Shown here in pieces: positions 1 to 64,000 of a stretch of 64,000 nucleotides of DNA. This DNA is from Novosphingobium lentum NBRC 107847 (GTDB taxonomy: Bacteria > Pseudomonadota > Alphaproteobacteria > Sphingomonadales > Sphingomonadaceae), in contig NZ_BCTW01000002.1 of assembly GCF_001590965.1 (NCBI RefSeq), positions 124,001 through 188,000 of the forward strand, read 5' to 3'. The notes below the pieces were generated by a model. It did no database searches. It was not told the origin of the DNA and worked only from the letters and a program-made list of their open reading frames with translations. The number at the start of each line of letters is the position of its first letter. Position 1 is the first letter of the stretch. A program made the translations under genes and the position numbers.

Positions 1-354
1 CATCAGCCCGCGCGGAAACAGCAGGTTGAGCACCGGGCCCCAACCCTGTTCGGACGAAAACAGCTTGTCGCGATCGAACAGCACCAGTTCGTTCGCCTCC
101 GCGCCCAGCAGCGTGACTTGCCGCCGACCGAACGTGCGGCTGCGGTGGACCGGGCCATACGTGCGCGCCATGCGGTTGCCGAAACCGGTGGGATCGGCCA
201 GCACGCTGAGCGTCGTGCCGACCACCGGCCAGCCGTCCTCGCCCGGAATATGGTCGAGCGCAGCCTCGTCGCCCAGCCGCGTCCAGTGCGGGTTGGCGCG
301 TTCGGTGTGGAGACGGGTGGCGTTTGCAGGTCGATCAGGGGCGAGGCTGGCCAT
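1..354 (-). CDS. cytochrome P450, N-terminal part (cut by window edge)
   Basis: This reading frame starts at an ATG at 354 and stays open to base 1, giving 118 residues of an incomplete protein. The segment DGWPVVGTTLSVLADPTGFG followed by a YGPVHRSRTFGRRQVTLLG stretch is the usual N-terminal layout of soluble bacterial P450s, where the proline-rich entry is followed by the first beta strands. The next part (FDRDKLFSSEQGWGPVLNLLFPRGLM) matches the B-helix region. The heme Cys and the I-helix lie outside the window, so substrate and subfamily cannot be judged. It lies 72 bases downstream of hemH on the same strand, with a TTAC/GTAA dyad between them that could give it its own control. The family call is fairly safe; a specific function is not. 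Confidence 0.8.
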   Translation of the reverse strand, partial: MASLAPDRPANATRLHTERANPHWTRLGDEAALDHIPGEDGWPVVGTTLSVLADPTGFGNRMARTYGPVHRSRTFGRRQVTLLGAEANELVLFDRDKLFSSEQGWGPVLNLLFPRGLM

Positions 355-376
355 GGGACTCCCGGGTTGCTCTGCG

Positions 377-398
377 GCTTACTTACCCTTGTGTAAGC
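377..398 (-). promoter_or_regulatory. TTAC/GTAA dyad before the P450 gene
   Basis: GCTTAC (377-382) and GTAAGC (393-398) form an inverted repeat in the 72-base gap between hemH and the P450 gene. A second CTTAC half-site overlaps at 382-386. TTAC...GTAA symmetry is common for TetR/AcrR-type operators, so this may be a repressor site 23 bases before the P450 start codon. No regulator gene is in view, so the assignment is inference only. Confidence 0.35.
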
Positions 399-426
399 AA
401 CTGCGTGCGCCGACGCAATGGCCGCC

Positions 427-1455
427 TCAGATCCAGCCCGAAAGCTCGCGCCGCGCCAGCGATTCCAGCAAGTCCATCCCGGCCGCGCCATCGTTGAGGC
501 AGGCGAGCGAGGCAAACTGCTCTCCGCCCGCGCCAAGAAACTGCTCGCGCCCACGGATGCTGAGCTCCTCGAGCGTTTCGAGGCAATCGGCGGAAAACCC
601 CGGCGCGGCCAGCGCGATGCGCCGCGTGCCTTTGGCCGCCTCGGCCACCAGCACCGCGTCGGTCGCGGGTTCGAGCCACTTGGCCCGCCCGAAGCGCGAC
701 TGGAACGCGGTGCCGACGCGCATGGCAGGATGCGTCACGGCAAACGCCTCGCCCAGCAGGCGCGCGGTCTTGCGGCAGTGGCAGTGGTACGGATCGCCCA
801 GCGTCAGCGTGCGTTCGGGCATCCCGTGGAAGCTCAGCAGCAGCACCTCGGGCACGAAGTCCAGCGCCGCGACCTGCTGCGCCAGATCGGCGTGGAGCGC
901 GCCGATATAGGCCGGATCGTCATGGTAGGGCGGCAGCGTGCGCAGTGCGGGCAGGCGGCGCTGGGTCTTGATCCAGTCGGCCAGCGCATCGAGCGCGCTG
1001 GCGGTCGTCGCGCCCGAATATTGCGGATAGAGCGGGGCGACGAGGATGCGTTCGCATCCCGCGGCCAGCAGCGCATCGAGCGCGCCCGCCATCGCGGGGC
1101 GGCCATAGCGCATCGCGTGGCGCACGATCGCCGCATCGCCCAGCCGGGCCTGCAGGGCGCGCGCCTGCAGCGCGGTAATCGCGGCCAGCGGTGAACCGTC
1201 CTCGCGCCAGACTTGCGCATAGGCGTGGGCGGATTTCTTGGGCCGGGTGTTGAGGATGATCCCGCGCAGGATCGGCTGCCAGGCGATCGCGGGGATTTCG
1301 ACGACGCGCTTGTCCGACAGGAATTGCAGCAGGTAGCGCTTCACTGCCTTCGGCTCGGGCGCGTCGGGGGTGCCGAGGTTGACCAGCAGCACCCCGACTT
1401 TGCCGGTGGCGACTTGCGGGTGGTCGGCCGGAACGTGCAAGGCAGGCGGTAGCAT
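427..1455 (-). CDS. hemH: ferrochelatase
   Basis: This enzyme inserts Fe2+ into protoporphyrin IX, the last step of protoheme synthesis. The 342-residue product has the normal bacterial length. It opens with the family's VGVLLVNLGTPDAP segment (20-33) and has PLYPQYSGATT near 141-151. The LLLSFHGMPE motif carries the metal-chelating His210, and the C-terminal signature APGFSADCLETLEE lies at 284-297. The ATG at 1455 directly abuts the stop codon of the upstream molybdenum hydroxylase gene, so the two are probably cotranscribed and the start is well fixed. The downstream P450 is a heme protein, which is a suggestive but unproven link. Confidence 0.95.
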   Translation of the reverse strand: MLPPALHVPADHPQVATGKVGVLLVNLGTPDAPEPKAVKRYLLQFLSDKRVVEIPAIAWQPILRGIILNTRPKKSAHAYAQVWREDGSPLAAITALQARALQARLGDAAIVRHAMRYGRPAMAGALDALLAAGCERILVAPLYPQYSGATTASALDALADWIKTQRRLPALRTLPPYHDDPAYIGALHADLAQQVAALDFVPEVLLLSFHGMPERTLTLGDPYHCHCRKTARLLGEAFAVTHPAMRVGTAFQSRFGRAKWLEPATDAVLVAEAAKGTRRIALAAPGFSADCLETLEELSIRGREQFLGAGGEQFASLACLNDGAAGMDLLESLARRELSGWI

Positions 1456-3738
1456 CTACAAACCTTCTGACAGCAGCGGCAGGCGGCGAAAACGCAGGCC
1501 GGTGGCGGAAAACAGCGCGTTGGCGATGGCCGGCGCCACCGCGACCACGCCCAGCTCGCCCGGATCGAACGGCGGCTCGGTGCTGTCGGCGAAAGCGATC
1601 TCGATCGTCGGGCAATCGGCGAGCAGCGGCAACCCCAGTTCGGACAAGCGCCCCGCCAATGGCAGGCCGCGTTCGTAGCCGGTCGCCCCGCCGATCGCCA
1701 TGGCCAGCCCGAACACCATGCCGCCCTCGATCTGCTGGCGCGCGATATCCATGTTCACGATCCGCCCGATGTCGACAAAGGCGCTGAGCTTGTCGACCTT
1801 GACCGCGCCTTCCTCGTTGCGCGCGGTGGCGACAACCGCGATGCGCCCCGACCGCTCGCCCAGGTCGATGCGGTGGCAGGCGATGCCCTGCCCCGACGCA
1901 TCGACGCCGCCGCCCCACGTCGCCAGCTTGGCCACGCCGCTGAGGCAGGCGACCAGCCGCGCATCGCCGCCGAGCATGCCGATGCGGAACGACAGCGGCT
2001 CGGCCCGCGCGAAGTGGGCGAGTTCATCGACGAAGCTTTCGTTGAAGAACGCGGTGTAGCCATGCGCGTTGCCGCGATAGCGCGCGGTGGGCAGCGCCAG
2101 CGCCACCGGCACGTGATCGACCGCCATCACCGGCACGGTGTAGGGCGGCCGGGCGCCTTCGCAGGCGTGCGGATCGGCCTGTACGCCGCTGGTCTCCAGC
2201 GCTTTGAGCGCGCCGGTGCCATCGAGCAGCCGTGCGCCCGCTTCGATCGCGGTGGGCGGCAGCGCCAGCCGCGCCTTCCAGCCCAGCACCTGCTTGCGAT
2301 CGGGTGTGGTCACCGCCGAGAGCAGCGCGGCGACCGGCGTGCGCGGGAACCCGGCGAGCGCTTCCTGCCAGCGCGACCAGGTCAGCTGCACCGGCTTGCC
2401 GATGCGCTTGGCGATGACCGCGACTTCGCCCGCGATGCGCGTGTCGAGCCGCGCGTCGAACGATCCGCCGGCGTGCATCGGGTAGAGAATGACGTCGCCC
2501 ACGCCCATTCCGGCGGCGCGCGCGGCGGCGCGGCGTGCCTGTTCGGGCGCCTGCGTGGCCATCCACAGCTCGAGCTTGCCGTCGCGCAGCCGCGCGGTGG
2601 CGCTGGCGGTTTCGAGCGGGGCGTGGACGGCGGCGTCGATGTCATAGCGCGAGGCCAGCGTCGGCTTGGCCATCAACCCGTCGACATCGCCATCGGCATA
2701 CAGTCGCACCAGACCCCCGCGCCGGATCGCTTTGTCGAGCTGGTCCTCGATGACGTTGGTGTCCGCCAGCGGCCCGGCGACGCGAAAGCGCGGCGCCATC
2801 GCCTTCAGCGCCTTTTCGGCAGCGAAGCTGTTGCTGGCCACCGCCGCGAGCCAGCGCCTGGATTTCACCACGCCGACCAGCCCGGCGATGCCGGCGGCGG
2901 CAGCCTTGTCGAATTCGCCGAGCACGCTGTTGCCCAGCGGGCCGTGGCGGATCGCGGCATAGACCATGCCCGGCAGCCGCACGTCGGCGGCAAAGGTCAG
3001 GCCGCCGTCGACCATCGCGGGCAGGTCGAGCCGGGGATAGCGCGGCGGCGCGCCATCGGAAAACAGCGCGGGCTTTTCGCGCGCGGGTTCGGGGCGCAGC
3101 ACCGGCGGATCGGGTGGGGTGATCAGCGCGGCATCATCGACCAGTTCGGCAAAGCGCAAGCGCTTTTTCTCATGGACGATGTGGCCGTCCTGCGCCGCGC
3201 ATTCTTCCCAGTGCACGTCCCACCGCGCGGCCGCTGCCTTTGCCAGCATCGCGCGCGCAGCGGCGGCCGCAGCGCGCGCGCGATCCTCGAACGCGGCCAG
3301 CGCGCTGCCGTCGGCGGTGACCATCATGCGGTCGCGTTCGGCATGGAGCCGCGCCAGCGCGCTGTCCGGCGTCTGCGCCATCCCGGCCAGCCACCCCGGC
3401 GCCCACAGCGAAGCCCAGTGCGCGGCCAGCACCGGATCGGCATAAGCGGGGCTGACCGGCGCGGGCGCGATCGCGACCAGCTTCCAGTCGGCGCCCAGTT
3501 CCACCGCGACGACTTGGGCGAGCACGGTGGCAATGCCCTGCCCCATCTCGCACGCCGGGATCGCCACGGTGACCACGCCGTTGCGCGCGATCTTGAGCCA
3601 GGCGTTGAAGCCGTGCTCGCCTGCGGCGATGTCGGCAGGGAACGGATTGGCATAGCGGCGCGGCACGAACGAGAAGGCCGCCAGCAGGCCGCCGCCCGCC
3701 GCCGCGCCGATCAGCAATCCGCGCCGCGTCAGCTGCAT
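1456..3738 (-). CDS. xanthine dehydrogenase family molybdopterin-binding subunit (IorB-like)
   Basis: This 760-residue protein is the large molybdenum-binding subunit of a molybdenum hydroxylase, closest in layout to isoquinoline 1-oxidoreductase beta (IorB). It begins with a twin-arginine-like leader (TRRGLLIGAAAGGGLLAAF), so it is probably exported folded to the periplasm. Recognisable parts are EMGQGIATVLAQVVAVELG near residue 60-80, GGSFDARLDTRIAGEVAVIAK in the middle, and the C-terminal GELGVVAVAPAIANALFSATG that surrounds the active-site Glu in this family. The usual partner, a small 2Fe-2S subunit (IorA), is not next to it: hemH follows and mrp precedes. It either works with a distant partner or has another electron acceptor. 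The substrate is unknown. Confidence 0.85.
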   Translation of the reverse strand: MQLTRRGLLIGAAAGGGLLAAFSFVPRRYANPFPADIAAGEHGFNAWLKIARNGVVTVAIPACEMGQGIATVLAQVVAVELGADWKLVAIAPAPVSPAYADPVLAAHWASLWAPGWLAGMAQTPDSALARLHAERDRMMVTADGSALAAFEDRARAAAAAARAMLAKAAAARWDVHWEECAAQDGHIVHEKKRLRFAELVDDAALITPPDPPVLRPEPAREKPALFSDGAPPRYPRLDLPAMVDGGLTFAADVRLPGMVYAAIRHGPLGNSVLGEFDKAAAAGIAGLVGVVKSRRWLAAVASNSFAAEKALKAMAPRFRVAGPLADTNVIEDQLDKAIRRGGLVRLYADGDVDGLMAKPTLASRYDIDAAVHAPLETASATARLRDGKLELWMATQAPEQARRAAARAAGMGVGDVILYPMHAGGSFDARLDTRIAGEVAVIAKRIGKPVQLTWSRWQEALAGFPRTPVAALLSAVTTPDRKQVLGWKARLALPPTAIEAGARLLDGTGALKALETSGVQADPHACEGARPPYTVPVMAVDHVPVALALPTARYRGNAHGYTAFFNESFVDELAHFARAEPLSFRIGMLGGDARLVACLSGVAKLATWGGGVDASGQGIACHRIDLGERSGRIAVVATARNEEGAVKVDKLSAFVDIGRIVNMDIARQQIEGGMVFGLAMAIGGATGYERGLPLAGRLSELGLPLLADCPTIEIAFADSTEPPFDPGELGVVAVAPAIANALFSATGLRFRRLPLLSEGL

Positions 3739-3797
3739 CGGGTCAGTTCTCGCCCATTACGCGTCACGCTCATTTCTGCCGGTTCATTTCTGCCCGC

Positions 3798-4763
3798 CTA
3801 TTTCTGGTTATCGAGCCAGGTGGCGACGCGCCGGGCGATCGCGGCAAACGCCTCGGCTTGAGGCCCGTCGCCTGCGGCCGGCGGACGTCCGGCATCGCTG
3901 TCGGTGCGGATCGCGATGTCCAGCGGCACGCGTCCGAGGAACGGCAGGCCCATGGTGCGCGCCGCCGCTTCGGCGCCGCCGTTGCCGAACGGATCGCTTT
4001 CCTCGCCGCAATGCGGACAGACATAGCCCGCCATGTTCTCGACCATGCCGATCAGCGGCACGCCGCCCTGTTCGAACAGCTGGATCGCGCGCGTTGCATC
4101 CATCAGCGCCAGATCCTGCGGGGTCGAGACGATGACCGCACCAGCCGGCTTGTGGCGCTGGAGCATGGTCAGCTGCACGTCGCCGGTGCCGGGCGGCAGA
4201 TCGACCACGATGATCTCAATATCGCCCCATTCGGCGTCCATCAGCTGGCCCAGCGCGTTGCCCGCCATCGGCCCGCGCCAGGCGATCGCCTGCCCGGGCT
4301 CGACCAGGTGACCCATCGACAGCAGCGGCACACCCCACGGACTGGGCACCGGGATCATCTTGCTGTCGCGCGCCTCGGGACGACGGCCTTCGTTGGCGAG
4401 CAGGCGCGGTTGCGACGGGCCGTAGATATCGGCATCGACCAGCCCGACCTTGCGCCCCAGCCGGCTCAGTGCGACCGCGAGGTTGGCCGACAGCGTCGAC
4501 TTGCCGACACCGCCCTTGCCCGATCCCACCGCGATGATCTTGCGGACTTTCTTGTCGGCGGTCATCGCCACGCGGACATCGCTGGCGCCCGCGATCCGGG
4601 CGGCGTCGCGCACCGCGATTTCCAACCGGTCGCGCTCGATCCGGTCGAGCCCGCCGACTTCGAGCACGATCGTGGCCACACCGTCGGCCAGCCGCAGCGA
4701 TTGCAACCGCGCGCCCGCAACTTTGGCGACCGCTTCCTTCATTTCCGCTTCGCCGACGCTCAC
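3798..4763 (-). CDS. apbC: Mrp/ApbC-type Fe-S cluster carrier ATPase
   Basis: This 321-residue P-loop ATPase is of the Mrp/NBP35 group, which carries and transfers iron-sulfur clusters in the cytoplasm. An N-terminal DUF59-like region (about 1-75) is followed by the deviant Walker A GSGKGGVGKSTLSANLAVAL, then DADIYGPSQPRLL, DLPPGTGDVQLT and STPQDLALMDATRAI. The cluster-bridging CPHC pair is in AGYVCPHCGEESDPFGNGG near residue 245. All family landmarks are intact. It diverges from hflK across about 135 bases and points toward the molybdenum hydroxylase gene 59 bases downstream. Fe-S supply to hydroxylase partners would make sense but is not shown. Confidence 0.93.
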   Translation of the reverse strand: MSVGEAEMKEAVAKVAGARLQSLRLADGVATIVLEVGGLDRIERDRLEIAVRDAARIAGASDVRVAMTADKKVRKIIAVGSGKGGVGKSTLSANLAVALSRLGRKVGLVDADIYGPSQPRLLANEGRRPEARDSKMIPVPSPWGVPLLSMGHLVEPGQAIAWRGPMAGNALGQLMDAEWGDIEIIVVDLPPGTGDVQLTMLQRHKPAGAVIVSTPQDLALMDATRAIQLFEQGGVPLIGMVENMAGYVCPHCGEESDPFGNGGAEAAARTMGLPFLGRVPLDIAIRTDSDAGRPPAAGDGPQAEAFAAIARRVATWLDNQK

Positions 4764-4899
4764 ATTATGCCCTGTTGTTGCCAGATCGCCGCCCTAGCAG
4801 AGGAATTTCGGGAGGAGACACTGTTTTTCAGCGCCCGGTGTTCCTATAACGGTCTGCATGACAAAATTGGGCGGGCGTATCACGCGCATCGGATGGGCC

Positions 4900-6063
4900 A
4901 TGGCCGGTAAACGCAGTCCCTGGGGTACACCCGGTGGCGATGGCGAACCCGAGGGTGCCGACCCGTCGGCCGGCGACAGCGCAGGCGAGGGCACTCCGCC
5001 GAACAAGCCACGCGCCGGTGCTCCCAAAGGCGACGGCCCCAAGGGTGATGGGCCCAAGGGTGATGGGCCGCGCAATCCGTGGTTGCCGCCGGGCGATGCC
5101 GAACCGCCGCGACGCTCGGCCAGCATCGAGGACATCTTCCGCGCCCGGACGAACAAGGGCGGCGGTCCCGGTGGCGGCGGCGGCATGCCACGCCTGCCGC
5201 GCCTGCCCGATGGTCGCAGCTGGCTGCCGATCGCCATCGCGGTGCTGGTCGTGCTGTGGCTGGGCAGTTCGATGGTCCACCGCATCGCCCCGCAGGAAAA
5301 GGGCGTGGTCACCACGCTGGGCAAGTTCTCGAGCGTGCTCAGCCCGGGCACCTCGCTGACGCTGCCGTGGCCGATCCAGAACGTGGCGATCAAGGACGTC
5401 ACCTCGATCCGCCGCGATTCGATGCCCGATGGTGAGGGCGAGCGGCTGATGCTGACCGCCGACCAGAACCTGATCGACTTGTCCTATCTCGTTCGCTGGA
5501 ACATCAAGGACATCAAGCTATACTCGTTCCAGCTGGCCGAACCCGACGCCACGGTGAAGGAAGTGGCCGAGGCGGCGATGCGCCAGTCGATTGCCGAGGC
5601 GACGCTCAACGATGCCATGGGCAGCGGCCGCGCGCTGATCGAACAGAACGTGCGCGAGCGGATGCAGCGCATCCTCGATGCTTATCGTTCGGGCGTGAAG
5701 ATCCAGGGCGTGGAAATCAAGAAGACCGATCCGCCGACCAAGGTGGTCGATGCGTTCAAGGACGTGCTCGCCGCGCAGCAGGATGCGCAAAGCCGCGTCA
5801 ACCAGGCCGAAGCCTGGGCGCAGCAGCTGACCGCGCGCGCGCAGGGCGATGCCGCCGCGTTCGACAAAGTCTATGAGCAGTACAAGCTCGCGCCCGAAGT
5901 CACCCGCCGCCGGATGTATTACGAGACCATGGAACGCGTGCTGAGCCAGACCGACAAGGTGATCATCGAAACGCCCGGCGGGGTCACCCCGTACCTGCCG
6001 CTGCCCCAGATCAAGGCGGCGCCGCAACCGGCATCGTCTGCGGCACCGGGTGAGGAGCGTTGA
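4900..6063 (+). CDS. hflK: FtsH protease regulator subunit HflK
   Basis: HflK is an SPFH/prohibitin-fold membrane protein that with HflC encloses FtsH and modulates its proteolysis. I chose the ATG at 4900 (MAGKRSPWGTPGG, 387 residues) because HflK proteins typically begin with this W-G rich segment. An ATG at 4858 is possible, but it lies only about 7 bases after a -10-like TATAAC (4846-4851), which suits a transcription start better. A Gly/Pro-rich cytoplasmic stretch with three KGDGP-like repeats precedes one membrane segment (LPIAIAVLVVLWLG). The SPFH domain follows (IAPQEKGVVTTLGKFSSVLSPG onward). The stop overlaps the hflC leader, whose Shine-Dalgarno sequence GAGGAG lies inside the hflK end. 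Confidence 0.93.
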   Translation: MAGKRSPWGTPGGDGEPEGADPSAGDSAGEGTPPNKPRAGAPKGDGPKGDGPKGDGPRNPWLPPGDAEPPRRSASIEDIFRARTNKGGGPGGGGGMPRLPRLPDGRSWLPIAIAVLVVLWLGSSMVHRIAPQEKGVVTTLGKFSSVLSPGTSLTLPWPIQNVAIKDVTSIRRDSMPDGEGERLMLTADQNLIDLSYLVRWNIKDIKLYSFQLAEPDATVKEVAEAAMRQSIAEATLNDAMGSGRALIEQNVRERMQRILDAYRSGVKIQGVEIKKTDPPTKVVDAFKDVLAAQQDAQSRVNQAEAWAQQLTARAQGDAAAFDKVYEQYKLAPEVTRRRMYYETMERVLSQTDKVIIETPGGVTPYLPLPQIKAAPQPASSAAPGEER

Positions 6064-6065
6064 CC

Positions 6066-6908
6066 ATGGAACAGTTCTGGGAAGAACAGAAAGCCGCGAT
6101 CATCGCCGTGGTCATCGCCATCGTCGCGCTGGCCAGCTGCCTCGTCGTCGTGCCCGAAACCAGCCAGGCAGTGATTGTCCGGCTGGGCGATCCGGTGCGC
6201 GTGGTCAACCGCTTCCGCCCCAATGCCGATTTCGGCCAGACCGGCGCGGGGCTGGTGCTGCGCATCCCGTTCTTCGAGCAGGTCGTGTGGGTGGACAAGC
6301 GCGTGCTCGATGTCGACATGGAGCGCCAGCAGGTGACCTCGCTCGACCAGCGGCGGCTCGAGGTGGACGCCTACGCCCGGTTCCGCATCATCGATCCGGT
6401 CAAGATGTATGAAACCGCCGGCACCACCGATCGCGTGTCGGAGCAGCTGCAGCCGATCCTCAACTCGGTGCTGCGCCAGGAATTGGGCAAGCGCACGTTC
6501 GGGGCGCTGCTCACCGCCGATCGCGGCATGGCGATGGCCAACATCCGCACCAACCTTGATCGCGAGGCGCGCGAATACGGCGCGCAAGTGATCGACGTGC
6601 GGATCAAGCGCGCCGACCTGCCCGATGGCACCCCGTTGGAAAGCGCGTTTGCCCGCATGTCGAGCGCGCGCAACCAGGAAGCGACCACGATCCGCGCGCA
6701 AGGCGAGAAAAGCGCCCAGATCATCCGCGCGCAGGCCGAGGCGGACGCGTCCAAGACCTATGCCGCCAGCTTTGGCAAGGATGCGCAGTTCTACGACTTC
6801 TACCGCGCGATGCAGAGCTATGACGCGACGTTTGCCAAAGGCACCGCCAACACCCAGATCGTGCTGTCGCCCGACAACGAATATCTGCGCCAGTTCCGGG
6901 GGAAATGA
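6066..6908 (+). CDS. hflC: FtsH protease regulator subunit HflC
   Basis: HflC is the partner of HflK in the FtsH-modulating complex, with most of the protein facing the periplasm. The ATG at 6066 is preceded by GAGGAG at 6052-6057, so the in-frame TTG at 6060 is unlikely to be the start. The 280-residue product has one N-terminal membrane segment (AAIIAVVIAIVALASCLVVV) and then the SPFH core (ETSQAVIVRLGDPVRVV). The stretch IRAQGEKSAQIIRAQAEADA forms the helical region used for ring assembly, and the C-terminus LSPDNEYLRQF is typical. Only two bases separate it from hflK, so the pair is translated from one message. degP follows after a gap with its own promoter. Confidence 0.94.
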   Translation: MEQFWEEQKAAIIAVVIAIVALASCLVVVPETSQAVIVRLGDPVRVVNRFRPNADFGQTGAGLVLRIPFFEQVVWVDKRVLDVDMERQQVTSLDQRRLEVDAYARFRIIDPVKMYETAGTTDRVSEQLQPILNSVLRQELGKRTFGALLTADRGMAMANIRTNLDREAREYGAQVIDVRIKRADLPDGTPLESAFARMSSARNQEATTIRAQGEKSAQIIRAQAEADASKTYAASFGKDAQFYDFYRAMQSYDATFAKGTANTQIVLSPDNEYLRQFRGK

Positions 6909-6915
6909 GCCGGTA

Positions 6916-6941
6916 CGAACCGCTGTCATTCAAATTCCGTT
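6916..6941 (+). promoter_or_regulatory. EcfG-type (general stress sigma) promoter candidate for degP
   Basis: CGAAC (6916-6920) and CGTT (6938-6941) are separated by exactly 17 bases. The alphaproteobacterial general stress sigma factor EcfG recognises GGAAC-N16/17-CGTT, so this differs at one position. It lies in the hflC-degP gap about 80 bases before the degP start, where a stress promoter would be expected. The match was made by eye and has not been scored against the genome. Confidence 0.5.
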
Positions 6942-7022
6942 CATGCGACGAAGCGTGAATCACGCATCCGCCGGGGCGGCGGAAATCGCCGCAAACGTGT
7001 GCTGCAAAGAGGACTGAACAAC

Positions 7023-8576
7023 GTGCGATATGCTTATGGAGTAACGTCGGCGCTGCTGCTGGCCGGAAGCGCGCTCACCCTCGTGACCGGACTTCCCGCC
7101 GGGGCCCAGGTGGCGCAGAATGATCAGTCGCAGATACAGAACGTCGTCCCGCGCGCCGGCGCGCCCGCCAGCTTTGCCGACCTGACCCAGCAGTTGCAGC
7201 CCGCCGTGGTCAACATCTCCACCCGCCAGCGCGTGAAGGTGCCGACCAACCCGTTCGCGGGCACCCCGTTCGGCGATCTGTTTGGCGGACAGGGCGGAGG
7301 CGCGCCGCAAGGCGGAGGCGGATCGACCACGCGCGAAGCACAGTCGCTGGGATCGGGGTTCATCATCTCGGCCGACGGCTATGTCGTGACCAACAACCAC
7401 GTCATCACCGCCGATGGGCAGGGCGAGGTCGAATCGATCTCGATCACCATGCCCGATGGCACCGAATATCCGGCCAAGCTGGTCGGGCGCGACGCCGCGT
7501 CGGATCTGGCCGTGCTCAAGATCACCGCGTCCAAGCCGTTCCCGTTCGTGAAATTCGGCGATTCGCACAAGGCGCGCGTGGGTGACTGGGTGATCGCCAT
7601 CGGCAACCCGTTCGGTCTGGGCGGCACCGTCACGCAAGGGATCATCTCTGCCGTGTATCGCAACACCGGCACCGGCAGCGCCTATGACCGTTACCTGCAG
7701 ACCGACGCCTCGATCAACCGCGGCAACTCGGGCGGGCCGATGTTCGACATGGCGGGCAACGTCATCGGCATCAACAACGCGATCTTCTCGCCCACCGGCG
7801 GCAGCGTGGGCATCGGCTTTGCCATCCCTGCGGAAATCGCGGCCCCGATCGTGGAAAAGCTGCGCAACGGCCAGGCGATCGAGCGCGGCTATCTCGGCGT
7901 GCGGATTTCGTCGCTGAGCGAAGACCTTGCCGCATCGCTGGGCATCCCAAAGAACCGTGGCGAATTCATCCAGGGCGTCGAACCCGCGCAAGGCGCGGCC
8001 AAGGCCGGGCTGCAGGCGGGCGACGTGGTGCTGAAGGTGGATGGCAAGGACGTCACTCCCGAACAGACGTTGTCGTTCATCGTCGCCAACACCGCGCCGG
8101 GCAAGCGCATCCCGATCGACCTGATCCGCAACGGCCAGCACCTCACGGTCAACGCCGTGGTCGGCAAGCGCCCGAGCGAGGAGGAACTGGCCAAGCAGAC
8201 CTTCGATCCCGACGCGCAACAGGATCCCGACAGCTTCGGCAAAGGGGACAGCCAGCAGGCGCAGGGCGGCAGTGCGATCGAGAAGTCGCTCGGCATGGCG
8301 GTGATCCCGCTGACAGCGCAGATCGCGCGGCAGCTGGGTGCGGCGGACGGCACCAACGGCGTGGTGGTGACGGCGGTGGACGATTCGTCCGATGCCAGCG
8401 CCAAGGGCCTGCAGCGTGGCGACATCGTGCTGTCGGCCAACAACCGCCCGGTGGCATCGCCCGCCGATCTCGATGCGGCGATCCGCACCGCGCGGACCGA
8501 CGGGCGCGGTGCGGTGCTGCTGCGGGTGCAGCGGCGCGGCCAGCCGGCCGTCTACATCCCGGTACGCTTGCGCTAA
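7023..8576 (+). CDS. degP: Do/DegP-family periplasmic serine protease
   Basis: This 517-residue trypsin-like protease and chaperone degrades or refolds damaged envelope proteins. I take the GTG at 7023 because AGAGGA stands about 9 bases before it and it opens directly into a signal peptide (MRYAYGVTSALLLAGSALTL) cleaved after PAGAQ. An earlier GTG at 6999 lacks this. The catalytic triad is visible as His in VVTNNHVI, Asp in AASDLAVLKI and Ser in RGNSGGPMFD. Two PDZ domains follow: the first around GYLGVRISSLSEDLAASLG, the second around GMAVIPLTAQIARQLGA. It sits behind hflKC, giving a protein quality-control cluster, and is followed by a strong intrinsic terminator. Confidence 0.95.
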   Translation: MRYAYGVTSALLLAGSALTLVTGLPAGAQVAQNDQSQIQNVVPRAGAPASFADLTQQLQPAVVNISTRQRVKVPTNPFAGTPFGDLFGGQGGGAPQGGGGSTTREAQSLGSGFIISADGYVVTNNHVITADGQGEVESISITMPDGTEYPAKLVGRDAASDLAVLKITASKPFPFVKFGDSHKARVGDWVIAIGNPFGLGGTVTQGIISAVYRNTGTGSAYDRYLQTDASINRGNSGGPMFDMAGNVIGINNAIFSPTGGSVGIGFAIPAEIAAPIVEKLRNGQAIERGYLGVRISSLSEDLAASLGIPKNRGEFIQGVEPAQGAAKAGLQAGDVVLKVDGKDVTPEQTLSFIVANTAPGKRIPIDLIRNGQHLTVNAVVGKRPSEEELAKQTFDPDAQQDPDSFGKGDSQQAQGGSAIEKSLGMAVIPLTAQIARQLGAADGTNGVVVTAVDDSSDASAKGLQRGDIVLSANNRPVASPADLDAAIRTARTDGRGAVLLRVQRRGQPAVYIPVRLR

Positions 8577-8612
8577 GCTGAAACAGGTCGGGGCTCACAT
8601 CCCCAAACAGAA

Positions 8613-8646
8613 ACCGCGCCGGATCGCTCCGGCGCGGTGTTGTTTT
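8613..8646 (+). terminator. intrinsic terminator of degP
   Basis: ACCGCGCCGGA (8613-8623) pairs perfectly with TCCGGCGCGGT (8628-8638) around a TCGC loop. A T-rich tail, GTTGTTTT, follows. The 11-base-pair GC stem 36 bases after the degP stop is a clear Rho-independent terminator, and it separates degP from the convergent small gene. Confidence 0.85.
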
Positions 8647-8675
8647 GCCTGTGCTGCGCTGTATTGCGCGCGCGG

Positions 8676-8918
8676 TCAGTAGGTGGCGGGCGGATCACTG
8701 GCGGGGAAACTTTCATCCATCGCCTGGTCTACCTTGTCCCAGCCCGGCGGGTTGGAGCGCATGCCCTCTACCCCGGCGGTGCGCACTTGCGAAAAGTTGC
8801 TGCCCGCGTGTTCGCCGGGCGCAAACGCCGACGGTGCGGTTTCGGCATTGCGGTTCTGTACCGCACGGTAGATGGCGTAGCCGGCCGCGCCAACGGCGGC
8901 CCATTGAAGCAGACCCAT
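8676..8918 (-). CDS. small membrane-anchored protein of unknown function
   Basis: This 80-residue protein starts with a short hydrophobic stretch (LLQWAAVGAAGYAIYRAV) that could anchor it in the inner membrane. A polar middle follows, and the acidic C-terminal motif DESFPASDPPATY. That ending is widespread in small proteobacterial proteins of unknown role, which supports a real gene. The start codon has AGGAGA about 7 bases upstream. It stands alone between two convergent or unlinked units. I do not recognise a function. Confidence 0.75.
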   Translation of the reverse strand: MGLLQWAAVGAAGYAIYRAVQNRNAETAPSAFAPGEHAGSNFSQVRTAGVEGMRSNPPGWDKVDQAMDESFPASDPPATY

Positions 8919-9040
8919 GGTTCGTCTCCTGATTGCACGGGCTCATCGCCCGCTCGACAGGTTCAACGAACGAATGCCGAAAAGGTTCGCCGGTCTGTTC
9001 AGCGAGATGGGAGCAGCGACACCAGCCCGCTGCTCCAGGC

Positions 9041-11230
9041 TTACTGCTCGATCAACCCATCCTGCTGCGGCGGCGCGGCCGGGCGCTGGCCGGTAGCCGG
9101 TGGGGCCGCGTTCTGGCGGCCGCGCGGCGGCGTGGTTCCGGGCGGCGCGCCGTTCTGGCGCCCGGTCGCCCGGTCGAGGAAATCGTCGTTGGCCGCAGGC
9201 GGAGGTCCAGCCGGAACCAGCCCGCCGCCTTCGTCCACCGGCGCACCGTTGCCGGGCCGCGCCGGTTCATCGACATGCTTGGGATCGATCAGGTTGCCCT
9301 GCTCGTCGACATAGACGTAGTTGCCCGGCGGCCCCATCATCGCCTCGTTGTCGGGCTCGAGCTGCCAGCTGGGCAGCGTCACTTCGGTATCGAACTTCTG
9401 GATCGGGCGCTTGGCCGTGGCGAAGCGCATGTACAGCGCGAACGCGCGCGCCGGGGCGGTGCCGCCCTGCAGGCCCGGAACGGTCTTGGCATCGTCGCGG
9501 CCCATCCACACGCCGGTGGTAATCCCGCTCGAAAAGCCGAGGAACCAGCCGTCCTTGTTCGAGCTGGTGGTGCCGGTCTTGCCCGCCACCGGCCGCCCGA
9601 TCTGCGCGGCGCGTCCGGTGCCGATGTTGACCGCGGTCTGCAGCAAATCGGTGATTTCGGCCGCGACGTAGCTGGGCACGAGGTTCTGTGGCGGATCAAC
9701 CTTGTGCTCATACAGCACCTGGCCATCGGTGGTCGTCACCTTGCGGATGCCGAACGGGGTGATCGCGCTGCCGCCGGCCTGCACCCCGGCGAACGCGCGC
9801 ACCATGTCGATCACGCGCACGTCGGACGTGCCCAGCACCATCGACGGCAGCGTGTTGATCGGCGTGGTGATGCCGAACCGCCGCGCCATGCCCGCCACCG
9901 ACGCAAAGCCGACTTCGTTGCCGAGTTGCGCCGCGACGGTGTTCTTGGAATAGGCAAACGCGGTGCGCACGTCGATCGGCCCGGCATACGTGCCGCCCGA
10001 ATTGCGCGGCGTCCAGCCGTCGATCGTCACCGGTTCATCGACCACGCGATCGCCCGGCTTGTAGCCCGCTTCCAGCGCGGCGAGATAGACGAACAGCTTC
10101 CATGCCGATCCCGGCTGGCGCACCGCGTCGGTGGCGCGGTTGTAGTTCGATGTCACGTAATCGGTGCCGCCGACCATCGCCAGCACCGCGCCGTCGCGAT
10201 CGAGGCTGACCATCGCACCTTGCGCGCCGGTGGGCACGTTGGCCTGGATCGCGGTGGTCGCCGCGCGCTGCATGCCCAGGTCGAGCGTGGTCCACACCTC
10301 GATCGGCTGGTCGTTTTCGGGCAACAGGATATCGAGCTGCGGCAGCGCCCAATCGGTGAAGTACCGCGCCGAGTTCTGGCCTTCCTCCGCCGCCAGCTTG
10401 ACCGCCTTGAGATCGACCCCGGCCGCCTCGCTGGCGGTGATCGCACCGGCCGACTGCATCACGCCCAGCACGACTTTCGCGCGATCGACCGCCGCCTGCT
10501 GGTCGGCGGTGGGCGAATACCGCGACGGCGCCTTGACCAGCCCGGCGATGATCGCGGCTTCGGGCAGGGCGATCCCCTCTGCCGGATGACCGAAGAACTT
10601 GCGGCTGGCCGAATCGATGCCGTAGGCGCCGCCGCCGAAATAGACCTTGTTGAGATACAGCTCGAGGATCTGGTGCTTGCTGAACTTCTGCTCCAGCGCC
10701 AGCGCCAGCACGATCTCACGCACCTTGCGGTCGAAGGTTTTGGAATTGTTGAGGAAGATGTTGCGCGCCAGCTGCTGCGTAATGGTCGAGCCGCCCTGTC
10801 GCCAGTGCCCGCTTTCCACGCGCACCCACACCGAACGCGCGATGCCCAGCGGATCGACGCCCCAGTGTTCGTTGAAGCGCCGGTCCTCGACCGAGACCAT
10901 CGCGGCCTTCATCACTTGGGGGATCTGCGCATAGGGCACCCATTTGCCGTAGCTGGGACCGAGCGTCTCGATCTCGGTGCCATCGGCGGCGCGCACCACG
11001 ATCATCTGGCCGGTCTGGGTCGACTTCAGCTTTTCATAGCTCGGGAGCGACCGTTCGGTCATCGCCACCGCCACACCCATGATCGCGGCGAACAGCAGCA
11101 CGCCACCAATGCCCCAGACGAACGCACGCTTGACCCAGCGGCCCAGTGCCGACGGTGCTGACGCCGAAGCTTTAGGCGCGGGCGTGGGCCGTCCCCGTTG
11201 AGGGCGGCGCGGATCGTCCCGTCTGGCCAT
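9041..11230 (-). CDS. mrcA: class A penicillin-binding protein 1A
   Basis: This is a bifunctional peptidoglycan synthase anchored in the inner membrane. The N-terminus is basic (MARRDDPRRPQRGRP), followed by one membrane helix (FVWGIGGVLLFAAIMGVAVA). The glycosyltransferase family 51 domain shows EDRRFNEHWGVDP with the catalytic Glu, then QGGSTITQQLARN and LYLNKVYFGGGAYG. The transpeptidase domain has the nucleophile Ser in PGSAWK, then SKN and KTGTTSSNKDGW. The C-terminal tail is rich in Pro, Gly and Ala and probably disordered. I place the start at 11230 (729 residues); an ATG at 11279-11281 is possible but adds an unusual leader and has no Shine-Dalgarno sequence. It appears monocistronic. 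Confidence 0.93.
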   Translation of the reverse strand: MARRDDPRRPQRGRPTPAPKASASAPSALGRWVKRAFVWGIGGVLLFAAIMGVAVAMTERSLPSYEKLKSTQTGQMIVVRAADGTEIETLGPSYGKWVPYAQIPQVMKAAMVSVEDRRFNEHWGVDPLGIARSVWVRVESGHWRQGGSTITQQLARNIFLNNSKTFDRKVREIVLALALEQKFSKHQILELYLNKVYFGGGAYGIDSASRKFFGHPAEGIALPEAAIIAGLVKAPSRYSPTADQQAAVDRAKVVLGVMQSAGAITASEAAGVDLKAVKLAAEEGQNSARYFTDWALPQLDILLPENDQPIEVWTTLDLGMQRAATTAIQANVPTGAQGAMVSLDRDGAVLAMVGGTDYVTSNYNRATDAVRQPGSAWKLFVYLAALEAGYKPGDRVVDEPVTIDGWTPRNSGGTYAGPIDVRTAFAYSKNTVAAQLGNEVGFASVAGMARRFGITTPINTLPSMVLGTSDVRVIDMVRAFAGVQAGGSAITPFGIRKVTTTDGQVLYEHKVDPPQNLVPSYVAAEITDLLQTAVNIGTGRAAQIGRPVAGKTGTTSSNKDGWFLGFSSGITTGVWMGRDDAKTVPGLQGGTAPARAFALYMRFATAKRPIQKFDTEVTLPSWQLEPDNEAMMGPPGNYVYVDEQGNLIDPKHVDEPARPGNGAPVDEGGGLVPAGPPPAANDDFLDRATGRQNGAPPGTTPPRGRQNAAPPATGQRPAAPPQQDGLIEQ

Positions 11231-11377
11231 ACGTGGTGTTTCTGATCCCTCGCGGACGGAACGCCCGAATTTCGCCCTCATGCATAGGCGATTTGTAACG
11301 CAGGGTTAATCGGAAGTTGCGAACCGCCCCGGCAGCGGCGGCCGCGTGCTGCATTTCAGATCTGTTGTCTGCCTGCG

Positions 11378-11776
11378 TCAGTCCTTTGGCTTGAACTCCA
11401 GCGAGGCGCTGTTCATGCAGTAGCGCAAGCCTTCGGGGCCGGGACCATCGGGAAACACATGGCCCAGATGGCCTTCGCACCCGGCGCAGCGCACTTCGGT
11501 GCGGACCATGCCGTGCGCCATGTCGCGATGTTCGTCGACCGCATCGGCAGCGACCGGGGCGGTAAAGCTGGGCCAGCCCGACCCGCTGTCATATTTTTTC
11601 TCGGACGTGAACAGCGGCGCGCCGCAGCCGGCGCAGACATACTCGCCCGCCGCCTTGTTCTTCTCGTATGCGCCGGTGAACGCGCGCTCGGTCCCCGCCC
11701 GACGCAGCACCTGGTACTGTTCGGGCGTCAGGCGTTCGCGCCATTCGGCATCGGTCAGCGCAATCTTGTCGGGCAT
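11378..11776 (-). CDS. msrB: peptide-methionine (R)-S-oxide reductase MsrB
   Basis: MsrB reduces methionine-R-sulfoxide in oxidised proteins. All residues expected of the family are present in 132 amino acids. Zinc-binding pairs are C48/C51 and C97/C100, the core is SGSGWPSF (65-72), and [11 protein letters not shown] follows. The catalytic Cys is C120 in [12 protein letters not shown]. There is no signal peptide, so it acts in the cytoplasm. It faces away from the PBP1A promoter region and has no obvious operon partner. Confidence 0.96.
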
Positions 11777-11898
11777 CGAAATTCTCCTTTACGCCGAAGA
11801 CAGGGCACACCGAAAAAACGGGGCACGCCGGAATATGGGTGCGGGACGGTCGGATTTCCAGCGCCGGTCGTTGCTGCGTTGCGATTGCCCGCGCGACG

Positions 11899-12639
11899 TC
11901 AATAGTGCGACTTGGGATCGGGCCGGGCCAGATCGTAGCAATGCGCGATGTCGTATTTCTCGATCGCGCCGCCATCGCCGCCGGCCTTGTCGGTCTGGGC
12001 AAAAGCTTCGGCCAGCAGCGCATCGTGTGCCTGGCCCAGCGCGCGGTCCGCCTCCTCGCCGCTTTTGCCGCCGGCCACCAGCGCTTCGTGCTCGCGCGCG
12101 GTCAGCACCGAGGCCAGCGTCCTGAGGTCCTGCGCCGCCGGGGTCAGGCCTTCGCTGGCATGGAGTTGTTCATAGGCGACCTGCAGGATCGCGGAACACT
12201 GCAGCAGATCGGGCCGCACCAGCGGCGCCACTTCCTTGTCGAGCCGGGCAAGGCAGGGCTTCACCACGTTCGACAGTTCGGTTGCCGGATCGCCGATCGC
12301 GGCGGCCTGCTGCTGCATTTCGGCCACGTTGCGCACGAGGATATCGCGCACCGCCTCTTTCGACAGCCCGGCCTCGTCCTCCACCCGCGCGCTGACGCGG
12401 ACGAAGTATTCCTTCCCGCGATAGCCGAGCGGGGCATAAGCCAGCGCATCCTGCACCCCACGCTGCTGTTCCGACGCGACGATGGCAAACGCGGCGGCGC
12501 AGCGCAGGTCTGCGGTGTGCCCTTCGGTCAGCCGGGACAGATCGGGGGCGGCGGTTTGGGGCGCCGTCGCGGCATTGGCCGAAGCAGACCAGCCGGCAGA
12601 GGTGAGGGCGAACGCGGCCAGCGCAGAAACATATCGCAT
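11899..12639 (-). CDS. exported protein of unknown function
   Basis: This 246-residue protein has a clear signal peptide (MRYVSALAAFALTSAGWSASANA) and is otherwise mostly alpha-helical and acidic. Cysteines occur in LRCAAAF, VKPCLARL, LQCSAIL and AHCYDLA, so two disulfides in the periplasm are possible. No domain family is recognised with confidence. Its neighbours are msrB downstream and an exported CC_3452-like protein upstream, both on the same strand but separated by over 100 bases. A terminator stands at 12679-12722, before its start. Confidence 0.7.
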   Translation of the reverse strand: MRYVSALAAFALTSAGWSASANAATAPQTAAPDLSRLTEGHTADLRCAAAFAIVASEQQRGVQDALAYAPLGYRGKEYFVRVSARVEDEAGLSKEAVRDILVRNVAEMQQQAAAIGDPATELSNVVKPCLARLDKEVAPLVRPDLLQCSAILQVAYEQLHASEGLTPAAQDLRTLASVLTAREHEALVAGGKSGEEADRALGQAHDALLAEAFAQTDKAGGDGGAIEKYDIAHCYDLARPDPKSHY

Positions 12640-12678
12640 CGCGCCGCTATAGGCCGCAGCGTGCCGGTGGTCATGCGC

Positions 12679-12722
12679 AAAAAAAGAGGACCGCGACAGG
12701 GGTTCACATCCCGTCGCGGTCC
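12679..12722 (-). terminator. intrinsic terminator of the 12784-13131 gene
   Basis: GGACCGCGAC (12688-12697) and GTCGCGGTCC (12713-12722) make a 10-base-pair stem. On the minus strand it is followed by a T7 run (plus-strand A's at 12679-12685). It lies about 60 bases past the stop at 12784, so it is a good Rho-independent terminator for that leftward gene. Confidence 0.85.
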
Positions 12723-12783
12723 TTCGAAGGTGCGCGCACCCGCCTGAAGCGGGGGGCTGGTGGATGCACGCGCTGGAGCAGGT

Positions 12784-13131
12784 TCAGCTGGCGCCGTTGC
12801 ACTGGGTGAGATCTGCGGCCGCCAGATCGCCCTGCGGCGTGGCGAAGCGCGAGACCGGGCCCAGCTTGCGGACAAGCCGCGCGCAGACGTTGGCGGTGCG
12901 CGAACCATCGCGCGGGGCGATGCATTCGGTGCCGCTGCAGTTCCACATCACCCCGTCGACGATGACGTGCTGCGGCGCGGACACCGGCTTGACCAGCGCG
13001 GCGGTGTAGAACGTGGGCGTGGCGGCGTGGGCCGTGCCGGTGATCGCGCCGAAGCTGCCGACCGTGCCGATCAGGGCAAGCGCGGCAAACATCAGCTGGC
13101 GGGCGGGCGCGGATTGCTGGAAACGAGTCAT
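12784..13131 (-). CDS. CC_3452-like small exported protein
   Basis: This 115-residue exported protein resembles the small CC_3452 family of Caulobacter and sphingomonads. The ATG at 13131 has AGGGGA about 6 bases upstream and starts a signal peptide (MTRFQQSAPARQLMFAALAL) ending at TAHA. The mature part begins ATPTFYTAALVKPV and contains MWNCSGTECIA, NVCARL and LTQCNGA, so four cysteines could form two disulfides. Function is unknown. It diverges from an HxlR regulator over a 157-base gap with dyads, which makes it a plausible regulatory target. Confidence 0.75.
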   Translation of the reverse strand: MTRFQQSAPARQLMFAALALIGTVGSFGAITGTAHAATPTFYTAALVKPVSAPQHVIVDGVMWNCSGTECIAPRDGSRTANVCARLVRKLGPVSRFATPQGDLAAADLTQCNGAS

Positions 13132-13199
13132 GAGTATTCCCCTTTGATCGAGCAACCGAAATGCGGGGTCTGGAGAGGGTGCGGATTTCAGTTGCGAAT

Positions 13200-13240
13200 C
13201 ACTACCTATCAAACTAGGTTGTAAGTTGCAACTAGAAACT
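13200..13240. promoter_or_regulatory. candidate operator in the divergent CC_3452/HxlR gap
   Basis: The gap holds the perfect palindrome AGTTGCAACT (13224-13233) and a larger dyad of CTAGGTTG (13214-13221) with CAACTAG (13229-13235). The surroundings are AT-rich compared with the flanking genes. HxlR regulators commonly bind such sites between themselves and a divergent target. The location fits, but the exact site is inference. Confidence 0.45.
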
Positions 13241-13288
13241 TAAATAGCGGTGTGTGATAGCCGCGAGATGGGATACGCAAGAGACTCC

Positions 13289-13801
13289 ATGGAAAAGCTG
13301 CGCGAACCCCTTGCCGATCTTGTCCAGTGCGGGCTGCCCGTGGCGCTGGAAGCGATGGGCGAAAAGTGGTCGTTCATGATCCTGCGCGCCGCATTCAACG
13401 GCATCCGGCATTTCGAGGATTTCCTCGACGCGCTGGGCATCGCCCGCAACATCCTGTCCAACCGCCTGTCGCGGCTGGTCGAAGCCGGCATCCTCAAGCG
13501 GGAGCACTGCTGCGACGATCGCCGCCGCATCGAATATCGCCTGACGCCGAAAGGGTTCGACCTGCTGCCGGCGATGCTCGCGCTGCGCCAGTGGGGCGAA
13601 AAATGGGAACTGGGCGTGCCGGCCAACCCGGTGCTGTGCGATGAACGCGACGGCGCGCCGATCGCGCCGATCACCATTCGCGCGGCAGACGACCGGGTGC
13701 TGGGACCGCAAGATTTGCGCTGGCGCGAACGGGTCGAGTTGGAAGCGGACAAGGCAACAGGCCCGGCAACGGTGCGGGATCTGGCCGGCACCGCTCACTG
13801 A
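13289..13801 (+). CDS. HxlR-family winged-helix regulator
   Basis: This 170-residue DNA-binding protein has the HxlR core GEKWSFMILRAAFNGIRHF followed by LSNRLSRLVEAGILKR. That is the recognition helix region of the winged helix, with the wing in RRIEYRLTPKGFDLLP. I prefer the ATG at 13289, which has AAGAGA upstream; ATGs at 13268 and earlier are possible. A short unusual C-terminal extension (residues 110-170) goes beyond the minimal family. HCCDD after the recognition helix contains a Cys pair that could sense oxidants or metal. It diverges from the exported protein gene at 12784-13131. Confidence 0.88.
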   Translation: MEKLREPLADLVQCGLPVALEAMGEKWSFMILRAAFNGIRHFEDFLDALGIARNILSNRLSRLVEAGILKREHCCDDRRRIEYRLTPKGFDLLPAMLALRQWGEKWELGVPANPVLCDERDGAPIAPITIRAADDRVLGPQDLRWRERVELEADKATGPATVRDLAGTAH

Positions 13802-13847
13802 GCCCTGGCTTTGCGCGCTCGGCGCGCAGCAACGACACCAGAAACTG

Positions 13848-13891
13848 ACAAAATTGGTCCGAAGCCGGGGCTGGAATTCCGGCTCCGGACC
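13848..13891 (-). terminator. intrinsic terminator of the UrcA-family gene
   Basis: GGTCCG-A-AGCCGG (13856-13868) pairs with CCGGCT-C-CGGACC (13879-13891) with a single mismatch. On the minus strand it is followed by AATTTTG. It stands 16 bases beyond the stop of the leftward gene at 13907. Confidence 0.7.
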
Positions 13892-13906
13892 AGGTTCGAC
13901 CGGGAC

Positions 13907-14200
13907 TTACCGGCCGGGACGACGCGTGGTGCCCGCCGAAGCGACCGCGACACGCGCCGATGACAGGGCCTTGCCGTAGCAGCGGCTCGCGGCGGCCTGG
14001 TCGGCGATGGACGTCACGCCCTCGTCGGTGCGGCACACCAGCGCGGCGGCGGCGCGGAGCCGGCCATCGAGGCGGGCTTGGCCGGCCGAGGTCGACAGGT
14101 CGAGGTCGCGATAGGAAACGGCGCGGGTCTGGGCAAAAGCCGGCTGCGCGGCGAGGGACAGGCCAACGAGGCCGGTTGCGAAGATGAGCTTGGCGTTCAT
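13907..14200 (-). CDS. UrcA-family exported protein
   Basis: This 97-residue protein has a signal peptide (MNAKLIFATGLVGLSLAAQP, cleaved after AFA). The mature core SYRDLDLSTSAGQARLDGRL plus a Cys pair (LVCRTD and SRCYGKAL) matches the UrcA family. That family is abundant in sphingomonads and caulobacters and has no known function. The C-terminus (TTRRPGR) is basic. It is monocistronic, with a terminator right behind it. Confidence 0.85.
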   Translation of the reverse strand: MNAKLIFATGLVGLSLAAQPAFAQTRAVSYRDLDLSTSAGQARLDGRLRAAAALVCRTDEGVTSIADQAAASRCYGKALSSARVAVASAGTTRRPGR

Positions 14201-14349
14201 GGCGATTTCCTTGGGTTCGTTTCGCAGAAGGGATCAAATCAGGGTCTGCGGCGGTGTGCGGGTTTCGGGGGGTTTCGATCACCGCCGCATGCCAGTTTGA
14301 TACGCCTCGCCCGCCGCTCCCGCGCGCCGGGATCGACCGGCAAGCCCGG

Positions 14350-14733
14350 ATGACCGACCAGCCGCCAGGCACCACGACGAAGCGCTCATCCCGTCCGCCG
14401 AACGACATGCGGCAAGGATTCATCGCGACTGACAACCGGCGAAGTGCAGCCTATCGTGACAGTCAGATGGCGATTCTCATCACTTTCCTGCTGGGAATCG
14501 GCAACTTTGCCCTGCACCGGGCGGTCATGGACAGCCGCCACCCTCTGCTGGGCCGCGTGCCGTGGTTCTATCACCATCTTGGCGGCCATTTCAGCCTGGC
14601 GGTGGAGTTCCTGATGCTGCTGGCGACGCTGCTGTTCGCGGCGCAGAGCATCGTGTGGGCGCCGATCTGCTATGTCGTCTATTCGATGCTCAACAGCTTC
14701 TCGGCGTGGCTGATTCTGTCGGGACGCGTGTGA
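14350..14733 (+). CDS. small integral membrane protein, unknown
   Basis: About 127 residues from the ATG at 14350; later ATGs at 14407 and 14467 are equally plausible, as no good Shine-Dalgarno sequence is visible. From residue 40 on it has three hydrophobic segments: MAILITFLLGIGNFALHRAV, HFSLAVEFLMLLATLLFAA, and IVWAPICYVVYSMLNSFSAW. A charged loop (MDSRHPLLGRVPWFYHH) lies between the first two. The N-terminus is polar and may be non-coding. No family is recognised. It precedes the lipid kinase gene by 62 bases on the same strand. Confidence 0.6.
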   Translation: MTDQPPGTTTKRSSRPPNDMRQGFIATDNRRSAAYRDSQMAILITFLLGIGNFALHRAVMDSRHPLLGRVPWFYHHLGGHFSLAVEFLMLLATLLFAAQSIVWAPICYVVYSMLNSFSAWLILSGRV

Positions 14734-14795
14734 TCGGGCAACTGACGGGGCGACCCGCGCGGGGAACCGTCACCCGATCCACGCTTTGAGCGCGG

Positions 14796-15647
14796 ATGGA
14801 CGATGGACAGACATGGCTGGTGGTCAATGCGGCCAGCGGCAGCAACACCCCCGAAGCGCTGGCGAATTTGACCTCGGCGTTGCGCGCGATCGATCGCGCG
14901 CCCGGCCGGGTGATCCGTTTCCCCGACGAAGCCCTGCCCGACCCGGCCAAATTGCGCGCGCATGGTGTGGGCACGGTCGCGGTATTTGCCGGCGACGGCA
15001 CGATCAATGCGCTGGTCACCGGCCTCTATGGCTGGGATGGCGCGGTGCTGGTGCTGCCCGGCGGCACGATGAACCTGCTGGCGCTGCGGTTGCACGGCGA
15101 TGCCGACGCTGAGGCCATCGTCGCGCGCGTCGGCGCGGCGCCGGTCCGGCGCAAACGCATCAGCGTGATCCGCTCGGCCCACGGCGATGCGCTGGGCGGC
15201 CTGCTGCTGGGCCCCGGCACAGCGTGGAACGATGTGCGCGAGGCGTTGCGATCGGCGGACATCCGCGGCGTGGCGGAACACACCGCCGCCGCGATCGGCC
15301 AGTCGACCACGGGGCCGATGGTGGTGTGTTCCGCCCCGCCGCTGGGGCGGCCCGAGGGCTATCCGCTGGTCAACCTGACCCCCACGGCCGAGGGCATCCG
15401 CGTCGAGGCCTATTACGCCGCTTCCATCGCCGATTATGCCCGGCAAGGTCTGGCGTTGCTGCGGCGCAGCTTTCGCGATGGGCCGCACGATGACCTGGAG
15501 TTGCACCGCGAGCTCGAATTGTCGTGCCTGTACGGCGCGCCGATCGAATTGCTGGTCGATGGCGAACCGGCGGAAGGCACCACCCGCGAAACCTTCATGC
15601 TGGCGCAGTGTGAGGTCGATCTGATAGCGACGCGCCATGCCGACTGA
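14796..15647 (+). CDS. diacylglycerol kinase catalytic domain protein (YegS-like lipid kinase)
   Basis: This 283-residue protein has the N-terminal DAGK fold. VVNAASGSNTPEAL is the phosphate-binding start, VAVFAGDGTINALVTGL is the signature GDGT loop, and LPGGTMNLLA completes the nucleotide site. The C-terminal half is beta-rich and shorter than in YegS. It probably phosphorylates a membrane lipid, though sphingoid substrates would also be natural in a sphingolipid-making bacterium; that is inference. Its last 11 bases overlap the start of the phosphoesterase gene, so the two are translationally coupled. Confidence 0.85.
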   Translation: MDDGQTWLVVNAASGSNTPEALANLTSALRAIDRAPGRVIRFPDEALPDPAKLRAHGVGTVAVFAGDGTINALVTGLYGWDGAVLVLPGGTMNLLALRLHGDADAEAIVARVGAAPVRRKRISVIRSAHGDALGGLLLGPGTAWNDVREALRSADIRGVAEHTAAAIGQSTTGPMVVCSAPPLGRPEGYPLVNLTPTAEGIRVEAYYAASIADYARQGLALLRRSFRDGPHDDLELHRELELSCLYGAPIELLVDGEPAEGTTRETFMLAQCEVDLIATRHAD

Positions 15648-16512
15648 TCCGCCCGCACCAACCGTCACCCGCATCTTCCATCTCAGCGATATTCATTTCG
15701 GGCTGCAGGACCAGCGCGCGCTCGACTGGGTGGCAGAACGCATCGTCGCCGAACAGCCGGACGCGGTGGCGATCACCGGCGACCTGACAATGCGCGCGCG
15801 GCATCGCGAATTTACCGCCGCGTGCGAATGGATCCTGGGGCTGGAATTGCCGGTGACGGTCGAAGTGGGCAATCACGACCTGCCCTACTTCAATCTGGCC
15901 GAGCGCTTTCTCGATCCCTACCGCCGGTTCCGCGGGATCGAGGCGCTGGTCGAGCGCGAGATCGACATGCCGGGCGTTGCCATCGTCCCGCTCAAGACCA
16001 CCGCGCGCGCGCAGTGGCGTTTGAACTGGTCGAAGGGCTGGGTCACCCCGGCTGCGCTCGACAAGACACTGGCGGCCATCGACGCGCTGCCATCCGGCAC
16101 CCGTGCGCTGGTGACGGTGCACCATCCGCTGGTCGAGGCCGGGACGAAAGGCAACGCGCTGACGCGGGGCGGGGAAAAGGCGCTGGCCGAACTGGCGCGG
16201 CGCAACGTGCTGGCGGTGTTGTCCGGCCATGTCCACGATCCGTTCGACATCACGCACCAGACCGCGAACGGCCCGGTGCGGATGATCGGCGCGGGCACCT
16301 TGTCACAGCGCGTGCGATCGACCCCGCCCAGCTTCAACGAGCTGACGCTGAGCCGCGACATGGTGACGGTGCGCGTGCGCAACCTGGAGCATGTCACCAC
16401 GCACGACATGCAGATCGACGATATTCCTGCCAACGCCAAGCCGCCGCGCCTCGAAGGCGAGCCGGTCGCGCCGGTAGGCGCCGTGCCCGAGGTCGATCCG
16501 CCGGTGTACTGA
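15637..16512 (+). CDS. calcineurin-like metallophosphoesterase
   Basis: This 291-residue protein has the full set of metal-ligand motifs of the family: LSDIHFG, ITGDLTMR, GNHDLPYF, VTVHHPLV and LSGHVHDPFD. These suggest a binuclear metal site and a cytoplasmic phosphodiesterase resembling CpdA/Icc. The substrate could be a cyclic nucleotide, notable because a cyclase gene faces it next door, or the product of the overlapping lipid kinase. The C-terminus is Pro-rich (EGEPVAPVGAVPEVDPPVY) and probably disordered. It overlaps the upstream kinase gene by 11 bases. Confidence 0.88.
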   Translation: MPTDPPAPTVTRIFHLSDIHFGLQDQRALDWVAERIVAEQPDAVAITGDLTMRARHREFTAACEWILGLELPVTVEVGNHDLPYFNLAERFLDPYRRFRGIEALVEREIDMPGVAIVPLKTTARAQWRLNWSKGWVTPAALDKTLAAIDALPSGTRALVTVHHPLVEAGTKGNALTRGGEKALAELARRNVLAVLSGHVHDPFDITHQTANGPVRMIGAGTLSQRVRSTPPSFNELTLSRDMVTVRVRNLEHVTTHDMQIDDIPANAKPPRLEGEPVAPVGAVPEVDPPVY

Positions 16513-16537
16513 ATCTGGCGGGTCTAACCGGTCCGCT

Positions 16538-16561
16538 CGTGTCGAGCGAAGTCGAGACACG
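16538..16561. repeat. short palindromic intergenic repeat
   Basis: CGTGTC (16538-16543) and GACACG (16556-16561) flank a TCGA-rich centre (GAGCGAAGTCGA) in the gap between the convergent phosphoesterase and cyclase genes. It resembles dispersed repeats common in sphingomonad genomes and may act as a transcript end. Only one copy is in this window. Confidence 0.4.
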
Positions 16562-16657
16562 TCAGGCAACAGATGAGCGGGAACGGGTTGGGGCATCTGT
16601 CGATCAGTTCTCGCGAACCACCGCCGTTCCGGCACCAGCCGCCCCAACGCCAAACCC

Positions 16658-18964
16658 CTACTTGTCCTTCATCACCCACACCCCGTCCCACTCACCCACC
16701 GGGGGCGCCGCCTGCAGCACGCGGCAGCGGTCGATGTAGGTGTGCGACAGGGTGTCTGCTGGATTGAGCGCAAGGCACTTTTCGAAACGCGCGATCGCCG
16801 CATCCCATTTGGCGGCACGATAGGCGGCGATGCCGTCGCCGAAATGGCCGACCACTTCGCCCAGGTTGGGGAACGAGGCGGCATCGTGGTAATCGAGCAG
16901 CTCGAACACCCGCACCGGCTGGGTCTTGCCCTTGACCACCACCAGATCGATGTCGCGCAGGCGGTAAGTCCCACGCAGCTTGTTCACCGTGGATTCGCTG
17001 GCGAGGATCCGCGCCGAATAGGCCTTGCACGCGCTTTCGAGACGGGAGGCGAGGTTCACCCCGTCACCGATCACGGTATAGTCCATGCGCTTGGGGCTGC
17101 CGATGTTGCCCGACACCACCATATCGGTGTTGAGTCCCACGCCCATGTCCACCGTCTTCAACCCGCGCGCGCGACGCCCGACGTTCCATTCCCACAGCTC
17201 GCGGATCATCGAAACGGCCGCGCGCGCCGCGCGATCGGGATCGTCGTCGTGCGCCATCGGCAGGCCGAAGCAGGCCATGATCGCATCGCCGATGAACTTG
17301 TCGAGCATCCCGCCTTCGCGGGTGATGCAGTCCACCATCATCGTGAAGTAGTCGTTGAGGAACGAGACGGTGCCTTGCGCGCCGTATTCCTCGGTAATGG
17401 TAGTGAACCCGCGCACGTCGGTGAACATGATCGTCGCCTCGGCGCTGACCCCGCCGAGCAGATCGAGCGCGTCGACGTCGAGCATCTGCGCCGCGATCAC
17501 CGGGTCCATGTAGCGCGACATCGTCGATTTCATGCGCTTTTCGATGCTGATATCCTCGAACATCAGCATCGATCCCAGGTCCTTGTCGCCTTCGGCAGCG
17601 AGCAGGGGCATGAACGCGAGGTTCACCGATTTCTCCACCCCGCCCAGCGTGACTTTGGCATCGGGGATGAGATCGCTGGCGTGGCTGGCCTGAACCGCGG
17701 CAATGCGGTCCATCACCCAGGCGCTGTCCTCGCCCAGCAGATCGGCCAGCAGACGTCCGGACAACGCATCGGCATCGCATTCCCAGATCCGCGCGGCGGC
17801 GGCGTTGCAGGTCACGATCGCGCCCGCCGGATCGAGCGTGAGCACGCCGTTCGACATGCTTTGCAGCATGCTCTCGTTGTAGTTCTTGACCCGCTGGACG
17901 TCGTCGAACAGCTTGGAATTCTCCAGCGCGATGGCGATTTGCGCGGTGAATGCCTTCAGCCGCTGCTCGTCCTCGTCGGTGAAGATGCCGCCGATCTTGT
18001 TGAGCACCTGGGTCACGCCGATGACCGTGCCGGACTTGTTCACGATCGGCACGCACAGGATCGATCGGGTGAAGAACCCGGTCTGCTTGTCGAACGCCGG
18101 ATTGAACCGCAAGTCGGCGTAAGCATACGGGATGTTCATGCTCGCGCCCGAGGTGAACACCGTGCCCGCGATCCCGGCGTGCGACGGGATGCGGATTTCG
18201 GCGATGTCGCCACCCGCCGTCACGCGTGAAAACAGCGTGTCGGTCACGGTATCGTGCAGGAAGATCGTGGCGCGTTCGGCGCTGAGCATCTGCGTCGTCT
18301 CGCGCACCACGCGCCCCAGCAGGCGCGACAGGTCGAACTCCGAATTGATGTCGGACACCAGTTCGAGGAACGACATCTCCTTCAGCCGGATGCGGTCGAT
18401 CTGTTCGACATATTGCAGGCTGCGCAGCACGATCGCCGCCTGGCTGGTCATTTCGGCGAGCAGGCTGAGGTCGTCCTCGGAAAATTCGCCATCGATCTTG
18501 TTGAGGCACTGCATCACGCCGATGCTTTCGCCCGCCATCGTGCGCACGGGCACGCACACGATGTTGCGCGTGCGATAGCCGGTGCGCTGGTCGACCGAAC
18601 TGTTGAAGCGCGGATCGGAATAAGGATCGTCGCTGAGCACCCATTCGCCGGTCTGGAACACGTGGCCCGCGATGCCGGTGGAATTGAGGATGCGGATCTC
18701 GCGGTTGAGGCCGCCTTGCGCCACGCGCGAATAAAGTTCGCCGCGCGCATCGTCGTTGAGGAACAGAGTGCCGCGCTCGCACGCCAGTTCGCGCGTGGTC
18801 AGCTCGACCAGCTGGTTCAGCACGCCGTCGAGGTTGCCGATCGCGGCGCAGCGTTGCGATACTTCCAGCAACACGTGCGCCCGCCGCAACGCCGCATCCT
18901 TGCGCATACGGCGGATCCGGGCCGGTGAAATTCCGGCATCGGCGAGCGAGGTGACGATGCTCAT
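16658..18964 (-). CDS. GAF-GAF-PAS class III adenylate/guanylate cyclase
   Basis: This 768-residue signalling enzyme contains two GAF domains (about 40-185 and 205-355), a PAS-like segment (about 370-480), a class III cyclase domain (about 500-690) and a C-terminal TPR-like helix pair (about 700-755). The cyclase shows the metal-binding Asp in IMFTDVRGFTTITEEY and another in FIGDAIMACFG. The transition-state residues lie in DYTVIGDGVNLASRLES. The GAF domains carry NKxD/F-like motifs (CLNKIDGEFSEDDL, VLNKIGGIFTDEDE) of cyclic-nucleotide-binding GAFs, so it may sense its own product as in cyanobacterial CyaB1. There is no membrane segment. Its start overlaps the stop of the upstream coiled-coil gene by four bases. 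Confidence 0.9.
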   Translation of the reverse strand: MSIVTSLADAGISPARIRRMRKDAALRRAHVLLEVSQRCAAIGNLDGVLNQLVELTTRELACERGTLFLNDDARGELYSRVAQGGLNREIRILNSTGIAGHVFQTGEWVLSDDPYSDPRFNSSVDQRTGYRTRNIVCVPVRTMAGESIGVMQCLNKIDGEFSEDDLSLLAEMTSQAAIVLRSLQYVEQIDRIRLKEMSFLELVSDINSEFDLSRLLGRVVRETTQMLSAERATIFLHDTVTDTLFSRVTAGGDIAEIRIPSHAGIAGTVFTSGASMNIPYAYADLRFNPAFDKQTGFFTRSILCVPIVNKSGTVIGVTQVLNKIGGIFTDEDEQRLKAFTAQIAIALENSKLFDDVQRVKNYNESMLQSMSNGVLTLDPAGAIVTCNAAAARIWECDADALSGRLLADLLGEDSAWVMDRIAAVQASHASDLIPDAKVTLGGVEKSVNLAFMPLLAAEGDKDLGSMLMFEDISIEKRMKSTMSRYMDPVIAAQMLDVDALDLLGGVSAEATIMFTDVRGFTTITEEYGAQGTVSFLNDYFTMMVDCITREGGMLDKFIGDAIMACFGLPMAHDDDPDRAARAAVSMIRELWEWNVGRRARGLKTVDMGVGLNTDMVVSGNIGSPKRMDYTVIGDGVNLASRLESACKAYSARILASESTVNKLRGTYRLRDIDLVVVKGKTQPVRVFELLDYHDAASFPNLGEVVGHFGDGIAAYRAAKWDAAIARFEKCLALNPADTLSHTYIDRCRVLQAAPPVGEWDGVWVMKDK

Positions 18965-19476
18965 GCGCGGGCTCCGGCAGCCGCGGCAAGCACGGTGCGA
19001 TCGTCGATCTGCGTGCGCAGCGCCTGGACCTGCTGCTGCAGCGTCGCGCGTTCGGCGGCGAACTGCGATTCGGCGCGGACCATGGCGCGCTCGGCTTCGG
19101 CGCGCACCCGTTCGAGTTCGCCGCGCAACTGGCCGATCGCATCGCGCAATTGCGCCGCTTCGGCCGCCCCCGTCGCGCGCGCAACCTGCCCAGCCGCCTC
19201 CGCCTCGATCTCGCGCCGCTCCATTTCCTCGCGCATGGCGTGCACCGTCGCGCGCATCTGGGCCACTTCGTCGGAAGCATCCGCCCGCGCGCGCTGCACC
19301 GCCGCCAGGCTGGCCGCTTCGTGCCGTTCAAGGTCCTGCCGCAGTTGGGCGATGGTGGCCTGCAGTTGCAGGTTCTGCGCGCGCAAGTCGGACACCATGC
19401 GCACGTCGGGTCGTCCATCCAAATCCGAAGCGGCTGCGGAATCGTGTCCGTCCGCGCCGCGCATTACCGTCGCCAT
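18961..19476 (-). CDS. coiled-coil protein coupled to the cyclase
   Basis: About 171 residues from the ATG at 19476 (MATVMRGADG); ATGs at 19542 and 19599 are alternatives. From residue 25 to 155 it is a nearly unbroken heptad-like helix rich in Ala, Glu, Arg and Gln (for example LRAQNLQLQATIAQLRQDLE). It ends with RTQIDDRTVLAAAAGARA. There are no catalytic motifs. The stop overlaps the cyclase start in an ATGA, so the two are made together. It may scaffold or localise the cyclase, but this is inference. Confidence 0.7.
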   Translation of the reverse strand: MATVMRGADGHDSAAASDLDGRPDVRMVSDLRAQNLQLQATIAQLRQDLERHEAASLAAVQRARADASDEVAQMRATVHAMREEMERREIEAEAAGQVARATGAAEAAQLRDAIGQLRGELERVRAEAERAMVRAESQFAAERATLQQQVQALRTQIDDRTVLAAAAGARA

Positions 19477-19698
19477 GCCTGTCTGCCCCCAAGCGCTGTC
19501 CAAGTCTGTGCCGCAACCCCGCCCGCCCCGGCGGTGGGTCATCGTATCGTTCTGTCGGTAAGCGAACCCCGACTGCAAACTTTGCCTGCCCGGCAGCATT
19601 TGTCCAGTGCATGAACCATTTAACGCAAACGCCGCGATCCGTTGTGCGGCGCATCACGGCGCGGCCCAGCTGCGGCAAGGGCGTTGCACCCGCGCAGC

Positions 19699-19727
19699 AA
19701 AAAGGGCCGGCGATCGCTCGCCGGCCC
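19699..19727 (-). terminator. intrinsic terminator of rplM-rpsI
   Basis: GGGCCGGCGA (19704-19713) pairs with TCGCCGGCCC (19718-19727) around a TCGC loop. On the minus strand five T's follow (plus A's at 19699-19703). It lies 42 bases past the rpsI stop. Confidence 0.9.
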
Positions 19728-19768
19728 CTCTGGCCATCCCCGCGAGGGGACGAATGGGTTGGTAAATC

Positions 19769-20368
19769 TTAGCGCTTCGAGAACTGGAAGCTCTTGCGCG
19801 CCTTGGCCTTGCCGTACTTCTTGCGCTCGACCACGCGGCTGTCGCGGGTGAGGAAGCCGGCGGTCTTGACCGCAAGCCGCAAGGCAGGCTCGAACTTCGA
19901 CAGCGCCTGCGCGATGCCGTGCTTGACCGCGCCGGCCTGGCCCGAAAGCCCGCCGCCCTTGACGGTGCACATGACATCGTACTGGCCCGAACGATCGGCC
20001 ACGTCGAACGGCTGGTTGATCACCAGACGCAGCGTGGGACGGGCGAAGTACACTTCCTGATCGCGGCCGTTGACGGTGATCTTGCCCGAACCGGGCTTGA
20101 TCCACACGCGCGCCACGGCATCCTTGCGGCGGCCGGTAGCATAAGCGCGGCCTTGCGCATCGATTTCCTGATCGCGCAGCGGCGCCAGCGGACCACCGCG
20201 CGGCGGCGGAGGAGGAGCGGCATCTTCGCCGAAACCGGCATCGCCGAGGGTGGGCGAATCGGTGGACGAAGCAGCGGCGGTCGCAGCGGCAACCGGCTCG
20301 GCGCTGGTCAGCGCCTTGAGATCGGCCAGGCTCGACACGGTTTCGGTGGCGTTAGGGGTATCGGACAT
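19769..20368 (-). CDS. rpsI: 30S ribosomal protein S9 with N-terminal extension
   Basis: S9 belongs to the small-subunit head, and its C-terminal tail reaches the P-site tRNA. The core starts at about residue 75 with [21 protein letters not shown] and ends with the conserved [17 protein letters not shown]. Before it lies an unusual acidic, Ala/Pro-rich extension of about 70 residues (including [15 protein letters not shown]). Most bacterial S9 proteins are about 130 residues; this is 199. The ATG at 20368 overlaps the rplM stop as ATGA, which fixes the start and shows coupling. A GTG just before it is unlikely. Confidence 0.95.
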
Positions 20369-20847
20369 CACGCACCCACCTTGTTCTTGCGGTTGAGTGA
20401 AGCAACGTCGAGCGAAACGGGCTGGTTGCCCGCATGCGGATGCTCGTCGCCGGCGTAAAGGTGCAGCGCGCGCATCTGCGCACGGCCGAGCGGTCCACGC
20501 GGGATCATGCGCTCAACCGCCTTTTCAAGCACGCGTTCGGGGAAGCGGCCATCCAGCACCTTGGCTGCGGTCACTTCCTTGATGCCGCCGGCATAACCGG
20601 TGTGCTTGTAATAGATCTTCTGCTTGAGCTTGTTGCCCGTCAGCCGCACCTTGCCGGCGTTGATCACGACAACGTGATCGCCGCAATCGACGTGGGGGGT
20701 GAAGCTGGGCTTGTGCTTGCCGCGCAGGCGGTTGGCGATGATGACGGCGAGCCGGCCGACCACCAGGCCATCGGCATCGATCAGATGCCAGTTCTTTTCC
20801 ACCTCGGCCGGTTTGATCGACCGGGTGACCTTGCTGAGAGCCTTCAT
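20368..20847 (-). CDS. rplM: 50S ribosomal protein L13
   Basis: L13 is an early-assembling large-subunit protein. The 159-residue product starts [10 protein letters not shown] at 20847; the frame stays open further upstream but without homologous sequence. Hallmarks are [48 protein letters not shown] and [13 protein letters not shown] possible -35 TTGACT (plus strand 20943-20948) lies about 95 bases upstream, but no good -10 follows. It forms the usual rplM-rpsI operon. Confidence 0.97.
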
Positions 20848-21075
20848 GGCTGGGTCTGTTCCCTGATTGGTGCGACGCAAGTCTCGCGAAAATGCGAACC
20901 CCGTGGCGCGGAAGCGGCGTCTCTGTTCGAATTGGGCCGATAAGTCAAGCAATCCGCCACTTTGCGAAGAGGTAACATAATACCTTGATGGTTGCGGTGC
21001 GCTTCGGAACACCTTCCGCGCAAGGTATCGGGGTGTCGTGGAGATATGAAAACTGGATGCGCCTACCCGTCCCGA

Positions 21076-22176
21076 TCAGATGGGGTGCGCAGTCCTTCGA
21101 GCCTGCGCGCCCTGCCCGTGTGCGCCCCACGTCGTTGCGGCGACGAGCAGTGCGCCGACCAGCTGGTGCAGCACCGCCAGCGGCAGCGCCACTCCGCTGT
21201 AGACCGTCGCCACGCCGAGCAGCACTTGCGTCCCGAACGCCACGTGGATCGCGACCGAGGCCGACCGCTCGCTGCGACGCACCTTGCGCGCCAGCACGAT
21301 CAGCGCGGCGACCACAGCCCAGGCCCACCAGCGATGGAGGAAGTGGACCAGCAGCGGATCGCCGGTGAACGCATGGAGCATACCTTGGCGCCAGTCGATG
21401 CCGTCGGGAACGAACGCGCCCTGCATCAGCGGCCACGCAGTCCAGTTGAACCAGCCGCCGCCCGCCACCGTCCCGGCGCGCATTCCGGCCACGAACGCGC
21501 CGAGCAGCAGTTGGACGAACAGCATCGCCAGCACCAGCGCCGCGAACGGCGTCAGCGGCGCCCGCGCCTCGCCCCGGGCCAGCGCGCGCAAATCGAGCGC
21601 GGTCCAGACCAGCCCCGCCAGCGTGAACAGCGCGGTCAGCAGGTGTGCCGCCAGCCGCAAGTGGCTGACCTTGATGTCATGCACGATGCCCGACTTGACC
21701 ATCCACCAGCCGATCGCGCCCTGCAGCCCGACCAGCGCGATCAGCGCCAGCAGGCGCGGCTTGTAGCCCGGCGGGATGCGCCCGCGCACCCAGAACAGCG
21801 CGGTCACCGCGATCAGCACCGTGCCGATGGCGCGCGCCAGCAGGCGGTGGACCCATTCCCAGAAGAAGATCGTCTTGTACGTCGCCAGCGTCATCCCTGC
21901 CGGGCCGTTGACCAGCTGGAACTGCGGGGTCTGGCGATAGGCGTCGAATTCAGCCTGCCACTGCGCGGCGGACAATGGCGGCAATGTGCCCGAGACGACG
22001 TTCCATTCGGTGATCGACACGCCCGATTCGGTCAGCCGGGTGATCCCACCGACGACGACGATCCCGGCGACCAGCGCGGCGACCAGCAGCAGCCAGCGCG
22101 CCAGCGCAAGCGGGGCCGCACCGCGCCCTGCGGCAGCGCGCGAAACCGTCGATGCGGAAGGGGCAACAGCGTCCAT
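21076..22176 (-). CDS. ctaA: heme A synthase (COX15/CtaA)
   Basis: This membrane enzyme oxidises the C8 methyl of heme O to make heme A for aa3-type oxidases. I start at the ATG at 22176 (MDAVAPSAST, 366 residues); the longer frame upstream adds a Pro/Ser-rich stretch unlike the family. Eight membrane segments can be traced. Key pieces are GGITRLTESGVSITEWNVVSG, FFWEWVHRLLARAIG, HDIKVSHLRLAAHL and VHFLHRWWAWAV, which hold the heme-ligating histidines. It stands alone and diverges from the merC-like gene over 115 bases. Confidence 0.94.
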   Translation of the reverse strand: MDAVAPSASTVSRAAAGRGAAPLALARWLLLVAALVAGIVVVGGITRLTESGVSITEWNVVSGTLPPLSAAQWQAEFDAYRQTPQFQLVNGPAGMTLATYKTIFFWEWVHRLLARAIGTVLIAVTALFWVRGRIPPGYKPRLLALIALVGLQGAIGWWMVKSGIVHDIKVSHLRLAAHLLTALFTLAGLVWTALDLRALARGEARAPLTPFAALVLAMLFVQLLLGAFVAGMRAGTVAGGGWFNWTAWPLMQGAFVPDGIDWRQGMLHAFTGDPLLVHFLHRWWAWAVVAALIVLARKVRRSERSASVAIHVAFGTQVLLGVATVYSGVALPLAVLHQLVGALLVAATTWGAHGQGAQARRTAHPI

Positions 22177-22259
22177 CGGCTTGAGCCTGTGCGTCTGCGT
22201 CCCGCCCAGTGCAAGTGCAAATCGGGCGCGGATCGTGGCGCAAACGGCAACGGTTGCGC

Positions 22260-22275
22260 GATGATACAACATTAC
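22260..22275. promoter_or_regulatory. Zur/Fur-like box candidate before the merC-like gene
   Basis: ATGATACAACAT (22261-22272) matches the palindrome ATGTTATAACAT, a form typical of Zur operators in proteobacteria, at 10 of 12 positions. The AT-rich patch ends 16 bases before the merC-like start in otherwise GC-rich DNA. MerC-like membrane proteins are metal-linked, so zinc or metal control is plausible. It was matched by eye only. Confidence 0.35.
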
Positions 22276-22291
22276 ATATATATCCGCCACG

Positions 22292-22666
22292 ATGACCGAT
22301 GTCCCCACCGCCTCCAATTCCCGGCTCGACCGGCTCGGCGTGCTCCTTTCGGGGTTGTGCGCGGTGCATTGCGTGGCGGGACTCGGGCTGGTCGGCCTGC
22401 TCGGCGTGGGGGGCGGCGTGCTGCTCAATCCGGCGATTCACCGCATCGGCCTGGCGCTGGCGATCTGCGTCGGCGCGGCGACGATCGGCATGGCGGCCTT
22501 GCGCCACGGCCACAAGCTGCCGCTGGCGATCGGCAGCGTCGGCCTGGCGTTGATGGCCACGGCGGTGATCACCGGCCACGGGTCGGCCGAAGCGCTGCTG
22601 ACCATCACCGGCGTCGCCTGCGTGGCCACCGCACACGTCATCAACATCCGCCGCGGCGCCTGCTGA
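22292..22666 (+). CDS. MerC-domain membrane protein
   Basis: This 124-residue protein has four hydrophobic segments and the MerC motif LSGLCAVHCVAGLGLVGLLG. The Cys and the Cys-His close to it in the first helix are the metal-contacting residues of MerC mercury-uptake proteins. A further Cys lies in GVACVATAHV and one at the C-terminus. No merA, merP or merR is nearby, so mercury resistance is not implied; relatives outside mer operons are thought to be involved in metal homeostasis. An AT-rich box resembling a Zur site stands just before it. Confidence 0.8.
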   Translation: MTDVPTASNSRLDRLGVLLSGLCAVHCVAGLGLVGLLGVGGGVLLNPAIHRIGLALAICVGAATIGMAALRHGHKLPLAIGSVGLALMATAVITGHGSAEALLTITGVACVATAHVINIRRGAC

Positions 22667-22729
22667 AACGACGCGCACTCTTGCGCAACGGACGTTGCGT
22701 TGCGCGCCTCTCCCGTTAAGACGCAGGCC

Positions 22730-23746
22730 ATGGCCAGCTCCCCCCACCCGCAGACCCTGTCGCTTACCGTCAACGGCGAGCAACGCCGCGCCGATCCCGG
22801 CACCATCGCCGATCTGGTGCGCAGCCTCGATCTGGAACCGACCAAGGTCGCGGTGGAACGCAACGGCGAGATCGTGCCCCGCTCCACGCTGGGCAACGTG
22901 ATGCTGGCCGATGGCGACGTGCTGGAAATCGTCCATTTCGTGGGCGGCGGACAGGGCGCCATCGACGTCGCGACCGACGACGATTCGTGGGAGGTCGCCG
23001 GGCGCCGCTTCACCTCGCGGCTGATCGTGGGCACCGGCAAGTACAAGGATTTCGCGCAGAACGCCGCCGCCGTCGCCGCATCGGGCGCCGAGATCGTCAC
23101 CGTGGCGGTGCGCCGGGTCAACATCTCGGACCCCAAGGCGCCGATGCTGACCGACTTCATCGACCCCAAGAAGATCACCTACCTGCCCAACACCGCCGGC
23201 TGCTTCGATGCTGACAGCGCGATCCGCACGCTGCGGCTGGCGCGCGAGGCAGGCGGCTGGGATCTGGTCAAGCTGGAAGTGCTGGGCGAGGCCAAGACGC
23301 TCTACCCCGACATGCGCGAGACGCTGAAGGCGACCGAAGTGCTGGCGAAAGAAGGCTTCCTGCCGATGGTCTACTGCGCCGACGATCCGATCGCGGCGAA
23401 GCAGCTGGAGGAAGTCGGCGCGGTGGCGATCATGCCGCTGGGCGCACCGATCGGATCGGGCCTGGGCATCCAGAACCGCGTGATGATCCGCCTGATCGTG
23501 GAAGGCGCCAGCGTGCCCGTGCTGGTCGACGCCGGCGTCGGCACCGCCAGCGATGCGGCAGTGGCGATGGAACTCGGCTGCCACGGCGTGCTGATGAACA
23601 CCGCCATCGCCGAGGCCAAGGACCCCGTGCGCATGGCCCGCGCGATGAAACTGGCGGTCGAAGCGGGGCGCGAGGCGTACCGCTCCGGGCGGATGGCGAC
23701 GCGCAAGTACGCCGATCCGAGCAGTCCGCTGGCGGGGTTGATTTAG
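22730..23746 (+). CDS. thiSG: fused sulfur carrier ThiS - thiazole synthase ThiG
   Basis: Residues 1-75 are a complete ThiS-like ubiquitin fold ([20 protein letters not shown] to [14 protein letters not shown]). Residues 85-338 are ThiG ([20 protein letters not shown] onward). ThiG condenses deoxyxylulose phosphate, dehydroglycine and ThiS-borne sulfur into the thiazole of thiamine. The Schiff-base Lys lies in [17 protein letters not shown]. The ThiS double glycine, normally the free C-terminus that is thiocarboxylated, is buried in the fusion. The ATG at 22730 gives a normal ThiS start; a frame from 22700 is open. Only 63 bases separate it from the upstream gene, and no TPP riboswitch fits there. 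Confidence 0.93.
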
Positions 23747-23760
23747 GGGGTAAGGCGTTT

Positions 23761-23854
23761 AACCAAGCCCCGCATCGAGTGCGGGGCGACGGGATGGAGG
23801 AGCAAGCCCGCCCCTCCCCCGTCGCCCCGTGCTTGACACGGGGCTTGGCTAACC
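23761..23854. repeat. paired inverted palindromic repeats (REP-like)
   Basis: A unit at 23761-23793 (AACCAAGCCCCGCATCGAGT, then GCGGGGCGACGGG) faces an inverted near-copy at 23818-23854. Each unit is itself a hairpin through GCCCCG and CGGGGC. The pair is like a bacterial interspersed mosaic element and can fold into one long stem. The right unit overlaps the last bases of the GIY-YIG gene. A third unit stands on the gene's other side at 24195-24229. Confidence 0.8.
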
Positions 23855-24160
23855 CTGACCGCTATCCGCCGCGAACCACTCTTCCCACAAGTCGCGCCAG
23901 TCCGGGTTGACCGCCTCGATCAGTGCGAACTTCCAGTCGCGCTTCCATTTCTTGACCAGCTTTTCGCGCGCGATCGCGGCCTCGATTGTGTCGTGGCGCT
24001 CGGCATGGACGAGCATCGTCTTGCCGAAATCCGCCACGTGCGCGGAGCCCCTGCCCTCGCGGTGCTGGTGGACGCGGCGGATGAGATCGGACGTGACGCC
24101 GACGTATAGGCCGCCACGGTAGCGGTTGGCCATGATGTAGACCCAGCCGCCCTTTGCCAT
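23849..24160 (-). CDS. GIY-YIG nuclease-domain protein (YhbQ-like)
   Basis: This 103-residue protein is a stand-alone GIY-YIG domain. GWVYIMANRYRGGLYVGVTS carries the motif, then LIRRVHQHREG with the catalytic Arg, and a conserved Glu later (EAAIAREKLVKKWKR). Members of this UPF0213/YhbQ-like group are small, abundant and poorly understood; DNA cleavage has been suggested for some. There is no leader peptide. It is tightly framed by three copies of a palindromic repeat, one of which overlaps its stop codon, which may reflect a mobile repeat-gene unit. Confidence 0.9.
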   Translation of the reverse strand: MAKGGWVYIMANRYRGGLYVGVTSDLIRRVHQHREGRGSAHVADFGKTMLVHAERHDTIEAAIAREKLVKKWKRDWKFALIEAVNPDWRDLWEEWFAADSGQG

Positions 24161-24194
24161 GTTACGTTTATGCGCAAGCGCTGGGTGGAAGGAA

Positions 24195-24229
24195 AGCCAA
24201 GCCCCGCATCAAGTGCGGGGTGACGGGGG
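24195..24229. repeat. third copy of the REP-like palindrome
   Basis: AGCCAAGCCCCGCATCAAGT followed by GCGGGGTGACGGGGG repeats the unit at 23761-23793 in the same orientation with few changes. It lies between the GIY-YIG start and the maeB stop. Confidence 0.8.
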
Positions 24230-24263
24230 TTGAGATGGCGAGCGCGGCGCCATGACCGCTAGC

Positions 24264-26528
24264 TCAGCACGCAACCCCCGCCGCCGCGAGCACCGCCAGC
24301 GTCAGCACATCGCTCGCGTTCGATGTCATCGCCGCGACCTGGACCGGCTTTTCCATGCCGATCAGCATCGGGCCGATGGTGGCGTTGCCTGCCAGTTCGC
24401 GCAGCAGCTTGGCCGAAAGGTTGGCCGATTGCAGCCCCGGCATGACCAGCACGTTGGCCGGCGCGGACAGGCGGCTGAACGGGTAGTTGGCCATGACCAG
24501 CGGGTTGAGCGCAGCGTCGGGCGCCATTTCGCCTTCGTATTCGAAGCCCGGCGGATCGGCATCGAGCAACGCCACCGCCTCGCGGATGTTGTCCAGCCAC
24601 TTGCCCGACGGGTTGCCGAACGTGGAGTACGACAGGAATGCGACGCGAGGTTCGTGGCCCAGCTTCTTGGCCACTTCCGCCGTGCCGCGCGCGATGTGCG
24701 CGAGGTCCGCTGCGCTCGGGCGTTCGTTGATCGTGGTGTCGGCCAGGAACACGGTATAGTTCTTGCCGATCATCAGGTGGATGCCGAACGGCACCTTGCC
24801 CGGCGCCGGATCGAGAACCTGGCGGATTTCCTTCATGCTTTGCGCGAACGGACGCGTGATCCCGGTGATCATCGCGTCGGCCAGCCCCAGCTTGACCAGC
24901 GCGGAGGCGAACACGTTGCGGTCCTGGTTGACCATGCGGCGCACGTCGCGCTCCATGAACCCGCGCCGCTGCAGCTTGGTGTAGAGCATGTCGACCATCG
25001 CGGGCACATGCTCGCTGATCGCCGAATTCTCGATATGGTAGCTGTCGGGGTTCTCGATGCCGAGTTCGATCAGCTTGGCCTTCACCGGCTGGTCGCGCCC
25101 GACCAGGATCGGTTCGCCATAACCGCCGCTGCGGAACTGGATCGCCGCGCGCAGCACGATCTCGTTTTCCGCTTCGGCAAACACCACGCGCTTGGGGTTG
25201 AGCCGCGCCTGGGCATAGACTTGCGTGAGCACCGAGGTGGTCGGGTTGAGCCGGCTTTTGAGGCTGTGGCGGTATTCGTCGAAATCGGCGATCGGCTTTT
25301 GCGCCACGCCCGATTCCATCGCGCCCTTGGCCACGGCGGACGACACCACTTCCATCAGGCGCGGATCGAACGGCGCGGGGATGATGTAGTCGTGCCCGAA
25401 CTGCATGGACTTGCCGCCATAGGCCGCGGCGACTTCCTCGGGCACCTGCTCGCGCGCCAGTTCGGCGATGGCGCGGGCGGCGGCGATCTTCATGTGATCG
25501 TTGATCGCGGTCGCCCGCACATCGAGCGCGCCGCGGAAGATGAACGGGAAGCCAAGCACGTTGTTGACCTGGTTGGGATAGTCCGACCGGCCGGTGGCGA
25601 CGATGCAATCGGGGCGGATCGCCTTGGCATCGGGCGGGGTGATTTCGGGATCGGGGTTGGCCATCGCGAAGATGATCGGCTGCGGCGCCATCTTGGCCAT
25701 CATCTCGGGCTTGAGCGCGCCGGCGGCGGACAGGCCCAAGAAAATGTCGGCGCCGACCAGCGCTTCTTCCAGCGTGCGCGCATCGGTATCGATCGCGTGC
25801 GCCGACTTGAACTGGTCGATCCCTGCGCGTCCGCGATAGATCACGCCCGTGCGATCGCACATGGTGACGTTGTTGTGCGCCACGCCCATCGCTTTCAGCA
25901 ACGCGGTGCAGGCGATCGCCGCCGCGCCGGCACCGTTGACCACGACCTTGACCGTGGCGAAATCGCGTCCGGTCAGGAAACAGGCGTTGAGCAGCCCGGC
26001 GGCGGAAATGATCGCGGTGCCGTGCTGGTCATCGTGCATCACCGGGATCTTGAGGCGATCCTTCAGCGCCTGTTCGATCAGGAAACATTCGGGCGCCTTG
26101 ATATCCTCAAGGTTGATGCCGCCGAAGCTGGGTTCCATCAGCGCGACCGCTTCGATGAACTTGTCGGGGTCTTCGGTGTCGAGCTCGATGTCGATCGAAT
26201 CGACGTCGGCAAAGCGCTTGAACAGCACTGCCTTGCCTTCCATCACCGGCTTGGACGCCAGCGCACCGAGGTTGCCCATGCCGAGAATGGCGGTGCCGTT
26301 GGAGATCACCGCCACGAGGTTGCCCTTGGCGGTATAGTCGTATGCCGTCGCCGGATCGTCGGCGATGGCGCGAACGGGAACCGCGACGCCGGGCGAATAG
26401 GCCAGGCTGAGGTCGCGCTGCGTCGCCATCGGCTTGGAAGCGATGATCTCGATCTTGCCGGGGCGGCCGGTAGAATGAAAGAACAGCGCCTCGCGCTCGG
26501 TGAACCGGACGTTGCTTTCGTCTTCCAT
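24264..26528 (-). CDS. maeB: NADP-dependent malic enzyme, phosphotransacetylase-fused
   Basis: This is a 754-residue enzyme that decarboxylates malate to pyruvate with NADP. The N-terminal part (about 1-430) is the malic enzyme: SLAYSPGVAVPVRAIADDP, VISNGTAILGMGNLGALASK, VMHDDQHGTAIISAAGLLNA and FAMANPDPEITP. The C-terminal third (about 440-754) is a phosphotransacetylase-like domain, typically regulatory (acetyl-CoA binding) and not catalytic in MaeB. The ATG at 26528 (MEDESNVRF) is preferred over one six codons earlier. It is transcribed leftward, with the membrane protein gene upstream by 27 bases on the same strand. Confidence 0.95.
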   Translation of the reverse strand: MEDESNVRFTEREALFFHSTGRPGKIEIIASKPMATQRDLSLAYSPGVAVPVRAIADDPATAYDYTAKGNLVAVISNGTAILGMGNLGALASKPVMEGKAVLFKRFADVDSIDIELDTEDPDKFIEAVALMEPSFGGINLEDIKAPECFLIEQALKDRLKIPVMHDDQHGTAIISAAGLLNACFLTGRDFATVKVVVNGAGAAAIACTALLKAMGVAHNNVTMCDRTGVIYRGRAGIDQFKSAHAIDTDARTLEEALVGADIFLGLSAAGALKPEMMAKMAPQPIIFAMANPDPEITPPDAKAIRPDCIVATGRSDYPNQVNNVLGFPFIFRGALDVRATAINDHMKIAAARAIAELAREQVPEEVAAAYGGKSMQFGHDYIIPAPFDPRLMEVVSSAVAKGAMESGVAQKPIADFDEYRHSLKSRLNPTTSVLTQVYAQARLNPKRVVFAEAENEIVLRAAIQFRSGGYGEPILVGRDQPVKAKLIELGIENPDSYHIENSAISEHVPAMVDMLYTKLQRRGFMERDVRRMVNQDRNVFASALVKLGLADAMITGITRPFAQSMKEIRQVLDPAPGKVPFGIHLMIGKNYTVFLADTTINERPSAADLAHIARGTAEVAKKLGHEPRVAFLSYSTFGNPSGKWLDNIREAVALLDADPPGFEYEGEMAPDAALNPLVMANYPFSRLSAPANVLVMPGLQSANLSAKLLRELAGNATIGPMLIGMEKPVQVAAMTSNASDVLTLAVLAAAGVAC

Positions 26529-26555
26529 GCCGCGAGACTCCCCCAAAACTGCCGT

Positions 26556-28160
26556 TTAAAGCTGACTAAGCCTCCAGCCCGCAAAACCCAAGGGCTTCAC
26601 CGCAAAAAGAATGCTTCGTCCATCCTGCCAGACGATGCGCAGCCGCGGATCGGGGCTGTGCGGCAGGCCGGTATCGATCAGCCAGACATAATCGACCAGA
26701 TCTATCGGCGCGTGGCGCAGCGCCGTGTCGACGCTGCGCAGGCGGCCGCCTTGGCACGCCGGCGACCACACGAACTCCGACGGATCGGCCGCGAAGTTGG
26801 GTCCGGGGCGGAAGCGCGGGACGACCATGTCGAGCCCGGGAACCGCCCAGTTGTCGTTCACCCAGGCCTGGCGATAGATGCTGGCCATGCTGGCAAGGTG
26901 ATCGCGGCGGGTGTTGCGCCAGCTTTCCTCGATGCAGCTGTGTTCGACAAACGCGAGCACGCGGCTGCCGGGTTCGACGTGGTGCAGCGCCGACAGCTGC
27001 TTGTTATAGTCTTGCGCATAGTCGGCAAAGCTGCCGGCGGTAACCAGCAGCCGGATCGCCAGCAGCGCTGCGCCCGACACCGCGATGAAGCGGGCGCGAT
27101 CGCCCGGGGCGCGGCTCCAGTCCTGCAGCCCGAGCGCGAGCATCGCCGCCACCGGCAACAGCCGGATATCGACGAAGGCACTGCCGTTGATGTCGCTGGG
27201 GATGGCCACGAACAGCACGAACACCGCGAGCGGGGGCAGCGCCTGGCGCGGGCTCCACCGTGCGCCCATCAGCCGCGCGAACACGATCAGCCCGCCGCAC
27301 GCGGCAGACGTCGCAATGTCGAGCAGCTGCCACTGATCGCGCAAGGTCAGCGCAAACGACCATGCCTTCTGGTCCCAGCGCCAGCGCAGGAACCCGCCGT
27401 GCCCGGGGACCACGAACTTCCACACCAGGATCGTGACCAGACCCATGCCCAGTGGCCAGCACAGGCGCAGCAGCGCGCGCGCCATCGGTTCCAGCAAGGC
27501 AGGCCGACGCGGCACCTCGCGCCAGTCGACCGGATGCTCCTCGATCACCTTGCCCAGCGCGTACATGCCGATCAGCAGCGGCAGCAGCACGCCGCCGATG
27601 GCGTGGCACAGCAGCGCCACCGGCTGCAGCACGATCAGCATGGCGGCGCGCTTGCGCGGCTGGTTCTCAAGGTAGATCGAGGCGGCGAACGCGCTCAGCG
27701 ACAGCCCCACCGCCAGGATATAGTTGAGGAACCCGGTCAGCAGCGGAAAGCTGAACACGAACATCAGCGCCCAGGCTGCGGCATGACCGCCGCGCGGGTT
27801 CAGCACGCGCACCGTGGCGAGGCAGCCACCGGCGAACAGCGCAGTGGCCAGCACCGCGCTCCACCAGCCGGCCGCCAGCAGCCCCAGCGGCGCGGCCAGC
27901 AGCTTCATCAGCACTTCGCCACCCAGATTGAGCGTGAACATCCAGCGCCAGCCGAAATACTGCTGCAGCGGGCTGCCGGGATCGGCCTGTTCGATCGCGG
28001 CGGCGCCCATGTGGCCGGGAATGTCGATCAGCGGCGGCACTTCGACCAGCACGAACGGCAGGCACACCAGCAGCACCAGCAGCCCGATCGCGGGCGCGCG
28101 CAGCCACGGCAGCGAACCGGCTTGCCAACCCCAGGGCGTGACGTGTTGACGGCTGTGCAT
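26556..28160 (-). CDS. polytopic membrane protein of unknown function
   Basis: This 534-residue protein has about ten hydrophobic segments (for example IGLLVLLVCLPFVLVEVPP and LAVFVLFVAIP) and a soluble C-terminal domain of about 150 residues. The overall plan, with an early loop containing DIPGHMGAAAIEQ, resembles GT-C-type glycosyltransferases or other lipid-linked sugar enzymes, but no diagnostic motif is convincing. I start at the ATG at 28160 with AGGGG just before it; the frame extends to 28259. It is antiparallel to mutS, whose GTG start lies 80 bases away. Confidence 0.7.
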   Translation of the reverse strand: MHSRQHVTPWGWQAGSLPWLRAPAIGLLVLLVCLPFVLVEVPPLIDIPGHMGAAAIEQADPGSPLQQYFGWRWMFTLNLGGEVLMKLLAAPLGLLAAGWWSAVLATALFAGGCLATVRVLNPRGGHAAAWALMFVFSFPLLTGFLNYILAVGLSLSAFAASIYLENQPRKRAAMLIVLQPVALLCHAIGGVLLPLLIGMYALGKVIEEHPVDWREVPRRPALLEPMARALLRLCWPLGMGLVTILVWKFVVPGHGGFLRWRWDQKAWSFALTLRDQWQLLDIATSAACGGLIVFARLMGARWSPRQALPPLAVFVLFVAIPSDINGSAFVDIRLLPVAAMLALGLQDWSRAPGDRARFIAVSGAALLAIRLLVTAGSFADYAQDYNKQLSALHHVEPGSRVLAFVEHSCIEESWRNTRRDHLASMASIYRQAWVNDNWAVPGLDMVVPRFRPGPNFAADPSEFVWSPACQGGRLRSVDTALRHAPIDLVDYVWLIDTGLPHSPDPRLRIVWQDGRSILFAVKPLGFAGWRLSQL

Positions 28161-28240
28161 GAGCCCCTGACAAATTCCGGCGTCGATATCCGGATACGAT
28201 GGTTTGAGAAACGCCAACGCTTGGTCTAGCCACCTGCGCT

Positions 28241-30853
28241 GTGACGCCCTCTGCCCCAACTCCGATGATGACGCAATATCTTGCTCTCAAGCAAGAGGCT
28301 GGCGATTGTCTGCTGTTCTACCGGATGGGGGACTTTTTCGAGCTGTTCTTCGACGATGCGAAGATCGCGGCCCAAGTTCTCGACATCGCGCTGACCAGTC
28401 GCGGCGAACACGGCGGCCAACCCATACCGATGTGCGGCGTGCCGGTCCACGCGGCGGAAGGCTACCTGGCCCGGCTGATCAAGGCCGACTGCCGCGTCGC
28501 CATCGCCGAACAGATCGAATCGCCCGAAGAAGCGCGGAAACGCGGCGGTTCCAAGACGCTGGTGGCGCGCGCGATCGTCCGCTTCGTCACGGCCGGCACG
28601 CTGACCGAGGAAGCGTTGCTCGAACCGCGCCGCGCCAACCTGCTGGCGGCAGTGTGCGAGCTGCGCGGGCTGGTCGGCATCGCCGCGTGCGACATTTCCA
28701 CCGGGCGGATGGAGCTGGAGGAATGCGCCGCCGCCGGCCTGCCCGCCGCGCTGGCACGGATCGGCGCGAGCGAACTGGTCGTGCCCGAAGGCTGGGACGG
28801 CGCGGGGACGGCCATCGGTGACGAGGCGATTCGCCGTCCGCCGCACGGCTTCCAGAGCGCACAGGGCGAGGACCGGCTTAAGACGCTGCACGCGGTCGCC
28901 ACGCTCGATGGTTTCGGCGCGTTCGGGCGCGCCGCGCTGGCGGCGGCGGGCGGGCTGATCGCCTATCTCGAGCACGTCGGGCGCGGCCGGCTGCCGTTGC
29001 TGCTGCCGCCGGTGCTGCGCGAGCCCGGCCTGCACATGGCGATGGACGAGGCGACGCGCGCCAGCCTGGAAATCCTGTCGAGCAGCGCGGGCACGCGCAA
29101 GGGCAGCCTGGTCGATGCGATCGACCGTTGCGTGACCGGCGCGGGCGCGCGCCAGCTGGCCGAAGACCTGTCCGCTCCGCTGACCGACGCCGGCCGCATC
29201 CGCGAACGGCTCGAACTGGTCAGCTGGCTGCACGACGATCCGCTGCTGCGCGGCGATCTGCGCGGCGCGTTGCGGTCGCTGCCCGACATCGGCCGCGCGC
29301 TGGGCCGGGTGGTGGCCGGGCGCGGCAGTCCGCGCGATCTGGGCCAGCTGCGCGACGGGCTCGATTGCGCGTGGCGGCTGCACCACCAGCTCGGCCAGCG
29401 CAGCAACCTGCCCGCGTTGGCCCACAGGCTGGTCCCGGACCTAGCCGGACATGGCGCGCTGCTCGATCATTACGCGCGCGCGCTGGTGCCGTCGCCGCCC
29501 ACCGAACGATCGCAGGGCGGCTACATCGCGCAAGGGTACGATGCCGCGCTCGACGAACTGCGCCGCATCTCGGGCAATGCACGCCGCGCCATCGCCGCGC
29601 TCGAGGCGCAGTACCGCGACCAGACCGGGATCGCCGCGCTCAAGATCCGCCACAACGGCGTGCTGGGCTATTTCATCGAGGTGCCCGCGCGCCATGCCGA
29701 CCGGCTGATGGTGGCCGATTCGGGCTTCACCCACCGCCAGACGATGGCCGGCGCGGTGCGCTTCAACGCGCTGGCGCTGCATGAGGAAGCCAGCCGCATC
29801 GCCGAATCGGGCGGCCACGCGCTCGCCGCCGAGGAAGCCCATTTCGAGGAACTGGTCGGCGAGGCCGTGCGCGTGAGCGGGGCCATTGCCGCCACCGCCG
29901 CCGCGCTCGCCCGGCTCGACGTCGCCGCCGGACAGGCCGAGCGCGCGGCCGAAGGCGGCTGGGCTCTGCCCCGCGTGGTCGACGAACCGTGCCTCGCCAT
30001 CGAAGGCGGGCGGCACCCTGTGGTCGAGGCGGCGCTCAGCGCGCGCGGCGAGCGGTTCGTCACGAATGATTGCAGCCTGTCGCCCAACAACCGCCTGTGG
30101 CTGGTCGGCGGGCCGAACATGGGCGGCAAGTCCACGTTCCTGCGCCAGAACGCGTTGATCGTGCTGCTGGCGCAGGCGGGCGGCTTCGTGCCCGCGACAA
30201 GCGCCACCATCGGCATGGTCGACCGCCTGTTCAGCCGCGTCGGCGCATCGGACAATCTGGCGCGCGGGCGCTCCACGTTCATGGTCGAGATGGTCGAGAC
30301 CGCCGCGATCCTCAGCCAAGCCACGGAGCGCAGCTTCGTCATCCTCGACGAAGTCGGGCGCGGCACCTCGACCTATGACGGGCTGGCGCTGGCCTGGGCG
30401 GTGGTGGAGGCAGTGCACGAGGTCAACCGCTGCCGCTGCCTGTTCGCCACGCACTACCACGAACTGGCGCGGCTCGCCGAAACCTGCAGCGCGCTGTCGC
30501 TCCACCACGTCCGCGCGCGCGAATGGAAGGGCGAGCTGGTGCTGCTCCACGAACTGGCCGAAGGGCCGGCGGACAAAAGCTATGGCCTGGCGGTGGCGCG
30601 GCTGGCGGGGGTGCCCGCGCCGGTGGTCAAGCGCGCCCGCGCGGTGCTCGACAAGCTGGAAAAAGGCCGCGCCGCTACAGGCGGCCTCGCCGCCGGGCTC
30701 GACGACCTGCCGCTGTTCGCCGCCGCGCTGGTGGCCGAGGAAGTTCAGCGCGATGCCGTGCGCGAGCAGTTGAGCGCGCTGGAAGTCGATGCGCTGTCCC
30801 CGCGCGAGGCGCTCGATCTGCTGTACCAGTTGAAGCGCGACGCTGCGGTTTGA
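28241..30853 (+). CDS. mutS: DNA mismatch repair protein MutS
   Basis: MutS recognises mismatched bases and, with ATP, recruits MutL. The 870-residue product has the mismatch-contact region FYRMGDFFELFFDDA near residues 27-41 with the Phe-x-Glu motif. Connector, lever and clamp domains follow. The ATPase has Walker A GGPNMGGKSTFLRQNALIVL near residue 625 and STFMVEMVETAAILSQAT; EVGRGTSTYDGLALAW and the ATHYHELARLAE segment complete it. The start is the GTG at 28241; an ATG at 28265 (MMTQYLAL) is also possible. The C-terminal tail is short, with a tetramer-type helix (SPREALDLLYQLKR). Confidence 0.97.
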   Translation: MTPSAPTPMMTQYLALKQEAGDCLLFYRMGDFFELFFDDAKIAAQVLDIALTSRGEHGGQPIPMCGVPVHAAEGYLARLIKADCRVAIAEQIESPEEARKRGGSKTLVARAIVRFVTAGTLTEEALLEPRRANLLAAVCELRGLVGIAACDISTGRMELEECAAAGLPAALARIGASELVVPEGWDGAGTAIGDEAIRRPPHGFQSAQGEDRLKTLHAVATLDGFGAFGRAALAAAGGLIAYLEHVGRGRLPLLLPPVLREPGLHMAMDEATRASLEILSSSAGTRKGSLVDAIDRCVTGAGARQLAEDLSAPLTDAGRIRERLELVSWLHDDPLLRGDLRGALRSLPDIGRALGRVVAGRGSPRDLGQLRDGLDCAWRLHHQLGQRSNLPALAHRLVPDLAGHGALLDHYARALVPSPPTERSQGGYIAQGYDAALDELRRISGNARRAIAALEAQYRDQTGIAALKIRHNGVLGYFIEVPARHADRLMVADSGFTHRQTMAGAVRFNALALHEEASRIAESGGHALAAEEAHFEELVGEAVRVSGAIAATAAALARLDVAAGQAERAAEGGWALPRVVDEPCLAIEGGRHPVVEAALSARGERFVTNDCSLSPNNRLWLVGGPNMGGKSTFLRQNALIVLLAQAGGFVPATSATIGMVDRLFSRVGASDNLARGRSTFMVEMVETAAILSQATERSFVILDEVGRGTSTYDGLALAWAVVEAVHEVNRCRCLFATHYHELARLAETCSALSLHHVRAREWKGELVLLHELAEGPADKSYGLAVARLAGVPAPVVKRARAVLDKLEKGRAATGGLAAGLDDLPLFAAALVAEEVQRDAVREQLSALEVDALSPREALDLLYQLKRDAAV

Positions 30854-30855
30854 TC

Positions 30856-30935
30856 TGCTCCCCCGCCCAGGCGGGGATCTCATGCCGACAATGCACCGCC
30901 AGCAGGCCTGAGGCCCCCGCCTGCGCGGGGGAGCA
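30856..30935. repeat. inverted GC-rich repeat between mutS and nupC
   Basis: TGCTCCCCCGCCCAGGCGGG and its continuation (30856-30882) are matched by an inverted 27-base arm at 30909-30935. Each arm also folds on itself (CCCCCGC with GCGGGGG). It occupies the gap between convergent mutS and nupC and can serve as a bidirectional transcript end. It is one of three hairpin families in this window. Confidence 0.75.
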
Positions 30936-30950
30936 AGCCGACATTGCTCG

Positions 30951-32249
30951 CTAAGCCAACCCCAGAAACAGCCCCGCCAGCGCCGCGCTCATCAGGTTGC
31001 TCAGCGACCCCGCCGCGAGTGCCTTCATCCCCAGCCGCGCGATCACCGGGCGCTGGTTGGGGGCCAGGCCGCCGGTCACCGCCATCTGGATCGCGATCGA
31101 ACTGAAGTTGGCGAAGCCGCACAGTCCGAACGTGACCAGCGCCACGGTGGTTTGCGACAGGCCCCCCGGTACACCCGCGACTTTGCCCAGTTCGATGAAC
31201 GCGACGAATTCGTTGAGCACCAGCTTGGTCCCGAACAGGCCGCCCGCCTGCAGCGCTTCGGCCCAGCTGGGCGCGCCGAGCAGCCAGAACACTGGCGCGA
31301 ACACATAGCCGGTGATCTGCTGGAACGAGAGGTCGGGATAGCCGAACCAGCCGCCGATCCCGCCGAGCAGACCGTTGGCCAGCGCGACCAGCGCGACGAA
31401 CGCCAGCACCATCGCGCCGACCGCCACCGCCAGCTTGACCCCGGTCTGCGCGCCCTGGCTGGCGGCCATGATCAGGTTGGCGGGCCGTTCCTCGTCGCTC
31501 TCCACGCCCTCGACCTCGACGATGGCCGGGCGGATCGAGGCCGGGTCATGCGGGTTGGGCAGGTCTTCTGACGCGATCGCGGGCGGCGCGGGCGGTTCGT
31601 CGGGCATGATCATCTTGGCCATCAGGATGCCGCCCGGCGCCGACATGAACGCCGCGGCGACGAGATAGTCGATGCGGATGCCCATGCTGGCATAAGCCGC
31701 CAGGATCGTGCCGGCGACGCCCGCCATGCCCACGGTCATCACGCAGAACAGCTGCGACGGGTTCAGCGCGGCCAGATACGGGCGGATCACCAGCGGCGAT
31801 TCGGACTGGCCGACGAAGATGTTGGACGCCGCGCACAGGCTTTCGACCTTGCTGATGCCCGTGACCTTTTCCAGCGCGCCGCCGATCCAGCGGATCACCA
31901 GCTGCATCGCGCCAAGGTAGTAGAGGATCGAGATCAGCGCGGCGAAGAAGATGATCACCGGCAGCGCCGAGATGGCAAAGCTGTGCCCGCCGATTTCGGG
32001 CGCGGCGAGCGGGCCGAACAGGAACGCGACCCCGGCCTTGGCGAAACCGAGCAGGCTCTCCACCCCGTGCGCCGCGCCCTGCAGCGCGGCGTTGCCCGGC
32101 GGGAAGTACAGCACCAGCGCGGCGAAGCCGACCTGCAGCGCGAATGCAGCCCCGACCACGCGCAGCCGGATCGCGCGGCGGTTGGACGAGAGCAGGAACG
32201 CGACAAGCAGGATCAGCGCCATCCCGGCGAGACTGGAAAGGATGTGCAT
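30951..32249 (-). CDS. nupC: CNT-family nucleoside transporter
   Basis: This 432-residue concentrative nucleoside transporter (NupC type, proton- or sodium-coupled) sits in the inner membrane with about ten helical segments. Family signatures are GAMQLVIRWIGGALEKVTG, AASNIFVGQSESPLVIRPYL, FCVMTVGMAGVAGTILAAYA and LCGFANFSSIAIQMA. The central cytoplasmic loop (220-270) is longer and more acidic than in E. coli NupC. It is transcribed toward mutS. The divergent queuosine-precursor transporter gene starts 94 bases away. Confidence 0.93.
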   Translation of the reverse strand: MHILSSLAGMALILLVAFLLSSNRRAIRLRVVGAAFALQVGFAALVLYFPPGNAALQGAAHGVESLLGFAKAGVAFLFGPLAAPEIGGHSFAISALPVIIFFAALISILYYLGAMQLVIRWIGGALEKVTGISKVESLCAASNIFVGQSESPLVIRPYLAALNPSQLFCVMTVGMAGVAGTILAAYASMGIRIDYLVAAAFMSAPGGILMAKMIMPDEPPAPPAIASEDLPNPHDPASIRPAIVEVEGVESDEERPANLIMAASQGAQTGVKLAVAVGAMVLAFVALVALANGLLGGIGGWFGYPDLSFQQITGYVFAPVFWLLGAPSWAEALQAGGLFGTKLVLNEFVAFIELGKVAGVPGGLSQTTVALVTFGLCGFANFSSIAIQMAVTGGLAPNQRPVIARLGMKALAAGSLSNLMSAALAGLFLGLA

Positions 32250-32343
32250 TGGAAGGGCGGCCCCGCAGCTTGGGAGAAATCCGGTTTCGATCGGTCCTAG
32301 TGACCAATTGGCGCGCGGTCAAAATGCCGCTAACGCCTGTCCG

Positions 32344-33003
32344 ATGCCCGATCCGACGATGCCCGACCAGACCCCGCTGCAATTCCCCCGCTCGCTGTTC
32401 GTCCTGTCGCTGTTCTACGGCGGCATGGTCACGCTGGGCGGCGTGCTGGGCGCCAAGCAGGTGGCGCTGGGGCCGCTGGCGGTCGAGGCCGGGATTTTTC
32501 CGTTCCTCACCCTGGTCGGTATATCGAGCGGTGTCGCCGAACTGCATGGCAAGGCGGTGGCGGACCAGCTGGTGCGGTATGGCTTCCTGCCGCTGATCGC
32601 TGCAATCCTGCTGACGTTCTTCGTGCTGCAGTTGCCGACCGACCCCGGCATGTATCCGCCTGCCAAAGATGCCTTCCCGATCATCCTGGGGCAAAGCTGG
32701 CGGATGATGGGCGCGGGCATCATGGCCTATGGCGTGTCGGTCACGCTCAACTTGTGGATCTTCGACAAGCTGCGCGCCGCCACCGGCAGGTTTGCCGGTT
32801 TGCGCGGGTTCATTGCGGCGGCGCTGAGCCAGGTGGTCGACACGCTGATCTTCATCACCGTGTCGTTCGTCGGCGTGCGGCCGATCGGTTCGCTGATCGC
32901 GGGGCAGATGCTGGCCAAGGTCGTGCTGTCGGCGGTGCTGGTGCCGCTGATCATCGCGGCGGTGCTGCGCATCGGCAAGCGGCTGGATGGCCCGGCAGCG
33001 TGA
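32344..33003 (+). CDS. yhhQ: queuosine precursor transporter (YhhQ/VUT family)
   Basis: This 219-residue inner-membrane protein has six helices of the YhhQ family, which takes up preQ0/preQ1 for queuosine tRNA modification. Recognisable pieces are [40 protein letters not shown] and [17 protein letters not shown]. The ATG at 32344 (MPDPTMPDQ) or 32359 begins the conserved part; the frame upstream to 31951 is a shadow of nupC on the other strand. No preQ1 riboswitch was convincing in the 94-base leader. argB follows 49 bases later. Confidence 0.9.
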
Positions 33004-33052
33004 AGCAGGAAAACGGTTCACTTTTCCGCCTGTCGAGCTAAGGCGACGCGCC

Positions 33053-33976
33053 ATGGCCGATCTCGAAAACCCCGCGTCGCCCGACGCTGCGCACAACGCC
33101 GCGATGCTCGCCAAGGCGGAAACGCTGATCGAGGCGCTGCCGTATCTGCAACGCTATGCCGGCAAGACGTTCGTGGTCAAATACGGCGGCCATGCGATGG
33201 GCGATCCCGGCCTCGCGCGCGATTTCGCCGAGGACGTGGTGCTGCTGCAGGCGATCGGGATCAAGCCGGTGGTGGTCCACGGCGGCGGCCCGCAGATCGG
33301 CGCGATGCTGAAGAAGCTGGGCGTCGAATCGCGCTTCATCGACGGGTTGCGCATCACCGACCAGGCCACCGCCGACATCGCCGAGATGGTGCTGTCGGGC
33401 GCGATCAACAAGGAACTGGTCGGCTGGATCGCGCAGGCCGGCGGCAAGGCGCTGGGCATTTCGGGCAAGGATGCGGGCCTCGTCACCGCCACCAAGGTCG
33501 AGCGCACGAGCAAGGACCCCGACAGCCACATCGAACGCGCGATCGACCTGGGCTTTGTGGGTGAACCGTCGCACGTCGACACGATGATCATCGACACCGC
33601 CTGTGCCGCCGGGATGATCCCGGTCATCGCCCCGATCGGCGCGGGCGCGGACGGGCAGACCTACAACATCAACGCCGATACGATGGCGGGCGCGATCGCG
33701 GCGGCGCTGGGCGCGGCGCGATTGTTCCTGCTGACAGACGTGGCCGGCGTGCTCGACAAGGACAAGCAGCTGCTGAGCGACTTGCGCCCCGCCGACGTCG
33801 AGCGGCTGCAGGCCGACGGCACGATCAGCGGCGGGATGATCCCCAAGCTGGAAACCTGCATCCACGCGGTCGAGGCCGGCTGCGAGGCGGCGGTCATTCT
33901 GGATGGCCGCGTACCGCATGCGATGCTGCTCGAAATCTTCACCTCGCGCGGGGTCGGCACGCTGATCCGCGCCTGA
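33053..33976 (+). CDS. argB: acetylglutamate kinase
   Basis: ArgB phosphorylates N-acetylglutamate in arginine biosynthesis. The 307-residue product has [30 protein letters not shown], the substrate segment [49 protein letters not shown] and [20 protein letters not shown]. The N-terminal helix ([20 protein letters not shown]) is the extension found in arginine-inhibited hexameric enzymes, so feedback control by arginine is likely. The ATG at 33053 is preceded by AAGGCG. The frame is open further upstream but without family similarity. Confidence 0.96.
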
Positions 33977-34047
33977 TCGGTGGCTGATCGGTGGCCGACC
34001 GCGCCTGCGGGGCGGGAACCAATCGGCGGGCGGCGCGTCGCTAGGAC

Positions 34048-34635
34048 ATGCCCCTTCGCCATTCTTTCCGTTCCGGCCTGGTCGGCGCCTGCGCCGCGCT
34101 GGCCGCGCTCGGCCTGTCCGCCTGCGACCGCAAACCCGCCGCGCCGGCCGACCCCGCACTGACCGCGCAAGCCAGCGCGATCGCATCGGAGACTGCGGCG
34201 GGCACATACGTGGCGCCAACGCCCGCGCCCTCCGTGCCCGAGCCGTCCGCCACCCCGACCCCCGACGTCAACACGCCTTCGGTCCCGTCCGCGTCGCGCG
34301 ATCCCGGCGAGGTGCTGGCCGCCTGGGCCAAGGCGATCGAAGCGCGCGACTGGGCCACGGTGCGCAGCTACTGGGGCGACCATGGCGCGCGCAGCGGCCT
34401 GTCACCCAAGGCGTTCGCCGCCAAATGGAGCGACCTGCTCGATCCGCGCGTGAGCATCGCGCCGGGCACGCAGGAAGGCGGCGCCGGATCGCTGTACTAC
34501 ACCGCACCGGTCACGATCACCGACGGCAAGCGCAAGATCGCGGGCGAAATCACCATCCGCCGCGTCAACGACGTCGATGGTGCCAGCCCGGAACAACTGC
34601 GCTGGCACATCGAGAGCACTACGCTGCGCTGGTAG
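34048..34635 (+). CDS. putative lipoprotein of unknown function
   Basis: This 195-residue protein has a signal peptide ending in a lipobox (GLSAC, with Cys at about 26), so it should be lipidated and envelope-anchored. A long Pro/Ala/Ser/Thr-rich linker (about 30-85) precedes a compact C-terminal domain (about 86-195) starting EVLAAWAKAIEARDWATVRS. The latter has the look of an SnoaL/NTF2-like or similar cone fold, but this is uncertain. It lies between argB and the YggT gene, all rightward. Confidence 0.75.
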   Translation: MPLRHSFRSGLVGACAALAALGLSACDRKPAAPADPALTAQASAIASETAAGTYVAPTPAPSVPEPSATPTPDVNTPSVPSASRDPGEVLAAWAKAIEARDWATVRSYWGDHGARSGLSPKAFAAKWSDLLDPRVSIAPGTQEGGAGSLYYTAPVTITDGKRKIAGEITIRRVNDVDGASPEQLRWHIESTTLRW

Positions 34636-34743
34636 ATCACCCTGTGAAATGGCGGCGGGGAGCGCAGTGTATTATCCGGTTGATACGCCTGCCACCGCTC
34701 GGCTAAACGGACGCTCCGTTCCCCAGCGAAAAGGGCACCGTTC

Positions 34744-35037
34744 GTGCTGTTATACACCCTGGTTGCCATGATCGGCTATCTGGTCAAGATCGTTACCATC
34801 GTCGTGATCGTCCAGTTCGTGCTGGGCCTGCTCATTGCGTTCAACGTGGTCAACACCCACAACAATGGTGTCGCCGCGATCTGGAAGGCACTGAACGCCA
34901 TTCTCGATCCGCTGCTCAACCCCATTCGCAAGATCATGCCCGATACCGGATCGATCGACCTGTCGCCGATGGTGCTGATCGTCGGGCTCAACCTCATCAT
35001 CATCCTGCTCAGCGGGATCGCGGCTTCGGGATACTGA
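34744..35037 (+). CDS. YggT-family membrane protein
   Basis: This 97-residue protein has two hydrophobic segments ([20 protein letters not shown] and [19 protein letters not shown]). The conserved YggT stretch between them is [20 protein letters not shown]. Family members are linked to osmotic stress or cell envelope assembly, without a settled biochemical role. The start is a GTG at 34744. The stop TGA is followed one base later by the folD ATG, so they share a message. Confidence 0.88.
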
Positions 35038-35038
35038 C

Positions 35039-35932
35039 ATGACCGCCGCGATTATCGACGGAAAAGCCTTCGCCGCAGACTTGCGCGGGCGCGTGGGCAC
35101 ACTGGCGCGGGCGTTCGAGGCCAGCGCCGGGCGCAAGGCCGGGCTCGCAGTGGTGCTGGTGGGCGAAGACCCCGCCAGCCAAGTCTATGTCCGCTCCAAG
35201 GGCAAGTCGACGCTCGAGGCCGGCATGGCCAGCTTCGAGCACAAGCTGCCCGCCGAAACCCCCGAGGCCGACCTGCTCGCGCTGGTCGAGCAGCTCAACA
35301 CCGATCCCGCTGTCGACGGCATCCTCGTCCAGCTGCCGCTGCCCGCGCACATGAACGAGGCGAAAGTCATCGCCGCAATCAACCCCGACAAGGACGTCGA
35401 CGGGTTCAACGTGATCAACGTCGGGCGGCTCGCGACCGGGCTGAACGGGTTCGTCCCCTGCACTCCGCTGGGCTGCATCATGCTGCTGAAGGACCGGCTC
35501 GGCAGCCTGTCGGGGCTCGATGCGGTCGTCATCGGCCGCTCCAACATCGTCGGCAAGCCGATGGCGCAGTTGCTGCTCGCGGAAAGCTGCACGGTGACGA
35601 TCGCGCACAGCCGCACCAAGGACCTGCCCGAGGTGGTCCGCCGGGCCGATATCGTCGTCGCCGCCGTGGGTCGGCCCGAAATGATCAAGGGCGACTGGAT
35701 CAAGCCGGGCGCGACCGTGATCGACGTGGGCATTAACCGCGTGCCCGGCAAGGTCGAGGGCAAGACCCGGCTGGTCGGCGACGTGGACTTTGCCGGCGCC
35801 AGCGAGGTGGCCGGGGCGATCACCCCGGTGCCGGGCGGGGTCGGACCGATGACCATCGCGGTGCTGCTGCGCAACGCGCTGGTCGCCGCGCACCGCAACG
35901 CCGGGATCGCGCTGGCGAAGGACGCGATCTGA
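35039..35932 (+). CDS. folD: methylenetetrahydrofolate dehydrogenase / cyclohydrolase
   Basis: FolD is the bifunctional enzyme interconverting methylene-, methenyl- and formyl-tetrahydrofolate. The 297-residue product has [15 protein letters not shown] with the catalytic Tyr and Lys, [35 protein letters not shown], the NADP-binding [15 protein letters not shown] and [15 protein letters not shown]. The length is usual. It is tightly linked with the upstream yggT and its TGA overlaps the ATG of the following exported protein gene. Confidence 0.97.
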
Positions 35933-36672
35933 TGCTGCGGCGCGGTGCCCTCATGCTGTGCGTCGCACTGGCAGCCGTGCCTGCCGCCGCGCGCGATCGC
36001 GATGCCTTGCGCCCCGCCGCCAACCCCAGCGCACTGATCGCTGCCGAAATCGGCTTCAACCAGCTGGCGCAGGACAAGGGCCAGTGGACCGCGTTTCGCA
36101 CCACGGCCGCCGACGGCGCGGAAATGTTCGTGCCGATGCGCGTGCTCACCGCCGTGTTCCTCAAAGGCCGCGCCGATCCGCCGGTCTCGGTCAAATGGCA
36201 GCCGACGCAAGTCTGGTCGAGCTGCGACGGCAGCTACGGCGTGACCAGAGGTGCATGGCAGCGCCCCGATTCGGTCGGCTATTTCACCACCGTGTGGCAG
36301 CGCCAGAAGAAGGGCGACTACAAGTGGGTGCTCGACCAGGGTGATGCACTGACCACCCCGCTCGCCGCGCCCGAGATGATCGAGGGCAAGGTCGCCGATT
36401 GCCCCGCGCGCAACGCCGGCCCGTATCGCGAACCCAAGCGCAAGGGCAACGTGCCCGTCGTCCTGCCGCCGCTGCCCGGCCCTGTGCCGCCATTGGCGCC
36501 GCGCGCGATGACCGTGCTCGACAGCAAGGACGGGCGCAGCGATGACGGTACGCTCGTCTGGCGGTCGACGGTGGATGGCGCCGGCGCGCGCGATTTCACG
36601 GTGTGGACGTGGAAGGATGGCACGATGCAGCAGGTGATCGCCAGCAAGGTCGCGGCCCCCGGGCGCGTCTGA
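35932..36672 (+). CDS. exported protein of unknown function
   Basis: This 246-residue protein begins with a signal peptide ([20 protein letters not shown]). The mature part has a region starting SALIAAEIGFNQLAQDKGQW that looks like the N-terminus of an SnoaL/NTF2-like fold. A Trp-rich core follows (VSVKWQPTQVWSSCDGSYGV, then FTTVWQRQKKGDYKWVLDQG), then a Pro-rich linker and a short beta-rich tail. Two cysteines (SSCDG, ADCPA) may pair. The start overlaps the folD stop by one base. No function is recognised. Confidence 0.75.
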   Translation: MLRRGALMLCVALAAVPAAARDRDALRPAANPSALIAAEIGFNQLAQDKGQWTAFRTTAADGAEMFVPMRVLTAVFLKGRADPPVSVKWQPTQVWSSCDGSYGVTRGAWQRPDSVGYFTTVWQRQKKGDYKWVLDQGDALTTPLAAPEMIEGKVADCPARNAGPYREPKRKGNVPVVLPPLPGPVPPLAPRAMTVLDSKDGRSDDGTLVWRSTVDGAGARDFTVWTWKDGTMQQVIASKVAAPGRV

Positions 36673-36676
36673 GACG

Positions 36677-37297
36677 ATGCTCGACCTGTTCCTTTCGGCA
36701 TTCGTCACGCTGTTCGTCGTGATCGATCCGCCCGGCTGCGCGCCGATCTATGCAGGCCTGGTCGCGGGCGCGAGCCATGCGCAGGCGCGGGCCATGGCGT
36801 TGCGCGCCACGCTGATCGCCACCGGCATCCTGCTGGGGTTTGCGCTGTTCGGCGAGCAGCTGCTGTCGGGCCTGCACATCGAACTGGCCAGCTTCCGCAT
36901 TGCAGGCGGGATCATGCTGTTCCTCATCGCGCTCGACATGGTGTTCGAAAAGCGCACCGAACGCCGCGAACAGCGCGCGGAAAAGGTCAAGGCCACGCCG
37001 GAAGTCGAGGACGTGTCGGTCTTCCCGATGGCCATGCCGATGATCGCCGGACCCGGCTCCATCGCCACGATCATGCTGCTGATGAGCCGCAGCGAAGGCA
37101 CCGCGCAAACGCTGGTGGTGCTCGCCGCGCTGGCGGCGGTGATGGTACTGACCGCGCTATCGCTGATCGCCGCCGGGCCGCTGATGAAGTTGCTGGGCGC
37201 GCGCGTGGAAGCCGTGATCACCCGGCTGCTCGGCGTGCTGCTGGCCGCGCTGGCCGCGCAATATGTGATCGATGGGGTGAAAGCGGTGCTGCGCTGA
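36677..37297 (+). CDS. MarC-family membrane protein
   Basis: This 206-residue protein has the six-helix MarC/YchE plan with VVIDPPGCAPIYAGLVAG, GILLGFALFGEQLLSGL and FPMAMPMIAGPGSIATIMLL. It is a member of an abundant inner-membrane family once tied to multiple antibiotic resistance, later shown not to be; the transport substrate is unknown. It starts four bases after the previous gene and ends the yggT-folD run. A hairpin repeat follows. Confidence 0.88.
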   Translation: MLDLFLSAFVTLFVVIDPPGCAPIYAGLVAGASHAQARAMALRATLIATGILLGFALFGEQLLSGLHIELASFRIAGGIMLFLIALDMVFEKRTERREQRAEKVKATPEVEDVSVFPMAMPMIAGPGSIATIMLLMSRSEGTAQTLVVLAALAAVMVLTALSLIAAGPLMKLLGARVEAVITRLLGVLLAALAAQYVIDGVKAVLR

Positions 37298-37307
37298 AGT
37301 CAGCGTG

Positions 37308-37391
37308 CGTGCTTCGACAGGCTCAGCACGAGCGGATGCTTACTCAAGGTCTAAACCCAAAGCTCGCTCATGCTGAGCTTGTCGAAGCACG
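37308..37391. repeat. inverted repeat with CTTCGACA..CTCAGCA arms
   Basis: A 27-base arm at 37308-37334 (CGTGCTTCGACAGGCTCAGC onward) is inverted at 37365-37391 with two mismatches. It lies between convergent marC and the LON-N gene. The TTCGACAAGCTCAGCA core is a dispersed repeat I know from many sphingomonad genomes. It likely ends transcripts from both sides. Confidence 0.75.
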
Positions 37392-37427
37392 TAAGCCAAG
37401 ATCTGCGTCGAAATCTTTCCAACGCAC

Positions 37428-38048
37428 CTACTGCAGCGTCACCCGGCTATCATCGCCATCGCGCCGCCCGAAGAACTGCATCAGCTGCACCAGCAGCTCG
37501 CACCGTTCGCCCAGCGTATTGGCTTCCAGCAATGCCTGCTTGGCCGCCGCATCGAACGGCGCGATCTGCGAGACGCCGTTGATCAGCGCCACATCGTCCA
37601 GCCGCGCAACCGATTCCCAGTCCACGCGATAGCCTTGTGCATCGGCGAAATGGCGCGCCTCACGCTCGAAACTGGCGCGTTCGACGGCGCTGAGCGCTTC
37701 GTCCTGCGCATCGACCAGCAACGCGCCCTCGACCTGGCGGAATGGCGTGGTCACGTCGAGCTCGCGCAACAGCCGGAAGCGGGCGATGCCTTCGAGCACC
37801 ACGTTGAACCGCCCGTCGTCGAGCGCCTCGACCTCGCCGATGTGGCCGACGCAGCCCACCGAGAACAGCTGGTCGCCACCCGCCTGCGGCTGGATCATCG
37901 CGATCCGCCGGTCGCGCGCCAGCGCATCGGTCACCAGCGAGCGATAGCGCGGTTCGAAGATGTGCAACGGCAACTGCAGCCCGGGAAACAGGATCGCGCC
38001 TGCCAGCGGGAACACCGAAAGCCGCGTGGAATGGATCGTGCCGCCCAT
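37428..38048 (-). CDS. LON-N (substrate-binding) domain protein
   Basis: This 206-residue protein consists of the Lon N-terminal domain alone: LSVFPLAGAILFPGLQLPLH, IFEPRYRSLVTDALARDRRI, CVGHIGEVEALDDGRFNVVL and GIARFRLLREL. It has no AAA+ or protease part. Such proteins may recognise unfolded clients, but the role is unclear. The gene is 12 bases downstream of the YbbN-like gene, a pairing common in alphaproteobacteria that suggests a shared proteostasis role. Confidence 0.9.
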   Translation of the reverse strand: MGGTIHSTRLSVFPLAGAILFPGLQLPLHIFEPRYRSLVTDALARDRRIAMIQPQAGGDQLFSVGCVGHIGEVEALDDGRFNVVLEGIARFRLLRELDVTTPFRQVEGALLVDAQDEALSAVERASFEREARHFADAQGYRVDWESVARLDDVALINGVSQIAPFDAAAKQALLEANTLGERCELLVQLMQFFGRRDGDDSRVTLQ

Positions 38049-38060
38049 ATCAGTCGCCCG

Positions 38061-39032
38061 TCAGCCGAACAGGACTGTCGAAAGCTTGCGCCGCGTCGCC
38101 GCGACCCACGGATCTTCCAGCCCGGTCGCCTCGAATATCTGCAGCAACCGCGTGCGCGCCGCGCCTTCGTTCCATGCACGGTCCGCCGCGACCATGGCGA
38201 GCAGGCAGGCCGCCGCCGCATCGCGATCGCCGCTGGCATAAAGCGCGTTGGCGAATGCCAGCTGCGCATCCATATCGGCCGGACGCTCAGCCGCCGCAGC
38301 ACGCAGGGCGGCCAGTTCGCTCTCTTCGGGGGCGTCTTCGGCCAGCGCCAGCGCCGACCGCGCCTGGGCCAGCGCCGGATCGGCGGCCAGCTTGGGGTCG
38401 AGCGCATCGAGCGCGGCCTGCGCCTCGTCGCGATGGCCCGCCGCGATCAGCGCGCGGATGAGGCCAGCGTGCGCGGCGGCACTGTCCGGCGCCATGTCGA
38501 TGATCTGGGCGAAGATGCCTGCCGCACGCTCACCGTCGCCGCCCGCCAGCACTTCGTCGCCCATCGCCAGCAACGGCGCGATATCCTGCGCCGGTTGGCC
38601 GCCTGGCGTGATCGGCAGCTTCTCGAGGATCTGGTCGAGCATCTGCTTCAGCTGCGTTTCGGTGCGCGCGTTGGTGAGATCGGCCACCGGCTGGCCCTGG
38701 AACATGGCATAGACCGTGGGGATCGAGCGCACCTGGAACTGCGCCGCGATGAACTGGTCCTCGTCGACGTTGATCTTGGCCAGCACCACGCCCTTGTCGG
38801 CATATTCGGCCGCGACCTTTTCCAGCAGCGGCGTCAGCGCCTTGCACGGCCCGCACCATTCCGCCCAGAAATCGAGGATGACGAGCGCCGCCATCGACGG
38901 TTCGACCACGTCCTTGCGAAAGCGGTCGACGGCCTTCTGTTCGTCGAGATTGAGGCCAAGGCTTGCCAATGAGGGTCTCCGGTACTGCAGGTTCGCCGGC
39001 GCGGGTCCGGCAGGATCGATCATGGCCACCAT
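38061..39032 (-). CDS. ybbN: thioredoxin-domain co-chaperone (YbbN/CnoX-like)
   Basis: This 323-residue protein has an N-terminal thioredoxin fold (about 30-135) with an intact WCGPC motif (C60, C63) and the cis-Pro region QVRSIPTVYAMFQG. An all-helical, TPR-like C-terminus (about 160-323) follows. This is the YbbN/CnoX layout, which protects proteins from chlorine or oxidative stress and hands them to chaperones. The intact CGPC suggests redox activity as well. The ATG at 39032 or 39023 is the start. It is cotranscribed with the LON-N gene. Confidence 0.88.
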   Translation of the reverse strand: MVAMIDPAGPAPANLQYRRPSLASLGLNLDEQKAVDRFRKDVVEPSMAALVILDFWAEWCGPCKALTPLLEKVAAEYADKGVVLAKINVDEDQFIAAQFQVRSIPTVYAMFQGQPVADLTNARTETQLKQMLDQILEKLPITPGGQPAQDIAPLLAMGDEVLAGGDGERAAGIFAQIIDMAPDSAAAHAGLIRALIAAGHRDEAQAALDALDPKLAADPALAQARSALALAEDAPEESELAALRAAAAERPADMDAQLAFANALYASGDRDAAAACLLAMVAADRAWNEGAARTRLLQIFEATGLEDPWVAATRRKLSTVLFG

Positions 39033-39271
39033 GTGGGAACGCGGCGCGGTTCGGCAAGGGCTTTATCCGCAGGCGGTGTTCCGCTGCCCAGCCAGGGCCA
39101 GCCCAGCCCGGCAACCGCTGCAGGCATGCGCTGGGTAAAGCCGGGCCATGGCGTCCATGGAGCATCCTCGGTTTTTGCGGCGTTTTCCGGTTGCGGGTGC
39201 CAAACCCTCATGCTAACGGCGCGCCTCACCCCGACCCGGAGAGCTTCTGCGGCCGGGTTTGAAACGCTCGA

Positions 39272-39346
39272 GCGGGCGTAGCTCAGTGGTAGAGCACAAC
39301 CTTGCCAAGGTTGGGGTCGAGGGTTCGAATCCCTTCGCCCGCTCCA
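39272..39346 (+). tRNA. tRNA-Gly (anticodon GCC)
   Basis: The acceptor arms GCGGGCG (39272-39278) and CGCCCGC (39336-39342) pair fully, followed by T and an encoded CCA (39344-39346). The D arm is AGCTCAGTGGTAGAGC. The anticodon stem CAACC/GGTTG holds the loop TTGCCAA with GCC at 39304-39306. The T arm is GAGGGTTCGAATCCCTT. All cloverleaf features are present. The accessory region starts immediately behind its 3' end, so this gene is probably the integration target. Confidence 0.97.
39324..39346 (+). other. putative element attachment site in the tRNA-Gly 3' end
   Basis: Tyrosine integrases commonly recombine in the T arm and acceptor end of tRNA genes and leave the tRNA intact on one side. 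The chromosomal gene order ends at this tRNA and mobile-element genes follow, so the last 20-25 bases of the tRNA are the likely attL/attR core. The direct repeat that should mark the other end was not seen within the window. Confidence 0.4.
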
Positions 39347-39411
39347 GTTTCCATAGAAAAATCAATAACTTTGGAACCTGCGCCGTTTGCGCCAAGGGCT
39401 CTCGCTAGCTT

Positions 39412-39455
39412 TGGTCAACACCTGGTCAACACGGGTGCCATGCGTGTTGACCAGG
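39412..39455. repeat. triple TGGTCAACAC repeat with 13-base inverted arms
   Basis: TGGTCAACAC occurs at 39412-39421 and again at 39423-39432, offset by 11 bases or one helical turn. Its inverse GTGTTGACCA is at 39444-39453. The second and third copies lie in perfect 13-base inverted arms, CCTGGTCAACACG (39421-39433) and CGTGTTGACCAGG (39443-39455). Its place 66 bases from the tRNA end fits integrase arm sites or an excisionase/regulator operator. Confidence 0.75.
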
Positions 39456-39872
39456 GAATTCTCTGTCTACGAGACTTCAGGAACCACATTTCACCAATTG
39501 CTTACTGCGAGGGGAATGCCTTCCCCTGACCCGGAATCGGCATTGCTGTTTCCGGCTACCCCATCATGCGGGGATACCCCGCAACGCCCCGGCAAGAAGA
39601 GCGTGGCTGTCGACGCGCTCTGTCCCGCAGGCCGTTCGGCCTACTCCTGAGGGCGCAGCTTTGATGAGAATGGCCCCGCACGCACTCTGAATCGGCCGGC
39701 ATGGGATCACCGGCAGGCTTAGAAAGCCGACAAGCCCCGGCTTTCCATCTGCTCGGGACGGGTCACGAACTCCGCCTCCTTTCAGGGTGCAGTTTCTTGT
39801 TCTTGTGATCTCGCTGGTCGCTCGTGCATCTGTAAGCACGAGTAGGTCAAAGTGAGAGGCATGCGGGCTTCG

Positions 39873-39925
39873 CCGTGACGGATTGAGAATGGCAGAGGGA
39901 GAGGCCCGCTGCCGGTCCGTCGCGG
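39873..39925 (+). promoter_or_regulatory. structured leader of ardC, sequestering its ribosome site
   Basis: CCGTGACGGA (39873-39882) pairs with TCCGTCGCGG (39916-39925), ten pairs including one T-G. An inner stem GGCAG/CTGCC (39891-39895 with 39909-39913) is capped by a GA-rich loop. The GG of the Shine-Dalgarno GGAG (39924-39927) is in the outer stem, nine bases before the ATG, so folding would reduce translation. Confidence 0.55.
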
Positions 39926-39935
39926 AGATTTTGCC

Positions 39936-40826
39936 ATGACCGAGACCCGAGCCGACGTCTATTCCCGCATCACCGATCAGATCATCGCCGCCGTCGAGGC
40001 CGGTGCGGTTTCGTGTCGTATGCCTTGGCACCATGATGGGACGGCCACGTCCCGCCCCATCAATCTGGCTTCCGGCAAGCCCTACCGCGGCATCAACGTC
40101 CTGGTCTTGTGGGCGACAGCCGATGCCCACGGTTACACGCAAGGGCTCTGGGGCACTTATCGCCAATGGCTGGCCGTTGGCGGACAAGTACGGAAAGGCG
40201 AACGCGGCTGCGTTGTCGTCCTGTGGAAGCAGATCACCAACGGCGACGATGGCGATGAGCGCATTGAGGGCGAAGGCCACGGCCGTCGCGCCTTCGCGCG
40301 GGCATTCACCGTTTTCAATATCGCTCAGATCGATGGCTATACGTCCGAGCCTATGGAGGCCTGTTCCGAACCAGAGAGCCACGCCAACGCGGAAACCTTC
40401 ATCGCAAATCTTGGCATTTCGACGATCTTCGGCGGCAACGAAGCCTGTTACCTGCCCTCGAAGGACGAAATTCACATGCCGCACCGTGCGCAGTTCGATG
40501 ACGCCGCTTCATTCTATGGAGTCATGATCCATGAATGCGGTCACGCCTCTGGTGCCAAGCATCGACTCTCGCGCGATCTCAGCGGTCGCTTCGGGTCCGA
40601 GGCATATGCTGCCGAGGAAATATGCGCCGAGCTGACCAGCGGGTTCGTGCTGGCGGATCTCGGCATCGCCCATAATCCCCGGCCCGACCATGCAGCGTAT
40701 ATCGCCTCCTGGTTGAAAGCCCTGAAGCATGATCCCCGTGCAATATTCCAGGCAGCGAGCAAGGCACAAGCTGCTGCGGACTGGATGCACGCACAGCAAG
40801 TGGGGGCTCTCGATCAGGCCGCGTGA
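39936..40826 (+). CDS. ardC: ArdC-type antirestriction / zincin metallopeptidase protein
   Basis: This 296-residue protein joins an N-terminal ArdC-like single-stranded-DNA-binding domain (about 1-125; RADVYSRITDQIIAAVEAG, RGINVLVLWATADAHGY, GERGCVVVLWKQ) to a zincin-like peptidase domain (about 145-290). The latter has HECGH (199-203) and a following KHRLSRDLSG with an EEICAEL segment holding a likely third ligand. ArdC proteins of conjugative plasmids protect incoming DNA from restriction and can bind single strands. It is the first gene of the element and is expected early after transfer. The Shine-Dalgarno sequence GGAG is partly buried in a leader stem. Confidence 0.9.
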   Translation: MTETRADVYSRITDQIIAAVEAGAVSCRMPWHHDGTATSRPINLASGKPYRGINVLVLWATADAHGYTQGLWGTYRQWLAVGGQVRKGERGCVVVLWKQITNGDDGDERIEGEGHGRRAFARAFTVFNIAQIDGYTSEPMEACSEPESHANAETFIANLGISTIFGGNEACYLPSKDEIHMPHRAQFDDAASFYGVMIHECGHASGAKHRLSRDLSGRFGSEAYAAEEICAELTSGFVLADLGIAHNPRPDHAAYIASWLKALKHDPRAIFQAASKAQAAADWMHAQQVGALDQAA

Positions 40827-40841
40827 CTGCCATCTGTTGAT

Positions 40842-40933
40842 CCGGGCAATGCCCGGGGGAGAGTAAGAGGGGGGCCTTCGGCTTTGTGACGGGTCAGGGT
40901 CGGGAGAGAGGCTCCTGGCGGCCCGTCATGGAG
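40842..40933 (+). promoter_or_regulatory. structured leader of the ParB-like gene
   Basis: A small hairpin CCGGGC/GCCCGG (40842-40856) is followed by a GA-rich run. Then GACGGG (40888-40893) pairs with CCCGTC (40922-40927), and weaker T-G pairs reach into the Shine-Dalgarno GGAG (40930-40933). Inside, GGAG/CTCC (40903-40906 with 40912-40915) presents AGAGG. The plan repeats that of the ardC leader. Confidence 0.5.
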
Positions 40934-40941
40934 AAAATACC

Positions 40942-43056
40942 ATGGCAAGTTCTGTTCCCAAGCTCCGCCTGAGCAGTTCGCGCGACATCCCGTTCGACAA
41001 GCTCGTTCTCAGCCAGTCCAACGTCCGGCGCGTGAAATGCGGCGTCTCTATCGGCGAACTGGCCGATGACATCGTCCGCCGCACGCTCCTCCAGAGCATC
41101 AACGTCCGGCCCATGCTCGATGATGATGGCAAGGAAACCGGCATATTCGAGGTTCCCGCCGGCGGCCGGCGCTTCCGCGCCCTCGAACTGCTGGTCAAGA
41201 CCAAGCGGATGGCGAAGACCCAGCCAGTGCCCTGCGTGGTGCGCGAGGGTGGCAGTGCGGAGGAGGATTCCCTCGCCGAGAACGTCATGCGCGAGGCGTT
41301 GCACCCTCTTGACCAGTTCCGCGCGTTCAAAGCGCTTCGCGAGCAAGGCACGTCCGAGGATGAGATCGCGGCGCGATTCTTCGTCACTGCCAGCATCGTC
41401 AAGCAGCGCCTGCGCCTGGCCTCGGTGTCCGAAGCCTTGCTCGAAGTCTATGCCGAGGACGGCATGACGCTCGACCAACTGATGGCGTTCAGCATTTCGT
41501 GCGATCATACGCGCCAGGAGCAGGTCTGGGCCGATGTTGGGCAGACATACTCCAATCAGCCTTACAATATCCGCCGTCTGCTGACCGACGAGGCCGTGCC
41601 GGTGAGCGATCGCCGTGCCCGCTACGTCGGTATCGCGGCGTATGAGGAAGCTGGCGGCACGATCATGCGCGATCTGTTCACCATCGACCAGGGCGGCTGG
41701 ATGCAGGATGTTGCACTTCTCGACCGGCTGGTTTCCGAGATCCTGAGCGAGACGGCCCATGCGATCGCCAAGGAAGGCTGGAAATGGATCGAGGCTGCAT
41801 CCGATCTGCCTTACGGCCATGAATTCGGCCATCGCCGAATCACCGGCACGGTCGAGGCGTTGAGCGAGGTCGATCAGGCTGCTTGCGACGTTCTCATGGC
41901 CGAGTTCGACGAGTTGACCGGACAATATGACGGCGGGGATGATCTGCCCGAGGAAGTCGACGCCCGGCTCGGCGAATTGGAAACCGCCATCGACGGCTAC
42001 CTCAATCGGCCTGCCACCTATGACAAAGCTCAAATGGCGCGGGCAGGCGTTTTCATCTCGCTGGCCGGCAATGGCGTGCTGCGGATCGATCGCGGTTATG
42101 TCCGGGCCGAAGACGAGCCTGTCGTTGATGCCGAAACTGGCGAATTGGCGGATGATGCCAGTGCAGTCGGACCGCAGCAGCCGAACGTGACCATTGGCGG
42201 ATCGGCGTTCGCTGCCGAACCGGTCGAGGAGGAAGACGATGTCATCCGGCCATTGCCAGAACGGCTGGTGACCGAACTGACGGCGGAGCGCACCCTGGCG
42301 CTTCGCAATGCCCTGGCCGAAGCTCCGGAAGCTGCGTTCATCGCGCTGCTCCATGCGCTGTGCCGTTCGGTCTTCACGCCGCATGCCGCCTCGGGCTGTG
42401 TCGAGATCTCTGTGCGGCACGCCTTTCTTGGCAATGTGGCTCCGGCCCTCGGCGATAGTGTCTGGGCGCAGGCAATCCAGCAGCGTCATAAATCCTGGGG
42501 TGACATCCTGCCTGATGATCCCGACCATCTCTGGGACGTGCTGAGCTCAATGGACACGGGCGATCACATGCGGCTGCTGGCGCATTGCACCGCGCTCAGC
42601 GTCAATGCGCTCTACGAACCAGCGAACCGCTACAATCAGGGCCATGTGTCGGCGCACGGCGTCAGCAAGCGACTTGCGTCAGCAGATCATATCGCCCGCA
42701 CCATCGGACTCGATATGGCACGGGCAGGCTGGCAGCCGACCATCGCCAACTACCTCGGCCGGGTCACCAAGCCGCGCATACTTGACGCGGTGCGCGAAGC
42801 CCGGGGCGAAGAGATGGTCGGGCTGATCGATCATCTGAAGAAGGGCGACATGGCGAAGGAGGCCGAACGCCTACTCGACGGCAGTGGCTGGCTACCTGAA
42901 CCGTTGCGGGTTGTTGCAGTCGAGGCTGAGCAGGTGACCGATGTGACGACGGTCGAAGACCTGCCAGCCTTCCTCGCTGACGACGATGCTGGCGATGGCG
43001 ATGAACCGACTGACGAAGAACTCGACCCTGAGCATTACGCCATCGCGGCTGAATAG
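40942..43056 (+). CDS. large ParB/RepB-like DNA-binding protein
   Basis: This 704-residue protein has a ParB N-terminal domain (about 10-180). Landmarks are IPFDKLVLSQSNVRRVK, the box PAGGRRFRALELL (CTPase/Srx-type fold) and ENVMREALHPLDQFRAF. A helix-turn-helix follows (SEDEIAARFFVTASIVKQRL). The remaining 500 residues are helical and acidic (EDDVIRPLPERL; the C-terminus DDAGDGDEPTDEELDPEH) and are not found in chromosomal ParB. There is no parA nearby, so it may be a regulator or DNA-organising protein of the element and not a classical partition factor. This large form is typical of alphaproteobacterial plasmids and ICEs. Confidence 0.88.
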   Translation: MASSVPKLRLSSSRDIPFDKLVLSQSNVRRVKCGVSIGELADDIVRRTLLQSINVRPMLDDDGKETGIFEVPAGGRRFRALELLVKTKRMAKTQPVPCVVREGGSAEEDSLAENVMREALHPLDQFRAFKALREQGTSEDEIAARFFVTASIVKQRLRLASVSEALLEVYAEDGMTLDQLMAFSISCDHTRQEQVWADVGQTYSNQPYNIRRLLTDEAVPVSDRRARYVGIAAYEEAGGTIMRDLFTIDQGGWMQDVALLDRLVSEILSETAHAIAKEGWKWIEAASDLPYGHEFGHRRITGTVEALSEVDQAACDVLMAEFDELTGQYDGGDDLPEEVDARLGELETAIDGYLNRPATYDKAQMARAGVFISLAGNGVLRIDRGYVRAEDEPVVDAETGELADDASAVGPQQPNVTIGGSAFAAEPVEEEDDVIRPLPERLVTELTAERTLALRNALAEAPEAAFIALLHALCRSVFTPHAASGCVEISVRHAFLGNVAPALGDSVWAQAIQQRHKSWGDILPDDPDHLWDVLSSMDTGDHMRLLAHCTALSVNALYEPANRYNQGHVSAHGVSKRLASADHIARTIGLDMARAGWQPTIANYLGRVTKPRILDAVREARGEEMVGLIDHLKKGDMAKEAERLLDGSGWLPEPLRVVAVEAEQVTDVTTVEDLPAFLADDDAGDGDEPTDEELDPEHYAIAAE

Positions 43057-43107
43057 CTCCCACTGATCCGGGGCGGCTTCCGACGCTCCGGCATCTATTT
43101 CACCTTG

Positions 43108-43138
43108 CGCCCTCGGCCCCATCAGCCGGGGGCGTTTT
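43108..43138 (+). terminator. terminator-like hairpin inside the operon
   Basis: CGCCCTCGGC (43108-43117) pairs with GCCGGGGGCG (43125-43134), ten pairs with one T-G, then TTTTC. It lies between the ParB-like gene and the next gene, whose Shine-Dalgarno AAGGAG follows within 15 bases. It can act as a terminator or attenuator. Confidence 0.65.
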
Positions 43139-43156
43139 CATTTCAAGGAGCCAATC

Positions 43157-43669
43157 ATGGCCAATTATTACACACCCATTGTTGTCCAGCAGGCAATCCC
43201 TGCCATCGACCTCACGGCCCTGGAACGCCTGTTGCTTGCTGAGATCTTCGACATGCAAATCGATGACGACGCCCTCTACCTCTGCAGCGACGAAGGCGTA
43301 TCCGACATGCTCTATCTGGATGTCGAAAAGCTGCGGCCTTGTCTTGATGATCCCGCTGCGGAGAGCACCACGGCATGGAAACAGATCGTCGACCAACATG
43401 GCACAGCCGTGCTTGGCGACGGCGAGATCGAGATCGACGCATCAGGCGGCTGGTGGGAAAACATCCTTCAGGACGTGGTCCGCCGCTCCGACACGCTCGA
43501 CCATCTCTCGGTGATCGCGTCGTTCACCTGCGACAAGATGCGCCCCGATGGCTTCGGCGGCATGGCCATCTTGATAACCGCTGACCAAACTCGCGGGCAA
43601 TCGACCCATGATCTGATGGCGCAGTTCATCGCCGAGGCTGTCGCTGCGGGCGAAATGCAGCCGATCTGA
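43157..43669 (+). CDS. element protein of unknown function (170 aa)
   Basis: The 170-residue acidic protein starts MANYYTPIVVQQAIPAIDLT behind a good AAGGAG. It looks globular, with alternating strands and helices, a WWENILQDVVRR segment in the middle and a helical C-terminus. There are no membrane segments or catalytic motifs that I recognise. It sits within the eight-gene rightward cluster, between two hairpins. I cannot name a family; homologues are probably confined to similar mobile elements. Confidence 0.75.
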   Translation: MANYYTPIVVQQAIPAIDLTALERLLLAEIFDMQIDDDALYLCSDEGVSDMLYLDVEKLRPCLDDPAAESTTAWKQIVDQHGTAVLGDGEIEIDASGGWWENILQDVVRRSDTLDHLSVIASFTCDKMRPDGFGGMAILITADQTRGQSTHDLMAQFIAEAVAAGEMQPI

Positions 43670-43702
43670 CCAGCCCTCTATTACAGGATTTTAATCGCGT
43701 TC

Positions 43703-43726
43703 GCCCGGCCCTGTGCCGGGCTTTTT
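43703..43726 (+). terminator. terminator-like hairpin inside the operon
   Basis: GCCCGGC (43703-43709) pairs with GCCGGGC (43715-43721) around CCTGT and is followed by TTTTT. This is a canonical intrinsic terminator between two same-strand genes. The next gene's Shine-Dalgarno TGGAGA follows 8 bases later, so it may be an attenuator. Confidence 0.75.
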
Positions 43727-43746
43727 GCGTTTTATGGAGACCAATC

Positions 43747-44220
43747 ATGTCCGCACTGCATATTTTCGAGCACGCACCCCTTGGCGCGCTCATCCGTTTC
43801 TCGGACGGCGAACCTCGGCCGCCTGCGCGCTTCAACCGCAAGCTCTCCGCATGGGAGAATTATAACGGCACGGGCAGGTTGACCGCGAAGCAACCGCGCC
43901 GACTGATCGGCAGTCACTGGATGCCAGCGGGATTTCAGCTTCATCTGGGCGACTATGGCAGCGGCGGTATTACGATCATTGTCGTCACCCGCCATTACCA
44001 GCTTGCCAGCCCGCTCGCCTTCGAAATAGTCGAAGTTCCGCTAGCCGGCATGGTCCGTGTACTGACCGAATGGAACGGCGCTATCGAGATGCGGCACCTG
44101 GCCGCCAACATGGCGTCCGCCGAGGCCTGGGCAGCTGACCACCGCTATTCCGACATGCGTTTCGAGGTCGTCGAAGCCGATGAAGCCAATCGCTTCGATC
44201 AACTGCGGAGGGCGGCATGA
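43747..44220 (+). CDS. element protein of unknown function (157 aa)
   Basis: The 157-residue protein starts MSALHIFEHAPLGALIRFSD with the Shine-Dalgarno GGAGA eight bases upstream. It is predicted beta-rich in the first two thirds (RLIGSHWMPAGFQLHLGDYG; GITIIVVTRHYQL) and helical at the end. Its last four bases overlap the next gene (ATGA), so the two are coupled. No family is recognised. The leader sequence before the ATG (GACCAATC) resembles that of the preceding unknown gene (GCCAATC), which hints at shared translational control. Confidence 0.75.
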   Translation: MSALHIFEHAPLGALIRFSDGEPRPPARFNRKLSAWENYNGTGRLTAKQPRRLIGSHWMPAGFQLHLGDYGSGGITIIVVTRHYQLASPLAFEIVEVPLAGMVRVLTEWNGAIEMRHLAANMASAEAWAADHRYSDMRFEVVEADEANRFDQLRRAA

Positions 44221-45038
44221 GCAACGCACCGTCCATCACGGCCATGTTCGCACGAACCGCCGAAGGTCATCTCGCAGCGCAGGTCGATGATCTGGGCTGG
44301 CTCGCCATTCCCGTGGTGGGCGGCCTACGGATGGCGAGCGCCTGGCGTTTGTCCAAACCTATCGGCACATGGGTGTCTGCCGACTTCTATGGTGCCGACG
44401 GGTTCGTAGCCGACGAGATAGCCTTCCGTACCCATGTTGAGGATGTCGCCCAGCACAAGCGCGAATTGGCTGTGCTGTCTCGCCCTGAAACGGGGATGCG
44501 GGTCGGAACGCCGTGGGGAACCTCACAGCAGAGTTACCACTACGCTGACGGCATTCTCTGCCATTCGACGGCAGGGCATGGCGGATTTTACCTCGGTAGT
44601 GAACGCAACGCATCGGTTCATGCCATGTGGCGAAACGGCGATGGCTGGTATGAGGAGGATGCTGAATGGGCCAAAGTCGCATTCAGCTTTCCTCGCCTGT
44701 TCACCACCCGCGAGCGGCGATGTGCGGCTGAAACGCTGTGCAATGATTATCCCGATGTCTGGGAGCACATTCACGGCGTGACGCTGGCACCGGGTGAATC
44801 CCGGGTGAAGGATGAACGGCAGTTCCGGCAGCGCCATGCGGCCGACTGGATTGTCGTCTCCGCGATCCAGTCGGATCGCCATCCCGGTTTCATTGAATGT
44901 GTCGCCAAAATTGGCGGCAATCGGTCACTGGCAGACGAACGGCTCTATCTGGTGCCTGGACACGAATATCAGGCCGGACGCTTTGGCTTCGTGATCGACG
45001 AGCGCGAACATCAGCGGTTCGAACCGCAGGCGGCTTGA
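44217..45038 (+). CDS. element protein of unknown function (273 aa)
   Basis: The 273-residue protein shows no signal peptide or membrane helix. An N-terminal segment, LAAQVDDLGWLAIPVVGGLR, and a YHYADGILCHSTAGHGGFYL stretch near residue 107-126 are the most distinctive parts. The latter, followed by ERNASVHAMWRNGDGWYEED, is an H/G-rich motif that could be a functional site. Similar proteins accompany ParB-like and Strawberry-notch genes in alphaproteobacterial elements (from memory, not checked). It overlaps the preceding gene by four bases and is followed by a terminator-like hairpin. Confidence 0.7.
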   Translation: MSNAPSITAMFARTAEGHLAAQVDDLGWLAIPVVGGLRMASAWRLSKPIGTWVSADFYGADGFVADEIAFRTHVEDVAQHKRELAVLSRPETGMRVGTPWGTSQQSYHYADGILCHSTAGHGGFYLGSERNASVHAMWRNGDGWYEEDAEWAKVAFSFPRLFTTRERRCAAETLCNDYPDVWEHIHGVTLAPGESRVKDERQFRQRHAADWIVVSAIQSDRHPGFIECVAKIGGNRSLADERLYLVPGHEYQAGRFGFVIDEREHQRFEPQAA

Positions 45039-45061
45039 ACAAGTCCAACAACATATCCTTG

Positions 45062-45092
45062 ATGCCCGCCATCGGTTTCCGGTGGCGGGCAT
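45062..45092 (+). terminator. terminator-like hairpin after the 273-aa gene
   Basis: ATGCCCGCCA (45062-45071) pairs with TGGCGGGCAT (45083-45092); an inner CGG/CCG pair closes the loop, and TTTCTGTG follows. The stem is strong, the T-run is weak. It lies at the start of the 190-base leader of the helicase gene. Confidence 0.6.
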
Positions 45093-45108
45093 TTCTGTGT
45101 GTGCCGAT

Positions 45109-45199
45109 CCGCGGCCGCATTGCGGCCGCGGCCAGAGCGAGAGGGATGCCCCGGAAGGGCGAGCCTGCCGGTTGAGAGAAAGACCGCGCGGGCTTGCCC
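45109..45199 (+). promoter_or_regulatory. structured leader of the Strawberry-notch-like gene
   Basis: Two further hairpins follow. The first is CCGCGGCCGC (45109-45118) with GCGGCCGCGG (45122-45131) around ATT. The second is GGGCGAGCC (45157-45165) with GGCTTGCCC (45191-45199), nine pairs with one G-T. Inside the second, CGGT/ACCG (45169-45172 with 45183-45186) presents TGAGAGAAAG. The Shine-Dalgarno AAGGGA comes 16 bases later and is free. Confidence 0.55.
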
Positions 45200-45228
45200 G
45201 TTCACCGCTCTTTCAAGGGACTTCCCAC

Positions 45229-48200
45229 ATGACCAATTCTGCCTCTGCCGCCGCACCGGCGGCCGCTTCGCTCGCGCCTGCAGTTTTCCCATCGTCCTCC
45301 GATGCGATCATCGCGGCTGCATCAGCTCTTTTGCCCCACCTTGAGCGCGGTTCTGCCATCAATGCCGCGACATTGCGGTCCGCCATGGAAACTGCCTTTG
45401 GCGGCTCCGATGCTGAGGGGCGCTGGGACTGGAAAACCGCCTATGAGGCCTGCGAGGTTGCGCAGATACTGTTTCTCCGCAAGTTCGGCCCGGCGCTCGC
45501 CCGACATTCCGGCAATCCTGCCGCACTGCTCGCGATGATCGAAAAGATCACGCGGCTGTTCCCGACGCACACGCGCCGTTCGCAGTCGGGGCAAGCACTC
45601 CAGCAGTTCAGCACGCCGGTCGGCCTTGGCACGGTTGCTGCCATTGCCGCCGCCATCACACCGACCGACGTGGTGCTCGAACCTTCAGCGGGAACGGGCC
45701 TGCTGGCGATCCATGCCCAGCGGGCAGACGCATCGCTGGTGCTCAACGAATTTGCCGACACGCGGGCCGAACTGCTGGAACACCTGTTTGGCGGGGTGGT
45801 TGTCACCCGGCACGATGCCGCGCAGATCGACGACTATCTCGACCCCGCCATTCGTCCCAGCGTCGTGCTGATGAACCCGCCATTCTCCGCGATGGCCCAT
45901 GTCAATCACACGATGAAGGATGCGGCACTTCGCCATCTGTCGTCGGCTTTGGCACGGCTCGCCGAGGGTGGCCGTCTCGTCGCCATCACCGGCGCAGGTT
46001 TCGGCCCAGAGATGCCTATATGGCGCGATGCGTTCATCAAGCTGCAGGAGCGCGGACGCGTGCTGTTCAGCGCCGCCATCGACGGCCGGGCTTACGCCAA
46101 ACACGGCACCTCGGTTTCAACCCGGCTGACCGTGATCGACCGCGTTCCCGCAGGTGATCCCGCTGTCTTCCCGGCATCACCCGGCACAGCACCGGATACG
46201 GCCACACTCCTCACCTGGGTTCTGGAACATGTCCCGGCGCGTCTCGAAGTGTCGGGTGCAGTCTGTGGCCGAGTGCCGGCATCAAGCATTCTGCCGGTGC
46301 CCGCAAAAGCGGCACGAGCAGGAAACCCGCCAACCCCGCAGCCAGTGCGGATCATCCCGCCGACCGAAGCCCACGAGCTGGACTATGCGGTCAAGGATTG
46401 GGTGCCGGAACAGACCGTCCAACTGACTGATGCTATTTACGAGCCCTATGCGCTCCAGTCGCTCAGCATCATCGGCGCGCATCCGCATCCGACCGCTATG
46501 GTGCAATCAGCGGCCATGGCGTCCGTCGCACCGCCCAAGCCGACATATCGTCCGCATTTGCCAGCGCGAATCGTAAGCGATGCCATGCTGTCCGATGCGC
46601 AGCTTGAATCGGTGATCTATGCCGGTGAAGCGCATTCCGGCTTCCTGTCCGGCGCCTGGACGGTCGATGCGACCTGGGACAAGATCGAGGCTGCACCCGA
46701 CGATTCCGAAGCCGCGGTCCAGTTCCGGCGTGGCTGGTTTCTGGGCGATGGCACCGGGGCTGGCAAAGGTCGTCAGGTCGCCGGGATCATCCTCGACAAC
46801 TGGCTGAAAGGCCGCCGGCGCGCTCTGTGGATCTCGGTGTCCGACCGCCTGCTCGAAGATGCGCAGCGCGATTGGTCGGCGTTGGGGCAGGAGCGCCTGC
46901 TGGTCACGCCCTTGTCGCGCTTCAAACAGGGCAGTCCGATCAAACTGGGGGATGGCATCCTGTTCACCACTTACGCGACTCTGCGTTCGCAGGATCGTGG
47001 TGACAAGGTCAGCCGTGTCCAGCAGATCGTCGATTGGCTGGGCGCTGACTTTGACGGCGTGATTATCTTCGATGAAGCCCACGCCATGGCCAATGCGGCG
47101 GGCGGCAAAGGCGGCAGGGGCGATCAGGCTCCCTCCCAGCAAGGCCGCGCAGGGCTGCGGTTGCAACATGCGCTTCCGGGCGCTCGCATTGTCTATGTCT
47201 CGGCGACGGGCGCGACCACGGTGCAGAATCTGGCCTATGCCCAGCGGCTCGGGCTTTGGGGTGGCGAGGATTTTCCCTTCGCGACACGGCCCGAGTTCGT
47301 CGCGGCAATCGAGGACGGCGGAGTGGCGGCGATGGAAGTTCTCGCCCGCGACCTCAAGGCACTCGGGCTCTATGCGGCACGTTCGCTGTCGTTCGACGGA
47401 GTTGAATATGAGATGGTCGAACATGCCCTGACCGAAGAGCAGACCCGCATTTACAATGCCTATGCCGGGGCGTTCCAGGTGATCCACAGCAACCTCGACG
47501 AGGCGCTGGGCATCACCAACGGCAATCTCAATTCTCAAGCCAAGTCGGCGGCACGTTCGGCCTTCGAATCCGCCAAACAGCGCTTCTTCAACCACCTTAT
47601 CACTGCGATGCAGACGCCGACGTTGATTGCCAGGGCCGATGCGGATCTGGCAGCGGGCCATGCCGCCGTCATCCAGATCGTCTCGACCGGAGAAGCCCTG
47701 ATGGAACGGCGGCTCGCCGACATCCCGACCGATGAGTGGGACGATATTCAGGTCGATATAACTCCGCGTGAATATGTGCTCGATTACCTGGCGCACAGCT
47801 TTCCGGTGCAACTCTACGAGCCCTTCACCGACGGCGAGGGCAATCTGTCCTCGCGTCCGGTCTATTCGGATGATGGGCAGCCGGTTGAATCCCGCGATGC
47901 AGTCGAACGGCGTGACCGCATGATCGAAAAGCTCGCCAGCCTGCCGCCGGTGCCTGGCGCGCTCGATCAGATCGTCCAGCGTTTTGGCACCGACATGGTG
48001 GCCGAGGTGACGGGCCGGTCTCGGCGTATCGTTGCCCGCACCCGCGATGATGGCACCACGCGCTTTGCCGTCGAGAACCGGCCTGCTTCCGCCAATCTCG
48101 GCGAGACCCAGGCGTTCATGGACGATGAGAAGCAGATCCTTGTCTTTTCCGACGCCGGCGGCACGGGCAGATCGTATCATGCCGATCTCGGTTGCCGGAA

Positions 48201-49587
48201 CCAGCGCTTGCGGGTCCACTATCTGCTGGAATCGGGCTGGAAGGCCGACAGTGCGATCCAGGGCTTCGGGCGCACCAACCGCACCAATCAGGCGCAGCCG
48301 CCGCTGTTCCGTCCGGTCACAACCAATGTGAAAGCGCAGAAGCGCTTCATCTCGACCATTGCCCGGCGGCTCGACACGCTCGGGGCCATTACGCGCGGCC
48401 AGCGGCAGACCGGCGGACAGAACATGTTCCGCCCGGAGGACAATCTGGAATCGCATTACGCTCGCGATGCTCTGCGTCAGCTCTACCAGCTGATCGTGCG
48501 CGGCAAGGTCGAGGGCTGCTCGCTGGGGCAGTTCGAGGCGGCTACCGGTCTCCAGCTGATCGATGGCCAGGATGGCGGTCTGCGCGATGAACTTCCGCCG
48601 ATCACCACCTTCCTCAACCGGATGCTGGCGCTCACCATCGACATGCAGGACATCTTGTTCACCGCGTTCGAGGGCTTGTTGGCCACCCGGATCGAGGGCG
48701 CGATGGCCAGCGGCACCTATGAAATGGGGCTGGAGACGCTAATCGCAGAGAGCTTCACTGTCACCGACCGGCAGACCATCTATACCCATCCCGGCACCGA
48801 GGCCGAAACGCGGTTGCTGACCATCGAGCAGAAGCATCGCAACGCACCGCTGTTGCTGGCCGAAGCGCTCGACCATGCCCGCGAGCCGGGAGCGGTATTA
48901 CTGGTCAACAGCCGCTCGGGCCGGGCTGCCGTGCAGACCGGCGCGCGCAGCGTGATGCTGGATGATGGTGCGGTCGAAAAGCGTGTCCGGTTGATCCGTC
49001 CAATGGAAAGGACGAACATTCCCCGCGAAGCCATGGACCAGACCCATTGGGAACATGCCGATCAGGCTGCCTTCGCTAAAGCCTGGAATTCCGAGGTCGC
49101 CGATGTGCCCGAGTTCGTGACCAGTTCGCTCCACATCGTGACCGGCTTGCTCCTGCCAATCTGGAAGAGCCTGCCGAATGAATCCTCGCGGGTGTACCGC
49201 CTCCAGGCCGAGAGCGGCGAGCGCATCGTCGGCAGGCGGGTATCGCCCGCATGGGTGGCGGCAACGCTTGGTGCCAAAGCCCCCGAACTTACTGCCGATC
49301 AGGCTTGGACAATGCTGATGGCGGGGGAAGCCGCACTGCATCTGGCCGAGGGGCAAGTGCTGTCCCGTGTCCGGTCGATGGGCACGCCGCGCATTGAACT
49401 CACTGGATTCAACGACCTCGGCGTCGAGCGCTTGAAGGCGCTGGGGCTGATCTCCGAGATCATCTCGTGGAAGCTGCGTCTGTTCGTACCGACGGGCGCT
49501 GATGGGCTGCAGATCCTCGCCAAACTGATCGAACGCTTCCCCATCCAGAAAGTCACTGACCGCCGCAGCGACGCCAGAGCCGCCTAA
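45229..49587 (+). CDS. Strawberry-notch-like methylase/SF2 helicase fusion protein
   Basis: This 1452-residue protein combines a DNA-methylase-like domain with a large superfamily 2 helicase. Residues about 145-250 show LEPSAGTGLLAIHA (SAM-binding) and MNPPFSAMAH, the NPPF catalytic motif of N6-adenine methylases. The helicase has Walker A GDGTGAGKGRQVAGIILDNW near 505, DEAHAM near 614, VSATGATT near 655, and a C-terminal part with SDAGGTGRSYHADLG near 975 and QGFGRTNRTNQAQ near 1010. This is the plan of bacterial Strawberry-notch homologues. The ATG at 45229 has AAGGGA upstream; frames further upstream lie in the leader. It probably remodels or modifies element DNA after transfer. Substrate and activity are untested. 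Confidence 0.88.
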   Translation: MTNSASAAAPAAASLAPAVFPSSSDAIIAAASALLPHLERGSAINAATLRSAMETAFGGSDAEGRWDWKTAYEACEVAQILFLRKFGPALARHSGNPAALLAMIEKITRLFPTHTRRSQSGQALQQFSTPVGLGTVAAIAAAITPTDVVLEPSAGTGLLAIHAQRADASLVLNEFADTRAELLEHLFGGVVVTRHDAAQIDDYLDPAIRPSVVLMNPPFSAMAHVNHTMKDAALRHLSSALARLAEGGRLVAITGAGFGPEMPIWRDAFIKLQERGRVLFSAAIDGRAYAKHGTSVSTRLTVIDRVPAGDPAVFPASPGTAPDTATLLTWVLEHVPARLEVSGAVCGRVPASSILPVPAKAARAGNPPTPQPVRIIPPTEAHELDYAVKDWVPEQTVQLTDAIYEPYALQSLSIIGAHPHPTAMVQSAAMASVAPPKPTYRPHLPARIVSDAMLSDAQLESVIYAGEAHSGFLSGAWTVDATWDKIEAAPDDSEAAVQFRRGWFLGDGTGAGKGRQVAGIILDNWLKGRRRALWISVSDRLLEDAQRDWSALGQERLLVTPLSRFKQGSPIKLGDGILFTTYATLRSQDRGDKVSRVQQIVDWLGADFDGVIIFDEAHAMANAAGGKGGRGDQAPSQQGRAGLRLQHALPGARIVYVSATGATTVQNLAYAQRLGLWGGEDFPFATRPEFVAAIEDGGVAAMEVLARDLKALGLYAARSLSFDGVEYEMVEHALTEEQTRIYNAYAGAFQVIHSNLDEALGITNGNLNSQAKSAARSAFESAKQRFFNHLITAMQTPTLIARADADLAAGHAAVIQIVSTGEALMERRLADIPTDEWDDIQVDITPREYVLDYLAHSFPVQLYEPFTDGEGNLSSRPVYSDDGQPVESRDAVERRDRMIEKLASLPPVPGALDQIVQRFGTDMVAEVTGRSRRIVARTRDDGTTRFAVENRPASANLGETQAFMDDEKQILVFSDAGGTGRSYHADLGCRNQRLRVHYLLESGWKADSAIQGFGRTNRTNQAQPPLFRPVTTNVKAQKRFISTIARRLDTLGAITRGQRQTGGQNMFRPEDNLESHYARDALRQLYQLIVRGKVEGCSLGQFEAATGLQLIDGQDGGLRDELPPITTFLNRMLALTIDMQDILFTAFEGLLATRIEGAMASGTYEMGLETLIAESFTVTDRQTIYTHPGTEAETRLLTIEQKHRNAPLLLAEALDHAREPGAVLLVNSRSGRAAVQTGARSVMLDDGAVEKRVRLIRPMERTNIPREAMDQTHWEHADQAAFAKAWNSEVADVPEFVTSSLHIVTGLLLPIWKSLPNESSRVYRLQAESGERIVGRRVSPAWVAATLGAKAPELTADQAWTMLMAGEAALHLAEGQVLSRVRSMGTPRIELTGFNDLGVERLKALGLISEIISWKLRLFVPTGADGLQILAKLIERFPIQKVTDRRSDARAA

Positions 49588-49638
49588 CGCCGCCGATTTG
49601 CTCATCGTCAAACGACCAGCATAATCGGGAAGGTCATC

Positions 49639-50679
49639 ATGGAAAAACCCGCAACCCAGATCGCACACCGTCTCGGCCAACAGGCCGAGGCGGTGTGTCG
49701 TCATTATCTCTCCAAGGGCTACCGCGAGGGGCGCTATTGGCTGGTTGGCGATGTTCGCAACCAGCCGGGGCGCAGCCTCTATGTCCGGCTCGTCGATATG
49801 GAAAAGGGACCAGCCGGAAAATGGACCGACGCGGCCACCGGCCAGCACGGCGACCTGCTCGACATCATTGCCCTGGGTCAGGGGTACCACCAGCTACGAG
49901 ATGCGCTCGATGAAGCCCGCCGCTTTCTGAGCCTGCCCATGCCGACAGTTGACGCAGACCAACATCGGGATCGGCCCAAATCCAAAGTGCCAGCGGGATC
50001 GCCAGCCGCAGCACAGCGGCTGTTCGCAGCATCCAAGCCAATGCGCCGCACAGTTGCAGAAACCTATCTTCACCGCCGGGCGATCATGACCCTGCGGGCG
50101 ACAGACCCGCTGCGCTTCCACCCGCATTGCTACTACCGGCCCTCGAAAGACGATGCGCCGGGCACCCGCACGGCATGGCCAGCCCTGATTGCAGCGGTCA
50201 CCGATCTGGATGGCAATACGACCGGCGTGCATCGGACGTGGATTGATCCGGACGCTTTGATCAAGGCCCCGGTCGCATCACCGCGCCGTGCGATGGGCAA
50301 TATCCTCGGACACGCCATCCGGTTCGGCATTGCGGACGATGTCATGATCGCGGGCGAGGGCATCGAGACCATGCTGTCGCTACGTGAGGTCATGCCCGCT
50401 ATGCCGCTGGCTGCAGCCACGTCATCCGCACATCTCGCGGCCATCCTGCTCCCGGCAACGCTCAAGCGCCTCTATGTCGCACTCGACAATGACCCGGCAG
50501 GCCATGCGGCAGTGACGACATTGACGCAGCGCGCAGAACCAATCGGGATCGAGGTCATTCCTCTGGTGCCGCTCCTGGGCGACCTCAATGACGATTTGCA
50601 GGAGCGAGGTTCCCGCCAACTGGCGCTCGATCTTGTCGCCCAGCTTCACCTGGCGGATGTAGGGCGATTCCTCGAATGA
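49639..50679 (+). CDS. Toprim-domain primase-like protein
   Basis: This 346-residue protein has an N-terminal region resembling CHC2-lacking plasmid primases (RLGQQAEAVCRHYLSKGYRE; KWTDAATGQHGDLLDIIALG) and a C-terminal Toprim fold (about 225-330). That part carries the metal-binding Glu in MIAGEGIETMLSLREV and the Asp pair in LYVALDNDPAGHAA. TraC/DnaG-like relatives make primers on transferred single strands. No zinc-finger Cys cluster is visible, so it may need a partner or act in recombination. It is 51 bases after the helicase gene with GGAAGG as ribosome site. Confidence 0.85.
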   Translation: MEKPATQIAHRLGQQAEAVCRHYLSKGYREGRYWLVGDVRNQPGRSLYVRLVDMEKGPAGKWTDAATGQHGDLLDIIALGQGYHQLRDALDEARRFLSLPMPTVDADQHRDRPKSKVPAGSPAAAQRLFAASKPMRRTVAETYLHRRAIMTLRATDPLRFHPHCYYRPSKDDAPGTRTAWPALIAAVTDLDGNTTGVHRTWIDPDALIKAPVASPRRAMGNILGHAIRFGIADDVMIAGEGIETMLSLREVMPAMPLAAATSSAHLAAILLPATLKRLYVALDNDPAGHAAVTTLTQRAEPIGIEVIPLVPLLGDLNDDLQERGSRQLALDLVAQLHLADVGRFLE

Positions 50680-51004
50680 CCGGGCAATGGCCGGGAAGGG
50701 AAGAGAAGTTTCGGGTCCGGGTCTGTGATTACCTGGCTCCGGCATCTTGCCTGCCTGAGAGAGCCGCGCGCACGGCCTTCTGCAAGGGCGATCTGAGAGA
50801 CCGGATGGGCCGGGCCTGCAACGGCGGGCGGCCACTATTTTCCGTCGGCGCAAACGCGCCTTTACACCGCGAAGCAAAATAGCCGCCGCCCGCCGTCCTT
50901 CGCTGACGCTGCGGCCGCAAGGGTGCAGGCCCGTCCCATCCGGCCAAGAGGATCGCCACGAAGGCCGAGCGTGACGCGCGGTCACAGCAGCGAAGGATCA
51001 GCCG
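50680..51004. other. 325-base gap with large nested inverted repeats
   Basis: No gene is supported. Outer arms at 50801-50820 (CCGGATGGGCCGGGCCTGCA) and 50924-50943 match with one mismatch. Inner arms at 50822-50841 (CGGCGGGCGGCCACTATTTT) and 50876-50895 match with two or three mismatches, closing a 34-base loop. A 28-base insertion with the palindrome GCGGCCGC (50911-50918) sits in the right side. The beginning (50680-50712) repeats the CCGGGCAATG plus GA-rich run found before the ParB-like gene. It could be a structured RNA leader, an origin or a protein-binding cruciform. Confidence 0.7.
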
Positions 51005-51937
51005 ATGGGAACCGATATTCACGAAGATTTTGAACCCGAACACGAGGCATCCCCGACCAGCCATTTGCTCGACGAACTCAGCCTCTATGGCTACCGGCCC
51101 TTCTCCGATGAAGCTGACACAAGACCGCTGCCAGAAGAACGGATGGTCGCAGGTGCCATCTCCGACATCTTTGACGCCCTGATCGCGACAATGCTCGACA
51201 CCAGGCTCGAACCCGATCTGGAAGATCTGTGCTGGTCGGTCACCAATGTCTTCCATCGCGCAGGCAGCCGTATCCAGCGCGAGCTTGACGACAATGAAGA
51301 TGCGCAGAAGCGTAGCCAGAAGGAACAGGATGGCTCCGAAGTGCGATCGGTCGAACTCGAGCGGCACTTACGCGAAGGTCTGGGGCTCATCGAACGCCGC
51401 AACAGCATGGAGTTCATGCGCGAAGCCGCTGGCGATCAGTTCGAACGTCATTTCCGCAAGAGCTGGGCACCGTATAGCGGCTCACTCGTCAATCATCGCA
51501 CTATGACCGCATCGATGGTCGACAGCCGGGATTTTCTTGCCGCCAAGCGCAAGTCCGAAATCGAACCACTGCTTCCCACGGGCACGCGGGTCGCATTCAC
51601 CGCAGGGCCGGCCTATGACGATCACCGCAAGATCTGGGCAACGCTCGACAAGGTGCTCGCCAAATATCCCGACATGGTCCTGTTCCACGGCGGCAATCCT
51701 ACTGGCGGCGAACATATCGCAGTGCTCTGGGCCAACGCCCGCAAGATCACCCACTATCCGTTCCGGCCGAACTGGGACCGCTTCAAGAAAGCCGCGCCGT
51801 TCAAGCGCAATGACCAGATGCTCGAAGCCCTGCCCAAGGCGGTGATTGCCTGCCCTGGCAATGGCATCAATGCCAATCTGGTCGACAAGGCCCGCAAGAT
51901 GGGGATCAAGGTTTGGTCGATCGAGAAGGGAGGGTGA
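51005..51937 (+). CDS. DUF2493 (YspA, SLOG-like) protein
   Basis: The 310-residue protein has a helical N-terminal half (about 30-160, many charged residues) and a C-terminal SLOG/Rossmann-like domain (about 190-305). The latter shows TRVAFTAGPAYDDHRKIWAT, MVLFHGGNPTGGEHIAVLWA and VIACPGNGINANLVDKARKM. GGxxxGG and PGNG are the ligand-binding loops. This matches DUF2493/YspA cpYpsA-related proteins, thought to bind nucleotides or nucleotide-like signals. It closes the cluster and is headed by the large inverted repeat. The ATG has GAAGGATCAGCCG upstream. The role in the element is unknown. Confidence 0.88.
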   Translation: MGTDIHEDFEPEHEASPTSHLLDELSLYGYRPFSDEADTRPLPEERMVAGAISDIFDALIATMLDTRLEPDLEDLCWSVTNVFHRAGSRIQRELDDNEDAQKRSQKEQDGSEVRSVELERHLREGLGLIERRNSMEFMREAAGDQFERHFRKSWAPYSGSLVNHRTMTASMVDSRDFLAAKRKSEIEPLLPTGTRVAFTAGPAYDDHRKIWATLDKVLAKYPDMVLFHGGNPTGGEHIAVLWANARKITHYPFRPNWDRFKKAAPFKRNDQMLEALPKAVIACPGNGINANLVDKARKMGIKVWSIEKGG

Positions 51938-51962
51938 TGGATCTGGACCTTGAAAGTACCAC

Positions 51963-51991
51963 CGAGCAAATTTGACTATGTGGTTTGCTCG
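51963..51991. terminator. hairpin at the end of the cluster
   Basis: CGAGCAAA (51963-51970) pairs perfectly with TTTGCTCG (51984-51991). It stands 26 bases after the DUF2493 stop and lacks a T-run, so a Rho-dependent or protein-bound end is possible. A second inverted repeat TGTCCCA/TGGGACA follows at 52032-52053, before the metal cluster. Confidence 0.45.
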
Positions 51992-52059
51992 ACGAAATAA
52001 TGCTGTCGTGTGGGCGCTCCTGTACCGATGCTGTCCCATCAATTACTGGGACAAGCCCC

Positions 52060-54582
52060 CTAGCCCAATACAACTGCGACTGGCGCATTCTCGCGATCCT
52101 TGAAGGCGAGAAGCCGCAACGCGTTGAACACGACCACCAGTGTCGAGCCTTCGTGGGCAAGCACTGCTGGTCCGATACCCAGGCCCAGGATTGTCGCCGG
52201 CAGCAGCACCGTAACGACACCAAGGCTCAGATACAGGTTCTGGCGTATGATCCGGCTCGTCTGGCGGCTTAGTCCCACCGCGAAAGGTAAATGTGCGAGG
52301 TCGTCTGCCATAAGGGCGACGTCCGCAGTCTCAAGGGCCACGTCCGATCCGGCCGCTCCCATCGCGATGCCAACTGTGGCGTTCGCCATCGCCGGCGCAT
52401 CGTTGACTCCGTCGCCGACCATTGCGACCTTGTCTTGCGCCTTCAGCTTCTTGATGGCGGCAACCTTGTCCTCGGGCATGAGTTCGCCCCAGGCTTCGTC
52501 GAGCCCCACCTGCTTCGCAATCGCGTCGGCAACGCGCTGGTTGTCGCCCGAGATCATGATCATGCGTGTTATGCCGAGTTCGCGCAGGCGCGCGAGCGTC
52601 GCGATCGCCGCGCTGCGCGGCGTGTCCATCAACCCGATCACGCCAAGATAGCGCGTCCCCTGCCTGACGATCATGGTCGTTCGGCCTGCCTCCTCGAGGC
52701 GCTGGCCTTCATCTCGCAACCCTTGGGGAAGCGGCTCGCCTGCTACTTCGCCGAACAATTTGGGGCTGCCGATGAAGACTGTCTCGCCTTCTACCGTCGC
52801 CTGCACGCCGCGACCGGTAATGCTGCGCAACTCCGTGGCCGTTGGAATGGGTATTTCGCCGAGCCGCTCGCGCCCCCCGACGGCAACCGCAGCGGCGAGC
52901 GGGTGGTCGCTCAATCCCTCGACCGCGACCGCAATGCGAAGCAGATCGGCTTCAGTCGTGTCTCCCATCGGGATCACATCGGTGATGCGCGGTCGACCTT
53001 CTGTCAGCGTGCCGGTCTTGTCGAAGGCGATGGCGCGCAAAGTGCCGAGATTTTCGAGTGGGCCGCCACCTTTGACGAGCACCCCGCCACGCGCGGCCCG
53101 GGCGATACCCGAGAGAACCGCGCTTGGCGTCGCGATTGCCAGCGCACAGGGACTTGCCGCCACCAACACAGCCATTGCACGGTAAAAGCTGTCGCGGACT
53201 GGTTCATCAACCACGACCCACGCGAACAGCAGCAGACCGACGAGAGCCAGTACGGTCGGCACGAAAATGCGCTCGAAGCGATCCGTAAAGCGCTGTGTCG
53301 GCGATTTCTGCGCCTCGGCCTCGCCAACCATCTGTACGACCTTGGCGAGCGTGGTGTCCTTGGAAAGCCGCGTTACCTGCACTTCGATTGCGCCCGCGCC
53401 GTTGATTGTGCCCGCGAAGATCCGATGCGCCGCCGCAACCTTGTCCGGCTGCGCCGTTGCCGCAGGCAGGTCATCAACGGGACTCTTGTCTACTGGAATA
53501 CTCTCGCCAGTTACCGGCGCCTGATCGACGCTCGATTCGCCGACCACCACGAACCCGTCCGCAGGCATGCGTTCATTGGGCTTGACGACTACGACGTCGC
53601 CGACTGCAAGCGCGTCGACGGGGATTTCCAGAGTTAGGTCGCCGCGTCGCACGAGCGCGGTTTGCGGCGCCAGTTCGGCGAGGGCCTCGATAGCCCGCTT
53701 GGCCCGGCCCATCGCATAATGTTCGAGTGCGTGGCCGAAGCTGAAGAGAAAAAGCAGCAACGCGCCTTCCGCCCATGCGCCGAGCGCTGCCGCGCCGGCT
53801 GCGGCGACAAGCATCAGGCTGTCGATTTCGACCTGGCGGTTCCGGAGCGAGTCAATTGCCTCGCGCACCGTAAAGAATCCGCCAAAACCATAAGCGGCGA
53901 CATAGAAGCCAAGCGGCAACCATTCAGGGGCGGCGGTCGTCACCGAGATCAGAAAGCCCACGCCGAGCAAGGCACCACAGATCAACGCGAAAATCAGTTC
54001 GGTATTGGACCCGAATACCCCGCCATGGGCGTGTGCGTGGTCGCCATCTTCCGCGCCGGCGCCATGGTCATGCCCCGCATGGGCCGTGTCAGCGGCGTGC
54101 GTTGCCGGGGCTGCCGACGGAGCCTCACCAGATAGGGTGCTCGCATAGACGCCCAACTTGCCGAGCAGCCGTTCGATTTCGACTTCGGAGATCTTGTCGC
54201 GGTCGAAATCGATGCGCACCACACCAGCTGCCGATGCATCGGCCTCAACTATGCCAGGTGCGCGGAGTAGCCGTCCGGCGACGGTGCGGGCGCGCCGCGG
54301 GTTGGACAGCCCATCCACATTCCAGAGCAGATGACCAAATCGCTCGGTAATCTTCACGCCCTCGCTTTGGGCAATCTCGCGAATTCTTGGTAACGAGAGC
54401 AGGTCGGGATCATAGTGGACGCAAAGCCTCGCCGGCTCTTCGCCTGCCGCCGCTACTATATGGGCGTTGCGGACGCCCTCTCGGGCGCTCAAGCTCTTCA
54501 CCAGCCGCGTAACGCATGCGTCCGCCGCGCCATCGATTTCAGGTAGCAGCAGCGGCAGTTCGAGACGGAGCTTTGCGGTCAT
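52060..54582 (-). CDS. czcP: P1B-4-type heavy-metal-exporting ATPase (CzcP-like)
   Basis: This 840-residue inner-membrane pump has Pfam-like E1-E2 ATPase parts. TGES is in APVTGESIPV, the phosphorylated Asp lies in AFDKTGTLTEG near 520, DHPLAAA is the HP loop, and GDGVNDAPAM is the hinge. The metal-site helix has SPC (ASPCALAIATPSA near 479) in place of CPC, and the last helices carry HEGSTLVVVFNALRLL near 811. SPC plus HEGSxxVxxNxLR defines group P1B-4 (CoaT/CzcP; Co, Zn, Cd). The N-terminus has two degenerate metal-domain-like folds without CxxC and a His-rich linker (162-186). It overlaps czcC by four bases. Confidence 0.93.
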   Translation of the reverse strand: MTAKLRLELPLLLPEIDGAADACVTRLVKSLSAREGVRNAHIVAAAGEEPARLCVHYDPDLLSLPRIREIAQSEGVKITERFGHLLWNVDGLSNPRRARTVAGRLLRAPGIVEADASAAGVVRIDFDRDKISEVEIERLLGKLGVYASTLSGEAPSAAPATHAADTAHAGHDHGAGAEDGDHAHAHGGVFGSNTELIFALICGALLGVGFLISVTTAAPEWLPLGFYVAAYGFGGFFTVREAIDSLRNRQVEIDSLMLVAAAGAAALGAWAEGALLLFLFSFGHALEHYAMGRAKRAIEALAELAPQTALVRRGDLTLEIPVDALAVGDVVVVKPNERMPADGFVVVGESSVDQAPVTGESIPVDKSPVDDLPAATAQPDKVAAAHRIFAGTINGAGAIEVQVTRLSKDTTLAKVVQMVGEAEAQKSPTQRFTDRFERIFVPTVLALVGLLLFAWVVVDEPVRDSFYRAMAVLVAASPCALAIATPSAVLSGIARAARGGVLVKGGGPLENLGTLRAIAFDKTGTLTEGRPRITDVIPMGDTTEADLLRIAVAVEGLSDHPLAAAVAVGGRERLGEIPIPTATELRSITGRGVQATVEGETVFIGSPKLFGEVAGEPLPQGLRDEGQRLEEAGRTTMIVRQGTRYLGVIGLMDTPRSAAIATLARLRELGITRMIMISGDNQRVADAIAKQVGLDEAWGELMPEDKVAAIKKLKAQDKVAMVGDGVNDAPAMANATVGIAMGAAGSDVALETADVALMADDLAHLPFAVGLSRQTSRIIRQNLYLSLGVVTVLLPATILGLGIGPAVLAHEGSTLVVVFNALRLLAFKDRENAPVAVVLG

Positions 54583-55823
54583 CTGCCCACTCCATCGTGA
54601 TTGTTTGGCCAGAGGTCATGCGCGTCAATGCGCAGCCGTGCGATCGACCGTAAAGCGGCAGCACGCGCCGCACTCTCGGCGCGTGCTGCATCCTGTGCCT
54701 GACGTTCGGCGTAGAGCAGGTCTGTCAGATCAATGCCGCCCAGCCGGTAGCCCTCACGCAAGCGGTACGCGGCGCTCTCGCTGCTGGCACGGGCCGCCTG
54801 GCTGCTTTGCCATGCCCGCCAGTTGTTGCTCGCTTCGACATAATCGGATGTAGCGGTTTCCTGCGCGGTGAAGCGCGCGGCGATCAGCTCGGCAGCTGCC
54901 GCGCGGGCTTCCGCTTCGGCCTGGCCGGCCAAACCGGAGCGATATTTCCCGCCGAACGGTATTGAGGCAACAACACCGGCACCGCGCTCGGCACCGCTGC
55001 GTTCACTGAACAGGCGAAAGCCGATAGTGGGATCGGGCATCCGATCCTTGTTGGCCCGCGCGGCAAGCGTAGATTGCCGGTCGGCTTCGGCCTGTGCGCC
55101 CGGCACTCCGTGATTTTGCATGATGACAACATCGCGCAGCCCTTCAAGTCCTTGCACTGGCAGAACCGGCTCAGGTAAATCGGGAGCATCAACGGGAAGC
55201 GGTAGTGACGGGAATTGCACAGCCATCCGCGACCTTGCGATCTCGGCGCGTGTCCGGGCCTGCTCCAGTTCGACTTGCGCCGTAGCGAGCGCGGCTCGCG
55301 CGCGATCGGCATCTGCGACCGCGGCATCCTGCACGGCCACCTGGCGCTCAACCCCTTGCAGGGCGGACGAAAGATTGCTGACCGCAGCCGCAGCCATTTT
55401 AACCTCGGCTTCGGCAGCCAGCCAGTCGAGCCACAAATCGCTCACCAGCAAAGTGGTCCGGTGACGAACGTCGGCCGCGCGGTAATCCGATGCGGCTATC
55501 CCGAAGTCACCAGCCTTGCGATCGAGGCTGGCTTTGCCGGGCAGGCGAATGGGCCGTTCAAGCGTGGCGTCATATTCGTCATACTGCCCCTCACGGTCGA
55601 TACTGCGCCGGTTATAGGAACCGCTCACCGCAAACTCATAAGGGCCAGCACGCAGCGCCGCAGCGTTCTGGCGGGCGGCGTCGGTACGGGCGAGTGCCGC
55701 CTGCACCTGAGGATGCTCTTCAATGGCGCGGGCCACAGCTTCGTCGGGCGGTAAATCAGCCCCGCTATTGGCCAAGGCCGTACTGGAGAGAAGCAGAGTG
55801 GACAGGATCAGGATATATTTCAT
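54579..55823 (-). CDS. czcC: outer-membrane channel of the RND efflux system (CzcC-like)
   Basis: This 414-residue TolC/OEP-family protein has a signal peptide (MKYILILSTLLLSSTALA) and long alternating helices. Repeat halves are seen in DEAVARAIEEHPQVQAALAR and GAQAEADRQSTLAARANKDR. The stretch PDPTIGFRLFSERSGAERG is typical of CzcC/CnrC. It forms the exit duct for the CzcBA pump. The start overlaps the czcA stop by four bases and the stop overlaps the czcP start by four, so the genes are tightly coupled. Confidence 0.9.
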   Translation of the reverse strand: MKYILILSTLLLSSTALANSGADLPPDEAVARAIEEHPQVQAALARTDAARQNAAALRAGPYEFAVSGSYNRRSIDREGQYDEYDATLERPIRLPGKASLDRKAGDFGIAASDYRAADVRHRTTLLVSDLWLDWLAAEAEVKMAAAAVSNLSSALQGVERQVAVQDAAVADADRARAALATAQVELEQARTRAEIARSRMAVQFPSLPLPVDAPDLPEPVLPVQGLEGLRDVVIMQNHGVPGAQAEADRQSTLAARANKDRMPDPTIGFRLFSERSGAERGAGVVASIPFGGKYRSGLAGQAEAEARAAAAELIAARFTAQETATSDYVEASNNWRAWQSSQAARASSESAAYRLREGYRLGGIDLTDLLYAERQAQDAARAESAARAAALRSIARLRIDAHDLWPNNHDGVGR

Positions 55824-58800
55824 GGGTTAATCTCATCTCGGGCCGCATCGCTGGGCTGGGCGTCGCGTTCGGCAACAGACTCGCCAAACCGCTCATAGAG
55901 CAGCGGCAAAAGCACCAGCGTCAGCAGGGTTGATGTGATCAGGCCGCCGATCACCACGATTGCGAGCGGCCGCTGGATTTCGGAGCCGGGGCCGGTGGCG
56001 AAGAGCAAGGGCACCAGCCCGAAGCCGGTGATCGTCGCGGTCATCAAGACCGGCCGCAATCGCCGTTCCGCCCCGCGCCGCACAGCTTCAGCCATCGACA
56101 GACCAGCCTCGCGCAATTGCCGGAAGTAGGACACCATCACCAACCCGTTGAGCACCGCGATGCCAAGCAAGGCGATGAACCCGACCGAGGCTGGCACCGA
56201 CAGATATTCACCCGTCACGAACAAGGCGACGATGCCTCCCACCGCCGCAAACGGGATGTTGGCAATGATCAGCAACGATGCACGGAAGGATCGCAGCGTC
56301 ACGTAGAGGACAATGAAGATCAGGATCAGCGCGATCGGCAGTACGACCGCCAATCGGGCCGATGCCCGCTGCTGGTTCTCAAACTGCCCGCCCCATTCAA
56401 GCCGGTATCCGGCAGGAAGCGGCACGGTTTTGGCAAGGTCAGCCTTGGCTTCATCGACAAAGCCGACCAGATCGCGGCCCGACACGAACGCCTGGATCAG
56501 TGCAAAGCGTGAGCCGTTCTCATGCTCCAGCTTCACCGGTCCTTCGGTGCGGGTGACTTGCGCAACGTCGCTCACGCGGACGCTCGTCCCATTAGGGCTG
56601 AGCATAGTCTGGTCGGTGAACAGCGTCGGATCGCTCGCCAGCGCAGGATCGCCGCGGATGACGATCGGCACGCGGCGATTGCCATCGGCGACAACTCCTG
56701 CACGCACGCCTTCAACTTGCGCGCGCAGAGCGTCCTGCAAGTTCTGCACGGGCATTCCGGCACGGCCAGCTGCCAGCCGGTCGATGTCGATCTGGAGATA
56801 TTCGACGCTATCGTCCGCCACGGTAATGACTTCGGTCGCACCATTGATCTTGCGGAGGCGACCGTCGATTTTGGAAGCCAGCCCGCCGAGTGTCTTAAGG
56901 TCGGGTCCGAACAGCTTGATCGCCAGATCGCCGCGTGAACCGGTCAACATTTCGGAGACACGCATTTCGATGGGCTGGGTAAAGGCATGCTCAAATCCGG
57001 GCAGTTCCTCCATCGCCTCCCTGATTTGCTCGATCAGCCAGTCCTTGTCCTGAACCCGCCACTCACTCCGCGGCTTCAGTCTCATGAACGTGTCGGTGTC
57101 ATTGAGTGACATGGGATCAAGTCCGAGTTCATCGCTGCCGACCCGGCCAACGATTTCGAGGATCTCCGGAACCCTTTCCATCAGCAGTTTCTGGACGCGC
57201 AAATCGCCGTCGATGCTGTGCTGGAGGCTGATGCTCGGATGCTTCTCGATCTGCAACAGCACCGAGCCTTCATCCATCGTCGGCAGAAAGGTCTTGCCAA
57301 CAAACGAATAGGCCACAACCGCAACGAGCAAAGCGGCACCGGCCGTGCCATAGACCGCCGTCTTGCGTGCAAATGCCCAGCCCAGCAGGCTGTGATAACG
57401 CGGCGAAAGCTGCCGCATCAACCAAGGCTCCTTGTGATCTCCATCCGCCTTCAGGCCGTAAGACGCGAGCACGGGAACCAGGGTCAGCGCCAGGACGAGC
57501 GAACTGGCCAGCGCCAACACGATCGTCATCGCAACCGGACCGAACAACTTGCCTTCAAGGCCTTCCAGCGTGAGGAGCGGCAGAAATACGAGCGCGATGA
57601 TGAACAGGCCTGAAGCGACCGGCACGACGACTTCGCTGGTAGCAACCAGAACGCGGTTGAGCTTGCTGGCATGGCTGTGCTTGGGATCGGCCAGGCGCTC
57701 GACGACATTTTCGATGACGACCACGGCGCCGTCCACCAACATCCCTATGGCAATCGCCAGCCCGCCAAGGCTCATCAGATTGGCCGACATGCCGAATTGC
57801 TTCATCAGGATGAAGGTCACCAGCGTCGCCATTGGCAAGGCGGAGGCAACGATCAGCGAAGCCCGGATATCGCCGAGGAACAGGAGCAGCAGGATAACCA
57901 CCAATATGGTTGCTTCCAGCAAGGCTTCCTCGACCGTCCCGACGGCACGTTCGACCAGTTCCGAACGGTCATAGAAGACATTGAGCGTCATCCCTTTGGG
58001 CAGGCTGCGCTGGATCTCGGCGGCGCGTACCTTGACCTCGCGCACGACCTTGCTGGCGTCGGATCCTTTCAAGGCGATCACAATGCCCTGCACGGCCTCT
58101 CCGGTGCCGTTGCGCGTTACCGCGCCGTAGCGGGTCAGGCTGCCCGTGCTGACCGTGGCGACATCGCTCAGCCGCAGCACCCCATCCTTTTGCGCCTTGA
58201 CGACTACCGCCCGTAAATCGTCCTCGGACTGGATCGCGCCGACCGCACGCACGATCAGCGCTTCGTCGCCAACCGAGAGGCGGCCTGCGCCGTCGTTGCG
58301 GTTCCCCGCTTCGATCGCCGTGCTGATGTCTTGATAGGTGAGGCCAGCCGCTGCCATCAGATTGGGATCGGGACGGACCTCAAACGTCTCGGCCCGTCCG
58401 CCCAGTGAATTGACGTCGGCAACACCCGGCACAGTGCGCAGCGCCGGCCGGATCGTCCAATCGAGGGCGCGCCGCTTCTCGGCGAGACTCTGCGGCCCTT
58501 CGAGCGTGAACATGTAAACATCGGTCAGCGGCGTCGCGATAGGCGCAAGTCCACCTTCGACCGACGGCGGCATGTCTTCCATGATGCCCGACAAGCGTTC
58601 GGTCACCTGACTGCGCGCCCAGTAAATGTCGGTGCCGTCGTGAAAATCGATAGTGATGTCGGCAATGCCGTATTTGGCGATGGAGCGGAGGATCTGCTGC
58701 TTGGGAATGCCCAGCATCTCCATCTCGATTGGCGTGATAACCCGGCTTTCGACCTCTTCGGGCGTCATGCCCGGGGCCTTCAGGATGATCTTCACCTGTG

Positions 58801-58933
58801 TCGCTGAAATGTCCGGGAAAGCATCAACCGGCAGATTGAGGAAAGACCAGCCACCGATGCCGGCCAGCGCAAGCGCGAGACCAAGCACTGCAAGCCGGGC
58901 GGAGAGCGAGAGTTCGACGAGGCGGCGCAACAT
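55820..58933 (-). CDS. czcA: heavy-metal RND efflux permease (CzcA-like)
   Basis: This 1037-residue inner-membrane proton antiporter of the HME-RND type has twelve membrane segments and two large periplasmic loops. Landmarks are ALALAGIGGWSFLNLPVDAFPD, RSQVTERLSGIMEDMPPSVE, the TM4 region GLAIAIGMLVDGAVVVIENV with D401 and E408, and RWYEF-like repeats in the second half. In CzcA of Cupriavidus an extra Asp at the position of A395 is needed for proton transfer with Zn; here it is Ala as in CusA. Still, SLGGLAIAIGMLVDGAVV proteins are common in CzcA-annotated groups. czcB precedes with a three-base gap. Confidence 0.92.
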   Translation of the reverse strand: MLRRLVELSLSARLAVLGLALALAGIGGWSFLNLPVDAFPDISATQVKIILKAPGMTPEEVESRVITPIEMEMLGIPKQQILRSIAKYGIADITIDFHDGTDIYWARSQVTERLSGIMEDMPPSVEGGLAPIATPLTDVYMFTLEGPQSLAEKRRALDWTIRPALRTVPGVADVNSLGGRAETFEVRPDPNLMAAAGLTYQDISTAIEAGNRNDGAGRLSVGDEALIVRAVGAIQSEDDLRAVVVKAQKDGVLRLSDVATVSTGSLTRYGAVTRNGTGEAVQGIVIALKGSDASKVVREVKVRAAEIQRSLPKGMTLNVFYDRSELVERAVGTVEEALLEATILVVILLLLFLGDIRASLIVASALPMATLVTFILMKQFGMSANLMSLGGLAIAIGMLVDGAVVVIENVVERLADPKHSHASKLNRVLVATSEVVVPVASGLFIIALVFLPLLTLEGLEGKLFGPVAMTIVLALASSLVLALTLVPVLASYGLKADGDHKEPWLMRQLSPRYHSLLGWAFARKTAVYGTAGAALLVAVVAYSFVGKTFLPTMDEGSVLLQIEKHPSISLQHSIDGDLRVQKLLMERVPEILEIVGRVGSDELGLDPMSLNDTDTFMRLKPRSEWRVQDKDWLIEQIREAMEELPGFEHAFTQPIEMRVSEMLTGSRGDLAIKLFGPDLKTLGGLASKIDGRLRKINGATEVITVADDSVEYLQIDIDRLAAGRAGMPVQNLQDALRAQVEGVRAGVVADGNRRVPIVIRGDPALASDPTLFTDQTMLSPNGTSVRVSDVAQVTRTEGPVKLEHENGSRFALIQAFVSGRDLVGFVDEAKADLAKTVPLPAGYRLEWGGQFENQQRASARLAVVLPIALILIFIVLYVTLRSFRASLLIIANIPFAAVGGIVALFVTGEYLSVPASVGFIALLGIAVLNGLVMVSYFRQLREAGLSMAEAVRRGAERRLRPVLMTATITGFGLVPLLFATGPGSEIQRPLAIVVIGGLITSTLLTLVLLPLLYERFGESVAERDAQPSDAARDEINP

Positions 58934-58936
58934 GGC

Positions 58937-60034
58937 TTATTCGCCGCCTAGCGTCATCTTGATCTCGGTCAGTCCCGAAATCGCAACTTCTTCACCTGCT
59001 GCCAGGCCTTCGGTTATGACGGTTTCACCGCCTGCGCTGCCGCCCACGACAACCGCGCGCTGCGCAAAGCCCTTGGGCGTCTTCACGAACACCACATCGT
59101 TGCCCTGGGCGCGGGTAATCGCGCTAGTCGGAACCCCGATGACTTGCTGTCCTGCGCCAGCTTCAATCGAGACCATGATCGACTTGCCGGCGATCAAACC
59201 GGAGGCAGCCCCGATGCTCGCCTTGGCGAGAACGCTGCGCGTATCGGGATCGATCGCCGACCCCACCGACAGGATGCGTCCGGAAACATTGCCGGCAAGC
59301 GTCACAGTCATTCCCGGTTTGACCAGTCCGGCCAGACGTTCGGGCAACTGGATGTCGAGCTGATAGGTATTGCTGGCATCGATCACGAAGGGTGCGGCCA
59401 TACCATCGACAGGGCCACCAGTCTGGACGGCAACCGAGGACACCCGGCCGCTGATCGGCGCGCGCAAGGTGATCGAACCATCACCACTTGCGCCCGCAAT
59501 ATTGAGGATACGCGCGCTTTCCGAAACATCGGCTTCGGCCTGGCGCAGAGCTGCATTGGCTTCCTGCCCCCGCGCACCTGCAACTACGCCGGCATGCACG
59601 AGTTGCTGTGCCCGGTTGGCAGTGGCGCGCGCGAGGCCCAACTGCGCCCGTGCGCGGGTCAGGTTTGATCCGATCTGCAATGCATCCCGGCTCACCATTG
59701 TTGCCAGCGGTTGCCCGCGCGTCACCGACTGCCCGGCGATCACGAACACTTGCCGAATTGCACCGGGAAATGGTGCCGTCACCGCAACACGGGCTTCCGG
59801 GGGAAGCGTGACAGTTGCTGGCATGGTCCCGAGGGGCACACCGCTGGCGATCTTGGCCGTGGCAGTTCTCACGCCCATGCGTTCCAATTGATCAATTGTG
59901 AGAGGCCTGGACCCGCCCTCAGGCTGTTCCTTCACCGCGATTGCGGCCGGACTTTCAGGGCGAAATATCCACCAGCCAGCCAGAAGAAGGAGCGCGGCGG
60001 CCGCCAACGCAGCGATCTTGATGCGCGGGCTCAT
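58937..60034 (-). CDS. czcB: RND efflux periplasmic adaptor (CzcB-like)
   Basis: This membrane-fusion protein links the CzcA pump to the CzcC channel. The start at 60034 (MSPRIKIAALAA, 365 residues) gives a signal/anchor helix, AALAAAALLLLAGWWIF. The frame continues to an ATG at 60130, but that adds a basic stretch without likeness. Domains are a lipoyl-like barrel (AVTAPFPGAIRQVFVIAGQSV), a helical hairpin (DALQIGSNLTRARAQLGLAR) and a beta-barrel (IQLPERLAGLVKPGMTVTL). It lacks the N-terminal His motif seen in some CzcB. It is the third gene of the metal operon. Confidence 0.9.
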   Translation of the reverse strand: MSPRIKIAALAAAALLLLAGWWIFRPESPAAIAVKEQPEGGSRPLTIDQLERMGVRTATAKIASGVPLGTMPATVTLPPEARVAVTAPFPGAIRQVFVIAGQSVTRGQPLATMVSRDALQIGSNLTRARAQLGLARATANRAQQLVHAGVVAGARGQEANAALRQAEADVSESARILNIAGASGDGSITLRAPISGRVSSVAVQTGGPVDGMAAPFVIDASNTYQLDIQLPERLAGLVKPGMTVTLAGNVSGRILSVGSAIDPDTRSVLAKASIGAASGLIAGKSIMVSIEAGAGQQVIGVPTSAITRAQGNDVVFVKTPKGFAQRAVVVGGSAGGETVITEGLAAGEEVAISGLTEIKMTLGGE

Positions 60035-60172
60035 GATGCGTCCGCCTTCGCTGCCAGAGGCGCGGACGCGACTGCATCCTGTGCAGCGCAAAACTGTAGT
60101 GACATTTTGGGAAAGCTCCTGACCAGACATGGAACTTCGCTGCGGGAAACTCCGCGCGCGAAGGCGTGTCGG

Positions 60173-60568
60173 TCAGGCGGAAGGTGGCTGTGTCGGGGGG
60201 GCCGAATTCAGCGACTTGAGCATCATGGTCGCAGCCATGAAGCGCAAGGTGCCCGAAGGCGCGAGGCCCGGCAGATCATCAAGCGCGGTAATCTTCAGTG
60301 CGTCAGTGCCGTGATGATGGTGCCCGGCATGACCGACCATATCGCGCGGCGTCTTCTGGGAGCCTTGATCGCCGTCTGCTTCTTTTGCATTTTCTTCGAC
60401 GATTTCGAGTGCATGTCCGACCAGCCCATCATGCACATGCGCCAGAGCCGGCAGCCCGCTGCCGCCGAGCAATACGGCAAAAACCATAAGAAAGAAGGTG
60501 AGGCGGCGAAGCATTGCCCGCTTGCTAACAGGCGCCCTGCTGCGGCGCAACACGCAAGGCGAAGTCAT
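60173..60568 (-). CDS. small His-rich exported protein of the metal operon
   Basis: About 131 residues. The ATG at 60568 overlaps the stop of the CDF gene (ATGA) and so is preferred; ATG 60514 gives a tidier signal peptide. A hydrophobic segment (LRRLTFFLMVFAVLLGGSGL) leads to AHVHDG, and HAGHHHHGTDAL provides a His cluster. The C-terminus is mildly hydrophobic (LRFMAATMMLKSL). It probably sits in the periplasm and binds the exported metal, like CzcI-type or other small proteins found in czc operons. No firm family. Confidence 0.7.
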   Translation of the reverse strand: MTSPCVLRRSRAPVSKRAMLRRLTFFLMVFAVLLGGSGLPALAHVHDGLVGHALEIVEENAKEADGDQGSQKTPRDMVGHAGHHHHGTDALKITALDDLPGLAPSGTLRFMAATMMLKSLNSAPPTQPPSA

Positions 60569-61191
60569 GCAGGAACCTCGCGTAATTCTTCGCGGGCGTG
60601 CCGAAGAATTTGCCATCCCCCGCTGATCGCCAGAGCAGCCATCATGCCTGCCACAACAAGATCGGGCCATGCCTGGCCTGTCCCGAATACGCCCAGAGCT
60701 GCAACCATCACGGCAATGTTGCCGATGGCGTCGTTGCGCGAGCATATCCAGACCGAACGCATATTCGCGTCGCCCGTGCGGAACTGGTAAAGCAATAAGG
60801 CAATGCCAAGGTTCGCCGCCAGCGCCAACATCCCGATTACACCCATCGTCCGGGGCTCAGGTGCAGCGCCATGGAGCGCCGCGAGAATTGCGGTTGCCAG
60901 CACCCAGACACCAAAGGCCAAGAGCGTCAGTCCCTTCACAAAGGCGGAGCGCGCACGCCAGGCGAGGGCCATGCCCGCGACCGTCAGGCTGACAAGATAA
61001 TTGGCGCTATCGCCCAGAAAATCGAGCGCATCGGCTTGCAGCGCATGCGAATCCGCACTGGCACCCGCCAGAAATTCGACGACGAACATCACGACATTGA
61101 CGCCAAGCGCGATCCACAGGGCGCGGCGCCAGCGGGGATCATTGAGCGTTTTCGTACTCCCGCACGCGCTCGCACAGCAATCATCCGCCAT
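60565..61191 (-). CDS. short cation diffusion facilitator-type transporter
   Basis: The 208-residue protein has six hydrophobic segments of the CDF family: LWIALGVNVVMFVVEFLAG, ALQADALDFLGDSANYLVSL with the metal-site Asp residues, and SVWICSRNDAIGNIAVMVAA with a further site. It ends soon after, without the usual cytoplasmic C-terminal domain of about 80-90 residues. The N-terminus has a Cys cluster (MADDCCASACG). The ATG at 61191 stands behind a strong GGAGGA; the frame from 61281 would run through the operator. It is the first gene of the czc operon and under the MerR-type promoter. Confidence 0.88.
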   Translation of the reverse strand: MADDCCASACGSTKTLNDPRWRRALWIALGVNVVMFVVEFLAGASADSHALQADALDFLGDSANYLVSLTVAGMALAWRARSAFVKGLTLLAFGVWVLATAILAALHGAAPEPRTMGVIGMLALAANLGIALLLYQFRTGDANMRSVWICSRNDAIGNIAVMVAALGVFGTGQAWPDLVVAGMMAALAISGGWQILRHAREELREVPA

Positions 61192-61225
61192 CGCATTCCT
61201 CCTCGACACGTCCGAGTCGAAACCC

Positions 61226-61256
61226 CATATGCACCCTGTAGCAACTACAGGGTCAA
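61226..61256 (-). promoter_or_regulatory. MerR-type promoter/operator between the CDF and merR genes
   Basis: On the minus strand the -35 TTGACC (plus 61251-61256) and the -10 CATATG (61226-61231) are separated by 19 bases. A perfect dyad, ACCCTGTAG (61233-61241) and CTACAGGGT (61245-61253), fills the spacer. Long spacers with such a dyad are the hallmark of MerR-activated promoters, which the regulator twists into an active form when metal binds. It drives the CDF-czcBCA-czcP operon. Confidence 0.92.
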
Positions 61257-61259
61257 GCG

Positions 61260-61676
61260 ATGCAGATCGGTGCACTGGCAAAAGCGACTGCGACCAAAGT
61301 GGAAACCGTCCGCTTTTATGAAAAGGCGGGACTACTGCCGCCGCCCGCGCGGACCGATGCCAATTATCGCAGCTATGGCTCTGCGCACCTCCAGCGCCTG
61401 TCCTTCATTCGCCGCGCGCGCGATCTGGGGTTCAGCCTCGATGCCGTGCGCGACCTGCTTGAGCTGGCCGATGATCGCGCCAAACCGTGTGGTGCGGTTG
61501 ATGCGATTGCCAGCGGGCACTTGACCGAGGTCGAACGCAAAATCGCCGACCTTTGCGCGATGCGCGACGAGCTGAAGCGGGTGATTGGAAGCTGTCAGCG
61601 CGACACGGTCGCCGATTGCAAGATCATCGAAACATTGGGGCCGCGCGTTGCTGCGGACGCAGGAACACCAGCATGA
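61260..61676 (+). CDS. cadR: MerR-family metal regulator (CadR-like)
   Basis: This 138-residue regulator has the MerR N-terminus (MQIGALAKATATKVETVRFY, then YEKAGLLPPPARTDANYRSY) and a long dimer helix. Cysteines C77, C112 and C120 match the metal site of CadR/PbrR-type proteins, which respond to Cd, Zn or Pb. The ATG is only six bases after the operator dyad, with no Shine-Dalgarno sequence, so a leaderless message is likely. It diverges from the czc operon it probably controls. Its stop overlaps the start of the MFS gene (ATGA). Confidence 0.92.
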   Translation: MQIGALAKATATKVETVRFYEKAGLLPPPARTDANYRSYGSAHLQRLSFIRRARDLGFSLDAVRDLLELADDRAKPCGAVDAIASGHLTEVERKIADLCAMRDELKRVIGSCQRDTVADCKIIETLGPRVAADAGTPA

Positions 61677-63016
61677 TCTCAGTCCTCGCCAATCGCACCT
61701 ACCGCCATCTACTCGGTGCCCAGATAATCGCCCTGATCGGCACGGGGCTGGCGACCGTGGCGCTCGGGCTGCTGGCCTATGACCTCGCCGGGGGCGATGC
61801 CGGTGCCGTGCTGGGAACAGCGCTCGCAATCAAGATGGTCGCGTATATCGGCATCGCGCCGGTGGTTGGTGCCTTCGCCGACCGCTTGCCGCGCCGCGCC
61901 TTTCTCGTCGCAATGGACCTGGTGCGCGCTGCCGTCGCGCTCAGCCTGCCGTTCGTCGACCAGATCTGGCAAATTTATGTGCTGATCTTTGTGCTGCAAT
62001 CGGCCTCAGCCGCGTTCACCCCGACCTTCCAGGCAACGATCCCCGACGTGCTGCCCGATGAAGCCGACTATACCCGTGCGCTGTCGCTCTCTCGGCTGGC
62101 CTATGACATGGAGAGCTTGATCAGCCCGATCCTTGCGGCAGCGCTGCTCTCGGTGATCAGTTTCCACTGGCTGTTCGCCGGAACTTCGATCGGCTTCATC
62201 TGCTCTGCCCTGCTGGTCGTATCGGTCGCGCTGCCGCGCTCGCCTGCCAAACCGCGCGCGGGTGGCATCTGGACCAAGACCACGCGCGGCCTCAGGATTT
62301 ACCTCAAGACGCCGCGGCTCAAGGGCTTGCTCGCACTCAGCCTGGCCTCGGCGGCGGCAAGCTCGATGGTGATCGTCAACACCGTCGTCATTGTGCGGGG
62401 CAACCTCGGCTTTGGCCAAAAGGAAGTGGCGCTAACGCTCGCGGCCTATGGCTTCGGCTCAATGCTGGCCGCGTTCTTCATCCCGCGCTTGCTGGACAAG
62501 GTCAGCGATCGGACCTTGATGGCGAGTGCGGCGGCGCTGCTGACCACCGGCCTCGTCGCGATGGCGGTGCTTACCTCGCTGTTCGGAAAAACCGCAGAGT
62601 ATTGGCCGCTGCTGCTGGCGGGCTGGTTCGTCCTCGGTATCGCCTATTCAATGAGCGTCACGCCGTCCGGTCGGCTCCTGCGCCGCTCGGCCAATGCCGA
62701 TGACCGCCCTGCCGTCTTCGCTGCCCAGTTCGCGCTCAGTCACGGCTGCTGGCTGATCTGTTATCCAATAGCCGGGCAAATCGGGGCGGGCGTCGGTCAG
62801 GTCGCGGCATTCGGTGTGCTCGCACTTGTCGCGGGCGTCGGAACCGTCGCGGCCCTATGGATTTGGCCCGCGCACGATCCCGAACTGGTGGCGCATAGCC
62901 ATGATGACCTTGCGCCGGGCCATGCGCATCTGCGTGAAGATCATGGGGCTGGGAAGGTGGCGGCTCATGCGTTCGTGATCGACGACATTCACCCAGATTG
63001 GCCGCGCGTGGCTTGA
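61673..63016 (+). CDS. MFS transporter with His-rich C-terminal tail
   Basis: This 447-residue protein has about 12 hydrophobic segments (for example HLLGAQIIALIGTGLATVAL and DRLPRRAFLVAMDLVRAAVA, with the MFS loop motif). It belongs to the enterobactin/MFS exporter-like group. The last 45 residues are cytoplasmic and rich in His (AHSHDDLAPGHAHLREDHG), suggesting metal binding. The ATG at 61673 overlaps the merR stop, so the regulator controls its own partner. Probable role: metal export or sensing aid. The frame runs upstream to 61553 inside merR. Confidence 0.87.
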   Translation: MISVLANRTYRHLLGAQIIALIGTGLATVALGLLAYDLAGGDAGAVLGTALAIKMVAYIGIAPVVGAFADRLPRRAFLVAMDLVRAAVALSLPFVDQIWQIYVLIFVLQSASAAFTPTFQATIPDVLPDEADYTRALSLSRLAYDMESLISPILAAALLSVISFHWLFAGTSIGFICSALLVVSVALPRSPAKPRAGGIWTKTTRGLRIYLKTPRLKGLLALSLASAAASSMVIVNTVVIVRGNLGFGQKEVALTLAAYGFGSMLAAFFIPRLLDKVSDRTLMASAAALLTTGLVAMAVLTSLFGKTAEYWPLLLAGWFVLGIAYSMSVTPSGRLLRRSANADDRPAVFAAQFALSHGCWLICYPIAGQIGAGVGQVAAFGVLALVAGVGTVAALWIWPAHDPELVAHSHDDLAPGHAHLREDHGAGKVAAHAFVIDDIHPDWPRVA

Positions 63017-63035
63017 GTCTGAGCTAACAGCCAGT

Positions 63036-64000
63036 TCACGCCGCCCTGACTTCCTTCATGACAAACGCGACGACAGCACCCGACGCGAAGGTTAATCCGC
63101 CAACGGCCAAAATGGCCGCGCCAAATCCATAAGCGTCCGCGATCAATCCTGCCCCCAAAGCTCCCACGGCATAGCCAAGATCACGCCAGAAGCGATAGAC
63201 GCTGAGCGAGCGGGCACGCCATTCGGGGCGGGAAGCATCGGATACGGCGGCGATCAGGCTTGGGTAAACCATTGCAGTGCCAATGCCGAGCAACAGGCTC
63301 GCAATGATCCAGATATGAAAATCATGGGTCATCGCAGTCAGTGACAGGCCCACCGCCTGAACCCACATCCCCGTGACGATCAGCCCCTTGCGACCGAGGC
63401 GATCACTCAAGGGGCCGGTGACAACCTGCAATAAGCCCCATGTTACGGGGTATACGGCTTTGAGAATGCCGATGCGCTCAACGCCAAGACCTAAACCTGA
63501 GAAGAAGAGCGGGAAGATGCCCCAGCTCATCCCGTCGTTGAGATTGTTGACCAGCCCTGCTTGGGACGCTGCAAACAGGTTGCGATCCCGGAATGAGGTC
63601 AGGGCAAACACTTCGCGGAAACTGATTGTCTGAGGTTTTTCCGCTTGGGCTGCCGATTCCAGTGCGACATGCCCACGAGTATCACGCACCAAAAACACCG
63701 AGAGGATAGCGCCCAATGCCGCATAGCCGATACCGAGATAGATCGGCACAGGCCGCAGCCCATAGCGCGCCGCCAGATAGCCCGTCGCAAGCGCAGTCAA
63801 TCCAACCGCAACATAGCCCGCAAACTCGTTCAGCCCCACTGCCAGCCCGCGCGACTTGGGACCGACAAGATCTACCTTCATAATCACCGTCATCGACCAG
63901 GCCAGCCCCTGATTGATGCCGAGCAGCGCATTCGCTGCGATGATCCAGCCCCAGCTTGGTGCCCAGATGATCAGGAACGGCACTGGCAGACCAAATGCCC
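63036..64000 (-). CDS. MFS transporter, partial (start beyond the right edge)
   Basis: At least 321 residues, with the frame open through base 64000 (residues AFGLPVPFLIIW before the listed internal GTG). Seven or more membrane segments are visible. The stretch ANALLGINQGLAWSMTVIMK and DLVGPKSRGLAVGLNEFAGY are typical of MFS members near the first half, and GPLSDRLGRKGLIVTGM is the second A-loop motif. It ends 20 bases after the other MFS gene in convergent arrangement. Substrate unknown. It may be part of the metal cargo or a separate gene. Confidence 0.85.
   Translation of the reverse strand, partial: AFGLPVPFLIIWAPSWGWIIAANALLGINQGLAWSMTVIMKVDLVGPKSRGLAVGLNEFAGYVAVGLTALATGYLAARYGLRPVPIYLGIGYAALGAILSVFLVRDTRGHVALESAAQAEKPQTISFREVFALTSFRDRNLFAASQAGLVNNLNDGMSWGIFPLFFSGLGLGVERIGILKAVYPVTWGLLQVVTGPLSDRLGRKGLIVTGMWVQAVGLSLTAMTHDFHIWIIASLLLGIGTAMVYPSLIAAVSDASRPEWRARSLSVYRFWRDLGYAVGALGAGLIADAYGFGAAILAVGGLTFASGAVVAFVMKEVRAA

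Follow-up and report, generated by a model that had tools for sequence, protein, structure and literature searches.

The window, a 64,000-nucleotide stretch of Novosphingobium lentum NBRC 107847 (contig NZ_BCTW01000002.1, positions 124,001 to 188,000), carries a gene module in which ardC, a parB-like gene and a strawberry-notch family helicase gene each have a folded leader at their start. The features are as follows.

39272..39343, + strand: tRNA-Gly gene, the probable insertion gene of the element (Rfam tRNA, 73 bits)
39323-39346: putative left attachment repeat in or at the tRNA-Gly gene, with an identical 24-base copy 123.4 kb downstream on the same contig
39511..39590, no strand assigned: palindrome block (GGGGAAnnCCTTCCCC ... 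GCGGGGATACCCCGCAACGCCCC) upstream of the module's first gene, common to 33 aligned sequences
39847..39929, + strand: class I leader of ardC (R1 67.7 bits, E 8.6e-16 in its own genome; the row itself is among the 44 seeds of R1)
39936..40826, + strand: ardC (ArdcN + MPTase-PolyVal; Pfam PF08401, PF18818)
40858..40935, + strand: class I leader of the parB-like gene (R1 69.5 bits, E 2.6e-16; this row too is among the 44 seeds)
40942..43056, + strand: parB-like gene (PF02195 below its cut-off; tblastn relatives annotated as ParB family)
45133..45231, + strand: class II leader of the strawberry-notch helicase gene (R2 55.3 bits, the row itself being among the 28 seeds of R2; the last 3 bases are the ATG)
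45229..49587, + strand: strawberry-notch family helicase gene (Pfam PF13872, PF13871; translation from 45232)
50680..51004, + strand: sizeable structured region, conserved in 37 aligned sequences, that separates the Toprim gene from the SLOG (DUF2493) gene

The 24-base repeat of the tRNA-Gly end has one further exact copy on another contig, and the module is probably located at one end of a 123-kb element inserted in tRNA-Gly. Judged by its tblastn relatives, one of which adjoins psiB/psiA, the parB-like gene is related to genes of ParB-like type that occur in plasmid leading regions.

The three folded leaders are located where the first-pass annotation had placed them, with fold z-scores against shuffles of −3.15 (ardC), −3.30 (parB-like) and −4.76 (helicase). 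The predicted fold of the ardC leader has an outer stem of 11 pairs (39873-39883 with 39915-39925) and an apical loop AGAGG (39900-39904), with the GGAG of the Shine-Dalgarno sequence (SD) at 39924-39927 and the ATG at 39936; in that of the parB-like leader, whose apical loop AGAGG lies at 40907-40911 and whose ATG starts at 40942, the outer stem has 14 pairs (40882-40895 with 40920-40933) and contains the whole GGAG (40930-40933). The earlier description of these stems as touching the SD was right about the contact and understated it, as the stem pairs with the SD. A GA run previously pointed out before the parB-like gene is the 5' GA box (40859-40869, GAGAGTAAGAG), which is present throughout the family, and its counterpart before ardC, absent from the earlier list, is a variant form (39849-39858, AAAGTGAGAG); the CCGGGCAATG hairpin directly upstream of the parB-like box, cited as part of the same related motif, recurs in the closest relative (L007) and is not a family feature. 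In the helicase leader the GA box occupies 45134-45143, the predicted closing stem joins a 5' AGAGCG to a CGCUCU upstream of the start, and a long inner hairpin carries the loop GAGAGAAA. The organism's own genome holds 4 class I matches to R1 and 3 class II matches to R2.

Two neighbouring elements are distinct from these leaders. The palindrome block at 39511-39590 contains two nearly invariant palindromes whose letters are partly fixed by the search pattern, for which reason it was given up as a DNA comparison for the G-U counts given below. The supposed related motif after the Toprim gene, at 50680, turned out to open a different structured region of ~325 bases, in which 36 of 99 predicted pairs show compensatory changes among the 37 aligned sequences and for which an Rfam search returned no match.

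The ardC and parB-like leaders are members of one covarying family, class I, to which the strawberry-notch leader is related as class II. Among loci found via the parB-like protein, and with the match ending at most 60 bases from the start, class I stands at the start of 77/77 parB-like and 56/60 ardC genes (leaving four ardC genes without it) and of 0/52 Toprim and 0/41 SLOG genes. It also precedes DUF932-like and other genes, so that one leader plan is common to at least six gene families without mutual matches, all on mobile elements; before a RadC-family gene it was found in two weak matches only (E 1.4e-3 and 3.1e-3), and at the gene starts of parB-like relatives in Pseudomonas, Serratia and pCADAB1 a class I match was absent. 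An open frame starts within 15 bases of the leader in 200 of 207 distinct contexts, and in 191 of those 200 the start codon lies 7-9 bases from the GGAG. Root-nodule and pollutant-degrading bacteria are among the hosts of the leader-carrying plasmids. The leader observation is much wider than is visible in one stretch.

Both classes carry compensatory changes, the absence of which the first-pass annotation had named as a refutation, and this bears out the suggestion of a family of structured leaders. Doubly changed cells number 90 against 26 in shuffles for alignment A1, 80 against 22 for A4 and 95 against 33 for the class II alignment A6, and the observed measures of covariation were reached by 0 of 500 shuffles in each. 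These sets carry some selection: the search pattern behind A1 demands GGAG, GAGAG and portions of the stem, and the alignments A4, A5 and A6 were made by fitting to models. A4 was assembled without a pattern; 67/69 of its rows have GGAG and 56 of its 66 long rows have the first AGAG. For the helicase leaders, a first RNAalifold structure without compensatory pairs gave way to a consensus derived from individual folds, which does covary in an alignment fitted to that consensus. Among the non-Watson-Crick cells of the stems, G-U exceeds A-C by 310 to 10 in A1 when one poorly aligned column pair is left out (312 to 27 with it), by 207 to 18 in the 65 leaders that A4 newly contributes, by 458 to 35 in A5 and by 211 to 56 in class II, where A-C cells are commoner, while the class I inner pair in A1 columns 92-106 holds 17 A-C and 2 G-U cells. 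This strong preference for sense-strand G-U indicates that selection most likely acts on RNA.

The class I consensus is a single hairpin per leader, and in the predicted folds the first two G of GGAG are both paired with the outer stem in 92 of 93 distinct cores. Predicted accessibility of the GGAG is 0.16, compared with 0.44 when the leaders are shuffled, and is lower in 178 of 195 cases. The conserved, covarying stem of class I is accordingly modelled as taking in the SD, as expected of a cis-regulatory mRNA leader that hides it; in class II the conserved stem only adjoins the SD, which lies outside. Two other candidate arrangements were rejected: the inner arms of class I covary with each other and not with the GA box, which speaks against competition by the box for the inner stem, and no small upstream frame through the hairpin is kept, because hairpin lengths differ by single bases.

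Apart from the stem, the conserved unpaired letters are mainly those of the word AGAG, present in two copies at the 5' end of the leader and once in the apical loop, where AGAGG and AGAGU are commonest. In non-homologous genes the words are kept in place, the first in 125 and the second in 122 of 134 rows. In 74 related loci GAGAG-N-R-AGAG occurs 127 times on the + strand and once on the − strand; 82 of the 127 are class I boxes, 41 lie within 260 bases upstream of a helicase gene, and the other four belong to a third leader of like plan, which R2 also matches. The class I GA box is predicted to be on average only 57% unpaired, and that of class II pairs in cis with a CUCU immediately before the start.

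As the first-pass annotation had maintained, no matching description was found in Rfam or the literature searched, a 2017 study that reportedly covers 224 structured RNAs having been compared via Rfam only. No Rfam family matches the leaders in the window, in region 39345-52300 or in loci L038, L085 and L019; 5.8S, S4-Bacteroidia and Hsp70 gave weak hits only, far below the cut-offs. Ribosomal protein leaders also have their SD taken up by a hairpin, with a protein deciding on translation (translational autoregulation), but there is here one plan for at least six mutually unmatched gene families on mobile elements. Targets of CsrA/RsmA display a purine motif in hairpin loops together with a site at the SD; the apical loops here usually carry AGAG rather than the GGA of such targets. 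The radC RNA motif sits before radC, integrase, methylase and antirestriction genes. This candidate structured RNA of Proteobacteria (RF01754; tabulated in PMC2864571) has a model of 149 positions that matched neither the window (at the gathering threshold), nor region 39345-52300 (E<=5), nor the three loci (E<=1); it also gave 0 matches in 142 alphaproteobacterial genomes, a zero of little weight, as the control genomes were equally silent. STAXI (RF01728), which the same paper argues to be RNA and places close to genes for single-strand-binding proteins, topoisomerases, antirestriction and integrases (PMC2864571), is an Enterobacteriales motif of pseudoknots in tandem, often with UUCG loops, whereas the present leaders are single hairpins without an Rfam match. 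The five alphaproteobacterial motifs of Corbino 2005 (serC, speF, suhB, ybhL and metA, with the last serC hairpin near the start codon; PMC1273637) are likewise leaders, but of other genes, and are deposited in Rfam, where nothing matched here.

Position, shared architecture, covariation, sense-strand wobble, the pairing potential of the first two G of GGAG, the conserved AGAG and the range of genes with a leader form the computed part of what we regard as the best explanation. It is reasonably probable that the elements at the starts of strawberry-notch, ardC, parB-like and some further genes are mRNA leaders that hide the SD and in which a factor reading AGAG switches translation; what we infer is this factor, which way the control works and when it acts. 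The leaders would be transcribed and fold within the mRNA, the class I outer stem taking up the SD directly and keeping translation low by default; since class I hairpins average a predicted −33 kcal/mol, their opening should need help. The AGAG words would be the binding site of a protein, which the element itself may encode, and the switch would serve a short phase around DNA transfer. In class II, where the GA box pairs with CUCU near the start, binding of the box would free the start-codon region. Binding by an RNA-binding protein and a burst of expression after transfer, the two roles that had been proposed, are both plausible because the leader genes resemble those of plasmid leading regions.

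No binding partner was found, and the module contains no gene for a known RNA-binding regulator. Plasmid pCHQ1 has one gene island with AGAG leaders and a second island of related genes in which the purine-rich GGGGAGGG precedes the parB-like, helicase and Toprim genes and the ardC-like and ssb genes have neither leader type; on pCADAB1, this second leader type is common to the parB-like and helicase genes, not ardC. The two leader types on pCHQ1, the one plasmid from which the idea of an element-encoded factor derives, are more easily explained if each island has its own regulator than if a host factor serves both. We tentatively propose that conjugative elements may have a post-transcriptional regulon, in which an element-encoded RNA-binding protein reads AGAG and jointly frees the translation of establishment and anti-defence genes around transfer, the GGGGAGGG word of other islands preventing cross-talk between elements in one cell.

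The AGAG words could instead be read by a small RNA whose loops carry CUCU, an RNA-RNA switch without a protein. Short purine words kept in place and on average 57% unpaired in class I, as well as the cis pairing of the class II word with CUCU, would suit such a partner, yet no partner RNA was seen in the one region read for it, the structured region beside the SLOG gene, whose consensus lacks CUCU and mostly carries GAG(A)GG itself, and we consider this switch unlikely. Slightly less likely still is that the leaders merely shield the mRNA 5' end or fix a constant low translation, with neither switch nor partner; the great stability of the hairpins (mean −33 kcal/mol) and the failure to find a partner agree with this, but it leaves uncalled for both the AGAG words in non-homologous genes (125/134 and 122/134 rows) and the two leader types on one plasmid.

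Action of the hairpins as DNA, in the form of Frpo-like single-stranded promoters or protein sites aiding early expression after transfer, is improbable. The genes are of leading-region type, a parB-like relative adjoins psiB/psiA, and PMC11541004 describes single-strand promoters as frequent in leading regions and the Frpo/ssi structured elements as preceding leading-region and anti-defence genes. Frpo/ssi are however DNA elements with −35/−10 boxes in the stem, whereas the present leaders contain the SD and keep sense-strand G-U; as an indirect test, the excess of G-U over A-C (310 vs 10; 207 vs 18), which a function of folded DNA would not distinguish, speaks against them, as does the near-fixed spacing of stem, SD and start codon. 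Sites of the sigma-70 type, the only type scored, occur in the stretch at chance (2 vs 1.6 expected) and in none of the window's leaders. If a DNA element is sought, the separate palindrome block at 39511-39590 is more promising. Least probable of all are ribosome standby sites in the GA stretches or a thermosensor in the stem, because permuted versions of the 5' GA box pair better with the 16S tail than the box does (−8.5 vs −7.3 kcal/mol), and because the stem seems so stable that physiological temperatures would not melt it. The earlier likeness to ribosome sites is thus not supported for the box and may hold for the apical loop, which pairs slightly better than its permutations (−7.7 vs −6.2 kcal/mol).

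The preferred reading, of leaders that hide the SD until AGAG is read, bears on genes whose control in plasmid leading regions is known at the promoter level (Frpo). If true, it would add a second, RNA-level layer, common to unrelated anti-defence and establishment genes and spanning alphaproteobacterial plasmids and integrative elements. AGAG-NR-AGAG followed by the loop would be a short, testable word that marks such genes without annotation, and the leaders allow a direct test, in harmless soil bacteria, of how a resident element keeps its own establishment genes silent. They point to a shared control of genes that likely aid the settlement of mobile DNA in a new cell.

The module that bears the leaders runs in the order ardC, parB-like gene, three small genes, strawberry-notch helicase gene, Toprim gene and SLOG gene (Pfam). 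As the first-pass annotation had proposed, structured leaders precede ardC, the parB-like gene and the helicase gene, all three folding significantly better than shuffled sequences (z-scores −3.15, −3.30 and −4.76, respectively). In the first two (class I), a GA box, that is a 5′ purine stretch with two AGAG words, is followed by a spacer of ~15 bases and an outer stem reaching into the Shine-Dalgarno GGAG, inside which a second stem is topped by the apical loop AGAGG; the ATG lies 8 bases beyond GGAG. The contact between outer stem and Shine-Dalgarno sequence, also claimed at first pass, recurs in the predicted folds, where GGAG is paired wholly in the parB-like leader and at its first two G in the ardC leader.

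The same leader is found upstream of the genes of parB-like relatives. Of at least 580 loci matched by the parB-like protein, the best 80 were used; their titles name, among others, sphingomonads, rhizobia and allied groups, roseobacters and a Caulobacterales genome. Class I alignment A1 consists of 121 rows picked by a pattern that requires some parts of the stem, GAGAG and GGAG, so that conservation of these letters in A1 is partly by construction. A covariance model (R1), built from 44 diverse A1 rows, matched strongly at 156 sites in 86 sources; the next matches follow only after a gap in E-value from 3e-12 to 7e-4. Among genes with enough upstream sequence, an R1 leader stands at the start of 77/77 parB-like and 56/60 ardC genes (the four others being in loci L011, L013, L031 and L051); it is found at 0/52 Toprim and 0/41 SLOG starts. 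The genome of N. lentum itself holds four class I leaders spread over two modules, the second of which (contig C9, ~180–186 kb) has two leaders of class I and two of class II, the related type of the helicase gene. Class I leaders occur in 20 of 289 alphaproteobacterial genomes, this one included, and in 25 of 299 genomes drawn from the phylum, all 25 alphaproteobacterial in a sample whose class make-up is not listed. With a single leader as query, 103 plasmid records and no phage records were matched; an exact-pattern search matched one viral contig. In locus L140, a ParB-like gene (7911) and a helicase gene (13191) have a divergent, Rhodobacterales form of the leader upstream, in which one hairpin carries GAGAGAG and another, separate one lies at the Shine-Dalgarno AAGGA; R1 matches there are weak (best E 8.6e-6).

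The 223 model matches reduce to 207 distinct contexts, 200 of them with an open frame beginning at most 15 bases away, and GGAG is spaced 7–9 bases from the start codon in 191 of these 200. The largest groups of downstream proteins are parB-like (100) and ArdC (67). Of the smaller groups, one has 19 members, with a DUF932 match below the cut-off in the member tested; another has 6, the one tested lacking any Pfam match; and a third has 3, which resemble wrong-frame readings. The rest are one pair and three singletons. On a Sulfitobacter plasmid (L119), leaders precede parB-like, DUF932 and radC-annotated genes, the last without a Pfam match.

Homologous leaders carry compensatory changes, and none of 500 shuffles equalled any observed covariation measure in A1, in A4 (class I model matches from other genomes, the second module of the same genome and two plasmids) or in A6 (class II). 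With related rows not counting as independent events, A1, which is unfitted but pattern-picked, has 96.9% of cells paired, both-side changes in 10/19 pairs and 90 doubly changed cells versus 26 in shuffles; in A4 and A6, whose fitting to models favours the structure, the values are 96.1%, 14/19 and 80 versus 22, and 90.7%, 15/25 and 95 versus 33, respectively. A hairpin that worked as DNA would be expected to show G-U and A-C deviations at equal frequency; the observed ratios of G-U to A-C are, in A1, 310 to 10 when column pair 92–106 is left out and 312 to 27 when it is kept, 220 to 18 in A4 (207 to 18 in the 65/69 rows absent from A1 and from A5, a further class I alignment) and 211 to 56 in class II.

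Both of the first two G of GGAG are pairable in 92/93 distinct A1 cores, and the hairpin alone has a mean predicted energy of −33 kcal/mol. GGAG has a mean unpaired probability of 0.16 over 195 leaders; shuffling the leader part (5 times each) raises this to 0.44, and the native value is the lower one in 178 of the 195. In the model-found sets, GGAG is present in 67/69 A4 and 134/135 A5 rows; among long rows, the first AGAG, the second AGAG and one in the hairpin part are intact in 56/66, 62/66 and 64/66 (A4) and in 125/134, 122/134 and 132/134 (A5). Across 74 loci oriented by the parB-like gene, in which the module genes run that way, GAGAG-N-R-AGAG occurs 127 times on the + strand (82 class I boxes, 41 sites upstream of the helicase gene and 4 in leaders of a gene for a 123-residue protein) and once on the − strand. 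The suggestion that the GA loops resemble ribosome sites is not supported for the GA box, whose own permutations pair better with the 16S tail; it may apply to the apical loop, which pairs somewhat more strongly than its permutations.

Helicase leaders align with one another (A3) and, like class I, have a GA box and an apical loop of GAGAG type; about fifteen of them are picked up weakly by R1 (E 0.002–0.04). Of the 77 matches that the class II model, R2, gave across 84 sources, 66 fall on mapped helicase starts. Judged from translations and annotations, four of the remaining eleven lie at the starts of helicase or helicase-like genes in plasmid records, four belong to the gene for the 123-residue protein, two belong to further genes, and the last is L010's class I leader.

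The module begins ~600 bases inside a 123.4-kb stretch of one contig flanked by two identical 24-base tRNA-Gly ends, a third exact copy of which lies on another contig, and a relaxase match is found ~41 kb further along on the same strand; an integrative element therefore probably has its left end in the window. Further features of the module are:

39511–39590, palindromes ahead of the first gene
43107–43135, terminator-like stem with a T run, directly ahead of the small gene at 43157
43703–43721, terminator-like stem with a T run, directly ahead of the small gene at 43747
50680–51004, ~325 bases with a large conserved predicted structure, between the Toprim and SLOG (DUF2493) genes

The palindrome block is a candidate for a promoter, a transfer site or a site of single-strand initiation. 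It ends 348 bases upstream of the last base of the ardC ATG; in relatives with an exact GA box, 0–6 bases separate its end from that box in the first leader. Terminator-like sites number 8 in the stretch versus 3.7 expected. In the structure at 50680–51004, 36 of the 99 predicted pairs show compensatory changes among 37 related sequences, and the G-U to A-C ratio is 208 to 118. Neither the window nor three related loci gave an Rfam match for it; the region could be a single-strand origin in the DNA, a large RNA or the leader of the SLOG gene.

Plasmid pCHQ1 carries two islands. In the one adjoining the relaxase, leaders of the AGAG plan precede ardC and the parB-like gene, where they were identified by eye, and the helicase gene and a further gene, where R2 matches them. 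The other (L144/L145) has related genes, with GGGGAGGG stretches ahead of the parB-like, helicase and Toprim genes and neither leader type before its ardC-like and ssb genes. On pCADAB1 (L142), a GGGGAGGGGGGCTGG leader is present on the parB-like and helicase genes and absent from ardC. GGGGAGGG marks another purine-rich type of leader, which stands ahead of parB-like and helicase genes in a different element family (pCADAB1 and the second pCHQ1 island). Read by eye in this small sample, the pattern favours a regulator that would belong to the island.

The predicted leader anatomy is that of a translational switch, because the ribosome site lies in the stem, the stem is very stable and short words keep their place across unrelated genes. 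Such a stem would be too stable to open unaided, and its operator would most likely be an AGAG-binding factor, whose nature, sign of action and moment of switching we infer. The leaders have no Rfam match, and searches of open-access papers yielded no description of them; by gene context, the nearest analogues are the radC and STAXI RNAs, as listed in Weinberg 2010 (PMC2864571), and Corbino 2005 includes five other alphaproteobacterial RNA motifs (PMC1273637).

The carrier genes (anti-restriction ArdC, ParB-like, DUF932-like and helicase) resemble plasmid leading regions, whose promoters are described in PMC11541004, and a Serratia relative of the parB-like gene adjoins psiB and psiA. Given this likeness and the description of plasmid pSa ArdC as moving together with transferred DNA (PMC5512222), expression may be needed in the donor shortly before transfer, or in the recipient shortly after.
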